The notes under the pieces are model-generated. The model worked only from the letters and a program-made list of their open reading frames with translations. It was not told the DNA's origin and did not search any database. This document shows positions 1 to 64,000 of a stretch of 64,000 nucleotides of DNA, in pieces. Numbering within the stretch: the stretch's first letter is position 1; every line of letters begins with the position of its first letter. The DNA comes from a virus: the IMG/VR virus record IMGVR_UViG_3300034284_002648, positions 1 to 64,000 of that record. One strand, given 5' to 3'. A program made the position numbers and the translations under genes.

Positions 1-1136
1 TAGACGTTAATGGATCAGCAAGTGTATCCAGTATAACATCTGATGAATTCAGATACAATACTGCTTCAACCACAGGACAACTTATAGTAGCAAGTGGAGA
101 GAATATAATTCCTAGCGACTATAATGTAGAAAATATTATAGTTGGAAATACAAGTGGTATTCTTGTGAAAACTGGCCCGGTATCATCATCCGGTTTATCT
201 AATATATATATAAATAATAGTGGGTTAAATATTAATGCTGATATCCAGATTCCAAATCTAGTCAATAATTATTTACTTACATTAGATAATAACAATAGAT
301 TATCTAATTATTCATATATATCACTAGGTGCATCCGCTATTAGCTTTGACAAAAATATTAAAGTTAATACTAATAATGAATATACTATAGATGGTAATGA
401 ACCAGATATATTTACCGATGGATATGTTGTTACTAGTGGACTAGTTATTGATCGTTCATCAGTTATGCCATCTGGAGCAATGTTAGTTCACATGGGTAAT
501 GGTTTGGCAAAATGGAAAACTATTACTGGTAATGATCTAATATTTAATGACTCTAATTTACAATGGAATAAATACCCCCATAGAAATGCTACAATTAATA
601 GTAGTACACAAATTACTATAAATGATATTATAGATTCTGCGGAGTTTGTTACCGGTGATACAATAGGTATTATACAAAATAATAATACATATTATACAAC
701 TATTAATAGTCAAAGTATTGTAAATGGATCAACAGTATTGCTAGTAGCCACCATGGGCATATCATCAGGATCAGCTGAAATATATTCAACAACAAGAGGT
801 GGATATTTATCTAGTTCTGTAACTAATGGTGCAACTACTAACAGGTTTAGTATCAGACCCGGCACAGCAACAATATTAAATTCAGGAAAAGCAAACATAG
901 ATTTTGGGGTTTATGGTTCATCAAATAATTATGCATTATATATTAATGCAGATTATGACGATAATAATAACGATGAATCCCAAGTTGTTATCAATGGATC
1001 AGTACCATACAATATTAGTAGTCAAAACTATGCTACACTTACAGTAAATGGATATTTATATGCAGAACAATTAAGAGTAAGTGGTAATGTAGATATTGAC
1101 TTCGGTGTTGTAGTATTTACAGGAGTAGCGCCATAA
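1..1136 (+). CDS. Fibre-like virion protein, 5' end outside window
   Basis: The frame is open from the first complete codon (position 3) to the TAA at 1134-1136, so the gene begins left of the window. The GTG at 165 is probably an internal Val rather than a start. About 377 residues are visible. They are rich in Asn, Ser, Thr, Ile and Gly, have no Cys, and show alternating hydrophobic residues as in beta-structured tail fibres. The end resembles the repeated motif of fibre shafts (YLYAEQLRVSGNVDIDFGV). No named domain was recognised. The stop overlaps the next start by one base (TAATG), so the two genes are probably translationally coupled. The fibre assignment rests on composition and position. 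Confidence 0.6.
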   Translation, partial: DVNGSASVSSITSDEFRYNTASTTGQLIVASGENIIPSDYNVENIIVGNTSGILVKTGPVSSSGLSNIYINNSGLNINADIQIPNLVNNYLLTLDNNNRLSNYSYISLGASAISFDKNIKVNTNNEYTIDGNEPDIFTDGYVVTSGLVIDRSSVMPSGAMLVHMGNGLAKWKTITGNDLIFNDSNLQWNKYPHRNATINSSTQITINDIIDSAEFVTGDTIGIIQNNNTYYTTINSQSIVNGSTVLLVATMGISSGSAEIYSTTRGGYLSSSVTNGATTNRFSIRPGTATILNSGKANIDFGVYGSSNNYALYINADYDDNNNDESQVVINGSVPYNISSQNYATLTVNGYLYAEQLRVSGNVDIDFGVVVFTGVAP

Positions 1137-1612
1137 TGTCAGGATATATAAAAAGAGATATAACCACCTCCAACCCACCAGCACCAGATCAAATAGGAGT
1201 AGGAGAATTAGTTATTAATGCCACAACTGGTATTATGTATTCTAAATTAACTAATGGTATTATTATCAAATACCTACCAGTCTACGCATCTGCATCAACA
1301 GTGCCAATCATAACCTTTAGTGACTATTCTACCTTCTGTTGTACCGGAGACACCCTCACTGCTACAGTATCCAACTTAACAGTTGGAGAAAGCTATACTT
1401 ATGAATTTGTTGACTTAAATAATAATGGAGTTCAATTTACTGGAGATAGTACAGGATCTCTACTACCCACCTCCAATGCATCAAGAAGCGTAAGTGTTAT
1501 TTTGAGTATGGATGGCCCAGAAAGCGTTACATTGGTGAAATTTGTTGTTAAGCTTAATAATGTGGTTGTAGCAGAAAATATAGCATCTATTTGTTGTAGA
1601 GCTTGTTCATAG
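1136..1612 (+). CDS. Small virion protein with one Ig-like domain
   Basis: A 158-residue protein. Residues about 1-45 contain a segment typical of phage tail proteins (GVGELVINATTGIMYSKL). Residues about 50-158 form a beta-sandwich-like domain that begins with a Cys pair (FCCTGD), carries GESYTYEF in the middle and ends in a Cys cluster (SICCRACS). The same Cys-framed pattern recurs in most of the next nine genes and appears to be a module of this locus. The start overlaps the preceding stop. The protein is probably an attachment or decoration subunit of the tail. The exact role is not recognised. Confidence 0.6.
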   Translation: MSGYIKRDITTSNPPAPDQIGVGELVINATTGIMYSKLTNGIIIKYLPVYASASTVPIITFSDYSTFCCTGDTLTATVSNLTVGESYTYEFVDLNNNGVQFTGDSTGSLLPTSNASRSVSVILSMDGPESVTLVKFVVKLNNVVVAENIASICCRACS

Positions 1613-1624
1613 GAATAATATTTT

Positions 1625-2572
1625 ATGCCTAAAATTTTTAATTATAGTATTAGTAAGTGCATAGATGGAATTGTTATACCATTTAGTGGAATACCATTAT
1701 CAGTAAATGAAATATACGCAGTAACATTTACTCATCAGGGTTCTACGCCCAGCGGATCAATTATTCTAAATCCAAGCGGATATTCATATACTCCAAGTTC
1801 TCCTACTAGTAATATATATACAACGGCACAAGTAAGTGGTATAATTGAAAGTTCAAGTTCTCATTTAGTAAAATTATCAATTACCAAAAATGGTACTAAT
1901 ATATATACAGATTTCGCTTCTATAGAGTGCGGCGAATTATGTATCACACAAACACCCACATACACATCCACCAATACTCCAACACCTACAGCTTCAGAAA
2001 CCCCAACAAATACACCGACACAAACTCCTACGCCAACCAATACAAGCACAGCAACTCCTACTCCAACAAATACTGTTACCAATACTTCTACTCCAAGCGA
2101 AACTCCAACTAATACTCCTACGCCCACACAGACTCCAACCAACACTCCAACAAACAGTCCAACTAATACTGTCACCCCATCACAAACTGCTACCAATACC
2201 CCAACCCCATCTATTACTCCAAGTAATACGGAAACTCCTCTGCCTAAGCCTGTTGATTTTTCTATGAGTTTCCCCGAACACATTATTGATTTGGAATGCT
2301 GCACATCTCCCAAATTGATCAATGTCAATTTAACCGGTCAATTAAATCAGCAATATTCATATACATTTAGCAGTATAGATAATCCAGAATATGTGGTATT
2401 TGATAATCCTAGTGGAATAGTATACTTATCAGAACCAGAGATGAATATTTATACCAATATCCAAATTTTGAGCGATACAGTTGAGAGCCTTATTAAGTGT
2501 CGTATTTTTGATGGTTTCAATAATATCGATGCGATGGCTGTTGTACGATGCAATAACCATAAAAACACATGA
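1625..2572 (+). CDS. Ig-like / Thr-Pro linker / Ig-like fibre protein
   Basis: A 315-residue protein with three parts. An Ig-like domain at about 5-103 ends in IECGELC. A Thr/Pro/Asn linker built from TPT, TNTPT and SPT units occupies about 106-208. A second Ig-like domain at about 212-312 opens with [12 protein letters not shown] and closes with VVRCN. The start follows AGGA by a short spacer. The linker is expected to be extended and could be O-glycosylated, by analogy with mucin-like stalks. That is inference. The protein is likely a surface-exposed component of a tail or fibre complex. Confidence 0.6.
1945..2250 (+). repeat. Thr/Pro-coding linker repeat
   Basis: Degenerate CCN-ACN codon array coding for TNTPTPT-type units within the preceding gene. 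Synonymous codons vary, so the repeat is stronger in protein than in DNA. Confidence 0.85.
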
Positions 2573-2590
2573 ACAGTGTATAATTTAATA
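2571..2590 (+). promoter_or_regulatory. Candidate late promoter (-10-like TATAAT)
   Basis: One of the few intergenic gaps over 40 bases in the structural block. It holds GTGTATAAT (TATAAT at 2579-2584) with no convincing -35 box. The same GTGTATAAT string lies in the gap before the gene at 32340. It could be a phage-specific late promoter. Low certainty. Confidence 0.25.
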
Positions 2591-2624
2591 TGAGGACGTC
2601 CCATGATCAATAATAGGTCAAAAA

Positions 2625-3368
2625 ATGAACGATACTAATCTATCTATAGACTTTGATTTTAGCCACTATTTTACTCCAGAAACATACGATATACAAACTA
2701 GTAAAATTGTAGAGCTAAACACAGACCAAATAAAATGCAAAAGAATTATAGTATCTGTAGTAGCTAATGGTTTAGAGCTTGGTAGACAATATACTATACA
2801 ATATTCTTTAAAAAATCTTAATGATAACATTTTTTCACCATCAACAGAAACATTCTACGCATCCAAAGCAACACAAAAGTTTTCTACTGTAGCCACTATA
2901 AATGATAGTCAGGTCTACATAATGAATGTTCTTATAACAAGAACCGGTTCTCCGTCTTCCGCCTCCGACATGGTAACTGTTAAATGTGGCAGTATTATTA
3001 CATGTCCAACAGAGCCAGTACCAATAGTACTTTCAGAATATGTTAGATTTGCCGACAGACCATTATTGCCGGTTGCTGCGCCCTACAGATGTGATGCTCA
3101 AGTAAATATACAAGCATTAATTAATAATGCTACTTTAGGAGAAAATTATACTTATACATTTTCTTCACTCGAAACCAATCCCAAAACAACTATTTCTTTT
3201 CAACCAGCTAGTGGGGTTGTTTCAGCCGGTGATGTCATTCAAAACATAAATACTGTTGCTAAATTTATTGGACAAAGCAATATATATTGTATTAAAATAG
3301 TTGTAGAAAATCAAGCACAAGATTCTTTTGAAGACTACTTATTAGTTCAGTGTTCAACCTGTAATTAG
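2625..3368 (+). CDS. Two-domain Ig-like virion protein
   Basis: A 247-residue protein of two successive Ig-like beta-sandwich domains. The first (about 5-125) ends in VTVKCGSIITC and the second (about 130-247) contains ENYTYTFSSL and ends in LLVQCSTCN. Both share the layout of their neighbours: a Cys near the start, a G-x-x-Y-x-Y-x-F strand, a proline-rich FxPxSG turn and a closing Cys. There is no Thr/Pro linker. It sits inside a run of genes made of the same module, which argues for duplication of a decoration protein. Enzymatic motifs are absent. Confidence 0.55.
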   Translation: MNDTNLSIDFDFSHYFTPETYDIQTSKIVELNTDQIKCKRIIVSVVANGLELGRQYTIQYSLKNLNDNIFSPSTETFYASKATQKFSTVATINDSQVYIMNVLITRTGSPSSASDMVTVKCGSIITCPTEPVPIVLSEYVRFADRPLLPVAAPYRCDAQVNIQALINNATLGENYTYTFSSLETNPKTTISFQPASGVVSAGDVIQNINTVAKFIGQSNIYCIKIVVENQAQDSFEDYLLVQCSTCN

Positions 3369-3376
3369 GAAAGATT

Positions 3377-4024
3377 ATGTCAAAACTATCAGTAAAATTT
3401 GATAATACAACCCAAAAAATTGATAATCCAGACTGTTGTCCTAAAGGGGTTATCCTATCCTTTAAGGTTGAGAACATGGTGCCAGGAGTACAATATAATT
3501 GCTCATTAAGTACAATCGGCTCAGGATCAGCAGTATTTAAGCCTAATAATTTTAATATTACTGGAACACAGATTTCCGAAAGTTTTATGGTTGTAGCAGA
3601 ACTAAAAAATACTAGAGTTCATGTTATAAAAGTATCTATTGTTAACAATAATGATAACACAGATAGGGTTGAAGATATTATGACCCTCGAATGTGGACAA
3701 CCAAAATTCCTAGCTGCTTCATTTGAACAAAATAATATTATTATAGACTGTGGAGGATTTGATAATAGTTTAATTGGAAAAATTACTAATCTAATTTCTG
3801 GGAATAGATATGCTTATAGTTTTTCTGCTCTCGATTCTAGAGAAAGTGGTAATCTTAAATTCTCTCCTCCTAGCGGTACTGTTATTGCTACAACAGATGT
3901 AGAAAATATCAATACTTTGGTGCAATATTCTGGCAGATCAAAATCTGTTATTGTTAAATTAACAGTCACAGACTCATACAATAATTTTTCAGATAGTACA
4001 CTGGCCACACTAAAGTGCAAGTGA
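3377..4024 (+). CDS. Two-domain Ig-like virion protein
   Basis: A 215-residue paralogue of the preceding protein. Domain 1 (about 3-112) opens with NPDCCPKGVILSF and closes with MTLECG. Domain 2 (about 115-215) has IIDCGG at its start, RYAYSFSAL in the middle and ATLKCK at the very end. The ATG follows TAGGAAAGATT, and the previous stop is eight bases upstream, so the genes are almost certainly cotranscribed. It is presumably a repeated surface or fibre-base subunit. The Ig-like assignment is by pattern rather than by search. Confidence 0.55.
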   Translation: MSKLSVKFDNTTQKIDNPDCCPKGVILSFKVENMVPGVQYNCSLSTIGSGSAVFKPNNFNITGTQISESFMVVAELKNTRVHVIKVSIVNNNDNTDRVEDIMTLECGQPKFLAASFEQNNIIIDCGGFDNSLIGKITNLISGNRYAYSFSALDSRESGNLKFSPPSGTVIATTDVENINTLVQYSGRSKSVIVKLTVTDSYNNFSDSTLATLKCK

Positions 4025-4034
4025 GAGGAAATAA

Positions 4035-6338
4035 ATGTTAAGTCTACAATTTACAAAAACTATTATTCAAACCAATAATCCTGATGTTTGTTCATTAGGA
4101 GTAGAAATCTTTTTAAATATTAGTGGATTAATTCCTGGCCATAGCTATCAATTAAATTTTACAAAAGTTACTTCTGACGGCACAGTTAGTTTTGATCCTC
4201 CTTATGAAACTTTTGTTGCCAATTCTACTGTTCTTGGTAATTTCTTGGTCAAGGCCACATGTCAAGATGCAAGATATTATATTTTTAATGCTTCTTTGAC
4301 AGATCTTTCTACAGATGAGGTTGTAGAGGATAATATAACACTAGACTGTGGAGGAATCCCTCCCGGTATAACTCCAACGCCTACTAATACTCCAACTCCC
4401 ACCAATACTCCTAGTCAGACGCCAACAAATACGCCCACCTCTACTGTCACAAGCACAACAACAAATACTCCAACTAATAGCCAGACTCCAACTTCAACAC
4501 CAACTCCGACTACTACAACAACTAACACACCAACTAATACTGTTACTAATACAGCAACGCCTTCCCAAACACCAACTAATACTACAACTCCTACACAGAC
4601 ACCAACCAACTCCCCTACGCCAAGTGAAACACCACCAGTTTCGCCAACGCCAACAAATACTCCTACTAATACAACTACTCCGACTAACACATCTACTCCA
4701 ACACAGACGCCTACTAATACTGCAACTAATACATGCACACCAACGAATAGTGCGACACCAACTACTACAGCAACACCTACAGTTACTCCTACCAATACAT
4801 CAACACCAACACAGTCTATTACTCCATCACTAACACCAACACTGACCGCAACACCAACCACTACATTAACACCGACCAATACTACCAGTCAAACACCAAC
4901 ACCTAGCCCAACCAACTATCCTCTCGATGAATGTATAGGTACTGATAAACCAGCGTACTTCCTAGGTTGCTGCACTAACAATAAGCTTATTTCTCCTCAT
5001 CATAGAATACAGGTTGTTTTTGTTAATTTAAATATTGGCAATAGATACTTTTTTGAAATTATTGGAACAGATAATGTTAAGGTATATTCTACTGAAGATA
5101 ATTTTGTTGCACAGTATTATGAGTATTTAACAACAGCTTTCATCGCGGTTAAACAAGAATTCTGCGAACTGAATTATTTAACCATTAATTTATATGATGA
5201 TAGTAGAAATCTATTAAAGAGTAGATCTGTATTAGTATCTTGTGAGTCAGAAGAATATAAGAATGTAACAGATTGTACAGGAGCATCTGTTTTCTTTATT
5301 AACGATCCCGTAAATAGCAATATCTGTTTCTATTTTTCTGATGATTGTCGTAAAATTATTAATGTCACACCTACTCCAACTCCTACAAACACATTAACTC
5401 CGACAAATACGGCTACAAGCACACCAACTCAGACTACAACACCAACACCTACTAACACTCAGACCCCAACAAATACTACTACACCTAGCCAGACACCAAC
5501 CAATACTCCTACTCCTAGTGTGACTAGTACTAATACTCCAACACCAACAACAACATCCACACCAACACCAACAGCTACGGTCACAAGTAGTCCTACAGCT
5601 ACCAATACGCCCACACCAAGCTTGGTTAATAGATGTGCTATGAGAAACTATCTCATAGTTAAGGTTGGTACCACAGAAGCACTACCATACACAAATCTAT
5701 CTGGATCATATAGATCAGCTATAATGACAGGTTCTAGATCTCCGCTCGTTATAGATGGAATATCTTTAGATAATGGAGATTTAGTATTAGTTAAGAATAA
5801 TATTGGAGGAAATACATGGACAGGTTCAGATGTGTATACTGTACAAAATTCTGGTAGTCAATTTGCTCCTTGGGTTTTAGTTTCTTATGTTCCCACCACA
5901 GGAGAATGGTGCAAATTATTCTCCGATAATTTAGCCGGATCACAAGATAACTATTGTCCTGTTTACATACAACAAGGCAACATTAATTCTAAGAGTGAAT
6001 GGTTATTACCATCCAATTTTTCAACACAAGGTGCTATACAATCTGACTTGAGATGTGTTGATGATGTTATTATTAGACAGGTTCGTTTAGCTACAGTTGC
6101 TAATATAACTCTAACAGGACTACCTGTAATAGATGGAATACAAACATCCATTAATGATAGAGTATTAGTTAAAAACCAAACAGATCCTATTGAAAATGGT
6201 ATATACATAGTAGCTGGAGCGGATAAGTCATGGTACAGATCTTCAGACGTTAGAGATAATTTAAATATAATCACAGAATTAAGGGTCTATGTTTCTCAGG
6301 GTGTAGTAAACAAAGACTCTGTATGGATTATTAACTAA
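4035..6338 (+). CDS. Modular fibre protein: Ig-like, two Thr/Pro stalks, tail-fibre repeat domain
   Basis: A 767-residue protein. An Ig-like domain (about 1-108) closes with ITLDCGG. A long Thr/Pro linker spans about 112-294. A second Cys-rich sandwich (about 296-440) starts [17 protein letters not shown] second linker covers about 444-529. The C-terminal about 235 residues contain two diverged copies of a domain common in phage tail fibres, the second with the recognisable core [20 protein letters not shown] followed by ENGIYIV. That core is known from many tail-fibre and tail-spike proteins. SD GAGAGGAAATAA precedes the ATG. Probably a distal fibre or adhesin. Confidence 0.7.
4370..4915 (+). 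repeat. Thr/Pro-coding linker repeat
   Basis: About 180 codons of TPT, TNTPT and SQTPT units inside the 767-residue fibre gene. It is one of the longest uninterrupted linkers in the window. Confidence 0.85.
5364..5620 (+). repeat. Thr/Pro-coding linker repeat
   Basis: Second linker of the 767-residue fibre gene. It separates the Cys-rich sandwich from the C-terminal tail-fibre repeat domain. Confidence 0.85.
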
Positions 6339-6350
6339 GGAGTAGACTAC

Positions 6351-8492
6351 ATGGTAAAACAGGTACAAATCGGCAAAGACCCATTAAATTTTTCTAGACA
6401 AGAAAATACAGGGATCAACTGCCCACCATGCCAAACCCCAACACCAACTCCAACAGTTGCATGTATCACCGTTAATCTCAAAACCAGTGTTGCCTGTAAT
6501 AATTATACTGTTAAAGATTCTCTAAAGTTGGTATCTACTGATAAGCTTACATCTGTTACTAAAATATCAGATAATGAGTTAATTATGACAGGTTATGGAT
6601 CATGCTTATCTATTAATGATAATGTTCCAGTATCTAGGGCGCTTGTTGGTAAAACAAAACTACAATATGTACAACAAACAGACGGTAAAACTTCAACATA
6701 TTTCTCTATAGACAGTGATTTTGGAACCAAGGGCAAAGTTAATAGCATATTCTATAACTCCAACAACCTAAGAGTCTCTGCAAAATTTGATCACATAACA
6801 ACACAAACCGTATCAGGACAAACCAAAATTATAGCAGCAGGACAAACAGACTACAAAGCACTAGTTGCCAGATATTCAGCAACAGGAGCATTGGACAGAA
6901 CATTTGGCTCTGGAACCGGATACGTAACAATAGATACAATAGGTGAATCATCGTCAATTAAACTTTTAGATGTTTTTGGCTTGCATATTCAAACAGATAA
7001 TAAAATTTTACTATTTTGTAATGGATATGACATTGTTAATAAAAGATCTCTTGGTATAGTATTGAGACTTACTAATTCTGGTCTTATAGATAACACTTTC
7101 AATAATAATAAAACATATATACAACTTAGATCATCATTATCAGAGTTCGACGGTAGTAAATTCATTGGTAAAGAAGTTTATTTTTCTAATGATACTTTAT
7201 ATATTGTATTTGAAACATTTTCATCTATAAAACAAAACACGGTTATAGTAGCTAAATACAATATGTTTTCTGGTACTATGGATGAAAATTTTGGAGATAA
7301 AGGATATATTTATGCCAACACCGATAATAAAAATACCTATCTACAAAATATTTTCGTTAAAACAATTGATAATAAGAATATAATTTGTTTAATCATTAAT
7401 AACAACAACACTAGCTTACAAATTAATAAATATGCAGAAACCGGTATCGCAACGACCGATCAACCAGTAATCATACCCAATACCGTATTTACTATTTCCG
7501 ATAATACTAATAGTGGTTCACTAAAAGTTAATTTTGAGAATATCCGATGCAATCAATTAGATCTAGGCTCAGAAGTTATTTTATTTCTAAACCTCTCTAT
7601 CAAAAGTAATTCATTGGATCAGTTAGGAGGATCAAACCAATCACTATTACACTGGCTAGAAAAACAATCATTAATTACTGGACAATTTAATTATTCAGGA
7701 CTAGACTACCGCGACTGCACAACAGTTCCTTGTGATAGACAGCCCGAAGATAGTTATGGCACCCTTGGAATTAAGTCACAATCTGTAACAAAATATGATA
7801 CTTCAACCAGAGTATTGTTTGGATATTTAAAATTATCTAATAATATTACTACAGCATCTCCAATTAAATTAGACAGATTTAGCTCACTTGATGAGCATAA
7901 TATAGTTAAAAGAGTTATAGAAATATCTCCTAAATCTTATGTTTTAGCAGGATATTACGGCTCCAATACATATTCTAATTTTGGTATAAAAACAATCACC
8001 TTAAATTCTGATACTCAGTCTTTTGGACCAAGACAAAATGAAGTTTTTGGTAATATAGACTTTAGCGATTTTTGTAATACAACAACAGCTATAGATGATG
8101 GAATTGTTATAGAAGAATGTCCATGTGCGCCAGCACCTTCTCCAACACCAAGTCCAACACCGCCCCCAGCAACCAGTGACATTTTTATTGATACTGTTAC
8201 AGATAGTTGCGACAATCAAATTCCTGTTGTTACTTTCGCATGGAAGAAAAACAAAGAATCATTAGCTGGTTCATACGTAATACAGATTACAAAAGCATCT
8301 GATAAATCTGAGTTAGTTGCGGCTTCGTTTGAGATAAAAGCCACGGATAGTCAAGGTTCTGTTAGTGTAGATGTGAGCAACATTGACAAGGCACTAAATA
8401 ATAATAAGACTTGCATAGCCTCTATTTTAGATAATACGGGAACAGTAATATTTACTAAGATTTTTGTACTCAACATTAGAAATTGTGCATAA
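6351..8492 (+). CDS. Delta-60 type beta-propeller fibre protein
   Basis: A 713-residue protein. After a short N-terminus with CPPCQTPTPTPT (about 24-35), residues about 40-585 hold repeats like the delta-60 / DUF5122 beta-propeller: LVARYSATGALDRTFGSG, IVLRLTNSGLIDNTF and VAKYNMFSGTMDENFGDKG, each a strand followed by an Asp-x-x-Phe-Gly turn. A Pro-rich hinge (APSPTPSPTPP, about 590-600) leads to a C-terminal sandwich with Cys at both ends. Delta-60 propellers are known mainly from large secreted bacterial proteins, and one in a phage structural operon is unusual. The SD is AAGGAG. Likely a binding head on a fibre. Confidence 0.65.
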   Translation: MVKQVQIGKDPLNFSRQENTGINCPPCQTPTPTPTVACITVNLKTSVACNNYTVKDSLKLVSTDKLTSVTKISDNELIMTGYGSCLSINDNVPVSRALVGKTKLQYVQQTDGKTSTYFSIDSDFGTKGKVNSIFYNSNNLRVSAKFDHITTQTVSGQTKIIAAGQTDYKALVARYSATGALDRTFGSGTGYVTIDTIGESSSIKLLDVFGLHIQTDNKILLFCNGYDIVNKRSLGIVLRLTNSGLIDNTFNNNKTYIQLRSSLSEFDGSKFIGKEVYFSNDTLYIVFETFSSIKQNTVIVAKYNMFSGTMDENFGDKGYIYANTDNKNTYLQNIFVKTIDNKNIICLIINNNNTSLQINKYAETGIATTDQPVIIPNTVFTISDNTNSGSLKVNFENIRCNQLDLGSEVILFLNLSIKSNSLDQLGGSNQSLLHWLEKQSLITGQFNYSGLDYRDCTTVPCDRQPEDSYGTLGIKSQSVTKYDTSTRVLFGYLKLSNNITTASPIKLDRFSSLDEHNIVKRVIEISPKSYVLAGYYGSNTYSNFGIKTITLNSDTQSFGPRQNEVFGNIDFSDFCNTTTAIDDGIVIEECPCAPAPSPTPSPTPPPATSDIFIDTVTDSCDNQIPVVTFAWKKNKESLAGSYVIQITKASDKSELVAASFEIKATDSQGSVSVDVSNIDKALNNNKTCIASILDNTGTVIFTKIFVLNIRNCA

Positions 8493-8502
8493 GGTAAAAA
8501 CA

Positions 8503-9948
8503 ATGGAAAGAATCAAATTTAAAAATAATACATTAAATACGGTCATTATACCAAACAGATTTACTCTTAAAGGATATATGGTTGAGGCTATATATGTTGA
8601 TGATCCAACCACTGTTGTTGGTGCTCCTTGCGGAAAGGGACATAGTTGTGATCGTGCCCGATTCAATATTGTTATTAATGATGTTGTGGTCTTGGAAGCT
8701 AATTTAAATAATCAAATAGAGGGTGGTGGCACAGTTGAAAGACCGGATCATCCAATAGCTCCTCGTCCACCATTAATGTCCGATGGCATAGGAGCATCGG
8801 AAATGGATAGATATTCAGCGAATATTATATCAGAATCCACTGCTAATCAAATAGCAGATAACGATCCAATCAACTATACCATTAATATTTTTCCACACCC
8901 AACAAATACTAATCCTCATACAGATATTACTTGGGTTAGAATTAAAGATCCAGAAGAAAATATCATTTATAGTAGCTGTTCATCTGCTGGTCAGGCAGTT
9001 TCTGTGACTGAAAATATTTTATCGAGCCTTTCTGCTGTCAAAAGACTAGAATGTTTAGATACTGTAAGTCTAGATTTTGATATTACAAATATGGAACCTG
9101 GAACAGAATATGCTATTAAATACAGAGTATTAGATATTCAATCTCTTAATACTATACCATTAAATGAGAAGACATATGAATTCTCAAACCCATGCTGCAC
9201 CAATAAATTTACTCAAGAATATTTGAATGGATTTACTATTACTCCATCATCAAGAAATATTTCTTGCAAGGTACAAATGAGTCTCAGATGCACACAATCT
9301 GCTCTTGTAGAAATTTCTTTATTGAGGAACAGCACTACACTCAGCAGAGATATTGCACAAATCATATGCCCCATCTGTAAACTTGACACATCTATTAATC
9401 AACCAATTATTGAAAAAGCATTATTATCTAATATTAATGATCAGTTTACTATTAATTTTACAAATCTTGATGTTTTAGGAAATACCATCAATCAATCTTT
9501 TGGCACCAATAATACAGCTAGTGTTCCTAATATTATTGAGAACAATAATTCTTATATAGATACCCCACTTAGCTTAACAGCTAATAATCTTACTATTAAT
9601 GGATATTACGAATATAAATTCTACACAATACCTGCGAATGCTCCCATATCTATAGAACCTATGACTGGAAGATTTTTTGCCGGAGAAACACAACAAACAG
9701 TAACATCCATGTTTAATATGACAAATAACCAAATCTCAATAATATATGCTTCTTTAAAAGATTTGGAAACTGGCGTTGTAAAAAACACTAGATTAGTATA
9801 TTTGGTAAACACAAGAAATTGTTCCGAACTTCCCAGAAATTTTGAATTGATAGAATATCCACAAAATGTTTCCACAGAATCTGGATTAGAACTTGGAGAA
9901 ACCTGTGATCCAAATAAATTGTTGAAAACATGTATATTGCCCCAATAG
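8503..9948 (+). CDS. Virion protein: GHxCDRA domain plus Ig-like domains
   Basis: ATG 8503 is preferred because AAGG precedes it. An upstream TTG at 8464 would overlap the previous gene. The protein has 481 residues. Residues about 17-160 form an unnamed domain with KGHSCDRARFNIVIND and LEANLNNQ, which reappears near the C-terminus of the 2274-residue protein (48070-48465). Several Ig-like domains follow (about 165-270, 300-460). The last residues (ETCDPNKLLKTCILPQ) look like the start of a further Ig-like domain that is cut by the TAG at 9946-9948. The matching end of such a domain opens the next gene, so these two genes may be halves of one ancestral gene. Confidence 0.6.
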   Translation: MERIKFKNNTLNTVIIPNRFTLKGYMVEAIYVDDPTTVVGAPCGKGHSCDRARFNIVINDVVVLEANLNNQIEGGGTVERPDHPIAPRPPLMSDGIGASEMDRYSANIISESTANQIADNDPINYTINIFPHPTNTNPHTDITWVRIKDPEENIIYSSCSSAGQAVSVTENILSSLSAVKRLECLDTVSLDFDITNMEPGTEYAIKYRVLDIQSLNTIPLNEKTYEFSNPCCTNKFTQEYLNGFTITPSSRNISCKVQMSLRCTQSALVEISLLRNSTTLSRDIAQIICPICKLDTSINQPIIEKALLSNINDQFTINFTNLDVLGNTINQSFGTNNTASVPNIIENNNSYIDTPLSLTANNLTINGYYEYKFYTIPANAPISIEPMTGRFFAGETQQTVTSMFNMTNNQISIIYASLKDLETGVVKNTRLVYLVNTRNCSELPRNFELIEYPQNVSTESGLELGETCDPNKLLKTCILPQ

Positions 9949-9977
9949 TGTATTAGTATAGTACAGAGACCAATAAT

Positions 9978-10454
9978 ATGATTAATAATTTGATCTTAAA
10001 AGTATCGTTATCTGATGGATGTTCAGTAGCACAGGATATATTAACCATAATATGTCCAACCAGTACTCCTACGCCAACAATAACGGCCACTCCTACGAAT
10101 ACTCCAACTCCAACACCTACAGCTACTCCATTGCCAATTAATCAGGTTTCATATTTCCTTAATCAGACAAATAATTATACATATACAGTTGGTGGTAATG
10201 TTGTTGCTAAGTTTGCAACCACTAATACAGACGTATCAAGCGTTAATATAAAGTTACCAATTGTTCAAACAAGCAGCCCAAATATTTTGACACCAATATC
10301 TATTATTTATCAAAATACTGTTATTGGCCAATTACAGATAGATCCATCTCGCATATTCCTTGGTACAAATGTCGATATATCTTTTGCTCTTTCCAATACC
10401 GTCTACCAGTACACAAACATTGCTCTAACGGCCCCAGCAATCAATTTGAGCTAG
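9978..10454 (+). CDS. Fibre fragment: Ig-like tail end, Thr/Pro linker, sandwich domain
   Basis: A 158-residue protein. Its first about 27 residues (ILKVSLSDGCSVAQDILTII, then C) match only the last strands of the Ig-like module used elsewhere, so the domain lacks its first half. A Thr/Pro linker (about 28-53) and a beta-rich domain (about 55-158) follow. No good Shine-Dalgarno precedes the ATG, unlike most neighbours, and the frame differs from the previous gene with in-frame stops between. Either a deletion or frameshift has split one gene, or the assembly is in error here. Expression as a separate protein is uncertain. Confidence 0.45.
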   Translation: MINNLILKVSLSDGCSVAQDILTIICPTSTPTPTITATPTNTPTPTPTATPLPINQVSYFLNQTNNYTYTVGGNVVAKFATTNTDVSSVNIKLPIVQTSSPNILTPISIIYQNTVIGQLQIDPSRIFLGTNVDISFALSNTVYQYTNIALTAPAINLS

Positions 10455-10466
10455 GAGTTTAAATAA

Positions 10467-11549
10467 ATGATAATCACAACCAGATTTTTTATATTTACAT
10501 ATTTAGGCAAAGAACCGCTCACTCTTCTTACGCCACCATCAAATATGTCTTCTGATCAAAGAGCACAATATAATACATTTATACAAAATGTTGACTCTAT
10601 TTATACATCTCAAAATAGTGCTGGTATTATTCCTACTTTTTATAAAACAAATGGAGTAGGAGATAAAAATTCTAGTCTCACTCAATTAGAGAGTAATAAA
10701 GCCTATTACGCCATTATGTCATCAACAGCAACATACCCAGTATTTGTTCCGGCTATAGGTGGTTTGGTACAAGGAAGTGGTGCAACAGGGTGTAGTGTTA
10801 GTCAAATACCGGTCATCTCATTCCCTGCTCCATCTTTTGTTCTCGAAGGAGAAAATCAAAATTATCAATATTTAAGTATTAATATTTCTCAATTACTACC
10901 CGGAACAAAATATCAATATAAACTAAGTAATTTTCAATCAAACTGGCCAGTTAAGATATTGCCAAAAGAAGGGGTTATTACACCACAGAGCACTAGCCAA
11001 AATATAAATGCTTATATGATGTTTGCTCCATCGCTTGATACAACAGATTGCCCAGATTGTTTTACAAATTACGTACTTGATCCAGACTATAAAGAAAATT
11101 ATGGACAAAATAATTTGTATGCAATATTACAAGTTTCTGTAGTCGCAGAACCATTCGATTCTTGTATTCCTATTGTGCAATCTATTCCAATTAGATGTAA
11201 GTCTTGTCTACCCAGAAGAACAATCAGTTACCCATCTGTAAAATTTACAAATGGTCCAAAACTAACTCTTTCGGGAGCTTGTGGAGATCAAGCATTTCCA
11301 ATTACTGTTGATGCTAGAAATTTTGATAAAGGTAAACCATATAAATATGTGTTTAGTGTTGATAATAATACATCTGTTATCACCCCTGCTAGCGGAATAG
11401 CAGGATTTGGAGATGGTGTGGGCCAGATAAGTGCGTTGGTAAATATTAAAAATGTATCCCCTATTGTTGCAAAAATTGAGGTGACATCTCAAGATGGTAT
11501 GAATAAAACATCTACAGATTTTCTAACTATCGAATGTAGTAATTGCTAA
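10467..11549 (+). CDS. Virion protein with two C-terminal Ig-like domains
   Basis: A 360-residue protein. The N-terminal about 110 residues are unrecognised, with a compact segment ending in GGLVQGSGATGC. Ig-like domain 1 (about 115-250) has LLPGTKYQYKLSNFQ and closes with IPIRCKSC. Domain 2 (about 255-360) starts after PSVKFTNGPKLTLSGACG, contains GKPYKYVFSV and TPASGIAGFG, and ends TIECSNC. The SD is TAGGAG. It is probably another surface subunit of the fibre complex and the last of the purely Ig-like genes before the giant propeller proteins. Confidence 0.55.
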   Translation: MIITTRFFIFTYLGKEPLTLLTPPSNMSSDQRAQYNTFIQNVDSIYTSQNSAGIIPTFYKTNGVGDKNSSLTQLESNKAYYAIMSSTATYPVFVPAIGGLVQGSGATGCSVSQIPVISFPAPSFVLEGENQNYQYLSINISQLLPGTKYQYKLSNFQSNWPVKILPKEGVITPQSTSQNINAYMMFAPSLDTTDCPDCFTNYVLDPDYKENYGQNNLYAILQVSVVAEPFDSCIPIVQSIPIRCKSCLPRRTISYPSVKFTNGPKLTLSGACGDQAFPITVDARNFDKGKPYKYVFSVDNNTSVITPASGIAGFGDGVGQISALVNIKNVSPIVAKIEVTSQDGMNKTSTDFLTIECSNC

Positions 11550-11561
11550 AAAGGATAAAGC

Positions 11562-14500
11562 ATGGCGATATATGTTAAAGGATATAATCCCTGGAATAAT
11601 CCACAGATATATGGAAGTTTTGGAGACACAAGTTGTGGTCAATATGTGGGTTTAGGAGGTATTTATAATACCAGTCCATCATCAGTATTTTACCACAACA
11701 CTTTTGCTCCTGAAGCTATTGATATTGGTGGTGGAGTACAGTCATTTAGTAGTTGTTATACTAATCCAATAGCTGATGGATATAATAATGCTCCCGATCT
11801 ATGTCCTCCTTATGTGGGATCTTTTGCTATTGTTGACAATAATGGAGATGTCTACTTACACGCCCCAAAACATTATGTATATGCTGGGCAATTTGATGCC
11901 AATCCATATCAAACTATGTTTAATAAATTTGCTTCTTGGCCACAGCTTTCGGGGAAAAAATGGAAAAAGGTTTTATTAACACCATTTTCTCTTCACGCTA
12001 TTACAACAACAGGACAATTATGGACTATTGTAAATAATAATGTTTATCAAAATCTGGATCAGTCTCGTCTAGAAGCATATAGCGGCTTGGGTTTGGGATA
12101 TAGAAAAAGAGTTCCAACTATTTTCGGCAGTATAGCTGGTGGTGGAACTTTTATTAGTAGAACATATCCTATGTATGATCGCCCACAATCACCAATATTT
12201 AGCTATACCAATACTATAGATATTTATAGTCCACAAAGAATGGCTTTATTTGGACCAGAATATAGAAAAGTTCTTGGAGATGGTAATCCTGGAACTCTTA
12301 CAACCATCCTAAATGCTAAAGCTGGTATAACTTCGTGTTCAAATGGACCCAGCTGGAGATTTAATGATGCCGGTAATTATGCAAAAATTCTAGATATGTA
12401 TAATTCGGTTTATATTTCTTCTCATAGTAATGTTGCCAATGATGGTAGAACAAATTATACCTCTCCTGGAGACAATCAGCACAGATCATATACTATCCCT
12501 AGTCCATATTACACTGATTGGCCCAATATCAGATCTGGTTCACCAACCTGCGTACCCGCTAATACTGCTGGATGGTTAACCAGAATTACTATAGAAGGTT
12601 CTGTTGCAGATAATTGGAAAGATATATACTATGTGCATGGATGTTTTTATGGAGTAAATACTCTGAATCAGGTTTATGTTTGGGGTCCAAACGTTCCAAC
12701 TCTCGGAGTAGTAGACTATCCTAGATTAACGACCTTGGGCGCAGACGGAGGATTAAGGAATATACAAGGAGGATCTACTGCCCCAGGCTACTCAGCATAT
12801 ACAGCATATGGCATAGACGGTAATGATGATCTAAAATTATGGACCGATATTTCATTAACGCCTGTAACTGTTTATGGTTCATTTAAAAAAGTTATAGCTG
12901 TAAATTCTCTTATGGGCTATAAAAGTGCAGCAAATGGTTTTTTCATAGCTTTAACCAAAACAAATGAAATAGTATTATTATACAACATATCATATAATCC
13001 AGGTATTGCATTCGATAGTAATCTGAGACCAGCACATAGTTTATCTACCATACCACTAGCATCAACACGAGGAGCGACATGGACAGATATTGCTCTAAGT
13101 GCTCCGTGGTTTGGATCCGGATCGGGTGTTAGTATAGACGCTATTAGAAGCGACGGTACGGTATTCAATATCTCTGGTATTACCACTACATTTGCTGGCA
13201 TAGTAACACAGCTATCCAATCAATTATCTGCAAATTCATATTTTGCAATGACATCTAATGATGAATTTAGTCAAACATATGAAAATTATGAGCGTACCAT
13301 ATTTGCAAATTCTTTATCAAATCTGAATACATCATCAACAAAATATATAGTATTTCCTAATGCGGTATACAGTGATATCAACACCCTTATACCAACACCA
13401 ACCCCTACTGCTACAAGTACTAGTACTCCTCCTCCCACTCCTACTGCAACGCCTACGAGAACACCGCCCGTTACTCCGACAACAACCAACACGCCTACTA
13501 TGTCTGTTACTCCGACACAAACACCAACAGGAACAACAACCTGCACACCCACCAATACAGCCACACCAACTAATACATCGACAACTACGCCGACAGCTAC
13601 CAACACCAGAACCCCAACTAATACTGCCACACCAACAAACACAATCACCCCAAGTAACACACCCACAAACAGTCAGACTCCTAGTAATAGTCCTACTATC
13701 AGCACAACACCTACTAATACGGCAACAAACACACAAACCCCAACCAACACACCAACAAATACACAAACTCCTACAAATACGGTTACATCAACTATTACTA
13801 GTACTCCTACTAGAACACAATGTTATTTTACTGATGTTATCCAAAATCCAAGCTTTGAAAATAATGAAACTCAAATATTAGAAAATTGGGATTATTATGG
13901 AGTTTATGTACTTGGAGGGACTAACAAACAAATAGGCTATCTCGGAGGACAGGGCGGAGTTGGACCACTCAGTAATGGTGACTATGCAGTAAGCTTAACT
14001 GGATATACTAATGGTTGGATCAGTCAATCGTTCTATACGAATGTGGGAGACTCTTATGCTATTAGGTTTAAATATACCGGAAACCCAGGCAATAGTCTAA
14101 CACCCAATAATGTCTTGAAAACGGTAAGAGTAGCCATAGGAGAAAATGATAAATCTATAAATTGGTCTAGCGCCGACAAGAGAAATATTAAACCAATATC
14201 ATCTAAGATGAAAACGACAGACTTCACGTTTTCTTCTGCATCATATCCCAATCATAGTCTTACTAATTTACAATGGGAAGATGGTATTATAACATATACA
14301 GCTACATCGGAAGTAACCAGAGTAGTATTTCAAGATTTATCAACCAGTGTAGATGGTAATGACGGTATTATTATCGATAATATAGTTTCTTGTGGAGCAC
14401 AGTATTTTACTAAAACTCCTACTCCTACCTATACTAGTACTCCAACCAATACTCCGACATTAACATCGACAACAACCAATACTCCTACAAACACACCAAC

Positions 14501-16868
14501 ACCAACACAAACACCTTCTCAACCAGAAGATAAATATCTGTATTTCTGGGGGAAAAATATTGTTTCTGATACAACAGGAAAAGCTTTTAGAATTATTCCA
14601 GATAGTCGTACTTATGTACAAGTAGCGGATAATCCAAGAGTAGATTCTAAACTAGCTACACAACTATGGTCTAAAACATTGGCTCTGTCCATAGCTGAAA
14701 ACCTAACATTCAGTTTTGCCGCAAGCGAAGACGGTTCGGAACTATACGGTTGGGGTGGGGCGGATGATCGTGACACTGATATATTTACAGAATTTTACTA
14801 TCCAGAATTTATTTCCAAATTCCCAAATCAAAAAATTCTAGATATCAGCTATGGTCAAATTAGTAGAAATAATTATATTTTATATGTATTAACCAAAGTA
14901 ATAAATGATGATCCTTTAGTTCGTGCTGCTGGTATAAATGGAATACTATTACCAGGATATGATTATTCAGTAAATCCAGTGGCGACCATATATCCAAATA
15001 TTAGGGCTACTACAGGATATTCTCTTCCATTGCCACAGAATGTCTATGTTGTAGCACCAAAAGGCATAAATATTTTATATTCTATACCAATTGGAAATAA
15101 TAGTGCTTCTTTAGGTAGATTAGCAAATATTGAAGATATCTCGAATGGTGTCAATTCAGGTATTCCGGCATACAATAGTTCAGCCACCAAAACATCTATG
15201 AGAATATTGAATACAATATTACATTCTGGGATAACTTTGATAACTCAAAGATTTTCTTTTGTGTCTATGAGTGGGTACAACTCTATTCCAAACGCTTTCC
15301 CATTCCCTGTTTCAAACAATATACCACAAGGTCCAGATATTGATATTGTAACTAAGTTTGATAGGTCTGCGGGTATAAAAACTATCGTATCTAGTATACC
15401 ACTTGCCCCAGATAATAATTTACCTCCGCTATCCTATAGCGAAGGACCATATCATTCTATGTTGATTAGTCAGACCGGTAAATTATTTGCCAGAGGATCA
15501 AACGAGGGTCGTTTTGGAAATAATGGTACCGGTGGTACATCTACTTTTGTAGAAATAGGCAGTGATAATAATTGGAAAACTGTTGTTTGCGGAGTTAATC
15601 ACACGCTTGCGCTCAAACAAGATAATTCATTATGGTCATGGGGCTGGAATAATCATGGACAGTTAGGACTTGGAGACAACCTAGATAGATACGCACCTGT
15701 TCAAATTCCTGGAGATTGGACTAAAGTTAAAGTATTTGATGGAAATATTGGACAGCATATTAATTATGGTATACAGGGTAATGGGTCTGTATGGTATTGG
15801 GGTTCCTATGTTGGCAATACTCCTGTTTTACTAGATGATTCTATAGAGTATGAAGACTTTTCATTTAGTTGTCGATCATATGATCCAACACCAACACCAA
15901 CAAATAGTCCTACTCCTACTATTACTCCAAGCAATACCGCAACTAATACGCCAACTAATACTCCGACTATATCCTCAACACCAAGTCAAACCCCAACAAA
16001 TACATCAACACCAAGTCAGACTCCAAGTAACACACCAACAATTAGTTTCACCCCAACTAACACTCCAACTATTAGTTTCACTCCAACTAATACTCCCACC
16101 ATAAGTTTGACCCCAACAAATACCAGAACTCCATCAAGAACTCCAACAATTACTCCAACAAATACCGTAACTCCAGGATTGACTGCTACTCCAACAGCCA
16201 CTCCAACACAAACACCTACAAATAGTGTAACTCCAACCAGAACACCCAGCAATACTCCAACAAACACATTTACTCCAACAAACACATCAACACCAACCAA
16301 CACACCAAGCTTTTCGCCTACCAATACCGTAACACCCAGTAATACTCCTACCAATACAGTCACTCCAACATATACTGCTACTCCAACACCCAGTCCGAGA
16401 TATGTGAATGTTCTAAGTGTAGAACAGTCAAATAAATCGGCTATAGTAGGACTATCTGCTACTGGTTCTTGGACACAAACATTTACAAATAATATTTTTG
16501 GTAGATTATCTAGAATAGAAACTATGTTTGTTGGATTATATAGTGGTACAGGTACAGTGCAAATTTACAGTGGACAACCAGGTAATAATATGACACTATT
16601 ACATAGCCAAAGTGTCAATATTCAGGCCAGTAATTCTTATCAATATAATACTTGGGATATTACTTCTGGAATTAATATCAATTTAATACCAGGATCTACA
16701 TATACTATTAAATTTATGCCAAATAATGATTTACCAGATCCATACGGTATGGTAATTAGTTTAAATAATCAATATATTGGAGGAGCTTTCTGTGAGGATG
16801 ATTCGTGTATTAAGAAGGATAGAGATCTGGTGTTTAGGGTTTATGTAGGGGTGTTAGCCACATCCTAG
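11562..16868 (+). CDS. Giant modular adhesin with RCC1 propellers and CBM-like domain
   Basis: A 1768-residue protein. Residues about 1-605 are an RCC1-like beta-propeller (repeats such as [15 protein letters not shown]). Thr/Pro linker 1 covers about 610-752. A CBM4/9-like sandwich (about 755-947) starts NPSFENN, carries [20 protein letters not shown] and ends IDNIVSCG. A short linker (950-987) leads to a second RCC1 region (about 990-1438) with the clear repeat [19 protein letters not shown]. Linker 3 spans about 1441-1612. A C-terminal sandwich (about 1615-1768) is unassigned. RCC1 propellers and CBM folds bind proteins or glycans in other settings. Here they most likely form receptor-binding heads on stalks. 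The SD AAAAAGGA precedes the ATG. Confidence 0.7.
13388..13818 (+). repeat. Thr/Pro-coding linker repeat
   Basis: First long linker of the 1768-residue adhesin, between the N-terminal RCC1-like propeller and the CBM-like domain. Confidence 0.85.
15884..16398 (+). repeat. Thr/Pro-coding linker with 30-base tandem units
   Basis: Third linker of the 1768-residue adhesin. Within it, at 16041, 16071 and 16101, a 30-base unit coding [10 protein letters not shown] is repeated three times in register with few changes. This suggests recent slippage or unequal recombination. Confidence 0.85.
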
Positions 16869-16879
16869 GAGAAAAATAG

Positions 16880-19800
16880 ATGATCGAATTTGTACAAATT
16901 ATAAATGGATCAATTAATCGTGGTGTATTACCATCCCTTAATGGAGCAGTATTAACATCTTATAATCCTCACGGATGTAATGCTGCGGTATTTGATTATT
17001 TTTTGGTAATAACTGGTCAAGACGGAGTATCAAATCGCAGAGAGATATTCCTATTTACAATCAACCACAATACATTTGGTGCTGTTAATATTGGTGGAAA
17101 AATCTATGCCCCATACGGAGGAAATACTCCCGCTAAAGAGACATTTGTTGGACTACCTATTCCACTAAGCGGTGAAAGATATTTCATAGATGTTAGACCA
17201 AATAGACTAACACCAAATCCACACTGGGCTATGAATCTATGTATATCTGGAAATGGTTTGGCGTTTACCAAAGATGGTGTTACCGCTGGTTTATGTGCAG
17301 CTCCACTAGGAACTATTACACAACCATTACCAACCCCACCTCCAACATCTACTCCTACTCCTACTCCTACAACAATCATATCTCAATGTAAATATAATTT
17401 AACTATCAACCCAAAAACCCATGGACCAAATACTCCATTAGATACTGGCGTTGATATAGATATAACAAATGGTAGAAATATCCGACTAGTAATAGGTACT
17501 ATTGGAACGATAGATTCTAGTTTTGGTACTCCAAGCGGACCCAATGGACTTCCAAACACCGTTGGACCTAATTATATATTTGAAAGACAGTCGTTGTTGG
17601 GTAAAATAGGAATGAATGGAACCCCATTCAAGGTAGGAACATCATATAATAATATACCAACAACAAGCGGTAGACTCTACTTGTTTGTAGATTTATCTTC
17701 TCCGAGTTTTGCTACAGGCAGTTTTTTATCGTCCATCAGTTACGGCTTTACACCCTGCATAAGTCAAACACCAACATCTACAGCAACTCCAACAACCACC
17801 CCTCCATCTACACCATGTATATTTAATAATAGTATACTTAGTAATAGTAGTTTTGAGAATGGGGTTACAGATTGGGATAAATATGCTGTTAATTTAGCTC
17901 CAAATAAAGGTAAAATAGCTTTATCTTTACCTATGAATGGAACTAATGGTTCACAAAATTTCTTAGATACTAGCCCAGAGGGAAAAACGGTAAAAGTATA
18001 CGAAGACGCGACAATCAGTACTCTTAACTATAGAGTTGGAGGATCCAGCGCCTATTTCAACCAATCTGCTATAATTAAAGATTCAATAGTATGCAATAAT
18101 TTTTATTTAGAGGCCAACAAATCTGGATTTTTTAATACAGGTGTTTATTTTAATACAGGAGAAAATATTTTTATCTCCAGTGAAGGCTGTGCTACATTTA
18201 ATGGAACGAATCCTTTTTCAGGAGGATATATTAATGGTGTTATAGTTGATTCTGCTAATCCAACACTGGGTTCAGTATCAAACAATAATAATGTTATATC
18301 TTTTGGAAAGACATATTCTGGTAAAGCTCTATCATCTGGCTACCTATTTTTAGGAATAAATGATTCGTTCTATGGAGATAATACTGGAGGATATTGTGTA
18401 TGTGTGAAAAAAGATATCCTGGACCCAGACTGTAACAGCATAACTAATAGTCCTAATAAATTTATAGATCAAACAAAATGTAAACAAAATATTCAGAATT
18501 GGATTTATCTAGATGATAGTCAAGATTGGGATTTTATTTGTAGCGGAGATTTTACGCTTGAGATGTGGATCAATTTTGATGATGTGTCAAAAGTTATAGG
18601 TATCTGTGGACAATCAGACGGACCATTATTAAATAATAAATGGGGACTATATTATAATGGAACATCCACAACAAATGTTGTTAACGTTGGACATATAGGT
18701 ATATTAATTGGAGATAAAACATTCTCTTCATCTATTAGCGTACCATGGAAACCTATTACTGGAAGATGGTATAATTTAGCAATTACTAGAGAAGATAATA
18801 ATTGGAAATTCTTTATAGATGGACTACAAATAGGTTCAACAGTTATCTCATCTCTTAGACCGGGAAGATCATTAGGACAACTAAGAATAGGCGCAGACGG
18901 CGAAAATTTTGCCAGATTTAGTGGATTCATGAATAGTTTTAGGATAGTCAAAGGGTATGTTGCTTATAAGAATAATTTCATTCCGTCTACTACCCCACTT
19001 ACAAATAATCTTCCTATCACTGTCAGCAATGCTGATGTTGATTCTGTTGTAGATGGAAACGAATGCTTGTTACTAAATGCCGATGGATGGGTGTCCCAAT
19101 CTTTCTTAGCTAGTCCTGGCCAAAGATATATTTTAAGATTTAAATATAGCTCAGATATAGCTAATAAAAATATTCTTTTGCCTACACCTACCGTTACTCC
19201 AAGTATAACTCCATCTAGAAGAAACTTTACCCCATCAAATTTATTAGATCAACAAATTACTGTTGGTAGTGGTCCAGTCGATTTAGTTTCTGATCCAATA
19301 AACCGTAAATTATATGTTGCTAATTCTCTAAGTAATAATATTAGTGTAATAGATCCATATTCATATAAAACATTGAATACATTCGACACAGGAGCTGGAC
19401 AGTGGACATCGGTAGTATCTGGTGGCGTGGTGAATACTGCTCCCGGAAAATTTGCCAAAACATCCGGCAGTAATAACTGGAATGCTCAGGTATACTCCAA
19501 TGAAGGGTTCGTAAGAAGCGCATACTGCTCCGCTCGTGCATCACAAACCAATGCCGGTATAATGTTTGGTCTAACCTCTGACCCAAAAGCAGATGCTGAT
19601 TTTACTGATATAAATTATTGTTGGTATTTTAATTCTAATGGAATTTTAGAAATTTATGAAAATAATGTCAGTAGAGGAGGTTTCGGAACATATACAACTT
19701 CTACTGTTGTATCCATTACATATGACGGAAATAATATTATATATGCAAAAGACGGAGCAGTACAGAGAACCGTCAGTCGTCCAATAGGCAGCGCATTATT

Positions 19801-22800
19801 TTTAGATAGCAGTTTCTTCAACGTTTCATCCGAATTAAATGCTGTTACATTCGCCCCATCCGTTACAGGACAAGGTGGACCAGTAGCACTAGGAATTAAT
19901 AAGAAAACTAACAAGCTGTATATAGCCAATAATACTAGTAATATGGTTACTATTATAGATACTAATACAGATGCTTTTATTGGTAGTATAAATATAAATG
20001 ATGGGCCAAAAAATATAACAGTAGATGATATATTAAATAAGGTTTATGTATCTACAGATACATCTGTTGTTGTGTTAGACGGATATAATGATAAAGTTTT
20101 ATATATTATTAATTGCAGACAATATAATGCTAAACCAGGTAAAGTTGTTTTAGATACATCCTTAAATAGGGTTTTTGTTCTATTAGATCAACCATCATAT
20201 AGTAACAGCACACCCTCCCTCCTATATTTTGATGGTAATAGTAATGTTACACCCACCATTAATACTATCATATCCGAACCATTAAAAGACTTCTATATAG
20301 ACTCTACATCAAATACCCTACACGCAACATTTAAGTTTACAGGATATGGAAAAGATAATCAACTATTTAAATTGAATACTCTGAGTACGAATAAGTCCTT
20401 GTCTGCTGAATGTTTCTTGTCAGGAACAACCAAGCTTATGGTTTCTGGCTTAGACCTAATATATGATCAGGCTACTGGTAGAACTTATCTATATGACAGA
20501 TCAACAAATACACTATACTTAACATATTCATCTAACATAACTTCTTCGACCAAGAAAGTATTTGTTACTTCAGGTATAGTTTATGCTGGCTCTTTTATTA
20601 AGATTAACGAGGTTTACGACGATCCTAGATTAATTTTTATTAATAGCAGTAATTCTAGAATATTCTTTGTTAATGTGCCTAATCAGTTACCACTATCGGT
20701 TTCTTTAGACACTGTTTCCACAGGAAATAGACCAATTGATGGAGATATCAATCCTTTAACACTGAAGGCATATATAACTAATTTTAATAGCGAAGATATA
20801 ACAATAGTAACAGGATTAACTAATAATCCGATTACTTCTGTCTCTAGACAATCTGTTAATGTTGGTAAAAATCCAAGAGCATCAGCTATCAATAAAAACA
20901 CCAATAAGATCTATGTATCCCTGATTACCACAAGTCAAATAGCAGTAATAAATGGATCCACAGATACAGTTGAACAATATATTAGCGTTAATAAATTTCC
21001 CAAATATATAACAGTCGATCACGCCCTAAATCGCATATATGTTTCCACCGCCTCAACAATAGATATTATAGATTGTACAACCAACACAATAATAGCATCT
21101 ATTCCCCATAATTTATCTGCTGGACAATTAGGCAAAGCCATAATTGATTCAAATGCCAGAAGAGTCTTTTTCATGGTGGATTACACATCATTACTTAATC
21201 CTGCTAATGGTAGCTACTCTGTAGTCGCAGACCCCAACGACCCATCATTGCTCTATTTTGATACTAATTTTACATCTGTTCCAAATTTAGCAAGTATTAA
21301 TTATGGTCCAATAAGTGATTTCTTTATTGATGAATTTTTTAATAATTTATACGCTATTCCTTTCAATGATACAACAACATCTTTCTTAAGAATCAACACT
21401 GTTACCTTAGCCAATAGTACCTCTCCAAATATTCTCGATCCAAATAATAAACCAATTCAAATTGGGAATTCATTGTTATATTACAATACCGTTTCCAGCA
21501 GAGTTATACTACACGATCCCGATGCTCAAATTATTTATACATTCTATTCTTTAGCTCTTAGTGGAACAACAGATATTAAGACGAATGTATACTTAAATAA
21601 TGTTATAAATATTAGATCTCTATTTATTAATACTGCATATGATGATAATAAAGTATATCTATTAAATAGTGACTATGATAGAATTAATATCGCTGATCCA
21701 TCAACCGTATTGAATGTCACATTTACTCCAACTCCGACTAGGGCAACGGCCACACCAACGCCAACGCCTACAATTACACCCCCAAACAATGCTAAAAATC
21801 TTATAGTTGCTATAGGTTCGGATAGTGGTTCTACATTATGGAAAAATCCAACATCAGAATTTGATCCGGTAGTAGGCTTGACACAGACCGTATTTAGCTA
21901 TAACCCAGATATTTATCCAAACCATTCATTAAATAATGTTGTTTGGACTGAAGGCGTTGTATTATACACACCAGCAACCCCATCTAATAGAATAGTATTC
22001 AAGACAACTTCAGGTAACATTTTACTGGATTCTATCAATATTTGTGGACAACTAAATATTACCAAAACACCAACACCAACCAATACGATAACACCAAGCA
22101 TCACACCCACCAAAACACCAACAAGTAGCGTTACACCTAGCGTTACTCCAACCATATATACCGACCCATCGTTAAATATTAAACACTATCTTGGTGTTAG
22201 TAGAAAAAAGCGCCTATATAGCTGGGGATTGAATAGTAATGGAGAATTAGGTCAAGGAGACACTATTTCTCGTATCACCCCAACCCTATTTAGGGTCCCA
22301 GGATGGAAAAGAGTCATAAGCAACCCATACTTCTTAACTGCATCACCATCCAAGGATATCGGCAATTTATGGTACGGCATCAAAAATAATTATACTTTAT
22401 GGGAATGGAGAGAAAAATCACCTTCTACCCTTGATGGTGAATTGCTGTTCGTTACTCCTAATGTCTATAGTTTTGTTTATAAGAATGCAAGTTCTATATA
22501 CTATATTCATAGCGATTCTCGTAAGCTATATAGTTATGACTTAATACAGTATCAAAGAAGCTATCAGCCAATTATAGATGAAAAAGTTTATGATGTAGTA
22601 AGCATAGCTCCAAATTTCTTTGCTGTTTTATATGATGGCGAAACAGATTTATTAATCCGCATCAATGGTGAAGATAGCTTTTTGAAATTCAACAAAGATG
22701 AATACCTACAATTATCAGCAAATAGTAATGGCACCCTCTTTGCTATAAAAAATGATAACAAGCTCTATGCATTAGGCAATAATACTAATGGTCAAATAGG

Positions 22801-23992
22801 TAATAATAGTAAACAATATATACAATTTTTAACTAAAATTGGTAATATGTCATGGAAATTTATAAGTAGTGGACAAAAACACACCCTTGCTATTAATACA
22901 GATGGTAATCTATATGGCTGGGGAGATAATTTCTATGGTCAACTTGGAGACGGAACTGCAAGAGAAAGACTTGTTCCAACAGCGTCGGTGAATACATCTA
23001 CGGATTGGACAGAAGTTTTTGCAGGCACGACCTATTCTCTTGGTAAACAATCTAGTAATGTTTTATATGGCTGGGGTCAAAATAATGAATATATGTTAGG
23101 CCTCTTCCCTCCAACAACAAGCAACATATCTGCACCAACAGCACTATTAGGTTATTGGACGGACATTACATTATCTAGCAATAGTGTTTTTGCTCTTGGA
23201 GAACCACCACCAACACCCACACCATCAGTTACAACTACAGTAACTCCATCTATTACTCCAACAAAAACACCAACACAAACACCAACAACCAGCAATACTC
23301 CTACTAAGACACCAACATGTACAGGTACTTCGACCCCGACAAATACTGCTACTCCTACTAATACTGTAACAAATAGTGCAACACCCACTAATACTCCTAC
23401 TCCCACATTAACCGGTACTGTAACTGTAACACCAACCGTATCTAATACGCCAACAAATACAGCTACTCCAACTAATACTGCAACTCCTACAGTAACAAGA
23501 ACTCCAACAAATACGCCAACTAACACAATCACTCCAAGTAGTACTAGTACGCAAACTCCTACAAATACTCTAACAAATACTCCAACAAATAGTGTCACTC
23601 CTAGTATTACTCCAACCATGACTCCCACTCAGACTATGACAAACACTCTGACAAATTCACCAACACCAACTATCACTCCATCAACAAGTCCATTGCTTAC
23701 TGTATTTTTCTATTATATTTCTGAAAGCCAATCTGATATTTGTAATAATAAAGAGGCCAATACAGTTAGAGTTATTAGTGTATACGATAGAGATAATAGT
23801 TTACAGTCTGGATCTTTTATATACAAAGATAAATATGCAAATACAAAATGGGTATTTAATGATTTAGAAACTATACTAAATACCAGCGCCCCTGTAATAT
23901 ATATGTTAGAGCTAAGTTCTAATAAATTATCTACACTTATTGCAGATAATAATGGATATGCTATAATAGATGAACAAGACATTAGTTGCTAA
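16880..23992 (+). CDS. Giant nested lectin / beta-propeller adhesin
   Basis: 2370 residues. Order: unassigned N-terminus (1-148). PA-IL (LecA)-like domain (about 170-294; [25 protein letters not shown]). First part of a CBM4/9-like sandwich ([11 protein letters not shown]). LamG domain (346-394 and 538-704; [11 protein letters not shown]), itself interrupted by a second PA-IL-like domain (about 400-513; [20 protein letters not shown]). Second CBM part ([19 protein letters not shown], about 725-765). YVTN propeller (about 790-1612; [20 protein letters not shown]), interrupted at about 838-995 by a ConA-like domain. Third CBM part (about 1637-1728; [10 protein letters not shown] to LLDSINICG). 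RCC1 repeats (about 1760-2105; [16 protein letters not shown]). Thr/Pro linker. A Cys-bounded C-terminal repeat. SD TAGGAG. Most probably a carbohydrate-binding tail adhesin. Confidence 0.7.
23203..23692 (+). repeat. Thr/Pro-coding linker repeat
   Basis: Linker of about 160 codons between the RCC1 region and the C-terminal Cys-bounded repeat of the 2370-residue adhesin. Confidence 0.85.
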
Positions 23993-25440
23993 TAGAATTG
24001 ATTATAATATATGCTATACAATATAAATTTATCACAATATAATTTATGTCATACATTAACCACCACTACAGTAGATATAGATACTACTGATATAAGTGTT
24101 GGTAACTATCTATATAAAACAAATAATATTCCTTTTTTATGGACAGAATTAAGAGCTATAAGCTCATTATTTGCCACATCTAGAAGTTTCTATCTCAATA
24201 GAACCAATGATACGACCACCATACAAGTAAAAGAAGACTTGACAAATGGCTATGCATTAATTGTGGAAGTCAACGCAACATGTCCTACTCAAACTCCTAC
24301 TCCGTCCATTACAGCATCCAATACTCCCACACCAACTAATACGCCAACACCCACTAATACTAGAACGCCCACAAGAACCCCAACTGTTACACCTAGTCCT
24401 CCTTTAAATAGATATTTATATTATGTCTCATCTAATTTAGAAGATGTTTGCTATAATAGATCTTCTACAGTAGTTAATCCTATCAGTCTGTTCGATATTA
24501 ATTCAACCCTAGAAATAGGGTCTTTCATATATAAAAACTCATCAGCTACTAGCAGATGGTTATTTAGTGAACTCACCACAAGATTAGGTGTTGTGGTATC
24601 TAAACTATATTTAATTCAGAGTAGTACAGGTTTGGTGGCCAGTATAATTTCTGGAACGGGTGGCTTTGCCGTCGTCGATGCAGACAACATACAATGTCCT
24701 GCTATGCAAATGTCAGATGAAACATATTTATTATGTCATACAAATTCATATGTTAATGTACAAATCAGCACAAAAAGTTTAGCAATCAGCAATTATATTT
24801 ATAAGAATAATGGTATAGATAATTGGACTTGGACAGAGTTAGTGGCATTGGATCCATCTTTTTCTGGTGCTGTAAAATTATTCTTAAAAAGGAATAACTA
24901 TATTATACGTATAGAGCAAGACATAGCAACAGACTATGCTGTTATTACAGATACAACCACCATATGTCCAACACAAACACCTACTCCAACCAGAACATCT
25001 ACACCAACTATAAGTGTAAGTCCGACAGTATCAGTCACACCATCTAATAGCAACACTCCTACTCCGAGCATTACTCTAAGTCGCACACCAACAAACACCC
25101 CTACTCCATCATATTCTCCTACTCCAACACCTACAGCAACAGACCCATTGAATGGAGTATACTATTATCTTTCTAATGATTCTTATGCTTTATGTCATAA
25201 TAATCCTGGTAAAATAATTTTAGTTTATGATAATAACGGTATACTAAATATTGGAGAAATATTATATCAAACATCAAATGCTTTAGATATTTGGATGTAT
25301 AGTGAGCTATTAACACTATTAGGTTTACTATCATCTGATGAACTATATATTAGAAGACAAATAGGTGCTTCAACAACAACCTACAAGATAATATCTAATC
25401 AGAATGGGGAATCAGAAGTTGCAGATATTCAAGTTTGTGT
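23700..25440 (+). repeat. Five copies of a ~90-residue Cys-bounded repeat across two genes
   Basis: Copies lie at about 23700-23989, 24014-24283, 24409-24696, 24697-24966 and 25147-25438. Each has an aromatic strand, a Cys followed by H/Y/N-N, a small-residue G-x-x-(I/L)-Y-K motif, a Trp followed by (S/T/N)EL or a variant, a Y(I/L) strand, a GYAVI-like strand and a final Cys. The first copy ends one gene and the second begins the next. Copies 3 and 4 are fused without a linker. Confidence 0.6.
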
Positions 25441-26071
25441 TACACAAACGCCAACACCAACTCCAACGAACACTCAAACACCCACTAATACTCAAACACC
25501 AACACAAACACTTACTAGTACTCCTACAAATACAAATACTCCTACTACTAGTGAGACCCCAACAAACACACCTACCAATACAAATACTCCTACAATGACG
25601 GAGACACCAACCAACACACCTACACCAACTAATACGGCCACACCAACTATAACAACTACTCAAACACCAACTAATACTAGTACCCCAAGCGAAACACCAA
25701 CTAATACCCCAACACCAACCAACACATCAACAGTAACTCCTACTGCCACAACAACTAGTACCACTACAGTTACTCCTTCTCCAACAGCTATTTATATTTA
25801 TAAAGCGATAAATATGAAAATTAATAGAGTAATTATTGGACATAATTATAAAGTAGAATTGTCTACAGACGATATTGGATTGGCCAAGGTTGAACCATCC
25901 ATAATAACATTTACAGGAACTTATGATCCTCAAAATATAGCATTTAAAATAGGGTTCTCTGCTGCTTTAGCTACCATTATATTAAATGCCAAAGTAACAG
26001 ATTTAGATACAAATATGATAGAATATAATACTGTATTTATTAAATGTAATGAAATACAAGATTGTTATTAA
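24011..26071 (+). CDS. Repeat-domain fibre protein with Thr/Pro linkers
   Basis: A 686-residue protein. Four Cys-bounded repeats (about 2-91, 133-229, 230-319, 380-476) are separated by Thr/Pro linkers (about 92-130, 320-378, 478-592). It ends in an Ig-like domain (about 595-686; IGHNYKVELSTDD, closing VFIKCNEIQDC). The repeat resembles short domains seen in other phage fibres with an LYTD/IYK-type central motif, but no family name can be given. The gene is in the same frame as its upstream neighbour, separated by 18 bases holding three further in-frame stops after the terminating TAA. There is no SD. It may have split off from that neighbour. Confidence 0.55.
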   Translation: MLYNINLSQYNLCHTLTTTTVDIDTTDISVGNYLYKTNNIPFLWTELRAISSLFATSRSFYLNRTNDTTTIQVKEDLTNGYALIVEVNATCPTQTPTPSITASNTPTPTNTPTPTNTRTPTRTPTVTPSPPLNRYLYYVSSNLEDVCYNRSSTVVNPISLFDINSTLEIGSFIYKNSSATSRWLFSELTTRLGVVVSKLYLIQSSTGLVASIISGTGGFAVVDADNIQCPAMQMSDETYLLCHTNSYVNVQISTKSLAISNYIYKNNGIDNWTWTELVALDPSFSGAVKLFLKRNNYIIRIEQDIATDYAVITDTTTICPTQTPTPTRTSTPTISVSPTVSVTPSNSNTPTPSITLSRTPTNTPTPSYSPTPTPTATDPLNGVYYYLSNDSYALCHNNPGKIILVYDNNGILNIGEILYQTSNALDIWMYSELLTLLGLLSSDELYIRRQIGASTTTYKIISNQNGESEVADIQVCVTQTPTPTPTNTQTPTNTQTPTQTLTSTPTNTNTPTTSETPTNTPTNTNTPTMTETPTNTPTPTNTATPTITTTQTPTNTSTPSETPTNTPTPTNTSTVTPTATTTSTTTVTPSPTAIYIYKAINMKINRVIIGHNYKVELSTDDIGLAKVEPSIITFTGTYDPQNIAFKIGFSAALATIILNAKVTDLDTNMIEYNTVFIKCNEIQDCY
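25441..25788 (+). repeat. Thr/Pro-coding linker repeat
   Basis: Longest linker of the 686-residue repeat protein, with [14 protein letters not shown]-like units, between the last Cys-bounded repeat and the Ig-like domain. Confidence 0.85.
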
Positions 26072-26082
26072 AAGGACATTTT

Positions 26083-26307
26083 ATGGCTATTAAAAATATA
26101 TCATTGTCTGATGTTGCAGATAAACTAGTTGTCAGTAGTATGAACATTAACGATAGTTCATTGACGGAAAGAAAAAACAACATCTTTTCAACAGCATCAT
26201 ACTATTTATTCTCAATTAATAAACCAGCTTTTGCTATAGAACTAGCAGAGAACATCAATCCTGTAACTTTCAGTCCGTCTAGAGACTCTCCACCTTTGTC
26301 TACATAA
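26083..26307 (+). CDS. Small unknown protein in the adhesin block
   Basis: A 74-residue protein starting at ATG 26083, which follows AAAAGGA at good spacing. A longer start at 26062 would overlap the previous gene and lacks an SD. The N-terminus (MAIKNISLSDVADKLVV) is mildly amphipathic, and the end is Ser/Pro rich (FSPSRDSPPLST). There are no Cys, no membrane segment and no known motif. It is squeezed between two large fibre genes, with only one base before the next ATG. It could be a small structural or chaperone-like subunit, but no function is claimed. Confidence 0.5.
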   Translation: MAIKNISLSDVADKLVVSSMNINDSSLTERKNNIFSTASYYLFSINKPAFAIELAENINPVTFSPSRDSPPLST

Positions 26308-26308
26308 T

Positions 26309-29029
26309 ATGATCACCAATAATCTTCAAATTTATAGCTGGACATATGGATATTATATCGACAGTATCACTAATAAAAAATTATCTATCGGTGATATTGT
26401 TAGATATAAAAATATCAATAATAATAAAGTATTATTTAATAATACAATAAATGTTGTTTCCAAACCGGCTGGTGGAGGCGAGATAGTAGGAGATATTATT
26501 CAGGATTATAATGGTATATTTGAAGATAATGATATATTAGATGAAAGTAGACAATATATCAAAATACCTTTTGATGAATTAACAAATATTATTGATATAG
26601 AAATCAATGCCGATATTTTTTCTGATATTTATAATGTTGAAGGAAAAGCACAGAGTAGTTTACCAACAGATAAATCCTCATATTTATCTTTATATCTATA
26701 TGATGGTACCGAAATAAAAATAAGTATTACCGATTTTATTTATTCTGATACTAATAAAATTACAGTTAATTTACCGTCTACTATATATTATGTTAAAGAA
26801 ATTAGATTCTATGGACCAAGACCACAGAAAAAACAAGCAATAGGATCTTCTATAGAACCCAATATCAATATTTCTGCTGAATATCACCAGTCTCAAGATG
26901 GTATTATTAGGAATTGGGGTTATGAGCCAGAACTCTATAACATAGATACCACCACCTTTAGATTAACAGATCCATCACTTAATGGTAGAAATAACTTAAT
27001 TTTTAAAGAAAATATTTTAACTAATTTTCAAAATTATACTAGATCAAGATATAATCCACTAAATATTTCTTCTAATAACTCACTAATAAATATCGATACA
27101 AATAGTAGTCTGACAGTATCCAAGTCTGCTCAAACATATGGTGCTCTATTTGGATATTTAGAATTAATATCTACAGATAGTACTAATACCTCTAATATAT
27201 TTTTAAAAAATGTTACATTTAATTCTCCTGCATATTTTTACAATATCAATGAAAACCTCATACCTCCAAAAGATCCCACTATTGTTGATGGAGGATTATA
27301 TCTAGTTAATCCTCAAGATAAAACACAAAAACAAAGAGTTGTACATTTATTTTCTCGAAATTGGAATTCATATTTGGATTCTCTTGACGATAACTGGGTG
27401 AATGATGCTATTGTACTAGCCAATAATTTAAATAGATCCTCTGTTATATCTCCATATTTTAATTTGGATGATTTTGAATTTTTAGATACATATGAAGCAA
27501 CTCCTGTGAGATTAACACATCTTAATATAACAGTGGATACTGAAAAACCAACACCTACGCCGACGCAAACACCAGATAGTACGTTAACTCCTACTCCCAC
27601 ACCAACACAAACCATAACACCATCCGTTTCAGCGCCTCCTATTAAATCTGGATACGTTTATGTTTGGGGAACAAATGGCTATAATGATGAACAAATAATT
27701 AATCCTGTTCAAATAGACCAAGATAACAACTTCGTTGGTATCAATTTATCATTCACCAACATATTCACAGGCTTAAACCACCTGATCGCATCAAGACAAG
27801 ACAAGATATTATTCCCAATTAAAGACAATCGTTCTTCTCAGCTAGGTCTTCCTTTTTCAGATAATATTAAACAATTAAATAAACTTAATACTGTAATAAG
27901 TACTATTAATAGTAGATGGAAAAATGTATCCATAGGTGATGACTTCACATATCTGCTCAATAATGACAATGAAGTTTATAGATGGGGATCAAACCGTTTT
28001 GGTCAATTAGACTCCACATACAATCAATTACCTCTACCAACTCAACTTATACTAGATAATACATTTTATTTCTTAGACGTATCTTGTGCCAAAACACACG
28101 CTTTTGTTATAGATAATTTTGGTTCTTTGTATGTTTGCGGAAGTATAGATGGGTATAGTTTTAGTAAGTTTACCAAATATAATAATGAAAACTGGATTAA
28201 GATTTTTACTAACGAAACCCATACCTTTGGAATCAAGCCTAATGACACAGCACTATATGTACTCAGAGGAAAAGTAGCATCAGATGTATTATCATTTAAT
28301 CATACTCCACAAATTATAGATCATAATATAGAAAATTATAGGAGTATAGATGCTGGAGATAGTCATTTATTAGTTATTAAACAAGACGGATCTTTATGGG
28401 TTTTTGGAAATAATGATTATGGTCAATTAGGTACAGGAGATAATGATTCTGTATATGATAGATTAATAACAAAAGATACTTATCAAAATTGGGTTAAAGT
28501 AGCCGCTGGAAGCAGACATTCGTTGGCAATAAACACTATTGGGGTATTATATGGTTGGGGATCTGGACAAGATTACCAGTTTGGTTTTGTTCAAAACGAC
28601 TTTAATATACCAACATTAATTTGGGGAGGTAATTGGATAGATATATCGGCTAAGGGTAATTTAAATGGAGCTATAGCTGGGGATTATATATTCCAAGAGT
28701 TAACCACTCAAACCCCAACACCCACTCCTACTAATACCTCAACTCCGACTATCACACCAAGTATTAGTGATACGCCACCTCCAACACCTCCACCACCATC
28801 ACAATCGGCAACAACAACAAGAACTCCAACACCAACAGCAACACCAACAAGAACCAGTACTCAAACTCCAACCCCAACTCCAACACAACCGATATTCCTA
28901 TTCAAGATTATAGATGTTTTACCAGTTACACCACCACCAACACCGTCACAAACACCACCACCGGTATCACCCAGCGCATCTCCGCCTGTGGAAGTGTATG
29001 ATTTTACAGCACTATCATTTATAGTATAG
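26309..29029 (+). CDS. RCC1 propeller fibre protein
   Basis: A 906-residue protein. Residues about 1-410 are an unassigned, Asn/Ile-rich, probably beta-structured region. A short Thr/Pro linker (about 412-443) leads to an RCC1 propeller (about 448-798). Recognisable blades include NNDNEVYRWGSNRFGQLDS, QDGSLWVFGNNDYGQLGTGD and LAINTIGVLYGWGSGQDYQF. Two more Thr/Pro stretches follow (about 802-861 and 872-896), the last very Pro-rich (VTPPPTPSQTPPPVSPS). No clear SD precedes the ATG, and translation may depend on coupling to the small upstream gene. Likely another receptor-binding head with a C-terminal stalk. Confidence 0.65.
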   Translation: MITNNLQIYSWTYGYYIDSITNKKLSIGDIVRYKNINNNKVLFNNTINVVSKPAGGGEIVGDIIQDYNGIFEDNDILDESRQYIKIPFDELTNIIDIEINADIFSDIYNVEGKAQSSLPTDKSSYLSLYLYDGTEIKISITDFIYSDTNKITVNLPSTIYYVKEIRFYGPRPQKKQAIGSSIEPNINISAEYHQSQDGIIRNWGYEPELYNIDTTTFRLTDPSLNGRNNLIFKENILTNFQNYTRSRYNPLNISSNNSLINIDTNSSLTVSKSAQTYGALFGYLELISTDSTNTSNIFLKNVTFNSPAYFYNINENLIPPKDPTIVDGGLYLVNPQDKTQKQRVVHLFSRNWNSYLDSLDDNWVNDAIVLANNLNRSSVISPYFNLDDFEFLDTYEATPVRLTHLNITVDTEKPTPTPTQTPDSTLTPTPTPTQTITPSVSAPPIKSGYVYVWGTNGYNDEQIINPVQIDQDNNFVGINLSFTNIFTGLNHLIASRQDKILFPIKDNRSSQLGLPFSDNIKQLNKLNTVISTINSRWKNVSIGDDFTYLLNNDNEVYRWGSNRFGQLDSTYNQLPLPTQLILDNTFYFLDVSCAKTHAFVIDNFGSLYVCGSIDGYSFSKFTKYNNENWIKIFTNETHTFGIKPNDTALYVLRGKVASDVLSFNHTPQIIDHNIENYRSIDAGDSHLLVIKQDGSLWVFGNNDYGQLGTGDNDSVYDRLITKDTYQNWVKVAAGSRHSLAINTIGVLYGWGSGQDYQFGFVQNDFNIPTLIWGGNWIDISAKGNLNGAIAGDYIFQELTTQTPTPTPTNTSTPTITPSISDTPPPTPPPPSQSATTTRTPTPTATPTRTSTQTPTPTPTQPIFLFKIIDVLPVTPPPTPSQTPPPVSPSASPPVEVYDFTALSFIV

Positions 29030-29039
29030 GATTAATTAT

Positions 29040-32000
29040 ATGGCACTAGTAGATCCAGTAGTAGACAATAGCTTAGTATACATGATTTCAAATGGTAGAC
29101 AGAATTTACATATTCTGAATACAAGAAATCAAATAGATGATATCAACCTTAATGGTTTAGCAGAGACTATAACTGTGGGTGGTGTTCAATATGCAGCTAA
29201 GAGAATATATAGTGTTATAGTATATAGTGGTGAAGTATTGGCTGGCGGAGATTTTGGACTTAAAAAATGGAATGTATCTACTAGAAGATGGGAAAAATAT
29301 GCAACATTTACTGGCGGAATTAGTAGTCTAATTAATAAAGGATTATTTCCTAATAGCGTACTTGGTATGAAAGTTTATAATGGTAAACTTTATATCTTTG
29401 GTAATTTTGTAGATAGCCTTGTTGGTAATTCTGCATCCTCAGTTACTTCAAGATATCTAGTTATATACAATGGATCCTTTTTTGAACCAGTAGCGGGCGC
29501 GAACAGTCTGCCGATTATCAACTTATCTAATTATGGACTATTGAGCAAATCAACAACTAACTTTGCATTAAATGATAATATTTTTTCTTTCTACGTATAT
29601 AACAACAATATTTATATTTTAGATAAAGGCATATTTACTGGAAAATCAACGCTACAGGATATTGTAAGAACAGATGCCGGTGCAGATATAGCTAATGATG
29701 GAACAACGCTAATTTATTATTTATTAGATGGTTCCTCAACCGTTGCTACAAAAAAAATTAATGGACAGGTACTGAACGATTATCAAATAGACAATACTCT
29801 CTACATCACATCTGCTGTTAAAAAAACAGGATCAGAATATCAACAAAATATATTTTCTTCTATTAACTTAGAAACATCAGAAATTTCTAGAGGTAACGAA
29901 ATATTTCTTGGTACTACTTATGCATCTGTAATAGGAGACGTATTTACTAATTACAACGTAGAATCCAACTCTACATCATCAGCCGCAAGCAATAAATGCA
30001 CTAAATTTTTGAAACAAAATGATGTAAGTTTTAGAAAAATTCATAATGGAATTTCTATACAAAATGGAACATATGAACAAACTAAATCTGCAATTTTAAT
30101 AGACACAAATAATAATCTATGGGCTTTGAAATCACCTTGGGTAGAAACCAATATTAATGCAGCATATTATGTGCCACTTTCTCAAGAAACACAATATAAG
30201 CTATTTGTAAGATATAATTTAGATTATGGTCCACTAAAACTTAATGGCAGAATATCAGATGCGGTAATGGGCTTAGATACTGTAGCGATACTAACAAATT
30301 CTGGAGAAATTTATATTTGGGGGAAAAATAGTCATGGACAATTAGGTCCAGATATTCCTATTGGATCAACAATAGATTCTCCGGTGAAAGTTTTTGGGTC
30401 TGGATATAAAAAACTATACGTTTGTGACAATACCTACTACGCATTAAAAGATGATGACACGCTATTTGCTTGGGGACAAAGCACTACCGATTTAGGTGGA
30501 CAATTGATTCCTGGAGTAGCTGGTAATGCTGTTCTACCTGTACAGATAGAAATACCTATTGGAACGAATGATACCCCAATCAACAGAACAGGAGTCAGTA
30601 GTGTAGCGGATGAGATGGGTAGTTTTTGGAGTAGTATTAGTCCATCTCCTGTTGGTGTGTATGCTATTGATAAAACTGGACTACTATTCTTTTGGGGAGG
30701 TCCAGAAGGAACATCCTCATATCCTATTACTAGAACAGTTTCTGGTAATTCTGAAACACATACAGGACTATTTGATATAGATAATATTAGGCCGGTACCA
30801 AAACCTTCTGAACCAGGAAAAGCCGTTTTGATAGGTTGTCCAGCATTCACTAATGATCAAACCCCTGTCACAGGAGATCCCGGTAAATATACGTCAATAT
30901 CCCATGATAGTTGCTGGTATAATCAAATATATAACTTTAACTTTTCTATATTATCAAATTCCACAGGCGTTCAAAGCAATATATATAGTTTGCTCAATAA
31001 GTCTATTAATGCTAATTTAATTTTTGTTAGTAGTTTTGTAGCCTATACATATGTTATTAATGACAAGTCATATTCTTCTATATGGCATAAGAATTTTCTT
31101 AATGATGAAACGAATGAAAACTCTCTAGGTCAAATTAGAACATCCACATGGCTCAAAACATCTGAAGTACCATCGTATGTAATCAATTTACCAATACCTC
31201 AAGCAAAAACGCTGGCTGCTGGAAATGCATACGAGCTAAATCTAAACAGCAATCAGTCAAAACAATTGGTAATCAAGTTTAGATTCAATAATAAGCCTTA
31301 TTGGACTATTAATAGTGTTGGTGGTGTCAGTATCCTCGGAGGTATCAATTCCAACTCATCAAATTTGACGAATATCCGCCTTTGTTCTATAGATTCTTCT
31401 GATAGTTTGAGAATAGATACTGGAGCACCAGTTAAATACGACTATATTACAAAAACCAAAAAATGGAATTTTACTAATCAGTATTATGCTTTGGACCAAA
31501 ATGGCGAACTATACGGACTTCCATATTCTGGTTATATAGGAACATCCAATAGATATCCTTTTACTCTTCCGTTTAAGTATTATATAAATGCTGAAAATAA
31601 TAATTTTACCGGCGCTACCACACTATTTGACATAAACAATTCTTATATTTCTGATATTATCATTAATAATAATCGATTGATTATCGGTGGATATATACCT
31701 AATGGAAATAGCTTTTATTCATATAAGAGTTTAGCAATATATGATTTGGAACAGAATGCTGTTGTTAATCTATCTATTGATCCTACATCTTTAATTAGTA
31801 CAGTAATTAATAATCTAGTTCCTCAATCAGAATGGGTTCAACCACCTCCTCCACCAAGCCCAACTCCAACACCGACACAAACACCCACGATGAGTATTAC
31901 TCCATCTAATACTCCAACAATAAGTCTCAGTCCAACAAATACTGTCAGTCCTACTAACACTAGAACGCCAACTTTAACAATTAGCGAAACTCCAACTTTA

Positions 32001-32297
32001 ACACCAACTATTAGTCAAACACCAACACTAACTCCCACTATAACATCTACCAGAACACCTCAGCCAACCCCAACTAGAACACCCACAAGAACAGTGTCGG
32101 CAACTCCAACAAATACCAGAACTCCGACACCCACTCCTACTCAGACTCAAACAATGACTCCTACTAATAGTCCTAGTCCCAGGAATTCATGGGATATTGA
32201 TGGTCAACAAATTGTCTTCACAGATGCCGAAAGAAATGCTGTTGGTCTGAATTGTGCTTGTATAGCAGAAGAAACAGCTGCTAGAGAGGGAAGATAA
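29040..32297 (+). CDS. Double-propeller fibre protein (GGxF-type with RCC1 inside)
   Basis: A 1085-residue protein. The N-terminal about 300 residues have blades of the kind seen in secreted bacterial propellers: VYSGEVLAGGDFGLKKWNVS and VYNGKLYIFGNFVD. An RCC1 region follows (about 400-560; SGEIYIWGKNSHGQLGPD, DDTLFAWGQSTTDLGGQL). Near about 875-910 a blade of the first type returns (INNNRLIIGGYIPNGNS, then LAIYDLEQN), so the RCC1 propeller may be inserted in the other one. A Thr/Pro linker (about 935-1048) and a short end with NCACIAEETAAREGR finish the protein. SD TAGGA. Probable adhesin head and stalk. Confidence 0.6.
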   Translation: MALVDPVVDNSLVYMISNGRQNLHILNTRNQIDDINLNGLAETITVGGVQYAAKRIYSVIVYSGEVLAGGDFGLKKWNVSTRRWEKYATFTGGISSLINKGLFPNSVLGMKVYNGKLYIFGNFVDSLVGNSASSVTSRYLVIYNGSFFEPVAGANSLPIINLSNYGLLSKSTTNFALNDNIFSFYVYNNNIYILDKGIFTGKSTLQDIVRTDAGADIANDGTTLIYYLLDGSSTVATKKINGQVLNDYQIDNTLYITSAVKKTGSEYQQNIFSSINLETSEISRGNEIFLGTTYASVIGDVFTNYNVESNSTSSAASNKCTKFLKQNDVSFRKIHNGISIQNGTYEQTKSAILIDTNNNLWALKSPWVETNINAAYYVPLSQETQYKLFVRYNLDYGPLKLNGRISDAVMGLDTVAILTNSGEIYIWGKNSHGQLGPDIPIGSTIDSPVKVFGSGYKKLYVCDNTYYALKDDDTLFAWGQSTTDLGGQLIPGVAGNAVLPVQIEIPIGTNDTPINRTGVSSVADEMGSFWSSISPSPVGVYAIDKTGLLFFWGGPEGTSSYPITRTVSGNSETHTGLFDIDNIRPVPKPSEPGKAVLIGCPAFTNDQTPVTGDPGKYTSISHDSCWYNQIYNFNFSILSNSTGVQSNIYSLLNKSINANLIFVSSFVAYTYVINDKSYSSIWHKNFLNDETNENSLGQIRTSTWLKTSEVPSYVINLPIPQAKTLAAGNAYELNLNSNQSKQLVIKFRFNNKPYWTINSVGGVSILGGINSNSSNLTNIRLCSIDSSDSLRIDTGAPVKYDYITKTKKWNFTNQYYALDQNGELYGLPYSGYIGTSNRYPFTLPFKYYINAENNNFTGATTLFDINNSYISDIIINNNRLIIGGYIPNGNSFYSYKSLAIYDLEQNAVVNLSIDPTSLISTVINNLVPQSEWVQPPPPPSPTPTPTQTPTMSITPSNTPTISLSPTNTVSPTNTRTPTLTISETPTLTPTISQTPTLTPTITSTRTPQPTPTRTPTRTVSATPTNTRTPTPTPTQTQTMTPTNSPSPRNSWDIDGQQIVFTDAERNAVGLNCACIAEETAAREGR
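31845..32180 (+). repeat. Thr/Pro-coding linker repeat
   Basis: C-terminal linker of the 1085-residue double-propeller protein, with a poly-Pro lead-in and TPTLTPTIS-like units. Confidence 0.85.
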
Positions 32298-32300
32298 GTA

Positions 32301-32315
32301 CGGTGTATAATACTT
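32301..32315 (+). promoter_or_regulatory. Candidate late promoter (-10-like TATAAT)
   Basis: The 42-base gap before the next gene holds CGGTGTATAATACT (TATAAT at 32306-32311) and no obvious -35 box. It shares GTGTATAAT with the gap at 2573-2624 and TGTATAATACT with the ssb promoter. A related CTATAAACA lies at 33211-33219 in the gap before the baseplate genes. Low certainty. Confidence 0.25.
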
Positions 32316-32339
32316 TGAACAATTAAGGAATATATAATT

Positions 32340-33203
32340 ATGGCTAATTTTAAAGTTAATTTCATTACTAATAGCAAAGTAATCAATTTTACCAATTGCT
32401 GTTGTCCAAATCTTATAAATGTTGTTTGTAGAGACTTAGAATTGGGACAAAAGTATTATGTATCGTTTGATGATACCCCAACATATAGAGCCCAAGTTTT
32501 TCCTGCAAAATACTCGTTTATAGCACAAGCACAGGTTGTAGGATTTAAAATTATCAATGGTGGACTCAACTATACTTCTACTCCAACCATAACTATAACG
32601 GGCGGAGGAGCGTCTACAAATGCTAGGGCTACAGTTACTCTCACAGAAAAAACTTTCGCCAATAATGTTAAAACAAAAACTATTACTGCTATAAATCTGA
32701 TAGATCCAGGTAGCGGCTATACCAGTATGCCAACTGTTACTATTACAGGAGGTGGTGGTAAGGATGCGGTTATTAAACCTATTTTAGGTAATGTAGTAAA
32801 AAATTTAACCTTTTTTGTAGCGTTTGGATGTAATGAAAAAAGTATGCCAATTCCTACTCCGTATCCAAGCAATACTCCTACACTTACTCCTACTCCAACA
32901 CTCACTCAAACTCCAACACTTACACCTACTCCAACATCAATATCTTTGGAGATATTACCATCTAATATTACTACATATACATCTCCTTTAGGTCAAACTA
33001 TTACGCTAGAAGATTACTTTACTGATAGGACTACTTATCCTGTTAGGGTATATTATGGTGTTACAGGTCAAAGTGTTGTGGTACCTCCAGATTATGATTA
33101 TGCTGTTTTCATTAAGGGTGACGGAACTGTTACAGATAGTGCTGTTGTTCCTGGAACTAATATTTCTTTTAAGAGTCAAATTTTATTAGGAAAAGGTATT
33201 TAA
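32340..33203 (+). CDS. Ig-like virion protein with GYTSxPTVTITGG insertion
   Basis: A 287-residue protein. An Ig-like start (FTNCCCPNLINVV, GQKYYVSFDD) is followed at about 70-155 by two copies of a motif known from phage structural proteins (LNYTSTPTITITGGG and GSGYTSMPTVTITGGGG). Then comes what looks like the end of the same Ig-like domain (VKNLTFFVAFGCN). A short Thr/Pro linker (about 170-200) and a C-terminal domain of about 85 residues (VVPPDYDYAVFIKGDGTV) complete it. The Ig-like fold therefore seems interrupted. SD AAGGAA. It is the last gene before the baseplate-like block and may join the fibre and hub systems. Confidence 0.55.
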   Translation: MANFKVNFITNSKVINFTNCCCPNLINVVCRDLELGQKYYVSFDDTPTYRAQVFPAKYSFIAQAQVVGFKIINGGLNYTSTPTITITGGGASTNARATVTLTEKTFANNVKTKTITAINLIDPGSGYTSMPTVTITGGGGKDAVIKPILGNVVKNLTFFVAFGCNEKSMPIPTPYPSNTPTLTPTPTLTQTPTLTPTPTSISLEILPSNITTYTSPLGQTITLEDYFTDRTTYPVRVYYGVTGQSVVVPPDYDYAVFIKGDGTVTDSAVVPGTNISFKSQILLGKGI

Positions 33204-33239
33204 AATAAGACTATAAACAAATTAAGATAGAGGAAACAG

Positions 33240-35075
33240 ATGCCAGGACCGATTGTAAACCCAAGAACAGGTCAAAATTCAGCGTGTATAGACGTTAGAT
33301 TCGCACATAGCGGATTAAATGCAGACCTCAAGCTAGGTGCTGCTCCACTAGTCTCTATCAATAGGGATTTTTTGCAAGATGGTGCTGGAACTATAATCGG
33401 CGTTAATACAAAAATTAATTTATCAGGACAAATTAGACCTAGTGGTACTCAACTTGGTTTTACAGAACTTCTTAAGAGAGAAAAAAGATTAAGAGATCTA
33501 TTCTCTTATGGTGCTGGTGATTTTGAAATCATCAAAGAGGGTAGTGTTATATTTAGCGGAATAAACGCTAAAGTTTTATCATATTCTACAGAAAAGTCTG
33601 ATAATAACTGGGTCATGAGTATGGGATATTCTGTAGACCTTGAATTTTATGAATCTGTACGCGCTCCCGGAGAAGGAAATCCAGAATATAGAGTTACAAG
33701 TATTAGTGAAGGATGGTCGATAGAACCGCTAGAAGACTATATTTATACTATTATACAAACCCCAGCATCTGATCCAGACCCAGATTCAAATGGGGGCCAG
33801 TCTCAAATAGAAGGAGTTCCACAATTTAGAGTCACCAGAAAACTATCTGCTGTTGGTGTGCCTAAAAATGGTTTTTATTCGCATTTTGACAAAAATAGAA
33901 ATAACGATTCTGAATATAATTTTAGAAATACCACACAGAAACCTAGTGATGATGCATATCTTCAAGCAAAAAAATGGGTAGACGATAGATTAAAACTTCC
34001 TTTTAATAAAACCGATAATACAGATGGGAGATATACTGTATTATTAAGCAATTCAGATGCTTCTTCTGGTAGTATGTTTAGTACTTTTAGCGATTTATAT
34101 TTATATAATCATACCAGAAATATTAATTATAGTATTACGGACGGTTCTTATGAGGTTAGTGATAGTTGGTTAGCCTTAAACAAGGCAGCTAAATTTACAG
34201 AAGATTTTACCATAGAAACATCAACAGATAATAAAAATATTAGAACAGTTAAAGTACAAGGAACTATTAATGGTTTACAAATTACTCAAGGTAATTTATA
34301 TATGGAGAAAGATAGTTTAAAAGTTCCGTATAGTGGGGATGGGAATATATATCTTAGTGGATATAATGTTGGTGGTGAAACCTATAATGATATTATGCCA
34401 GAAAAATATAATAATGCTTTCTCAGGATGGATATACGACGTTAAACCGGCACTATACAAAAGAGCTTGTTTAGCAATTAATAGTAGAGATAGAACACAGC
34501 CTTGGTATCCGTCTACTCCTGGTTTGTTACCTCCTGGAAATCCTGTTTTTAGAACAGAGAATGTTTTAAACTATATTCCAATATCTACATCAGAAAATCA
34601 TGACTTATTCAATGGAACCGTATCATATACTTATGAATATAATAATATCGTTAAAATAATTAGCGGTGTAATTTCCGAATCATACAGAATAAATACCACC
34701 GGTCCAACAGACAGTGTTGCTGAACTTTTTGTTCTCAACCGTCCACTTGGGCCAGTATTACAATCTTTAGGCACAAAAACAAGCACAACTAAGAAGATAG
34801 AAGTGGAATTGGTTTTGGTTCCACCAACTAGTATAGCTGGTTTTTCTTTAGATGATCCTAGTTGCCCAGTTGGCATAGGAACTTATGTATTTAATAAATG
34901 TGAAGAATTTATAGATGCACAACAACCTACAGAAGAATCAGGAAATGGTATGATAGTTTCTGTTAAAAGTGATACATATAGCTGGAGTCCAACAGACGGA
35001 AGATATACCAGAAACAAAGAATGGCTGTATCAGCCCTGTTATAAAGATGGACATCCTTATCAGTTTATGAGGTAA
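33240..35075 (+). CDS. Baseplate/tail structural protein, paralogue 1
   Basis: A 611-residue protein closely related over its whole length to the next gene. Shared landmarks are an N-terminal Gly-Leu-Asn/His-x-Asp-Leu motif (SGLNADLKLG), INRDFLQDGAG, WSIEPL, a FRVTRKLSAVG segment, an AKKWVDDRL helix, NHTRNINYSITDGSYEV, TVKVQGTINGL, LGPVLQSLGTKT and the C-terminal VKSDTYSWSPTDGRYTRNKE. The size, mixed alpha/beta character and position beside two very large tail-like genes suggest a baseplate or tail-hub component. No family name is recognised. SD AGAGGAAA. Tandem duplication is evident. Confidence 0.55.
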   Translation: MPGPIVNPRTGQNSACIDVRFAHSGLNADLKLGAAPLVSINRDFLQDGAGTIIGVNTKINLSGQIRPSGTQLGFTELLKREKRLRDLFSYGAGDFEIIKEGSVIFSGINAKVLSYSTEKSDNNWVMSMGYSVDLEFYESVRAPGEGNPEYRVTSISEGWSIEPLEDYIYTIIQTPASDPDPDSNGGQSQIEGVPQFRVTRKLSAVGVPKNGFYSHFDKNRNNDSEYNFRNTTQKPSDDAYLQAKKWVDDRLKLPFNKTDNTDGRYTVLLSNSDASSGSMFSTFSDLYLYNHTRNINYSITDGSYEVSDSWLALNKAAKFTEDFTIETSTDNKNIRTVKVQGTINGLQITQGNLYMEKDSLKVPYSGDGNIYLSGYNVGGETYNDIMPEKYNNAFSGWIYDVKPALYKRACLAINSRDRTQPWYPSTPGLLPPGNPVFRTENVLNYIPISTSENHDLFNGTVSYTYEYNNIVKIISGVISESYRINTTGPTDSVAELFVLNRPLGPVLQSLGTKTSTTKKIEVELVLVPPTSIAGFSLDDPSCPVGIGTYVFNKCEEFIDAQQPTEESGNGMIVSVKSDTYSWSPTDGRYTRNKEWLYQPCYKDGHPYQFMR

Positions 35076-35078
35076 AAT

Positions 35079-37034
35079 ATGCCTGGCCCATTAATATCTA
35101 ATATAAATAATACTAATAATAATGTTACTATATTATCTCATCCTAGTGATAACACTGGATCTCCAAGAGATGAAAAAATAGATGTATTTTTTTGTGGCAG
35201 TGGTTTCCATAAAGATTTGGAACTTGGCCCAACACCGTTAATGACTATAACAAGAGAATTTATTAAAGACGGCGCCGGTTCTTATATTGGTATTAATAAT
35301 AAGATTAATTTAACTGGAAAAATATACAACAGTGGAACTCCTGGAATAATTGATATTCTGGATGTGAAAGAAAAAAATCTTAAAGATCTCATAAGAAAAG
35401 GGGTAGGAGATTTAGAAATTAGAGGGAATAATGGAGGTAATAATCTTTTAGGAGATAAGGCTGGGAAAAATGCTAAAGTTGTAAGCTATTCTATAGATAA
35501 AACCCCAGATCAATGGGTTTATAGTGCAGACTACTCTATCGATTTTGCTTACTACGAATCTATCGCTAAATCCAACTATAGGGTTAGTAGCGTAACAGAA
35601 TCATGGTCTTTGGAACCTTTAGGAGAATTGGTATATTTGGCATTAAATAAACCAGTAGCAAAAAGATCAGAAACAGAACCATCATCTGCAACATCAATGA
35701 ATAATGTGATGGTTACTGGCTTACCACAGTTTAGATTAACTAGAAAGTTGGCTGCTGTTGGAGTCAGAGGAGAAAAATTTATCTCCCATGATAAAAGTTC
35801 TAGACATGAATTTAATACTCAATCTTCTGCTGACGAAGACAGAGGAGAAAATGATGCTTATTTGCAAGCTAAAAAGTGGATAGAAGATAGACTAGATCTA
35901 CCATTTAATACATCCTATAATAGTAAAGGAGATTATACAACCAAAGTATCCTCTGCTTATAACATAAGTAGTTTTACTAACTTATTTGTTTGTAATCATA
36001 CTAGAAATATTAGTTTTAGTATTACTGACGGATCTTACGAAGTAAATGATACTTGGCTAGCATTACCTAGTGGGGTTAGACACACAGAAGAATTTACTAT
36101 AGAAAGCTCAACAGATGAAAAATTTATCAAAACAGTAAAAGTACAAGGAATGATTAAAGGACTACATGTTCCTGTTAGTAATGTTGTAACACAAAATACT
36201 AATATTCCTCAATTAGATGATGCAAAAATAGATCTTGCCAAATATAAACAGAGTGGTTCATCTGGTAGTGTTGGGGGTAAAGCTTTTAAATCAGAAAAAT
36301 ATAACAATGCACTAGATGCTTGGATAGATGATATTAAGCCTAGTTTATATACTAGGGCTTGTTTGGCGCTTAGAAGTCCTGATAGAACACAAGATTATTT
36401 TCCACCAGGATACAATGGAGGAACTGCACCACCAGGAAATCCAGCGTTCAGAAAAGAGAACCTATTAAATATTATACCAATTTCATCTTCAGAATCTCAT
36501 GACACTCTTAAAGGAGCAATAGGATATACTTATGAATATAATAATGCTACTAAAATTTTTAGTGGTGTGATAGCAGAAAGTGTTAGTATAGATACTACTG
36601 GTCCAGCTAATCAAATGGCCGAAATCTTTGTTCTAGGTAGGCCGCTTGGTCCTGTTATTCAAGATTTAGGCACCAAAACATCATGTACAAAAAGTGTCAA
36701 TATAGAATTAATTATACCTCCTCCAACAACAGCAGCAGCCTTTAATATGAAAAATAATAGCTGTCCAGTATGGACAGGTGGATATATATTTCAGACTTGT
36801 GAAGCTATTATAGAGGGGCAGAAACCATATGGTCAAAGATTGGGTACTGGTACAAACTTGCCAGATTCTCAAACAAAAGGCGTTTATACTAATACTTTAG
36901 GCCCTTTTAATGGAGATGTTTTTGTTAAATCTGATACATATTCTTGGAATCCTTCAGAAGGACGCTATACAAGAAATGTTGAATGGATTTATCAACCAAG
37001 GGCAGGACAGTTTAACTTTTTAAGATTAGGATAA
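35079..37034 (+). CDS. Baseplate/tail structural protein, paralogue 2
   Basis: A 651-residue paralogue of the preceding protein, starting three bases after its stop, with SD GAGG at the end of that gene. It is colinear with it: SGFHKDLELGPTPL, ITREFIKDGAGSYIG, WSLEPL, FRLTRKLAAVG, NHTRNISFSITDGSYEV, TVKVQGMIKGL, LGPVIQDLGTKT and VKSDTYSWNPSEGRYTRN. It differs by extra loops, one near residues 195-210 and one of about 25 residues before the end. Retention of two full-length copies suggests a hetero-oligomeric ring or layered assembly. That is inference. Confidence 0.55.
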   Translation: MPGPLISNINNTNNNVTILSHPSDNTGSPRDEKIDVFFCGSGFHKDLELGPTPLMTITREFIKDGAGSYIGINNKINLTGKIYNSGTPGIIDILDVKEKNLKDLIRKGVGDLEIRGNNGGNNLLGDKAGKNAKVVSYSIDKTPDQWVYSADYSIDFAYYESIAKSNYRVSSVTESWSLEPLGELVYLALNKPVAKRSETEPSSATSMNNVMVTGLPQFRLTRKLAAVGVRGEKFISHDKSSRHEFNTQSSADEDRGENDAYLQAKKWIEDRLDLPFNTSYNSKGDYTTKVSSAYNISSFTNLFVCNHTRNISFSITDGSYEVNDTWLALPSGVRHTEEFTIESSTDEKFIKTVKVQGMIKGLHVPVSNVVTQNTNIPQLDDAKIDLAKYKQSGSSGSVGGKAFKSEKYNNALDAWIDDIKPSLYTRACLALRSPDRTQDYFPPGYNGGTAPPGNPAFRKENLLNIIPISSSESHDTLKGAIGYTYEYNNATKIFSGVIAESVSIDTTGPANQMAEIFVLGRPLGPVIQDLGTKTSCTKSVNIELIIPPPTTAAAFNMKNNSCPVWTGGYIFQTCEAIIEGQKPYGQRLGTGTNLPDSQTKGVYTNTLGPFNGDVFVKSDTYSWNPSEGRYTRNVEWIYQPRAGQFNFLRLG

Positions 37035-37047
37035 TAGGAGATAGATA

Positions 37048-40000
37048 ATGTCGTTAGCAAGAACTAATACTAGACCAGATACTAATAGTTTTGTAAAGAA
37101 AACTATACCACAAACTTTGTTTTTGGGGGCTAGTGTTTCTAACTTTACAACAAACCTTGGATGGGGAGCACAAGCGTCTTCTCTATCTATTAATATGGTC
37201 AACGACACATCTGGATGTGCTCCACTTACCCAAATATCTATGACAGGACAAGCTGGTTCTAATTTTAATGATGAAAATCATTATTATGATACTGAAGATG
37301 GAGATAGTTTATATGTTGGAAGAGACCCTAGTACTGGACGAGGTATTCTATACGGGAAAATTCATCATAGATGGAGTACAGATAAGAAACAATTTGTTTC
37401 TATATATCATAGAGATAAAGATCCAGGATTTTTAGGACTTAAAAATACTTGGGGAGGAGAAAACCCAGGATATGATATTACTGGAACCCCTGTATACTTT
37501 AGGTCTGGTGATTTTGAATACTGTGGCTTGGTTAAAAATTGGGATCATACTGTGGGAACTGGTGGAGGTACAACATCGGTTACCATAGAAAGTCCAGCAT
37601 CTTTACTGGCAAATTCATATGTTATTGTTGGAGAATATGCTGGATCAATTTTTTCTAGATCAACATCTACAGCCAGTATAGGCGCACCAAGAAATTATGT
37701 TGGTTCTGCTGTTGATTATACTCCAGATGTTGGTAAAGGAACAATTCATAATTTATTTAATGCTTTTGGATTTTTAGAATCTTTTTCTTTTGGATATTCT
37801 GATTCTAATGATCAAGGTATGCCCATATCGTATATTATTAATGCCTTACAGGTCTTAACAAGCGAAAAAGATAAGGCAAGCAAGGGGGCCTATAGTCCTT
37901 TTGGTAGAATTATAGGTAGAGCAGCTATGACTAGCGATCAAGCATTTTGCGGCTCTAGTTTTTATACCGGACATGGATTATTTCCTAGTGTAGCTGGATC
38001 TAATGGCGAATATTATCATGAATATATATTGGATTTATCAGAATTGCCCCGTCCAAACAATATGTTAAGGATGGCCGGTCCTGTAATAAGTATTTTAGAT
38101 TTGGTATCAGAAGTTTGCGAAATAACATCACGAGACTTTTTCGTTGAGTTGATGCCCGCTGCTGATGAAAATGGTAATGTGTTACCAACCATAAAGATTA
38201 GAACAGTAAATAGATATTCTCAGCCAATTCCAAATCAAGTTAGAAATGTAGTAAATAGTATATCGAATACTTATGCTCTTAGCAATGTAACCTATGGTCA
38301 AGAATCTGGAGAAGCATTAAATAGAACGATGCTTATAGGTGGACCACAACAAAGATTATATCAAGCAAAAAATTATAGATTGGCATATACCCAATGCAAT
38401 TATGTACTAGACCCATCAGCTAATAAGGTTGTTAATTTTTACTCCTACAATCAATCAAAATATAGGACACCTAGTTTTGCTTCTACAAGATTAGCACTTA
38501 ATAGCAACGCTGTTGCTAGCGACTACTCATGGTTGATAGCAGACGATGAACTTGTCAAAGAAAATGTTGATAATTTAAGAACAACATCAACATCTACTGA
38601 ATTTTTAGACACAACTAATGGTCCTGGTGTTGGAGGATTAATAGGCGGAGGCGGTAATAAAGTTGGTAATTATAGAGAAGATAAATCATACAACCCTATT
38701 CCTGCTGGAACATTTGCCCCTACTCTTGGAGGTTCTCCAGCCACAAACTTTCAAGCAAGATGGATTCCACTGTTTGAAGATATTATAGCTCCATTTTATG
38801 GATTTGAATTTGAAGATCAATCTGCCGATACTAGTGGATTACCAGAAGAAAGTTTAAAGCGACCACGCAAAGTATTTTTAGATAGTTTTACAGGTCAACA
38901 AGTTGTGGTTTTTGATATAGGTGAATTACCTCCGTTGAGATATGGTATTAGTACATTGTACTCTGGAACGAAATTTGTTGTTACAGAAACCGAAATGAGA
39001 GCCGCACTCGCCGGTTTTGACAACTTGATACTGTACTATGCTTCAAAAACATACAAACCAGATCTAATCTTAATGTTACAGAAAACATATATAGACAATA
39101 GACTATCTGTAGTATCATCTAATGAAGGACCTATGGCTATGGGTGCCTGGGGTATGGTCGAAGATGAAAATGCAGCAGATACAGAAGGATACCCAACAAA
39201 TGTATTTGCCGACCAAGATGAAGAGGTAAACGTTACCAACTTATTACTGAGCAAATCTTTTACAGAAGACTTAATGAGTATACATGCTTTTATATCGGAT
39301 ATTGCTTCTAAGTACTATGGCAAATCGTATACTGTTAAACTTCCAGGAATAAGAGGATATAGAGACTGGAGTAGTGGAGGTAATCAACAAGTTGGAGAAG
39401 ATTCTCAAGGAAGACCTATTTATGTTTGGGCCGGATCTCCAAAAGTATACTATGATTATCAGGTAGCATCTGATGGAGCATGGGAAGAGCCAGGTAACTA
39501 TATCGACGATAATATAATTGTTGGATCTGTAGACTCTTATCATTTAATGGATGAAACAGGTAAAATATTACCCGTATTAGGATATAATGCTTCTGATAAT
39601 TTTGATCATACAGCTTACAAGATGTGTGCCGATAGTACATTGACCCAAGCCGCCTATCGTTCAAGAAAAGAGAGTCCTGTTTTTGGAATAGAATTATATA
39701 GTATGCAGGCTGTTGAGTTTCAGGATTGCGACACGGCCAAATTTTATTATCCGTCTGTAGACCTAAGTGGTGTTTCACAAGACGTATTATTAGTAGATAA
39801 TAAAGATACAATAAAAAATCCTTATGGTATAGGTAGTAATATTGCTCCAGGATATGGCAGAAAGGCTTATGTAAAATCAGCTGTAAGAAATGATTTATAT
39901 TTTAAAGACGCTAGTACATTCTTTGACCCTAAAGTAATAATAGACTCTCCCGGCATCTTTTTAAATAGTAGTAGTCTGGAATATACTCAAGATCCTAATA

Positions 40001-42804
40001 GAACTGTGGTATCTAATGCAGCACTAGAAGATCTTCTTATCTATATGTATAGCACACCAGCTAATTTACAAATACTGGATGTTATTAGAGTATGGTCATC
40101 CAGATTAAGTCATATGTATAATGGATATCTACTAAGAACAAAACACAAAAAATCCGAATCTGCTCAAATGGTAGAATTAGCACCTAAAGCTGCCCAACCA
40201 TTTTTTGCTGCTGTTCCTATTAAAAGCAATAAATTTGTTTACGGTCCATGGACAGATTATCCGCATCAATATAAAAACATTATATTTCCTGGCGCAACCA
40301 ATCAGGATAATATGGTAAGAAATTTATTAAACGGTATTCGTGTAGAGGTGGATCCAGAAATGGTTCCTTGGAATTATGGCGGGTCATCACTGCTAGATAA
40401 AGCAGCTATGTTAAAGATCTATCAGGGTCAAACATATCAAAATGTTATAGAGTCTGGATCATTTGAAATTCCCGGATTGCCAGTATTTGGTTTGGGTGGC
40501 AGATTTTCAGCCCCATATGCTACTAAAAATTATAGTAATCAATATTTTATATTACAAACAGATTATTATGAGTATACAGATGCTGATGGTAATACTACAC
40601 AATATAATTTTAATTATTTACAAGATCAAAATTTTAATGATACAAATCCAGTTTTGAGTAACCTTCAAATCAATGTATCAGAAAGTAAAATTTCAACATC
40701 TTATTCTTTGAAAGTGTATTCAAAACCACTCAGTAGATTTAATAAAGAAGCTGCGGATAGACTAAAGAAAATAGCCAAACAAAATCTAGCATTATCACAA
40801 AGAAACTCTACAGCTACTAAAAAATTAATTGGTGAACAAATTAAAGCTTTACAAAGTTCAATAGGTAAAAGAGAGAGTGGTGCTTCTGGATGGTCTAGTG
40901 AGGGGGCTTCTAAGAAATTAATGGGATGGAGCCCAGTAAGATTGATTATTGGCAGTGCAGAATATCATTCTTCTCCACCTACAAAAATAGCCGCTCGAAC
41001 CACTAGAACAAATATTAGAAACTCTCAGAATAGTGCTACTCCAGGAACAGGAACCACAGGACAAGCAAATAATACTAACGTAACAACAAAAACATATGAG
41101 GGTTCCAGAGGTGACTGGGATATTAATGCTTCATTCAATGGTAATAATAGTAATGTTCCTTGGGATCAAGCTAACGGCCCAATAAATACCATGCTTAAGG
41201 ATCTGAGACATTATGCCACTATCAATATACATCAATTAAAAGAAAGAGGCTTGGACGAAAAAGATAACTATGGAGATAAAGCCATAATGAGCTTAGACGG
41301 CCTATTATCTCCTGTATCATTTTACCCAACGAGATACAATTCTTGTTATAGTATAGCAAAATGGCCAAGATCAAAATGTCCAGTATGTTGTGGTAGTAAA
41401 ACTATGACCGAGAATATTAAAAACTATAGTAGTAATACTGAAGTATCTGTTACTAAGGTTTGTGAGTATTGTTATGATGATGCAAATACAAAAGCAAAAA
41501 ATACTCTACCCAAGAAAAGAAACAGTAATTTAGCACTTCCTCCTTATGTTACCGTAAGAAATACTTCTGATACCAATATACTTGGTATAAATGCAGACCA
41601 ATATAATCTAAACAAGGTTAGTGATGCAACTATTAATGTATTTAGTTTACAGCCGGTTTTACAAAGCACTGGCGATTTTGCCAACCCGAATGCTCAAGCT
41701 ACTGACAAAAAAAGACACTCTATTAGTGCTGTTGGTCGAGGTGGTGTTCATCATGGAGAAACCATAGGTGGAGTAACAGATCTAATTATCAAAAATAATA
41801 TAGAGAATAATTATTATGGTGTAAATCCAGATTTTTATGGTGAAACAGACATAAGACTTCAGCAGTATTTACAATCTTGTGGAGATGCTGCTTCTAGCAT
41901 AGCAGGAAACTGCGGATATCTGCAATATCCATTGAATAATAGATTTATAGGACTTAGAGGCCCAATTATGGTTCATGGTTGGGGATATGATACCGATGGG
42001 TATCCAGTACCTAATGCGGCCGAAGAACCTAAATTTGTTAATGATAAGGGTATGTTTAAAAGGCATAAAAAAAAGAAAAGTACTTATGCTGATGGTACAG
42101 ACATTTTGGATGCTGATGGTAATAATGTTTATGAAGATGATTATGATCATCCGGGAGATTATCCAGGAGGATCAATTGCTGCAAATGATTTGGGTAGTGT
42201 GATTAGTAAAAGTCAATATTGGGTTAATAATAAGTGGACTAGACCAGTACGAAGCGATAAGTTTTATTTAAACTGGGGGGAAAGACCTGACCTATGGCCT
42301 GTTGGACCTATTGATTTAAGATGGGACAAGGAGAGAAAGGTTTGGGTGACACCACAACCAAAAATTTATAAGAATGTATATATAACACTAGAAGAAGATT
42401 TAGTTACAGTACAAAATCCAGAAGATACACTCAAGCCTTGTAGGGGATTTATTACAGACTTAGAATATGATACAACGTCTGATACTAGTAGAAAATTGGT
42501 ATTTGTCGTAGATAAATCAGGATATACTGCTCCAAGAGGAGCAAAATTATTATGTATGTATAATGCAGATAGCGGTTTTTATGAGGTATTGAGCAAACCT
42601 ACATTTACAGCTTTTGGAACAATACAAGCTGATGGATCATCAGCAGTATTAGTATTAACATATATGCAGAGCAGAAATAGAAATATAGATGCCAATACTG
42701 TGAGTGTTAATTTTAGTAACCCATTTGGGTTTAGTGTGTCATCGGACCAAAAAGGATTATTTATGTATATGGACAGTTCATGGAACCTTATAGCAACACA
42801 TTAA
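37048..42804 (+). CDS. Very large tail hub-like protein with zinc ribbon
   Basis: A 1918-residue protein. The N-terminal about 480 residues have the general pattern of phage baseplate hub proteins: a GTPVYFRSGDFEYCGLVKNW strand pair, VTIESPASLLANSYVIVG, and later LDLVSEVCEITSRDFFVEL with TIKIRTVNRYSQP and an EALNRTMLIGGPQQ segment. The middle is unassigned. A four-Cys zinc-ribbon pattern lies at C1444-C1447 (CPVCC) and C1472-C1475 (CEYC). An acidic/basic loop (KRHKKKKSTYADG) is near 1670. SD TAGGAGATAGATA. The hub role is a pattern-based guess. The length is far above ordinary hub proteins, implying added decorations. Confidence 0.5.
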   Translation: MSLARTNTRPDTNSFVKKTIPQTLFLGASVSNFTTNLGWGAQASSLSINMVNDTSGCAPLTQISMTGQAGSNFNDENHYYDTEDGDSLYVGRDPSTGRGILYGKIHHRWSTDKKQFVSIYHRDKDPGFLGLKNTWGGENPGYDITGTPVYFRSGDFEYCGLVKNWDHTVGTGGGTTSVTIESPASLLANSYVIVGEYAGSIFSRSTSTASIGAPRNYVGSAVDYTPDVGKGTIHNLFNAFGFLESFSFGYSDSNDQGMPISYIINALQVLTSEKDKASKGAYSPFGRIIGRAAMTSDQAFCGSSFYTGHGLFPSVAGSNGEYYHEYILDLSELPRPNNMLRMAGPVISILDLVSEVCEITSRDFFVELMPAADENGNVLPTIKIRTVNRYSQPIPNQVRNVVNSISNTYALSNVTYGQESGEALNRTMLIGGPQQRLYQAKNYRLAYTQCNYVLDPSANKVVNFYSYNQSKYRTPSFASTRLALNSNAVASDYSWLIADDELVKENVDNLRTTSTSTEFLDTTNGPGVGGLIGGGGNKVGNYREDKSYNPIPAGTFAPTLGGSPATNFQARWIPLFEDIIAPFYGFEFEDQSADTSGLPEESLKRPRKVFLDSFTGQQVVVFDIGELPPLRYGISTLYSGTKFVVTETEMRAALAGFDNLILYYASKTYKPDLILMLQKTYIDNRLSVVSSNEGPMAMGAWGMVEDENAADTEGYPTNVFADQDEEVNVTNLLLSKSFTEDLMSIHAFISDIASKYYGKSYTVKLPGIRGYRDWSSGGNQQVGEDSQGRPIYVWAGSPKVYYDYQVASDGAWEEPGNYIDDNIIVGSVDSYHLMDETGKILPVLGYNASDNFDHTAYKMCADSTLTQAAYRSRKESPVFGIELYSMQAVEFQDCDTAKFYYPSVDLSGVSQDVLLVDNKDTIKNPYGIGSNIAPGYGRKAYVKSAVRNDLYFKDASTFFDPKVIIDSPGIFLNSSSLEYTQDPNRTVVSNAALEDLLIYMYSTPANLQILDVIRVWSSRLSHMYNGYLLRTKHKKSESAQMVELAPKAAQPFFAAVPIKSNKFVYGPWTDYPHQYKNIIFPGATNQDNMVRNLLNGIRVEVDPEMVPWNYGGSSLLDKAAMLKIYQGQTYQNVIESGSFEIPGLPVFGLGGRFSAPYATKNYSNQYFILQTDYYEYTDADGNTTQYNFNYLQDQNFNDTNPVLSNLQINVSESKISTSYSLKVYSKPLSRFNKEAADRLKKIAKQNLALSQRNSTATKKLIGEQIKALQSSIGKRESGASGWSSEGASKKLMGWSPVRLIIGSAEYHSSPPTKIAARTTRTNIRNSQNSATPGTGTTGQANNTNVTTKTYEGSRGDWDINASFNGNNSNVPWDQANGPINTMLKDLRHYATINIHQLKERGLDEKDNYGDKAIMSLDGLLSPVSFYPTRYNSCYSIAKWPRSKCPVCCGSKTMTENIKNYSSNTEVSVTKVCEYCYDDANTKAKNTLPKKRNSNLALPPYVTVRNTSDTNILGINADQYNLNKVSDATINVFSLQPVLQSTGDFANPNAQATDKKRHSISAVGRGGVHHGETIGGVTDLIIKNNIENNYYGVNPDFYGETDIRLQQYLQSCGDAASSIAGNCGYLQYPLNNRFIGLRGPIMVHGWGYDTDGYPVPNAAEEPKFVNDKGMFKRHKKKKSTYADGTDILDADGNNVYEDDYDHPGDYPGGSIAANDLGSVISKSQYWVNNKWTRPVRSDKFYLNWGERPDLWPVGPIDLRWDKERKVWVTPQPKIYKNVYITLEEDLVTVQNPEDTLKPCRGFITDLEYDTTSDTSRKLVFVVDKSGYTAPRGAKLLCMYNADSGFYEVLSKPTFTAFGTIQADGSSAVLVLTYMQSRNRNIDANTVSVNFSNPFGFSVSSDQKGLFMYMDSSWNLIATH

Positions 42805-42808
42805 TAAT

Positions 42809-45800
42809 ATGATAAATAAAGATTACGGAAGTTGTAATTTATTTAAAACCGAAATATATGATAATCTACAACCATTTTATATATACTATGATAATGGAGG
42901 ATCTTTAAGTTCCAGGTTCGGAACATCTTCTCAGTCGCTATATATCAATAATATGTCACAAATGACACAGTTAATTGATAGCTCAGTAGAAGAAGAAGTA
43001 TGGGCTCCAGCTTTCGCTTATGCCGCTTCTACAACACAAATGCCTTATTTAGAAGGTGCAGCTAATAGAAAACCTGTTCTTGGATTTAATCAATTTTTTG
43101 TACTGAGCAACCCTTCTTTTAAAGATATGTCTATAGAAAACAATATTAAGGTTGGAGTAGACTGGTTTTTGAACGATGTGTTGAACAGCGATATAACACC
43201 AAACAATGGAGTAATGTTTTGGTATAAAAAAAGAGGAGAGAGATCATCTACATCCACCCTAGAAAACATGGCTGTAGGAGAGTGGATTTACGCATCCACC
43301 GCTTTTAATGTTAAATCTATTAATAATAAGACCTTATCGATACCAGCAGGACAAATTTGTGTAAAATTAAACAATAAAGAATTACAAGTATTACCTATTA
43401 ATAAGATTACTAAGGGTAATCAACAAATCTCCAGAGCAATTTATCTACATAAATCAGTAGCCTCAGACCCTGAACCATATAATCCACTCGGTACTCAAAA
43501 CAATATTTATGAACCAACAAAAATCAATCTAGAAACAAGTACTAATAAACCATCCTCATGGTCTCTTTATGAAGACTATAACTATTTAAATGTTAATGGA
43601 TCTTACTATAGTATTCATATCAGTGAAGGAGACTACTTTTCTTATTTTAATAGCTCAAATCAAACAGATCATTTTTTATCTTTTAATTTGATGCCAATAT
43701 ATAGAACCATATATAATAATTTATTGAATATAACAGGACTATCGAGCCTTAGTTCCCAGCAAGCTAAAAAATTAAGAGAATTAGCATACGTACTTGCAAC
43801 AGGACCACAAAACGATAAAGTTACATTTAATGTTAATGGATATAATCCAACCAGCTATATTAGTTCAATAACTTCTTATATCAATAGTAGTACTTATTCA
43901 GTAACAGACGTTCAAAATATTTGTAAAAATATATATAAAGAAATAAAAGATTTAGAAAAAAATAGAACATATAATACATCATTAGTACCATATAAAATAA
44001 ATCTTAGTGATCTTAATGATAATTTTTCTAAAGTACCCAATGATATTTTTCACAAACTTGTTTCTAAATATGGCTTATACTTAAGACTTGCTGGAGATAA
44101 TGCCAAAATCACTGTTAATAAATTATTAAGATGGAAAGAGAGTAAAAAATCTAATAATTATGTTGGAGGTCCTAATATTTCTATTGATGCTAGATTTATA
44201 TATTGGACATCAAACAGAGATATTACAAATGAAGCAGTTTCTAGACCAACCCCAGGAAATGTTGGACACCCATATTATGATCAGCATATTCAAGCTGGTC
44301 CTATGAAAATAGAAACAGATGTTGGTAATCAAGTGGTTTATTTCAAAAGTGTAGAAACCGGTAGCGAACAAGCAACTATAAAAGCTGGTATAATTAAACC
44401 ATCTCAAAATCCCAGAATTAATACTTCAGAATCTTCTTATTTGTTGTTGCCAGAAATCAAATATTGCATGTTTTATAAACAGGGTGGTTTTAAAATTATT
44501 AGCAGTACCTGTTATATAGATGAAAATGTTGGACAAGCTAGTATGTATAATGGTAAACTTGATGGTAAACCCATCTTCTTGAAGATAGATAAGTTATCAT
44601 CAAAATGGAATTCTGGCACTAACAAAGAATATAATTTCGACAACAGCGATCCCGACGAATATAAAAAACCATCGATTAAATTTAAAATATACAATAGTAA
44701 TGATGTTATTAAAATAGATAGTTTATATATCAATTTTATAAGATACAAAGAAGATACCCTATGTCAATGTGAATCTTTTTATAAAGAAATTATAAACAGA
44801 AGTGAAAACTACACTAAAGAAATCGGAGTAAATAGATTTTTAGGTATCGATATATTTGAACAAACACCAAAAAGAGTTGGTTTTGGTAGAGCAGGATATT
44901 GTGATAATGTTTATCTGGGCAGGGTAAAAAATATGGTTGCTGGTGTTGAAATAGAAGAAACTTCTAGTGCAGGCGTTCCTGGCGTATCAACCAGATTCGC
45001 CCCTCCTATTTTAGCGTATGGAGGCTATGACGCTTCTATTGTATCGGAATTAGGGGTTAAATTACCTAGTCATCCTATGCCGGGAGAAAAACTACCAACA
45101 TTAAATACTAGAAACCCAAACTATATTGATGAAACTAAGTGTTACGAAAGAAGCGGATTTGTTCAAGATAGTTCCTATTTCACACATACATCAGACAATA
45201 GTTCATCAGATAACCTAATTGGAAGTACAGTTTTTGAAAAGGGCTTCTTTCATCCACACAAGGGATGGATATCCGAAGCTAATTCTCTATATAATAATTT
45301 CAAAAATAAAACAGCTGTTACTAGCTATAAACCACATAAAAAATCTAGATTTGTATTCAAGGGTGTTGGATTTCTATTTGATAGTGACCTGTCATATTCC
45401 AGCACCATATCAATAAATAAAGGAAGTCAAAAAACAACAATTGATGAATTTTCTCCTCAAACAGCCATTAGAGATATTGGATCATTTTTATCTAAATATT
45501 CATCAGAATATATTACTGAAGAATGTATTCCTTACAAAGGAAAAAGGGATGAGAACGGTAAATTTATCAATAACACAGAGCAGTTTAAAGATAATAGTTG
45601 TGACAATAATTATCAGCCTAAAGTTGAGCATCTAATATACCCACTCAAAGATGCTGCTACAGGAGTAGAGATAGTACCTACTGCTGATATAGATAATTTA
45701 AGAATAAAAGATATAGAGGTTAAACTTAATTTTATTAATTTCGATAATATACAAGATATTAAACTTACTCTCAAATATACTGGAACTGCTGGAACAGATA

Positions 45801-48800
45801 CTAGACCAAGTAGTTATTATGGCATGGTTTCATCTTCCCCGTTTCCGTCAGCAGAAACAGGAGTAAATAATTACATCAATGCTTTAATTAGTCAGCATCC
45901 ATCGGACACTATTATTCTATTAAATAAAGAACATATTAAACAATATGGTAGTGAATTTGTTTTAAGATTTTCTGATTATGCTGATCCTCACACCTTTGGA
46001 AATCCAACTAATGGAGGCACAGAAATAAGTCATAGTGCATTACTGAATAATGGGTTATCAGACGGTGGCGTTATCCACCCATCGTTTAAGCCAGATGGGT
46101 ACACTGACCAACAAGCACAACTTTATAGAGAAATATTAAACAACTATAATGTATGCATCATAAATAACAAATTTAGAAAATGGTATGGGTCTCAACTCAT
46201 TGGAAGCAAATTTGTTTTAGAGGTTGAATTAGTTAATAAATATACCAAAAATAATTATGGAAACATTAAAGACTTGCACCTTAAAAATAATAAGGAGTAT
46301 GATCTTTTAAAATCTAATATTGCTAGAAATTCTATATGTAATTGGGAATTAATCATAGACACATACAAGACCACGGATGCTGCACACAGGAAAGAGCAAA
46401 GATTAAATATCAACCACCCGGCGGCTGAACATATAGATTATACCAGAACAGATACGTCTGTTAATGCAACAGGATCATCATATTCTGATGGATATAACTT
46501 TTTAGGTGATTTCACAGATAGAAAATTCATGATCCCACCGGTCAATATGAATGCTCCACACCAATATCTAATAGACTATAACTCTTGTGTCTATCCTGAT
46601 AGAACTTTAAATAATTTTGGTTTTTCTAGACTGGAAGAGAATGGACTAAGATATATCTATCAGGCATTTAATTTATTCTCTATGGGTATTGGGGCTGCGG
46701 TTGGTTTTGCTGCTGCTGGAGGATTAACTGGGGCATTTGTGGGAGGAACGCTTTTTGGAACAGCCTCTTCTTTAGCAGTTAGTTCTATTGTAAATTATTT
46801 TGGTAGTCTAAGAAGAACTAGACTTGTAGATGCATATGATAACAGTTTTTATGACCCATATTATGATGATTATGGGTATGGTGTTCCAGATAGAGCACTG
46901 GTAGAGATATCTACAGACGGTGGATACAAATGGTATACTTTTGATGCAAAAATATTCAAATATAATCAAACTTGCTCTCCCATCTATAAACCTTTAACTG
47001 TAACATATACAGGAGCAGGAGATTCGTCAAAAGATACGTGTTCAAAATTAAGCGTCAGCACAGCGCCAGATACACCGTCAGAATCTGACCCCATTAAAAT
47101 TGATCCAGATACTTTCTATATGCCTGAATCTTTTATTTTTACAGGCAAATATATAAAAGCTAAAGAATTGTATATTAGAAAAAATATCAAACTATTAGAT
47201 AGTAGACCAAATATATCGAATATATCTAACTTATTTATTGGACAAAATACATATGACAAAGATAGTACGGTATGTATAGAATTACCAAATGTAAAACCAT
47301 TCTATTATCTTAAGAGTGGTACTACAACTATTTCTGAATCTATAGATCTTATACATTACGATAGTACTGGCTTTGGTTATAGAAATAAAAGAACTATTAC
47401 AGCTAATAACATTGCTGTTTTAAACAAAGACAATCAATATAATACATATATCTTATTAAATGATCTAGATTTTAAAAATAAATTAGAAAAATATCCTAAT
47501 ACAAAAATTATAGCACAAAAAACTAATGCTAGTAATAGATTAGCCGTCATACTGAATAATGGAGGTAATTATTTAACATTAGCTTCTATTAAAAATAATA
47601 GTTCAAATATTTTTACTCCAGATTATACAATGCCGGTTTATGGTGAGGGTGCTTGGGGAAGAGGAACTGCTTCTATACAGTTAATGCCAGCTAAAAAAAT
47701 AGCCTTTGCTGCTGATTACGATTTGTCAAATTATGCTATAGGATATAGTCACAATAGATATGTTGGAAGACTACATATAAAAGGTCCAACAAGCAGCAGT
47801 GTTGTTAGTACAAGTTATTTGAATATAGGATTATTCGATAATGTTAATGGATGGCCACTGTATAAAAATCTAGATAAGTATAATTTATATCCTAATTTAA
47901 GCGATAATACAAATTATCCGTATAAGGGCATAAGTGATCTTAACTCAATTTTTTGTCTATATACTAATACCGAAATTAGTGGTTTAAAAAATTCTGAACT
48001 CAATTATGGTGGTTCAATAACCCTATTGGATCATCTTATACAGGCTCCAGTTGGATCTAATGAGAACGCTAATCTAGCTGGATATCGTGTAGAAGCCATA
48101 TATAGTGCTAATCAGATAGAGGGCAGTAGTTGCTGGGGAGGTCATTATTGTGATAGGGCTAAATTTAATATTTATATTAATGGGGTTTTCTTATTTGTTG
48201 CCAATTTAAACAATGAAACACAGGGTTCTGCACCTAATCCTCCATTAGATAATGGAGTAGGACTTGATTCATCTGATAGATACGCATTTCATATTATAAC
48301 AGAAGAAGAAGCTAGTGAAATAGCAAGAGTAAGCACTGAAGATATAACAATATCATATTCACCAACAGCAGACAATACCAATCCACACAGTAATATTACA
48401 TGGATCAGGGTTTTGACACCAGAGGGACAAGAAGTTACTAGTACTTGTGCCGATAATACAGGACTATCAACTAAAATTCTACCATATGACGATAATAAAT
48501 ATTGGATAAGTATAGATAAAGATCAATATGGTAGCTATAGCAGAACTACATCTATTAAAGTTTTAGATAAAATAGAATACTCTTGTAGTGAACCTAGAAC
48601 TATGCCGGGTGGATTAAATTGTAAAAATATTTGTGGTATTTCTAGGAACTATGGATCAACCATAGGGGTGGGAGATGACGGTGTAACATGGACACCTAAT
48701 ATTACAACACCTTTAGAGATTATGAAGGTTCAAGCTAAATCAACAGCTTTTGATCAAATAATCGCACAATCAGACACTCCTGCAACAGCAATATTTACAA

Positions 48801-49633
48801 ATGTACAAGCTGATGCCCATAAAGCTGCAATAGCCACCAAATATCCTCAAGTTCAGTGGACAAAATTAATTATTTCCAGGCCAGATGTTAGAGTATCTTG
48901 TGGTAATAGCAATGGAGATACAGTAATGTTTATTAAAGAACATTATTGGATACCTAAAAATACAGATGGAGATTCTAGTAGCTATGCTACTTTAGGAGTA
49001 AAAGCTTCAACAATATTAGATTCAGCTTCTAATATAATGGTTAGATTTAGATATAATACAAGAAAATTGCGACATGTAGATAATTTCTTGAAGAAATATA
49101 TTATTTCTCCAAATGGTAGCGTGGCCTATGGTGGCATAGGGGGTACTGATGAACTACCAATTAAGAATAGTTTTTATTCATGGTTTTGCAACTATATAGA
49201 TAGAGGAACCAATACTTTGAATACTGTTGTGCCTCCATACTATATGATGTTGAACGAAATGATTTTTAGAGGATTTTTCGGTAGTGCTGATGGTTTGGAA
49301 TTTAAGACATCAACTCTTAAAACCCAATATCCTCACGAATGGATTCCATATGAATACGACAATTCCATCACTTGCAATAATTCTGAATTTGAAGATAGCG
49401 TATTTATAGCAGGATTGCATAATTTAGATAAGTTAGGATATAGATTAAGATGTTGGCTGTTATCCAAATTAGTCGATACGCCATATGATAAGAAGAAGAT
49501 AGTATCAAGATGTTTGGCCTATATGCAGAATCTTGGTGGTCCTGGAATAGTACCAGATAAAAAAACTTTTGATAGGTTGTACGAAACTAAAGATCCTCAA
49601 CTTAATACTTTAAGACAAACATTTATGGGTTAG
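42809..49633 (+). CDS. Very large tail protein with glycine-zipper hydrophobic segment
   Basis: A 2274-residue protein, mostly Asn/Tyr/Lys-rich and unrecognised. Two features stand out. Residues about 1286-1333 are a long hydrophobic Gly/Ala stretch (FSMGIGAAVGFAAAGGL, then GAFVGGTLFGTASSLAV), the only membrane-like segment seen in the structural block. Residues about 1755-1885 carry the GHxCDRA domain shared with the protein at 8503 (GGHYCDRAKFNIYINGV, ANLNNE). The C-terminus is alpha-helical (LGYRLRCWLLSKLVDTPYDK). There is no clear SD. The ATG follows the previous stop by four bases, so coupling is likely. A tail or baseplate component that contacts the membrane is possible but unproven. 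Confidence 0.5.
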   Translation: MINKDYGSCNLFKTEIYDNLQPFYIYYDNGGSLSSRFGTSSQSLYINNMSQMTQLIDSSVEEEVWAPAFAYAASTTQMPYLEGAANRKPVLGFNQFFVLSNPSFKDMSIENNIKVGVDWFLNDVLNSDITPNNGVMFWYKKRGERSSTSTLENMAVGEWIYASTAFNVKSINNKTLSIPAGQICVKLNNKELQVLPINKITKGNQQISRAIYLHKSVASDPEPYNPLGTQNNIYEPTKINLETSTNKPSSWSLYEDYNYLNVNGSYYSIHISEGDYFSYFNSSNQTDHFLSFNLMPIYRTIYNNLLNITGLSSLSSQQAKKLRELAYVLATGPQNDKVTFNVNGYNPTSYISSITSYINSSTYSVTDVQNICKNIYKEIKDLEKNRTYNTSLVPYKINLSDLNDNFSKVPNDIFHKLVSKYGLYLRLAGDNAKITVNKLLRWKESKKSNNYVGGPNISIDARFIYWTSNRDITNEAVSRPTPGNVGHPYYDQHIQAGPMKIETDVGNQVVYFKSVETGSEQATIKAGIIKPSQNPRINTSESSYLLLPEIKYCMFYKQGGFKIISSTCYIDENVGQASMYNGKLDGKPIFLKIDKLSSKWNSGTNKEYNFDNSDPDEYKKPSIKFKIYNSNDVIKIDSLYINFIRYKEDTLCQCESFYKEIINRSENYTKEIGVNRFLGIDIFEQTPKRVGFGRAGYCDNVYLGRVKNMVAGVEIEETSSAGVPGVSTRFAPPILAYGGYDASIVSELGVKLPSHPMPGEKLPTLNTRNPNYIDETKCYERSGFVQDSSYFTHTSDNSSSDNLIGSTVFEKGFFHPHKGWISEANSLYNNFKNKTAVTSYKPHKKSRFVFKGVGFLFDSDLSYSSTISINKGSQKTTIDEFSPQTAIRDIGSFLSKYSSEYITEECIPYKGKRDENGKFINNTEQFKDNSCDNNYQPKVEHLIYPLKDAATGVEIVPTADIDNLRIKDIEVKLNFINFDNIQDIKLTLKYTGTAGTDTRPSSYYGMVSSSPFPSAETGVNNYINALISQHPSDTIILLNKEHIKQYGSEFVLRFSDYADPHTFGNPTNGGTEISHSALLNNGLSDGGVIHPSFKPDGYTDQQAQLYREILNNYNVCIINNKFRKWYGSQLIGSKFVLEVELVNKYTKNNYGNIKDLHLKNNKEYDLLKSNIARNSICNWELIIDTYKTTDAAHRKEQRLNINHPAAEHIDYTRTDTSVNATGSSYSDGYNFLGDFTDRKFMIPPVNMNAPHQYLIDYNSCVYPDRTLNNFGFSRLEENGLRYIYQAFNLFSMGIGAAVGFAAAGGLTGAFVGGTLFGTASSLAVSSIVNYFGSLRRTRLVDAYDNSFYDPYYDDYGYGVPDRALVEISTDGGYKWYTFDAKIFKYNQTCSPIYKPLTVTYTGAGDSSKDTCSKLSVSTAPDTPSESDPIKIDPDTFYMPESFIFTGKYIKAKELYIRKNIKLLDSRPNISNISNLFIGQNTYDKDSTVCIELPNVKPFYYLKSGTTTISESIDLIHYDSTGFGYRNKRTITANNIAVLNKDNQYNTYILLNDLDFKNKLEKYPNTKIIAQKTNASNRLAVILNNGGNYLTLASIKNNSSNIFTPDYTMPVYGEGAWGRGTASIQLMPAKKIAFAADYDLSNYAIGYSHNRYVGRLHIKGPTSSSVVSTSYLNIGLFDNVNGWPLYKNLDKYNLYPNLSDNTNYPYKGISDLNSIFCLYTNTEISGLKNSELNYGGSITLLDHLIQAPVGSNENANLAGYRVEAIYSANQIEGSSCWGGHYCDRAKFNIYINGVFLFVANLNNETQGSAPNPPLDNGVGLDSSDRYAFHIITEEEASEIARVSTEDITISYSPTADNTNPHSNITWIRVLTPEGQEVTSTCADNTGLSTKILPYDDNKYWISIDKDQYGSYSRTTSIKVLDKIEYSCSEPRTMPGGLNCKNICGISRNYGSTIGVGDDGVTWTPNITTPLEIMKVQAKSTAFDQIIAQSDTPATAIFTNVQADAHKAAIATKYPQVQWTKLIISRPDVRVSCGNSNGDTVMFIKEHYWIPKNTDGDSSSYATLGVKASTILDSASNIMVRFRYNTRKLRHVDNFLKKYIISPNGSVAYGGIGGTDELPIKNSFYSWFCNYIDRGTNTLNTVVPPYYMMLNEMIFRGFFGSADGLEFKTSTLKTQYPHEWIPYEYDNSITCNNSEFEDSVFIAGLHNLDKLGYRLRCWLLSKLVDTPYDKKKIVSRCLAYMQNLGGPGIVPDKKTFDRLYETKDPQLNTLRQTFMG

Positions 49634-49640
49634 TTAATAG

Positions 49641-51326
49641 ATGTCCACTCCAACACCAACTAAAACCATAACTAGTACGCCTACTAATACCAGAACACCT
49701 AGTAAAACACCAACAAATACCGTAACTAGTACTCACACATCAACTGCTACTCCAACCTGTACTTCTACAAATACTCCCACACCAAGTATAACAAATACTG
49801 CTACAGGTACATCTACACCTACTCCAACTAATACTCGTAGTGTTACTCCAACTAGAACACCTTCTAGGACGCCTACAAAAACACCTACATCAACACCAAC
49901 CCAAACGCCTACAGCTACGCCCACCCCAACAAACACCAAGACGCCAACAAGAACACTTACTTCAACCCCCACTAATACGACTACCCCATCAAATACTTGT
50001 ACTAATTCTGCTACTCCAACAAATACATCGACAACCAATAAAGTTTATATTTGCACCACTCGTACCAATACTCCAACAGCATCATCTACATCAACTGTTA
50101 CGCCAACACCAACCCCATCGATTACAGCCAGTAATAGTCCAACACCATCGGTAACAGCTACTAATACTAGAACTCCATCCAGAACCCCAACTAATACTCC
50201 AACTAATTCTCCTACTAATACAGTAACTAATTCCCCTACCTCTAGCATAACTCCAAGCATTACTCCTTCTATAACAACAACAAATACGCCTAGTCCTACC
50301 AATTTACCAATTCAATATTTTACTGGTCCTAAATTAGCTGAAGGAGAGACCACCCTACAATATAAAGGAAAATTTGTATTTACTGCTGGTCCAGATAGTT
50401 CTGGTATTGTTCAATGGGTTGGTAGTAGTCTAAGGGGTAGTGGTAAATTGCTTGCATTAGATTCTAACAATGCTGTTACTAATATAGAACTATCTAAAGA
50501 ATATGGCGTTATCAATGAATCCATTACTATTGTTCCTTCAGAAACTACAGAAGACTGTACCGATGGTGAAGGTCCAGGATGTTATGCGGTAGAACTTAGG
50601 TGGCCAGTTAAATGTCAGCCAGTAGGTGAATTATTAATACCATTTACTGTTGAGAGGGCTGTCCCTCCTCCGACACCTAGCATTTCTGTAACACCAACAA
50701 TAACAACATCATTATCACCATCTGTTACAAAAACAAATACTCCAAGTATTAGCCCAAGTATTAGTTTGACTCCTAGTAATACTCCATCTAATAGTCCAAC
50801 TTGTACACCCACGAAAACTAGTACTCCCACTATGTCAAATACTAGGACTAACACACCCACCCCAACACAGACTGCTAGTTCTACTTGTACTCCAACTCCA
50901 ACCGAGACGCCCTATTTTAATTGTGAACTACAAGAAGCCCCATATCCAGACCCAATTGTATATGATGATATAACTCAAGATCTAGTTATATTCGGAGATG
51001 TAAATTTTAGCACACCCACACCGACTAGTACTATAACATCGACTATAACAGCAACACCCACGCTCACTAAATCTCCCACACCATCAAATACCAGTACCCC
51101 ACCTGTTACTAGAACAGCAACACCAACGCCGACACCCACCAAAACCGGTACTCCTGCCCCAACTCATACTAGAACGCCAACAAAAACACCAACCCAAACA
51201 CCTAGCAATACTTCTAGCTTAACTCCAACAAGAACATGCACACCTACGAATAGCGTAACTAGAACTCCTACCAGAACACCCACTACTACAACAACTAAAA
51301 CGCCAACGCCAACTAAGACAGTATAA
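49641..51326 (+). CDS. Thr/Pro-dominated stalk protein
   Basis: A 561-residue protein that begins directly with linker sequence ([20 protein letters not shown]). Linkers cover about 1-222, 340-424 and 458-561. Between them lie one sandwich-like domain (about 225-338; [20 protein letters not shown], with Cys pairs in [15 protein letters not shown] and WPVKCQP) and a short acidic segment (about 428-456; [18 protein letters not shown]). Arg and Lys occur in the linkers more often than in other genes of the window, giving a basic stalk. The SD is weak. It closes the giant structural genes and could be a free fibre, head decoration or spacer. Confidence 0.6.
49644..50308 (+). repeat. Thr/Pro-coding linker repeat
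   Basis: The longest linker of the window, about 220 codons. It is interrupted only by a short [10 protein letters not shown] segment around 50041-50070. Confidence 0.85.
50662..50910 (+). repeat. Thr/Pro/Ser-coding linker repeat
   Basis: Second linker of the stalk protein. It is richer in Ser ([17 protein letters not shown]) than the first. Confidence 0.8.
51012..51323 (+). repeat. Thr/Pro-coding linker repeat, basic
   Basis: C-terminal linker of the stalk protein, with many [11 protein letters not shown] units, running to the stop codon. Confidence 0.8.
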
Positions 51327-51343
51327 ATAGGAGAGATTTAATT

Positions 51344-51763
51344 ATGGAAATAAATATAGATTTATTAGATATATTTTGTGAATTTGAACATAAAGACGAT
51401 AATACTTATGTGTGCAAATTATGCAATAATAGAATGTCTTATGTTTCTAAGGATGGTGAGATTCCTAAAATACCATGCGTAACAAAGTTATCCAAACCCA
51501 TTCCTGTTCCGAAAGTTCAACATCAACAACCAGCTTTACACAAGAAGATTTTTAATTTTATTGTTGCAGTATATAATCATATACGTAATGGTGGTAAGAG
51601 AACCACGCTAGAAGAAAGAACCAAGCGATTGAACATATGCACTGGATGCGAATACTATGATGGTATAGCATGTACCAAATGCGGATGTCCAATCACTAGG
51701 TATCAACAATATATTAGTAAGCTAGACTGGAAAGATCAAAAGTGTCCAATCGGTAAGTGGTAA
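51344..51763 (+). CDS. Small two-zinc-ribbon protein
   Basis: A 139-residue protein with SD GGAGAG before the ATG. An N-terminal Cys set (FCEF, YVCKLCNNRM, IPCV) and a C-terminal set (NICTGCEYYDGIACTKCGCP, then KCPIGKW) look like two zinc ribbons joined by a Pro/Gln-rich spacer and a helix. The C-terminal pattern, ending in C-P-x-G-K-W, is familiar from small phage and bacterial Cys-rich proteins of unknown role. It is the last + strand gene, and its stop lies five bases from the end of the convergent minus-strand gene. It could bind nucleic acid or act in assembly. Confidence 0.6.
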   Translation: MEINIDLLDIFCEFEHKDDNTYVCKLCNNRMSYVSKDGEIPKIPCVTKLSKPIPVPKVQHQQPALHKKIFNFIVAVYNHIRNGGKRTTLEERTKRLNICTGCEYYDGIACTKCGCPITRYQQYISKLDWKDQKCPIGKW

Positions 51764-51768
51764 TATGA

Positions 51769-52113
51769 TTACTTTTTCTTACCTTTATTATCAGACTCTT
51801 CTTTCTGCCACTTATGCCAGCCTTTATTAGGTAGCCAATTCCCTTCATCGTCTTTTCTCTTCGGAAAAAGAGTACCACCCTTTTTATGCTGACCAAATGC
51901 TAGAACGGCACCGCAATCATTGCATCGTAATTCATAGTAGTCATTACTGTCTACATTTCTAACCACGAATCTTAAATTGGTGCTTCCACATAGTCCACAC
52001 TTTTCTTCAGCGAAAATTTCCTGAATAGTGGCTAGTTCCTTAAAGATTTCCTTTTGACCAGATCCCTCTAGTTCGAACTCTAGTCTATCTCCTACTTTGT
52101 ACTTAACTTTCAT
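51769..52113 (-). CDS. Zinc-ribbon protein next to recombination genes
   Basis: A 114-residue protein. The N-terminus (about 1-35) is a small beta segment. A four-Cys zinc ribbon follows (about 39-68): CGLCGSTNLRFVVR and YELRCNDCGAVLAFGQHK. The tail is basic (KKGGTLFPKRKDDEGNW, ending KGKKK). Proteins of this shape occur in phages next to recombination or annealing genes and probably bind nucleic acid. The ATG has SD GAGGTG and lies nine bases after the stop of the putative annealing protein, so they form one transcript. Partner or accessory of that protein is the best guess. Confidence 0.6.
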   Translation of the reverse strand: MKVKYKVGDRLEFELEGSGQKEIFKELATIQEIFAEEKCGLCGSTNLRFVVRNVDSNDYYELRCNDCGAVLAFGQHKKGGTLFPKRKDDEGNWLPNKGWHKWQKEESDNKGKKK

Positions 52114-52121
52114 TTTTCACC

Positions 52122-52835
52122 TCATGGTTTCCAATTTTCTGAATATCCCAAAAGACTTTCTGGAATATCAGAAATGTTTTGTTGATGTTTAGATAACTCT
52201 CTTATAATAGAGACAGCATCATCATGCATCAAGCTCTTAACATTATTTTCATTGAATCCAAGTTTATTAATTAGTGATAATGTATTAATATTTAAGCGTT
52301 TTGACATAACGTCTATAAAGTTAATTTGATTATTACTGATTTTACTAACACTATCACCAGTAGGATCATCTTCAAGATTTGTGGCCAATTCTTCCGCAGC
52401 CACTACTTTTCTTAGCTTTAGAGCCCTTCTTAATGCTCTACCTTCAGCCCTAGTTTCTGCAACGGCAACCGGATGATTTCGATAAGTTTTATCGCAATTA
52501 CCCCAATAAACGTCTGCCGCCCCGCTTACTGTACGACAACGGTTTAAATCATCGGTCTCGACACCCTTATCATTTAAAACGTAGCTTATGGTGTGTACCA
52601 CGGTGGCTCTTTTTTCATTTGAAGGCTCAGGATTCTGTACCACATCGCTGGTAGACTGGATAACAGAACAATTCAGAGCAATCTCAAAAATTCGCCTAAG
52701 TCCATCGGTTGTTGGATTGCCATCAATCTTTTCATCATCAGATAATAGACCTAGAACATAATCATTCCATTCTAAGTCATTTGGCCCAATTTTCTTCGTT
52801 TCAGTAGATTCTACAACTTTCTCTTTTTTGACCAT
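52122..52835 (-). CDS. Putative single-strand annealing protein (Rad52-like)
   Basis: A 237-residue protein. The core (about 35-150) has GLRRIFEIAL, an ATVVHTISYVLND strand, a SGAADVYWGNCD turn and the helix-rich HPVAVAETRAEGRALRRALK followed by LRKVVAAEEL. Such E-x-R-A-x-x-R-x-L-R-x-A segments are found in phage Rad52-like and related annealing proteins. The C-terminal about 75 residues look like a helical domain (QINFIDVMSKRLNINTLSLI). SD TAGGAG overlaps the end of the upstream endonuclease gene, one base away. With ssb and the zinc ribbon it would form a recombination module. An alternative is an unrelated DNA-binding protein. Confidence 0.45.
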   Translation of the reverse strand: MVKKEKVVESTETKKIGPNDLEWNDYVLGLLSDDEKIDGNPTTDGLRRIFEIALNCSVIQSTSDVVQNPEPSNEKRATVVHTISYVLNDKGVETDDLNRCRTVSGAADVYWGNCDKTYRNHPVAVAETRAEGRALRRALKLRKVVAAEELATNLEDDPTGDSVSKISNNQINFIDVMSKRLNINTLSLINKLGFNENNVKSLMHDDAVSIIRELSKHQQNISDIPESLLGYSENWKP

Positions 52836-52836
52836 T

Positions 52837-53640
52837 TTAGTCTCCTAGTTCTATAATCCTATTATTATTTGATGATTTATTATTTAGTTGATCAAGAGCA
52901 GATCGTAAATCTTGATATATTAAACTTGCTCTAGATTCAGAAAAATCCTTAGTTTGTTTTATCCTTATCAAGCTCCAACCCTTACCCAATATCAAGCCGG
53001 TTTTTTTGTTGTCGTATTTTTGATTTCTTTGTAAAGATTCATCGCCCCAAACAGGCTCGAAATGAGATGGGCCGTCAACTTCTATTGCCGTATTCATTGT
53101 AGGGAGGAAAATGTCTATTTGCAACTTGGTATTTACAAGAACTTGTTCTTTGTGAAATTCAGCTTTGTATCCATCTGATATGAGTGCCTTAAAGAGAAAT
53201 TTCTCTAATTTAGAACCTGTTTTACTAGCATCTCTAACTGCTTGGTTTGCTTTTTTTAGAATGTTATCTTTTGTATTATCGTCTAAAGATTCCCACGCTA
53301 ATCTAGCCTTTTCTTTTCTTTCTTTTATTTCTTTATCAGATAATGAGTCCCAAGATTTTAGAACACCCATACCTATCTTTTGTTTGGTGTCCTCGTCTCG
53401 TTCTTTGCCCTTTGTCGGATGCTTATGCTTACCAGTAGACAAAGCATTTTTTTGAGCCTCAGACTTAGTACGAATATCTATATTGAGCCTTTTGGCATCT
53501 CTCCTTATTTTGTTGGCATATGTGCCATAAATAGCAGCAATATCAGCAAAGCTTTTATTTTGATTAAGATAAAGATCTTTTAATATTTTTTCTTTGTCAC
53601 TATCACTAAGTAGTGAATATGATGTTTTTGAAGTTTTCAT
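52837..53640 (-). CDS. Vsr/EDxHD-type endonuclease, probably homing
   Basis: A 267-residue protein. The N-terminus (about 10-60) looks like a helix-turn-helix (ILKDLYLNQNKSFADIAAIY). A basic, NUMOD-like middle covers about 60-140 (KHKHPTKGKERDEDTKQKIG). The C-terminal about 125 residues carry a PD-(D/E)xK-like core: LQIDIFLP, then AIEVDGPSHFEPVW (about 185-199), then GLILGKGWSLIRIKQ. This matches the Vsr-related endonuclease family described as free-standing homing enzymes in phage metagenomes. Its start overlaps the previous gene by 35 bases. Cleavage specificity cannot be read from sequence. A host-degrading or recombination nuclease is an alternative. Confidence 0.65.
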   Translation of the reverse strand: MKTSKTSYSLLSDSDKEKILKDLYLNQNKSFADIAAIYGTYANKIRRDAKRLNIDIRTKSEAQKNALSTGKHKHPTKGKERDEDTKQKIGMGVLKSWDSLSDKEIKERKEKARLAWESLDDNTKDNILKKANQAVRDASKTGSKLEKFLFKALISDGYKAEFHKEQVLVNTKLQIDIFLPTMNTAIEVDGPSHFEPVWGDESLQRNQKYDNKKTGLILGKGWSLIRIKQTKDFSESRASLIYQDLRSALDQLNNKSSNNNRIIELGD

Positions 53641-54079
53641 ATGATAATACTTCCATAACTCCTATTGGTTTTTTGTTCCAGCATCTCTGATATATGTTGT
53701 AAATATTATAGTTTTGTGCAATAACTGAAATTTTTTCATTTTCCGCATAGATATTTCTTAAATCAAAATGATTAACCTGGGCATAATTCATCCATTCTGG
53801 GTGTTGTAGAAAATAATATATCTGGTCTATCCCTGGAAAATTTTTAACTATATCTATAACCTCTAGATCAAAGACAAATAATCTACCTTGCCAAAACTTA
53901 GCTTCCGATAGTGGCAATATAGGCATATTTAATTTATTAGTATTGATACTATTATTATATGTAAAACATAGATATTGATTAACAGGATCATTCTGTATTA
54001 ATTCTAGAAATAAATTATGAAGATTATTGTATATATGATTGTTTGATACTATGAAGCCAATATCTTTATTAATTGCCAT
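53606..54079 (-). CDS. Unknown protein ending the glycosyltransferase-like chain
   Basis: A 157-residue protein from ATG 54079 (MAINKDIGFIVSNNHIY), chosen because a weak AAGAAAG lies upstream and the overlap with the preceding gene is then only 11 bases. A start at 54103 would add eight residues. Alternating hydrophobic strands (IGFIVS, LFVFDLEVIDIV) and a Trp-rich helix region (YFLQHPEWMNYAQVNHFDL) suggest an alpha/beta fold like parts of GT-B enzymes. No catalytic motif is visible. It is the last gene of the overlapping chain, so a role in the same sugar pathway is inferred from position only. Confidence 0.5.
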   Translation of the reverse strand: MAINKDIGFIVSNNHIYNNLHNLFLELIQNDPVNQYLCFTYNNSINTNKLNMPILPLSEAKFWQGRLFVFDLEVIDIVKNFPGIDQIYYFLQHPEWMNYAQVNHFDLRNIYAENEKISVIAQNYNIYNIYQRCWNKKPIGVMEVLSYENFKNIIFTT

Positions 54080-54698
54080 AAAATTCTTTCTTAATATATT
54101 CATTTATATCTGTGATATTTTGATCATGATGAACACTAGTTACTTCTCCAGAGTCCATATCAATATATGACGCACCACATAATAGACTCTCGTTTTTATA
54201 TATATTATTTTTCCCAACAATATATTTATATGAAGAGAAGATAAATGCCTTTTGATGCTCTAGCAATGTTCCGAGATTCATAGGGTGTTTTATATTGGGA
54301 TTATTAAACATATGAACTACTCTTGTATCACATAATTTTAGAATATTCTCTGGTAATTCATTGATATTATCAAGTAATATAGCGATATCATTACTTTTTT
54401 CCATAGAGTATTTTCTGAAAATTTCAGTATTTACCACATGAAATAAACTATCATTATCTATGATAAAAATGGATTTTTCTTTATCTGTAGCAGCAGTATA
54501 GAATGCTTTGACTTCCATGCTATTAAAATCATGTTCGCTTACACAAATACGATACGGCTGGATAATATCGTAAGCTTTAAAAATTTCTTTCATATCTATA
54601 ACATAGACATCAACATTATTCTTATGGTGATACATTGCTATTTTAAGATTATCAAGAAGTCTGCTATTGCTTTTGGATACAATAATCTTATTATTCAT
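54069..54698 (-). CDS. Unknown alpha/beta protein of the glycosyltransferase-like chain
   Basis: A 209-residue protein. The first 40 residues (NNKIIVSKSNSRLLDNLKIA, VDVYVIDM) and later segments (KSIFIIDND, DIAILLDNINELP, TRVVHMFNNPNIKHP) form the strand-helix rhythm of a Rossmann-like protein. FSSYKYIVGKNNIYKNESLL near 155 recalls the C-terminal half of glycosyltransferases. The start overlaps the previous stop as ATGA, so expression is coupled. It has no E-x7-E or DxD motif that could assign an enzyme class. Its function is not recognised. Confidence 0.5.
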   Translation of the reverse strand: MNNKIIVSKSNSRLLDNLKIAMYHHKNNVDVYVIDMKEIFKAYDIIQPYRICVSEHDFNSMEVKAFYTAATDKEKSIFIIDNDSLFHVVNTEIFRKYSMEKSNDIAILLDNINELPENILKLCDTRVVHMFNNPNIKHPMNLGTLLEHQKAFIFSSYKYIVGKNNIYKNESLLCGASYIDMDSGEVTSVHHDQNITDINEYIKKEFYGN

Positions 54699-55378
54699 AT
54701 AAAAATTTTAGCCTTATTAATGTCTTTGATATGATTTATTTTTGTTATCTGTGTTTTGGGAATCATTACCTTGTCAAAACTAACAGATCTTTCCAAAAGC
54801 TTGTTAACTAATTCAAAGAAAAATAGTGTTTTTAGTTCGTGGGGCAATAACATATCTTTTACAATAGACATTGTTTCATTGTTAAGGTAGATGCACTCAG
54901 ACCACAAAACAGGCAGATCATAAAACAAATACTCTATAGAGTTCTGATCGGCACAACCTATATTAAAGTTGTTTTTTTTACCCTTAATCAAGAAAATGGA
55001 ATTATTTGATTTATTAAAGTTTTTAGCAAAATTAAATTTTGTTATAATACCATTATTAATAAAGATAGCTCCATTATTATTTTCTTTTTGTCTGATATAG
55101 GATACAACCGAAGTCATCTGACCACTAGTGTCGTATTGTTTATTTTCGAGTATTGATATGTTTTTAGGAGAAATTATTTTTGATGTTAGAATAGTTTTTT
55201 TAATTCTATCAGACTCAAAACCCGTGAGTAAATAGATGTGATTATTTTTATAAACTGACCTAAGAATAGAAATCTGATGTTCTATCAGGGTTTTGCCCCT
55301 GATTGTTATTAGTGCTTTTGGGCCAAAAGATTTCATACCTTTGGTTATTTCAGGTATAATCATTACTATATCAGTCAT
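54695..55378 (-). CDS. Sugar nucleotidyltransferase-like protein (degenerate)
   Basis: A 227-residue protein. The N-terminus follows the NTP-transferase fold: a hydrophobic strand (DIVMIIPE), then GMKSFGPKALITIRGKTLIE, then an EHQISILRS helix and the strand IYLLTGF. In active sugar-phosphate nucleotidyltransferases the first loop is Gly-rich (GxGxR) and contacts the nucleotide. Here it reads TKGMKS, so activity may be altered. Later strands (NNGAIFINNGI, NSIFLIKG) fit the same fold. Overlaps flank it on both sides (8 bases upstream, 4 downstream). A role in making an activated sugar for the neighbouring transferases is plausible. Confidence 0.55.
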   Translation of the reverse strand: MTDIVMIIPEITKGMKSFGPKALITIRGKTLIEHQISILRSVYKNNHIYLLTGFESDRIKKTILTSKIISPKNISILENKQYDTSGQMTSVVSYIRQKENNNGAIFINNGIITKFNFAKNFNKSNNSIFLIKGKKNNFNIGCADQNSIEYLFYDLPVLWSECIYLNNETMSIVKDMLLPHELKTLFFFELVNKLLERSVSFDKVMIPKTQITKINHIKDINKAKIFI

Positions 55379-56102
55379 TATATAACACTAATTTGCACCC
55401 CGGATTATCTATAAAAAATGTATCTGTATCATAAAAAAACTTAGCTTTGTCACCACCAAGAATATTGTATGTGTCGTATGTCATAAATAGACCATCTAGA
55501 GCAGAGGTACTTTTCATATAAACGCCATAACTATGGTTGATCACAGATTCTGTATGAATTGTGTTCATAATATCGTCTAAGCTATTAAAAGAATCCTCTG
55601 TGGCTATATATAAGAATGAATTAGATTCATGCTTATTAACGACAACATCTACCCCAGAAATAATAGATATTACTTCATCTATGTGTGGCAGTATTTTATT
55701 AACTTTCCATGGAACTTTTATTTGTTGCTCAAAACTATGAACTGTCAAACCATCTACATTTTTACCAAAACATATTATATTTTTTGGATAAAAACTAGAT
55801 TTATTAACTTTATCTATAATATATGATATTGATTGATTGATTGTATCAAAATTTATAACTAGCGTATAATAAATTTTATTCTTAGCAAATATATAGTCTA
55901 TAATTTCTTGTTTATTGACTTTATCTTTATAAGTTTCTAATGTATTTTTGCCAAAAGCATATGAGCAACTGTAATTGCAGATGGTTTTGTTCTCGGAATC
56001 TACCAATATTTCAGGGTTATTTATTGCGTCCGGTATATCAAAAAAACACCACTTATCTTCTGAATTAAATATACATTTTTTACAATCGGTTGTATTATTC
56101 AT
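55371..56102 (-). CDS. Glycosyltransferase-like protein with N-terminal Cys cluster
   Basis: A 243-residue protein. The N-terminus has a Cys cluster (DCKKCIF, WCFFD, TICNYSCSYAFG) that may bind a metal. Similar N-terminal clusters precede GT2-like domains in some large phages. Then come strands of an alpha/beta domain: YYTLVINFDTINQSISYIID and FYPKNIICFGKN, resembling the first two strands of a GT-A fold, with IISGVDVVVNKHES and NSFLYIATEDSF further on. No clear DxD was found. Its ATG shares one base with the previous stop. GT2-like assignment is tentative and the enzyme may be inactive. Confidence 0.45.
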   Translation of the reverse strand: MNNTTDCKKCIFNSEDKWCFFDIPDAINNPEILVDSENKTICNYSCSYAFGKNTLETYKDKVNKQEIIDYIFAKNKIYYTLVINFDTINQSISYIIDKVNKSSFYPKNIICFGKNVDGLTVHSFEQQIKVPWKVNKILPHIDEVISIISGVDVVVNKHESNSFLYIATEDSFNSLDDIMNTIHTESVINHSYGVYMKSTSALDGLFMTYDTYNILGGDKAKFFYDTDTFFIDNPGCKLVLYND

Positions 56103-56485
56103 CAGTAGTTAATTTTCTTTAGTGTTAATGCTATTTTAAAATTTTCTTCTATCATCTTATATAGAACTATCTTTGGTTCTAGAGACACAATAAAATTAAT
56201 AATAGTCATAGGTTCAGTATAAAATTCTATAGTTTGTAGGAGCTTTAGGCCAGTTTCAACATCTATAGTATCTTTACATAGCGCATCAATAATCTTAGAA
56301 TAATCTATAATTTTAACTACTAGCTCACCATCTTGTCTTAATTTTTCTAGTAATAAATTGATTGTCGGTATTTTTTTATCTTTCTCTATACAATCAATAT
56401 CTTCAAGAACTATAGCTAATTGAGAAAAATCAGCAATATTGTTTAATGTATTAATGTTGTTTTTATTAATAGATAATAGATTCAT
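56102..56485 (-). CDS. Small methyltransferase-like fragment
   Basis: A 127-residue protein. The strand QLAIVLEDIDCI followed by LLEKLRQDGELVVKIIDYSK resembles the C-terminal half of class I SAM methyltransferases, where an LxxGG-type turn precedes a strand. The SAM-binding Gly-rich motif of such enzymes is absent, and the protein is roughly half normal length. Phages carry many such short versions. It lies in the overlapping chain (4-base ATGA overlap with its upstream gene). It may be a partner subunit or a remnant. The evidence is weak. Confidence 0.4.
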   Translation of the reverse strand: MNLLSINKNNINTLNNIADFSQLAIVLEDIDCIEKDKKIPTINLLLEKLRQDGELVVKIIDYSKIIDALCKDTIDVETGLKLLQTIEFYTEPMTIINFIVSLEPKIVLYKMIEENFKIALTLKKINY

Positions 56486-57222
56486 AATTTAATTACCTTA
56501 GATAGTATTTTAGAGAATGTGGCAAAGTCATAATTTATTTTGGTATTATTTGCATGACTAATGTTGGAGGGTACGATTCTTTGATTTTTTAGAATATCAA
56601 TGGATGATATTGTTGAGCAACCAGCCGATAAAGCGACGATATTATCAATATAATTTTTGTATACAACAAGATTATAGTCAGCTAGACTGTTGATTAAACT
56701 ATAATAGTCTTTATGAGATGAAAAGTCAATCACATCTATATTAGTCTGTTTAAGTATGTGAGCTATATCTTTATAATTATTATTGTCAATAATTAATACT
56801 CTATCTCTTTTTGCAGATGGGTTTGATATTTTAATTTTAGGCAGAGCTATGTTTATATTTGTGTCAAATAAATCATTGTTTGATTCGATAAGATTGATTA
56901 TTGTAAATTTTTGTAGCCTATTTTTGATAAGAAAAATATCTTCTTTTTTCATGTAAGAAATGTCTGAATGTATAAATACAACTTTATCGTGCTCGCCAGA
57001 CATGTAATAATTTTGATATGAATCAGACATAATATATGATTGATAGTTATTAATTAATACCGATTTTAGAGTAAGGTATTCAGACACATCTGAATTATTT
57101 ATTCTGATAATTTTTTCTCCAAAAGCATGGTCTATTAATAGATCAAAAGATGAACCATTATTAATATAATGTATTAAAGAATTATTATTTTTACAATAGA
57201 GTTTATTATATAGCTTATTCAT
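56482..57222 (-). CDS. Unknown alpha/beta protein of the glycosyltransferase-like chain
   Basis: A 246-residue protein. It shows a two-half organisation. A first half contains KVVFIHSDISYMKKEDIFLI, and a second half begins with a strand typical of Rossmann folds (KRDRVLIIDNNNYKDIAHIL), then NIDVIDFSSH and YNLVVYKNYIDNIVALSAGC. The second half, with its CSTISS turn, loosely recalls the nucleotide-binding half of GT-B glycosyltransferases, but the usual E-x7-E is missing. ATGA overlaps link it to both neighbours. No function is claimed beyond membership of the chain. Confidence 0.45.
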   Translation of the reverse strand: MNKLYNKLYCKNNNSLIHYINNGSSFDLLIDHAFGEKIIRINNSDVSEYLTLKSVLINNYQSYIMSDSYQNYYMSGEHDKVVFIHSDISYMKKEDIFLIKNRLQKFTIINLIESNNDLFDTNINIALPKIKISNPSAKRDRVLIIDNNNYKDIAHILKQTNIDVIDFSSHKDYYSLINSLADYNLVVYKNYIDNIVALSAGCSTISSIDILKNQRIVPSNISHANNTKINYDFATFSKILSKVIKL

Positions 57223-58112
57223 ACAATGATCTTAGATATGCCTGTGGATTTATCATTTGAGTAAATTTGATTCATAGATTTGTTTTCAATAGGAAATACA
57301 TTTTTAAGTTTTTGATAGAGGTCGTGATCATCAAACTTATGGAAAAAATTGCAGCCACTATCAAACTTAAATAGTTTATTATGATAAGAAACTGTTTCTA
57401 TCTCATATCTCTTGTCTAAATTGTATTTTCCTATAATTCTTTTTCTTAGACTTAAAGCATAATAATATTCTAGATCAGATACAAAAACCGTGTTCATTTG
57501 CAACAAACAGTCAATTGTATTAATAATAGACATTCTAATATTATCATCGATAGTATCGTTAATGGATAGTATAATTTTAGATGATGACGGATCTATGTTC
57601 AATTGTCTATTAATATCCTCAATATATGAGAGTGTTTGATTTGTATCTTCGGATTCTATACCTAATAATAAAATAATATTATTTTGATGTTTGCTAGATT
57701 CATAAAAAACAGATATTAAATCCTTCAAGATACCTATGTCTTGTTTAAAATTTAAAATACATCCATACTTATAAAATTTATTAAATGCATTACTAATTTT
57801 TAAAGAGTCATTATTTGGCTTAAGATACATATTAAGTTTTATGCACTCTATGCCGTTGTTGTCTAATATATCTTTATGAAAATCATTTGATACACAAACA
57901 TGTGACACTAATTTGTATGATATTGGAAAATATAAATTTGTAACGCATGGAATATTAGGTATTAAAATATTTTGTTTATATTCTCTAGCTACAAAAATCT
58001 TGTTATAGTATGAAAATTGTAGAACGGTTTGTTGCGAAGGTTTTGCTTCTTCAACCAACTTGTCTGAAAAATAAGAAAACTTATCTCTAATGAGTAACAG
58101 ATTGCTATTCAT
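57219..58112 (-). CDS. Degenerate GT-B-like protein
   Basis: A 297-residue protein. Segments YKLVSHVCVSNDFHKDIL (like the mid-domain of GT4 enzymes) and NNIILLLGIESEDTN with SSKIILSINDTIDDNIRMSI (like the strand-helix units of the C-terminal GT4 domain) suggest a shortened GT-B enzyme. The diagnostic acidic E-x7-E motif is replaced by CLLQMNTVFVSDLEYYYALS, where two separated acidic residues remain. The start overlaps the GT4 gene stop as ATGA. It could be a pseudo-enzyme that partners the full-length GT4. Confidence 0.45.
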   Translation of the reverse strand: MNSNLLLIRDKFSYFSDKLVEEAKPSQQTVLQFSYYNKIFVAREYKQNILIPNIPCVTNLYFPISYKLVSHVCVSNDFHKDILDNNGIECIKLNMYLKPNNDSLKISNAFNKFYKYGCILNFKQDIGILKDLISVFYESSKHQNNIILLLGIESEDTNQTLSYIEDINRQLNIDPSSSKIILSINDTIDDNIRMSIINTIDCLLQMNTVFVSDLEYYYALSLRKRIIGKYNLDKRYEIETVSYHNKLFKFDSGCNFFHKFDDHDLYQKLKNVFPIENKSMNQIYSNDKSTGISKIIV

Positions 58113-59797
58113 GCGTGTGATTCTTTTATATGTGCGTATTCTATGAAATCTTCATTAATCTTATTGTTATTTTTTATAAAGCTTACAATAGTATTATTAT
58201 TACGAATAATTGTATTAAAATATTCAATTGCATCTTTCCATGAGTATGGAACAACTTTCTGATTATCGTTTTGATAACCCTGCGTCAGCTTTTGTAGTAT
58301 ATTTAATATAAAGTATGAGTCTATCGTATGGGTGCCATTTAAATAATTTGTACAGATATGTTGTAGCTTGGCTAGGTCAGGATCTTTTGAGCTATTGATA
58401 AGTTCTAGAGATAGAGGAGAATGTATTTTCCAGTCCTTTATTTGTTCATATTTATTGATAGGATCTTGTTGTTTTTGTTCAAAAAGCTTAGTGAGTCTAT
58501 TTTCCCATTTCAATATAATATTTTCCCAATTAAAATGTTTAATACATAATTCTCTGGTTTTTATTCTCTGTTGGAACTTCATCGGGTTGGGTATGTGGAT
58601 ATAGTCATAAAGTATATTAACTAAACTGTCATTATCTGGATAAGCTCTATATGCTTCTGTTTCCAGCTCTTTAAACATTGTTGCAATATTAACCGGATAT
58701 GCATTGAGCTTGGATACTATATCCTCCATAGCACTATATGGAATCGTTACTATCGGAACACCACAAGCAGCAGCTTCAACTTGAGGCATACCAAATCCTT
58801 CACATATAGAATATTGGATATAAAGATCGAAAGCGTTGTATATACCAACTAACTGCTCCTGTGTTACTCCAGCAGTAACAGAAGGAAAAGTAGCATGATT
58901 ATTACAATATATGCAATTTCTTGTTGAGCCGCTATAGACATCAGCAAAAACCTTATTGCAATTTTTGCACGTATATGTCAATAGTACCTTATTTAATAAT
59001 CTATTCTCTTTCAATAAAGACGGTATATTCCAGCCCAAATAGTCTGGATAACCAGTATGTAAATACAAGAATACCTTGTTTGCAAAAGGAGACTGTTCTT
59101 TTTCAAGTCTATCAACCAGTAATCTAAACGATTTAATTAATTCTGGTATTAATTTTCTTTTTTGATTTCTCATTACAGAGCCAAGAACAATACTGTCTGT
59201 AGGTATTGATAGTGATGCCTTGGAGGCATTAGTGTCGAGCATTGTATATTTTTGAGTATCTATACCCGGAGAAGCTGTATCTACATAGTTGATTGTATTA
59301 TTTGTTTGTTGTAACAAAATATCTCTAGCCCAATCAGAGTATGTAAAAATAGAATCAGCACCAGAATAAGTATCAAGCCACATCTCTTGTTGAGGATATG
59401 AATCCACAGTTGGCATAAGCATCCAATGATAACATTTCCTCATAGGAGAGAATGCTTGATAGGAATTCATCCAATAATCTCTGATATCAATAACTACATC
59501 TGGCTGAAAATCTAAAAGAGTTTTTTCAAATCTCCATCTACCAAATGCATTTTCTGCATTAGCAGAGTATTCTTGAAATCTACTATCGTTGCTTTTAACA
59601 GCATTAGCATAGTATCTCCAGGATATGTCTTTATCTCTAGGATCATTGACAAAACCATAGCAAGCCAATTCTGCCACATGAAATAGTGGATTTGAATGTA
59701 GTCTACTTAATAGTTCTTTTCCGTATACAGAATATCCGGTACTTAAAAAACTAGCTTCATTACATAACAAAATTTTCAGCCGCTGTTTTGTATTCAT
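58109..59797 (-). CDS. GT4 glycosyltransferase with zinc-ribbon insertion
   Basis: A 562-residue protein and the clearest enzyme of the chain. The N-terminal GT-B domain begins ILLCNEASFLSTGYSVYGKE, with a TGYSxYG loop of the kind that contacts the acceptor or donor. The middle has SIFTYSDWARDILLQ. The C-terminal domain contains the GT4 signature CEGFGMPQVEAAACGVPIVT, with the E-x7-E pair at about 331-339. A zinc ribbon (TCKNCNKVF and NCIYCNNH, about 276-302) is inserted just before it, and a helical C-terminal extension covers about 440-562. Donor and acceptor are unknown. There is no SD, and the gene starts about 20 bases past the ssb terminator. Confidence 0.8.
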   Translation of the reverse strand: MNTKQRLKILLCNEASFLSTGYSVYGKELLSRLHSNPLFHVAELACYGFVNDPRDKDISWRYYANAVKSNDSRFQEYSANAENAFGRWRFEKTLLDFQPDVVIDIRDYWMNSYQAFSPMRKCYHWMLMPTVDSYPQQEMWLDTYSGADSIFTYSDWARDILLQQTNNTINYVDTASPGIDTQKYTMLDTNASKASLSIPTDSIVLGSVMRNQKRKLIPELIKSFRLLVDRLEKEQSPFANKVFLYLHTGYPDYLGWNIPSLLKENRLLNKVLLTYTCKNCNKVFADVYSGSTRNCIYCNNHATFPSVTAGVTQEQLVGIYNAFDLYIQYSICEGFGMPQVEAAACGVPIVTIPYSAMEDIVSKLNAYPVNIATMFKELETEAYRAYPDNDSLVNILYDYIHIPNPMKFQQRIKTRELCIKHFNWENIILKWENRLTKLFEQKQQDPINKYEQIKDWKIHSPLSLELINSSKDPDLAKLQHICTNYLNGTHTIDSYFILNILQKLTQGYQNDNQKVVPYSWKDAIEYFNTIIRNNNTIVSFIKNNNKINEDFIEYAHIKESHA

Positions 59798-59816
59798 TAT
59801 TTGTTGATATATATAT

Positions 59817-59846
59817 GAAAAAGGGCTATGTTATTAGCATAGCCCT
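59817..59846 (-). terminator. Intrinsic terminator after ssb
   Basis: A perfect 9-bp stem (AGGGCTATG at 59822-59830 against CATAGCCCT at 59838-59846) with a 7-base loop. On the minus strand it is followed by a run of T. It lies 26 bases past the ssb stop and before the glycosyltransferase chain, so it should end or attenuate the ssb transcript. Confidence 0.8.
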
Positions 59847-59872
59847 CTTTCAAACACACTATTCCTAGTTTA

Positions 59873-60247
59873 TTAGAAAGCTACCGATTCTTCTTCCTTT
59901 GACTCGCTCTTCTTTGAAGACAGCTTAGTAATCTTAGAGAAATTATTTACGCGAATCTTTAGAGATGAATGCTTAACACCATCCTTTTCCCAAGAATCAT
60001 TTCTAATAGAACCTTCTACTAGAACTAGATCGCCCTTCTTAAAGGACTTGCCGATAATCTCCGCTCCAGTATCCCATGCTTCGCAAGGAATAAAAGACGT
60101 AATCTTATCCTTTGATCCATTTGCCTTGGTATATTCTCTAGAAGTCGCAACAGTAAAGTTAACAACTGAAGTTTCCTTACCATTACTGCTGATCGACCTT
60201 AGTTCCGGATCTCTTGCTAAATTTCCACGAATAATAACAATATTCAT
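59873..60247 (-). CDS. ssb: Single-stranded DNA-binding protein
   Basis: A 124-residue OB-fold protein of the bacterial Ssb family. Signatures are MNIVIIRGNLARDPELR at the start, VVNFTVATSREYTK, then FIPCEAWDTGAEIIGKSFKK and GDLVLVEGSIRNDSWEKDG. The C-terminal tail is short and acidic, ending EEESVAF, like the EcoSSB tip that recruits partner proteins. It is shorter than host Ssb (about 175 residues) because the flexible linker is nearly absent. The ATG has SD AAGGAG. The gene has its own promoter and terminator, consistent with high expression during replication and recombination. Confidence 0.92.
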   Translation of the reverse strand: MNIVIIRGNLARDPELRSISSNGKETSVVNFTVATSREYTKANGSKDKITSFIPCEAWDTGAEIIGKSFKKGDLVLVEGSIRNDSWEKDGVKHSSLKIRVNNFSKITKLSSKKSESKEEESVAF

Positions 60248-60293
60248 CGTTTTGAACTCCTTGTTTAAAAACCAAATGTCCCAACACTACAGT

Positions 60294-60321
60294 ATTATAC
60301 AAATGGCTGACACCGAGTCAA
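60294..60321 (-). promoter_or_regulatory. Sigma70-like promoter for ssb
   Basis: On the minus strand TTGACT (60321-60316) and TATAAT (60299-60294) are separated by 16 bases and lie about 47 bases upstream of the ssb ATG. The -35 box contains the stop codon of the upstream polymerase gene. It has the best consensus match among the intergenic gaps examined. Confidence 0.65.
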
Positions 60322-61934
60322 GCCATAGGTACATAACATTTTTCTACGATCAAGTCGCTTTTCTTGAAGGACTTGGCTCCTTTAAAAATCAGAATGTTTC
60401 CATCAAATAGCTGATTTCTGTATAACGATAGCTGTTCTGTAAAAAATATAACAGAGTCTATATAGCCGGTGCTATCGGTTATACTAACAAATGCCATTTC
60501 ATTACCCTTATTTTTCCCATTCTTAATCTTAATCACATTAACATTATCAATTTCACCAGCGACAATAATATTTTTTCTGTCGGAATCTTTGAACTCTTTA
60601 CATGTTGTATTAGTCATACTTATATCGTATGAATCTACTTTTGAATAGGTTAGATTTATTCCGAGCAGGTTGCTTTCATTATCACAGACCCACTCTATTT
60701 TGTCATCCAAAGAAAATGGAGGCTTGATAAGAGAAGAAATTAAACCTTGTAATATATTTTTACGATTTTGAGTTAGTTTTGGTTTCTTGACCAAAATATT
60801 CATTAGCTGTAAAGTATTGAACTGAGAGACATCAATTGATCTTAAATATTCTATCTCTTTGCTTGTTAGCTCACTCATAATCTCGTATTCAAAAAGCATA
60901 GAGGTTCTAGTTTTAGTAATATAACTGAATGCCCCACTACATATCAAAGCTTTTGCAGCGGTAGAATTGATATTTACTAATAGATTAAGCAGTATTTCTG
61001 ACCATGTAAGATGCTGTATGTCTAAATTTTTAGATAGATCCACAATCTTTTTATAAACCGAGTCGCCCACACCCTTTATGTCTGTAAGACCAAAGTGTAT
61101 TTTGTTGTTATGGATTACAAAAAATTGATTCAACAATCTATAATCTGGTACACAGATTTCTATATCCATATCTGTGGCATTTTTCACCAACTCTTTGATT
61201 TCTTGCTGGGGGTCTATTTTATCTTTTGCATATTTGAGATACGAAGCAAAGAAAATCTTAGGGAAGTGTGCTTTACTATATGCTGATAAATATGCGTTAA
61301 TAGCATAGCTTACGGCGTGAGATTTATTAAATGAGTATCGTTGAGATTTTTCAATCCAACTAAAAATTTGTTCAGCTTCATTTTCTGATGCTAAATTAGT
61401 TTTTTTGCACCCCTCTATAAATATCTTCTTAAGTTTTGCCATCTCTTCTGGTTTTTTCTTACCAATAGCTTTTCTTAACTGATCAGCTTCTTGAAGATCA
61501 AAACCAGCAATTTTCTGAGCTATTTCCATAGCCTGTTCTTGATATACCATCTCTCCGAAGGTGGTCTTAAGAATTGGCTCTAGGGCTGGATTAAAATAGT
61601 CTATAGATTCTTGGCCATTCTTTTTATCTATAAAGTGATTACTAACAGTTTTACCATCTCTAATAGCTTCCAAACATCCCGGTCTCATAATACTAATAAG
61701 AGCAGAAAGTTCTTCTATATTTGAGGGTTTGAGTTTTCTGGCCATGCTTTGCCCTAGGCGTGATTCTAGCTGAAAACATCCTTTGGTATTGCCAGAAGAC
61801 AACATTTCCCAAGTTCTACTGCATTCAAAATTTATGGCATCCATATTAATTGAAAAATCAATTTTTGGCATACCATCAGTGGATTTGTCGATAATAGGGA
61901 ATCGACAACCACAATCAAATGTATAATATTCCAT
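60318..61934 (-). CDS. dnaE: DNA polymerase III alpha, C-terminal part (split DnaE)
   Basis: A 538-residue protein. It starts with an unusual head (YTFDCGCRFPIID) and then matches DnaE from the fingers onward: GNTKGCFQLESRLGQSMARK, ISIMRPG, FGEMVYQEQAMEIAQKIAGF, ADQLRKAIGKK and SQRYSFNKSHAVSYAINAYL. Later parts are a helix-hairpin-helix (GLTDIKGVGDSVYKKIVDLS) and an OB fold (IIVAGEIDNVNVIKIK, SVIFFTEQ). The PHP and palm parts are encoded separately at the right edge. The start lies three bases after the exonuclease stop. No intein motifs are visible at the break, so the two chains probably associate without splicing. Confidence 0.88.
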   Translation of the reverse strand: MEYYTFDCGCRFPIIDKSTDGMPKIDFSINMDAINFECSRTWEMLSSGNTKGCFQLESRLGQSMARKLKPSNIEELSALISIMRPGCLEAIRDGKTVSNHFIDKKNGQESIDYFNPALEPILKTTFGEMVYQEQAMEIAQKIAGFDLQEADQLRKAIGKKKPEEMAKLKKIFIEGCKKTNLASENEAEQIFSWIEKSQRYSFNKSHAVSYAINAYLSAYSKAHFPKIFFASYLKYAKDKIDPQQEIKELVKNATDMDIEICVPDYRLLNQFFVIHNNKIHFGLTDIKGVGDSVYKKIVDLSKNLDIQHLTWSEILLNLLVNINSTAAKALICSGAFSYITKTRTSMLFEYEIMSELTSKEIEYLRSIDVSQFNTLQLMNILVKKPKLTQNRKNILQGLISSLIKPPFSLDDKIEWVCDNESNLLGINLTYSKVDSYDISMTNTTCKEFKDSDRKNIIVAGEIDNVNVIKIKNGKNKGNEMAFVSITDSTGYIDSVIFFTEQLSLYRNQLFDGNILIFKGAKSFKKSDLIVEKCYVPMA

Positions 61935-61937
61935 ACT

Positions 61938-62639
61938 TTATATGTTTGCTATATTAAAAGAATTCCTAAATTTTACTTTGGATGCTAATTTCCTATGCAG
62001 TTTCAAAAATCGAATTAGAATTTCAGCAGTGTCTTTTACATCTTTCAAAGCATCATGAGCACCCTCTTTACTAATACCAAGATAATCTCTTACATCATCT
62101 AGAGTATAGCTTTTAAGTTCTTTAGATCCTTCAAACCAATAAAATATAAGATTCATGATATCTATAACATCTCTTGGATAAAAAAGAGAAGAATTCCCTT
62201 CTTTATTCAAGTTTTTATATTTAGTGCTTAGATTTTGAACAATCTTTAAGTCAAACCTATTGATATTGTAGCCCGCTGCTATCGGTGCAGTAAAGCAGGA
62301 TTTTCTTTCTGAACGAATATGATACATCTCTAAATAAGATGTAAACATCTTCCATCCCGCCTCCTGTTTTGGAAAAGATTTCCAAGAATTAAGAATATCA
62401 TCTTTGGATGATCCTCTAACCTTAGCATGAAAATCTAAAACATCAGAATCCTCATACGCATAGCTACTATTTTTTTCCAGAGCATCTGGTCTTAGATTGA
62501 TATTAAATTCGGAATCTGGTATGATTTCTAATTTAAATGGATCTACGATAATAGCAGCTATTTGTACAGGACTACAAACATTCGGATCCTTGCCATCTGT
62601 CTCAAGGTCGAAGACACAAATTTTTTGATTATTAGCCAT
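61938..62639 (-). CDS. dnaQ: DnaQ-like 3'-5' proofreading exonuclease
   Basis: A 233-residue DEDDh exonuclease. Motif I is CVFDLETDGKDP (Asp and Glu metal ligands, residues about 10-12). Motif II is AAGYNINRFDLKIV (about 115-128). Motif III is GAHDALKDVKDTAEIL (about 192-207, with the His and Asp). This is the normal set for the epsilon subunit of DNA polymerase III and related proofreading enzymes. It lies between the two halves of DnaE, overlaps the 61-residue gene by 8 bases and is followed after three bases by the C-terminal polymerase gene. That arrangement implies cotranslation and a joint role. Confidence 0.9.
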   Translation of the reverse strand: MANNQKICVFDLETDGKDPNVCSPVQIAAIIVDPFKLEIIPDSEFNINLRPDALEKNSSYAYEDSDVLDFHAKVRGSSKDDILNSWKSFPKQEAGWKMFTSYLEMYHIRSERKSCFTAPIAAGYNINRFDLKIVQNLSTKYKNLNKEGNSSLFYPRDVIDIMNLIFYWFEGSKELKSYTLDDVRDYLGISKEGAHDALKDVKDTAEILIRFLKLHRKLASKVKFRNSFNIANI

Positions 62640-62817
62640 TAATTACCACTGCTGTTCCTGGTGCGAAAAAAGTCTTATTGCCTGTGTTAGCCGTATCCTC
62701 TGCATTATAAGATTTGCAGCAACTAACCTTAATTAACTCTATCTTTCTGTATGTGGTGTCTGATCCTGGTACTTTAAACTCTTGACCAACACCTAGTTCA
62801 GAAAATAGTTTGTTCAT
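62632..62817 (-). CDS. Small protein between polymerase and exonuclease
   Basis: A 61-residue protein starting at ATG 62817. This is preferred over an upstream in-frame ATG because a strong GGAGG lies five bases before it. It begins MNKLFSELGVGQEFKVPGSD, has YRKIELIKVSCCKSYNAED in the middle and ends FFAPGTAVVING. Small beta-rich proteins with this outline (K-I strand, Cys and Asn-Ala, then F-x-P-x-T-x-V) are common in phages and have no known role. Overlaps at both ends place it in the replication operon. It might regulate or bridge the split polymerase. Confidence 0.6.
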   Translation of the reverse strand: MNKLFSELGVGQEFKVPGSDTTYRKIELIKVSCCKSYNAEDTANTGNKTFFAPGTAVVING

Positions 62818-64000
62818 AACTACCTCCATTTTTCAATAGTGTGCTTACTGTCATTACTTTATCTAACATTGCTACGCCCAAAATATCGAATTTGATTATA
62901 CCCAATGTTTCCAAATCTTGCATTTCCATGCCAGCTATTTGTTGTTTATTTTTAGTATCATAGACCATAGGACAAATACTCCCTAGTCTTTGATCCGATA
63001 TAACAATACCAGCAGCATGTTTGGACTGATTCACTTTTGTCCCTTCTAGCCTAATGGCTTGTTCAAACCTTTTTGCTAGAGGGCCAGACAGAGAGCCATC
63101 CTCATTAATATAACACCAATTCTTCAGTTTGTCAACATTATTTTCTAAGGCCCACTGGATTATCGACGCTTCTCCGTATTCCTCTTTCATTTCTTGAAGT
63201 TCGTCAGCTATTTTGGCTTCGTCTGGTATATTTTTTGTAATTGAATTCATTTCGTCAAAACTTATATCGCCATACACTCGGAGAACATCTTTTAGAGCAC
63301 CCCTACCCTTAAGAGTATTGAAAGTGATCATTTGCGAAACATTTTCAACACCATATCTATTCTTAATGTAGTTGATAACATCCTCTCTCTTATTAATAGG
63401 GACGTCAACATCAATATCTGGCATCGAAATTCTATCTTTAGTATTTCTACCAGCATTATAAAATCTTTCAAAGATCAGATTATATTTTAATGGATCAATA
63501 CTGGTTATACCTATGAGATATGAAACCAGACATCCTGCTGCCGAACCACGACCGGGACCGGGTAACCACCCCTTATTCCTCACAAAATTCACTATATCGG
63601 ACACTATTAAAAAGTAGCTAGACAGACCAGCACCCTGTAAAACAGAGAGTTCGTATTTGATTCTATCTGTGTATTCGCCTTGCTTATCCTTATCTATAAC
63701 ATTGGCGATTTTATCCCTCCAGCCGTTTCTACATAGTTGTCTAAGAAATTCATCTGGATCATTACCTTCGCATTCAAATGGAGGCAACATTGGTCTATGA
63801 GATATATCATAATCTTCACACATACTATCTACTAGATTAGTATTCTCTATCTCTTCTGAGGTATGAATAGACGACATTTCTTCTGGAGACAATATATAAT
63901 AATTATCTGAAATGAAAAATGTAGACATTGGAACAGATTCATGGTTGACTATTTTCCTGTTAATGTCTGTAAATGTTGTCTTTAGATTATTGCATAATAA
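62798..64000 (-). CDS. dnaE: DNA polymerase III alpha, N-terminal part, 5' end outside window
   Basis: The frame is open to the right edge, so the ATG at 63928 is probably internal. About 400 residues are visible. They include the end of the PHP region (YYILSPEEM) and the palm: GWLPGPGRGSAAGCLVSYLI, the catalytic MPDIDVDVPINKR (two Asp), VSQMITFNTLKGRGALKDV, KHAAGIVISD and the third catalytic Asp in IIKFDILGVAMLDKV. It stops 15 residues later with GGSYEQTIF, before the fingers. In E. coli DnaE these parts are one chain. The partner is the gene at 60318-61934. Most of the PHP domain lies outside the window, so its metal ligands cannot be judged. Confidence 0.9.
   Translation of the reverse strand, partial: LLCNNLKTTFTDINRKIVNHESVPMSTFFISDNYYILSPEEMSSIHTSEEIENTNLVDSMCEDYDISHRPMLPPFECEGNDPDEFLRQLCRNGWRDKIANVIDKDKQGEYTDRIKYELSVLQGAGLSSYFLIVSDIVNFVRNKGWLPGPGRGSAAGCLVSYLIGITSIDPLKYNLIFERFYNAGRNTKDRISMPDIDVDVPINKREDVINYIKNRYGVENVSQMITFNTLKGRGALKDVLRVYGDISFDEMNSITKNIPDEAKIADELQEMKEEYGEASIIQWALENNVDKLKNWCYINEDGSLSGPLAKRFEQAIRLEGTKVNQSKHAAGIVISDQRLGSICPMVYDTKNKQQIAGMEMQDLETLGIIKFDILGVAMLDKVMTVSTLLKNGGSYEQTIF
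62823..62827 (-). promoter_or_regulatory. Strong Shine-Dalgarno that fixes the start of the 61-residue gene
   Basis: GGAGG on the minus strand, five bases before ATG 62817 and inside the final codons of the upstream polymerase part. It makes ATG 62829 unlikely as the start. Confidence 0.75.

What the first reader, a model, noticed from the sequence alone, without database searches (positions are those of the whole stretch)
60318..64000. Split DNA polymerase III alpha with the proofreading gene between the halves
DnaE is cut just after the third catalytic Asp. The fingers and C-terminal parts are in a separate gene. The 61-residue protein and a DEDDh exonuclease lie between, with overlapping or near-touching starts. 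No intein splice motifs (N-terminal Cys block, C-terminal HN-C) are seen at either end. The gene order palm, small protein, exonuclease, fingers suggests a co-assembled replicase rather than random breakage.
Basis: partly seen in the sequence, partly recalled or inferred. Interest (0 to 1): 0.7.

Follow-up and report, generated by a model that had tools for sequence, protein, structure and literature searches.

The report
Two-chain phage replicase, exonuclease gene between
A large group of uncultured bacterial viruses makes its main DNA-copying enzyme as two separate proteins, without an intein to rejoin them, and in nearly all of them the proofreading-type nuclease gene lies between the two halves, which suggests that the replicase is assembled from parts.

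Summary
The minus strand encodes PHP+palm (629 aa, running past the window end), a 61-aa protein, a DEDDh exonuclease (233 aa), fingers-HhH-OB (538 aa) and SSB. The cut lies in the palm-fingers linker (E. coli DnaE about 575-582). IMG/VR relatives gave 126 non-identical loci with the same cut and the exonuclease between the halves, and 4 with the same cut but other genes between. No continuous DnaE was found in that clade; continuous ones appear at about 30% identity. The main split clade is monophyletic (SH-aLRT 98). Both halves are under strong purifying selection and the three catalytic Asp are invariant (63/63). In 13 large records this is the only A-, B- or C-family polymerase detected. 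There is no intein at the cut, although relatives carry recognisable full and split inteins at other DnaE sites; no Rfam intron was found. The second chain alone is predicted to fold confidently as the C-terminal half of Pol III alpha. The best reading is a two-chain C-family replicase with a co-expressed exonuclease. Physical co-assembly, and what the 61-aa protein does, are inferred. Split phage polymerases, including a different split Pol III in jumbo phages, were already known: new variant.

The parts
62798..64000 (-). DnaE-N: PHP domain + palm with all three catalytic Asp (629 aa; 5' part lies beyond the window, to contig position 64687)
   Evidence: PF07733 1.1e-74; Asp triad 63/63 split relatives
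62632..62817 (-). 61-aa small protein, predicted 5-stranded barrel, invariant Cys-Cys; start overlaps the 3' end of DnaE-N, preceded by GGAGG
61938..62639 (-). DEDDh 3'-5' exonuclease (DnaQ-like, 233 aa) with conserved short C-terminal tail KF[KR]xSF
60318..61934 (-). DnaE-C: fingers, HhH and OB fold (538 aa) with N-terminal CxC hairpin
59873..60247 (-). single-strand DNA-binding protein, conserved next gene of the unit
59811..59857 (-). terminator-like hairpin GGGCTATG..CATAGCCC followed by T run, between SSB and the glycosyltransferase operon
   Evidence: read directly in the sequence; the same hairpin gives a chance sub-threshold Rfam hit; the simple scan did not list it

Best explanation
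This phage lineage encodes its replicative C-family DNA polymerase as two polypeptides. DnaE-N (PHP + palm) and DnaE-C (fingers + HhH + OB) are translated from one operon with overlapping or touching starts. They most likely associate without a covalent join through the large palm-fingers interface that exists in one-chain Pol III alpha. The DEDDh exonuclease made from the gene between them acts as the proofreading subunit, and SSB from the next gene coats the template. Shown: the cut, its position, its conservation, purifying selection, intact catalytic residues, absence of an intein or known intron, and absence of another recognisable A- or B-family polymerase. Inferred: physical assembly, proofreading by this exonuclease on this polymerase, and any structural role of the 61-aa protein.
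For: Same cut in 130 non-identical loci, exonuclease between the halves in 126, none continuous in the clade. Clade monophyletic, FastTree 0.999 and SH-aLRT 98. pN/pS about 0.1-0.2 and dN/dS, where computable, 0.02-0.09 for DnaE-N, DnaE-C and exonuclease against near relatives. Catalytic Asp 63/63, exonuclease DEDDh motifs kept. No PolA, PolB or beta-clamp domain 3 in 13 records of 80-233 kb; DnaE halves one copy each in 11 of them. No intein at the ends while real split inteins are recognised in the palm of L031/L036/L190 and full inteins in the fingers of L078/L080/L205. No Rfam intron. DnaE-C alone is modelled at pLDDT 93 and matches Pol III alpha structures over 522-543 columns.
Against: No protein-level data: no co-purification, co-fold of the chains or proteomics. 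The region between the halves also holds unrelated genes (UDG, HNH, GroES-like, methylases), so gene neighbourhood is not proof of a complex. In L129, L143, L205 and L207 the exonuclease is not between the halves. In a subclade the PHP metal ligands are lost. No clamp or canonical internal clamp-binding motif was identified. All records of the clade are uncultured and of unknown completeness.
Confidence: 0.85

Rival explanations
1. Two-chain polymerase, but the genes between the halves are passengers: the break is an insertion-tolerant site that collects genes, and the exonuclease is there for co-expression or by history, not as a physical subunit.
For: Intervening content varies: RNase HII, coiled coil and Zn ribbon (L129), UDG (L135/L138/L196), HNH (L188/L204/L206, L026), D12 methylase (L207), GroES-like (L200), glycosyltransferases (L143/L205).
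Against: The exonuclease is the one near-constant gene (126 of 130 loci) over a divergence of roughly 40% identity to complete identity, and stays beside DnaE-C even when DnaE-N is about 5 kb away (L145, L166). A distant relative cut elsewhere (L130) also has a DEDDh exonuclease between its pieces.
Confidence: 0.3
2. The halves are rejoined by a split intein (fractured gene as in phage MIJ3 PolB).
For: Split inteins do occur in this family: palm of L031/L036/L190 at GPGRG^C...HN^S.
Against: At the palm-fingers cut there is no Cys-block after the N part (it ends a few tens of residues after the third Asp at most) and no room for a C-intein: DnaE-C starts about 9-28 residues before conserved fingers sequence and lacks HN before it.
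Confidence: 0.01
3. The ORFs are joined at RNA level (self-splicing intron or translational bypass).
For: Phage polymerase genes often carry introns; an HNH ORF splits DnaE in Bacillus phage KLEB27-3.
Against: No Rfam intron family in the stretch. The intervening DNA is filled with overlapping, selected genes that differ between subclades, and the chain ends differ in length and sequence.
Confidence: 0.02
4. Decayed or non-functional DnaE; the phage uses the host polymerase.
For: No phage sliding clamp was found, so some host replication parts may be used.
Against: Very low dN/dS and invariant catalytic residues in both halves; conserved across a very diverse clade.
Confidence: 0.03

Closest known systems
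Bacterial DnaE (Pol III alpha), e.g. E. coli, Thermus aquaticus, M. tuberculosis DnaE1
   Same: PHP, palm, fingers, HhH and OB in the same order; Asp triad; about 27-30% identity to E. coli DnaE; PHP metal ligands kept in most members as in DnaE1 (with Cys to His at one site)
   Different: One chain there, two here; no C-terminal tau-binding domain; no canonical internal clamp motif recognised
Minimal split Pol III alpha of group 2.2 jumbo phages (Iyer et al. 2021, PMC7824862)
   Same: Pol III alpha as two proteins thought to reconstitute an enzyme, without a reported intein
   Different: There: no PHP domain, distant genes, cut between NTP-binding and catalytic parts, accompanies a family B polymerase. 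Here: full domain set, one operon, cut after the palm, no PolB found. The piece in phage PAC2 (probably of that kind) ends at E. coli residue about 392
Rossellomorea phage phiT1 DnaE (PV767480, gp20/gp19/gp18)
   Same: Cut in the same palm-fingers linker, small ORF between
   Different: 49-aa ORF of other sequence, no exonuclease between; groups with intact Bacillus-phage DnaE, so probably an independent split (AU p 0.047, marginal)
Fractured genes with split inteins (phage MIJ3 PolB, PMC6892783; cyanobacterial DnaE)
   Same: Polymerase encoded in two ORFs (in MIJ3 with a gene between)
   Different: Those halves carry intein ends and are ligated; here there are none at the cut
PB1-like Pseudomonas phages (Pbunavirus): epsilon gene overlapping intact alpha
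   Same: Phage Pol III alpha in an operon with its own epsilon-type exonuclease (L127)
   Different: Alpha intact; epsilon upstream, not inside

Membership tests
C-family DNA polymerase (DnaE) | PHP + palm + fingers + HhH (+OB) domains | tested here: met
   (spread over two chains)
C-family DNA polymerase (DnaE) | three catalytic Asp | tested here: met
   63 of 63 split, 16 of 16 intact sequences
C-family DNA polymerase (DnaE) | single polypeptide | tested here: not met
   works like DnaE only if the chains assemble
C-family DNA polymerase (DnaE) | internal beta-clamp motif as in E. coli 920-924 | tested here: inconclusive
   no QxxLF-like motif conserved at the aligned position; no beta clamp found in 13 records
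Split-intein fractured gene | N-intein starting with Cys/Ser after the N-extein and C-intein ending HN before the C-extein | tested here: not met
   positive controls L031/L036/L190
Group I/II intron-interrupted gene | covariance-model match | tested here: not met
Minimal split Pol III of group 2.2 jumbo phages | no PHP, unlinked genes, beside a PolB | tested here: not met
   PHP present, linked genes, no PF00136
DEDDh (DnaQ/epsilon-like) exonuclease | DxE, D and HxxxxD motifs | tested here: met
DEDDh (DnaQ/epsilon-like) exonuclease | epsilon C-terminal tail that binds the alpha PHP domain | tested here: inconclusive
   no long tail; short conserved KF[KR]xSF end; binding not testable here

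The most novel reading that the evidence does not exclude
An obligately multi-chain C-family replicase: DnaE-N, DnaE-C and the DEDDh exonuclease, perhaps with the small barrel protein at the cut, form one stable enzyme in which the exonuclease is a structural bridge as well as proofreader, kept without reversion over a whole phage clade.
Probability: 0.3. Interest if true: 0.78.

Novelty: new variant of a known kind. Interest (0 to 1): 0.64.

Why it matters
Pol III alpha is normally one large chain. A natural, stable, intein-free cut next to the active site would show that palm and fingers can evolve as separate proteins, gives a natural set of parts for reconstitution and proofreading studies, and makes the question whether split replicases are ancestral or derived testable: here the split lineage branches among one-chain relatives in the tree, which favours derived. 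It also means that annotation pipelines can miss or mis-score the replicase of a large, mostly uncultured phage group.

Tried and rejected
Split intein at the cut: no ends found, although inteins elsewhere in the gene are recognised. Intron: no Rfam hit. Sequencing error or pseudogene: excluded by 126 loci and low dN/dS. Its fold matches only generic small phage barrels and weakly EF-P/eIF5A-like barrels, so no function is claimed. Fingers searched in the phage collection with three members of the clade: best listed matches about 24-33% identity, so no cultured member of the main clade was found. PMC copies of Kazlauskas & Venclovas 2011 and Dassa 2009 are not held. The simple promoter scan is at chance level.

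Full report
What is there. The window is the first 64,000 bases of an 80,257-base IMG/VR virus record. On the minus strand a replication operon runs helicase-like, primase-like, dNMP kinase (phrog_139), Cas4/RecB-like exonuclease (phrog_69), DnaE-N, small protein, DEDDh exonuclease, DnaE-C, SSB. The helicase and primase names rest on reading the sequence; the others have profile hits. DnaE-N is 629 aa (PHP + palm, ending at window 62798); DnaE-C is 538 aa (fingers, HhH, OB; 60318-61934). The small ORF starts at 62817 behind GGAGG inside the end of DnaE-N; the exonuclease start overlaps the stop of the small gene; DnaE-C starts 3 nt after the exonuclease stop. A terminator-like hairpin follows SSB.

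Where the cut is. Aligned to E. coli DnaE, DnaE-N matches up to about residue 562-575 and DnaE-C from about 576-584. The cut falls in the linker between the helix after the third catalytic Asp and the fingers, a segment whose length varies in one-chain polymerases. In several relatives DnaE-C begins only about nine residues before conserved fingers sequence (for example L040).

How widespread. tblastn of the parts against about 90 viral loci found the order palm-small-exonuclease-fingers-SSB throughout. A second, distant scan seeded with L129 gave 80 more loci, nearly all cut at the same place. After removal of identical copies there are 126 loci with the exonuclease between the halves, 4 cut without it (L129, L143, L205, L207) and 11 continuous ones in this sample, all at about 30% identity. 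Two of those 11, L130 and L193, have palm and fingers in one ORF but carry the PHP domain as a separate gene. No cultured phage of the main clade was found among 50,697 records.

Evolution. In trees of 82 and 35 sequences the main split clade is one side of a branch (0.999 FastTree; 98 SH-aLRT) and lies among one-chain phage and bacterial DnaE. Rossellomorea phage phiT1 and contig L207 are cut in the same linker but group elsewhere. Forcing each into the main clade is rejected only marginally (AU p 0.047 and 0.025), so repeated splitting at this linker is likely, not proven. Other phage DnaE are cut elsewhere: KLEB27-3 by an HNH ORF inside the fingers, Lactococcus phage AM8 later in the gene, L130 and L193 between PHP and palm.

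Function is retained. Against four relatives at about 75-90% protein identity, pN/pS is about 0.1-0.2 and dN/dS, where computable, 0.02-0.09 for DnaE-N, DnaE-C and the exonuclease (synonymous sites are near saturation, so ratios are rough). The Asp triad is invariant. The PHP metal ligands are kept in most members, with His for Cys at one site, but lost in the subclade around L188-L206. The exonuclease keeps all DEDDh motifs and ends in a short conserved tail. In 13 records of 80-233 kb neither PolA nor PolB nor a beta-clamp third domain was detected, while control genomes rang as expected; DnaE-N and DnaE-C are single copy in 11 of them, duplicated in L209's record, and interrupted by an insert in L205's. 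The records may be incomplete.

Not an intein or intron. Neither end at the cut has intein blocks. The family supplies its own positive controls: L031, L036 and L190 have a split intein in the palm (GPGRG^CFLPDSRVLTP... and ...EGIAVHN^SAAG), with an endonuclease-like ORF between in L031, and L078, L080 and L205 have full inteins in the fingers after RPG or RPGPLE. Rfam finds no intron.

Structure. With 49 family members as alignment, DnaE-C is modelled alone at mean pLDDT 93, pTM 0.86, and matches solved Pol III alpha over 522-543 columns. The N-terminal CxC segment forms a hairpin; CxC is present in 29 of 49 members. The 61-aa protein is modelled at pLDDT 95.7 as a small five-stranded barrel with an invariant Cys pair. 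It is found once per record and only in this operon in nine records. L070 and L071 lack it at the usual place, and no copy was found elsewhere in their records. Its fold is generic among phage small proteins.

Mechanism proposed. Two chains made side by side associate non-covalently through the palm-fingers interface known from one-chain structures (established knowledge of DnaE). The exonuclease supplied in the same transcript is the likely proofreader. The PHP domain may be a second, metal-dependent nuclease, as M. tuberculosis DnaE1 uses its PHP for proofreading (PMC5636811, abstract as listed). Assembly and proofreading are inference; the co-folds that would test them could not be run here.

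Known versus new. Iyer et al. 2021 (PMC7824862) reported a minimal split Pol III in group 2.2 jumbo phages, lacking PHP, in distant genes, beside a PolB. Weinheimer and Aylward (PMC9123017) noted PF07733 in about half of their PGC_A phages without describing a split in the passages read. The present arrangement differs in cut site, domain content, gene linkage and lack of PolB. I found no paper describing it; subscription papers and bioRxiv are not searchable here. I therefore call it a new variant of a known kind.

Noticed in passing
L031 4053-7142, L036, L190 3817-6108: Palm itself is cut by a genuine split intein at GPGRG^S, in L031 with a 264-aa endonuclease-like ORF between, so DnaE is in three pieces there.
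   Followed up: partly
L078 and L080 around 8001-9000; L205 5957-8572: Full cis inteins with HNH-like insert in the fingers near the RPGxLE motif.
   Followed up: partly
L129 3069-7530: Deep-branching member with RNase HII, a coiled-coil protein and a Zn-ribbon protein between the two DnaE halves instead of the exonuclease.
   Followed up: partly
L130 3331-7557; L193 3327-8800: PHP domain is a separate gene from palm+fingers; in L130 a DEDDh exonuclease and an 80-aa ORF lie between, in L193 a phosphoesterase-like ORF and others.
   Followed up: partly
Rossellomorea phage phiT1 PV767480 9714-12996: Cultured phage with DnaE cut in the same palm-fingers linker (573 aa, 49 aa, 469 aa), annotated simply as two alpha subunits; a ready experimental system.
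   Followed up: partly
L209's record (206 kb): Two copies each of the DnaE N and C parts, one C copy in a 315-aa open frame only.
   Followed up: no
window 11562-29029; L076 4722-7313: Very large structural-region proteins with RCC1-like repeats; in L076 an RCC1-like ORF of 863 aa with a stretch resembling the small protein (LGDIF..CCPVNA) sits inside the polymerase operon.
   Followed up: no
window 52122-59797: Run of minus-strand genes led by a GT4-type glycosyltransferase; a similar glycosyltransferase also follows the polymerase genes in L129 and L130.
   Followed up: no
L026/L028 between DnaE-N and small protein: 227-aa HNH-like/HTH ORF inserted between DnaE-N and the small gene, suggesting that the spacer is still a target for mobile genes.
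   Followed up: no
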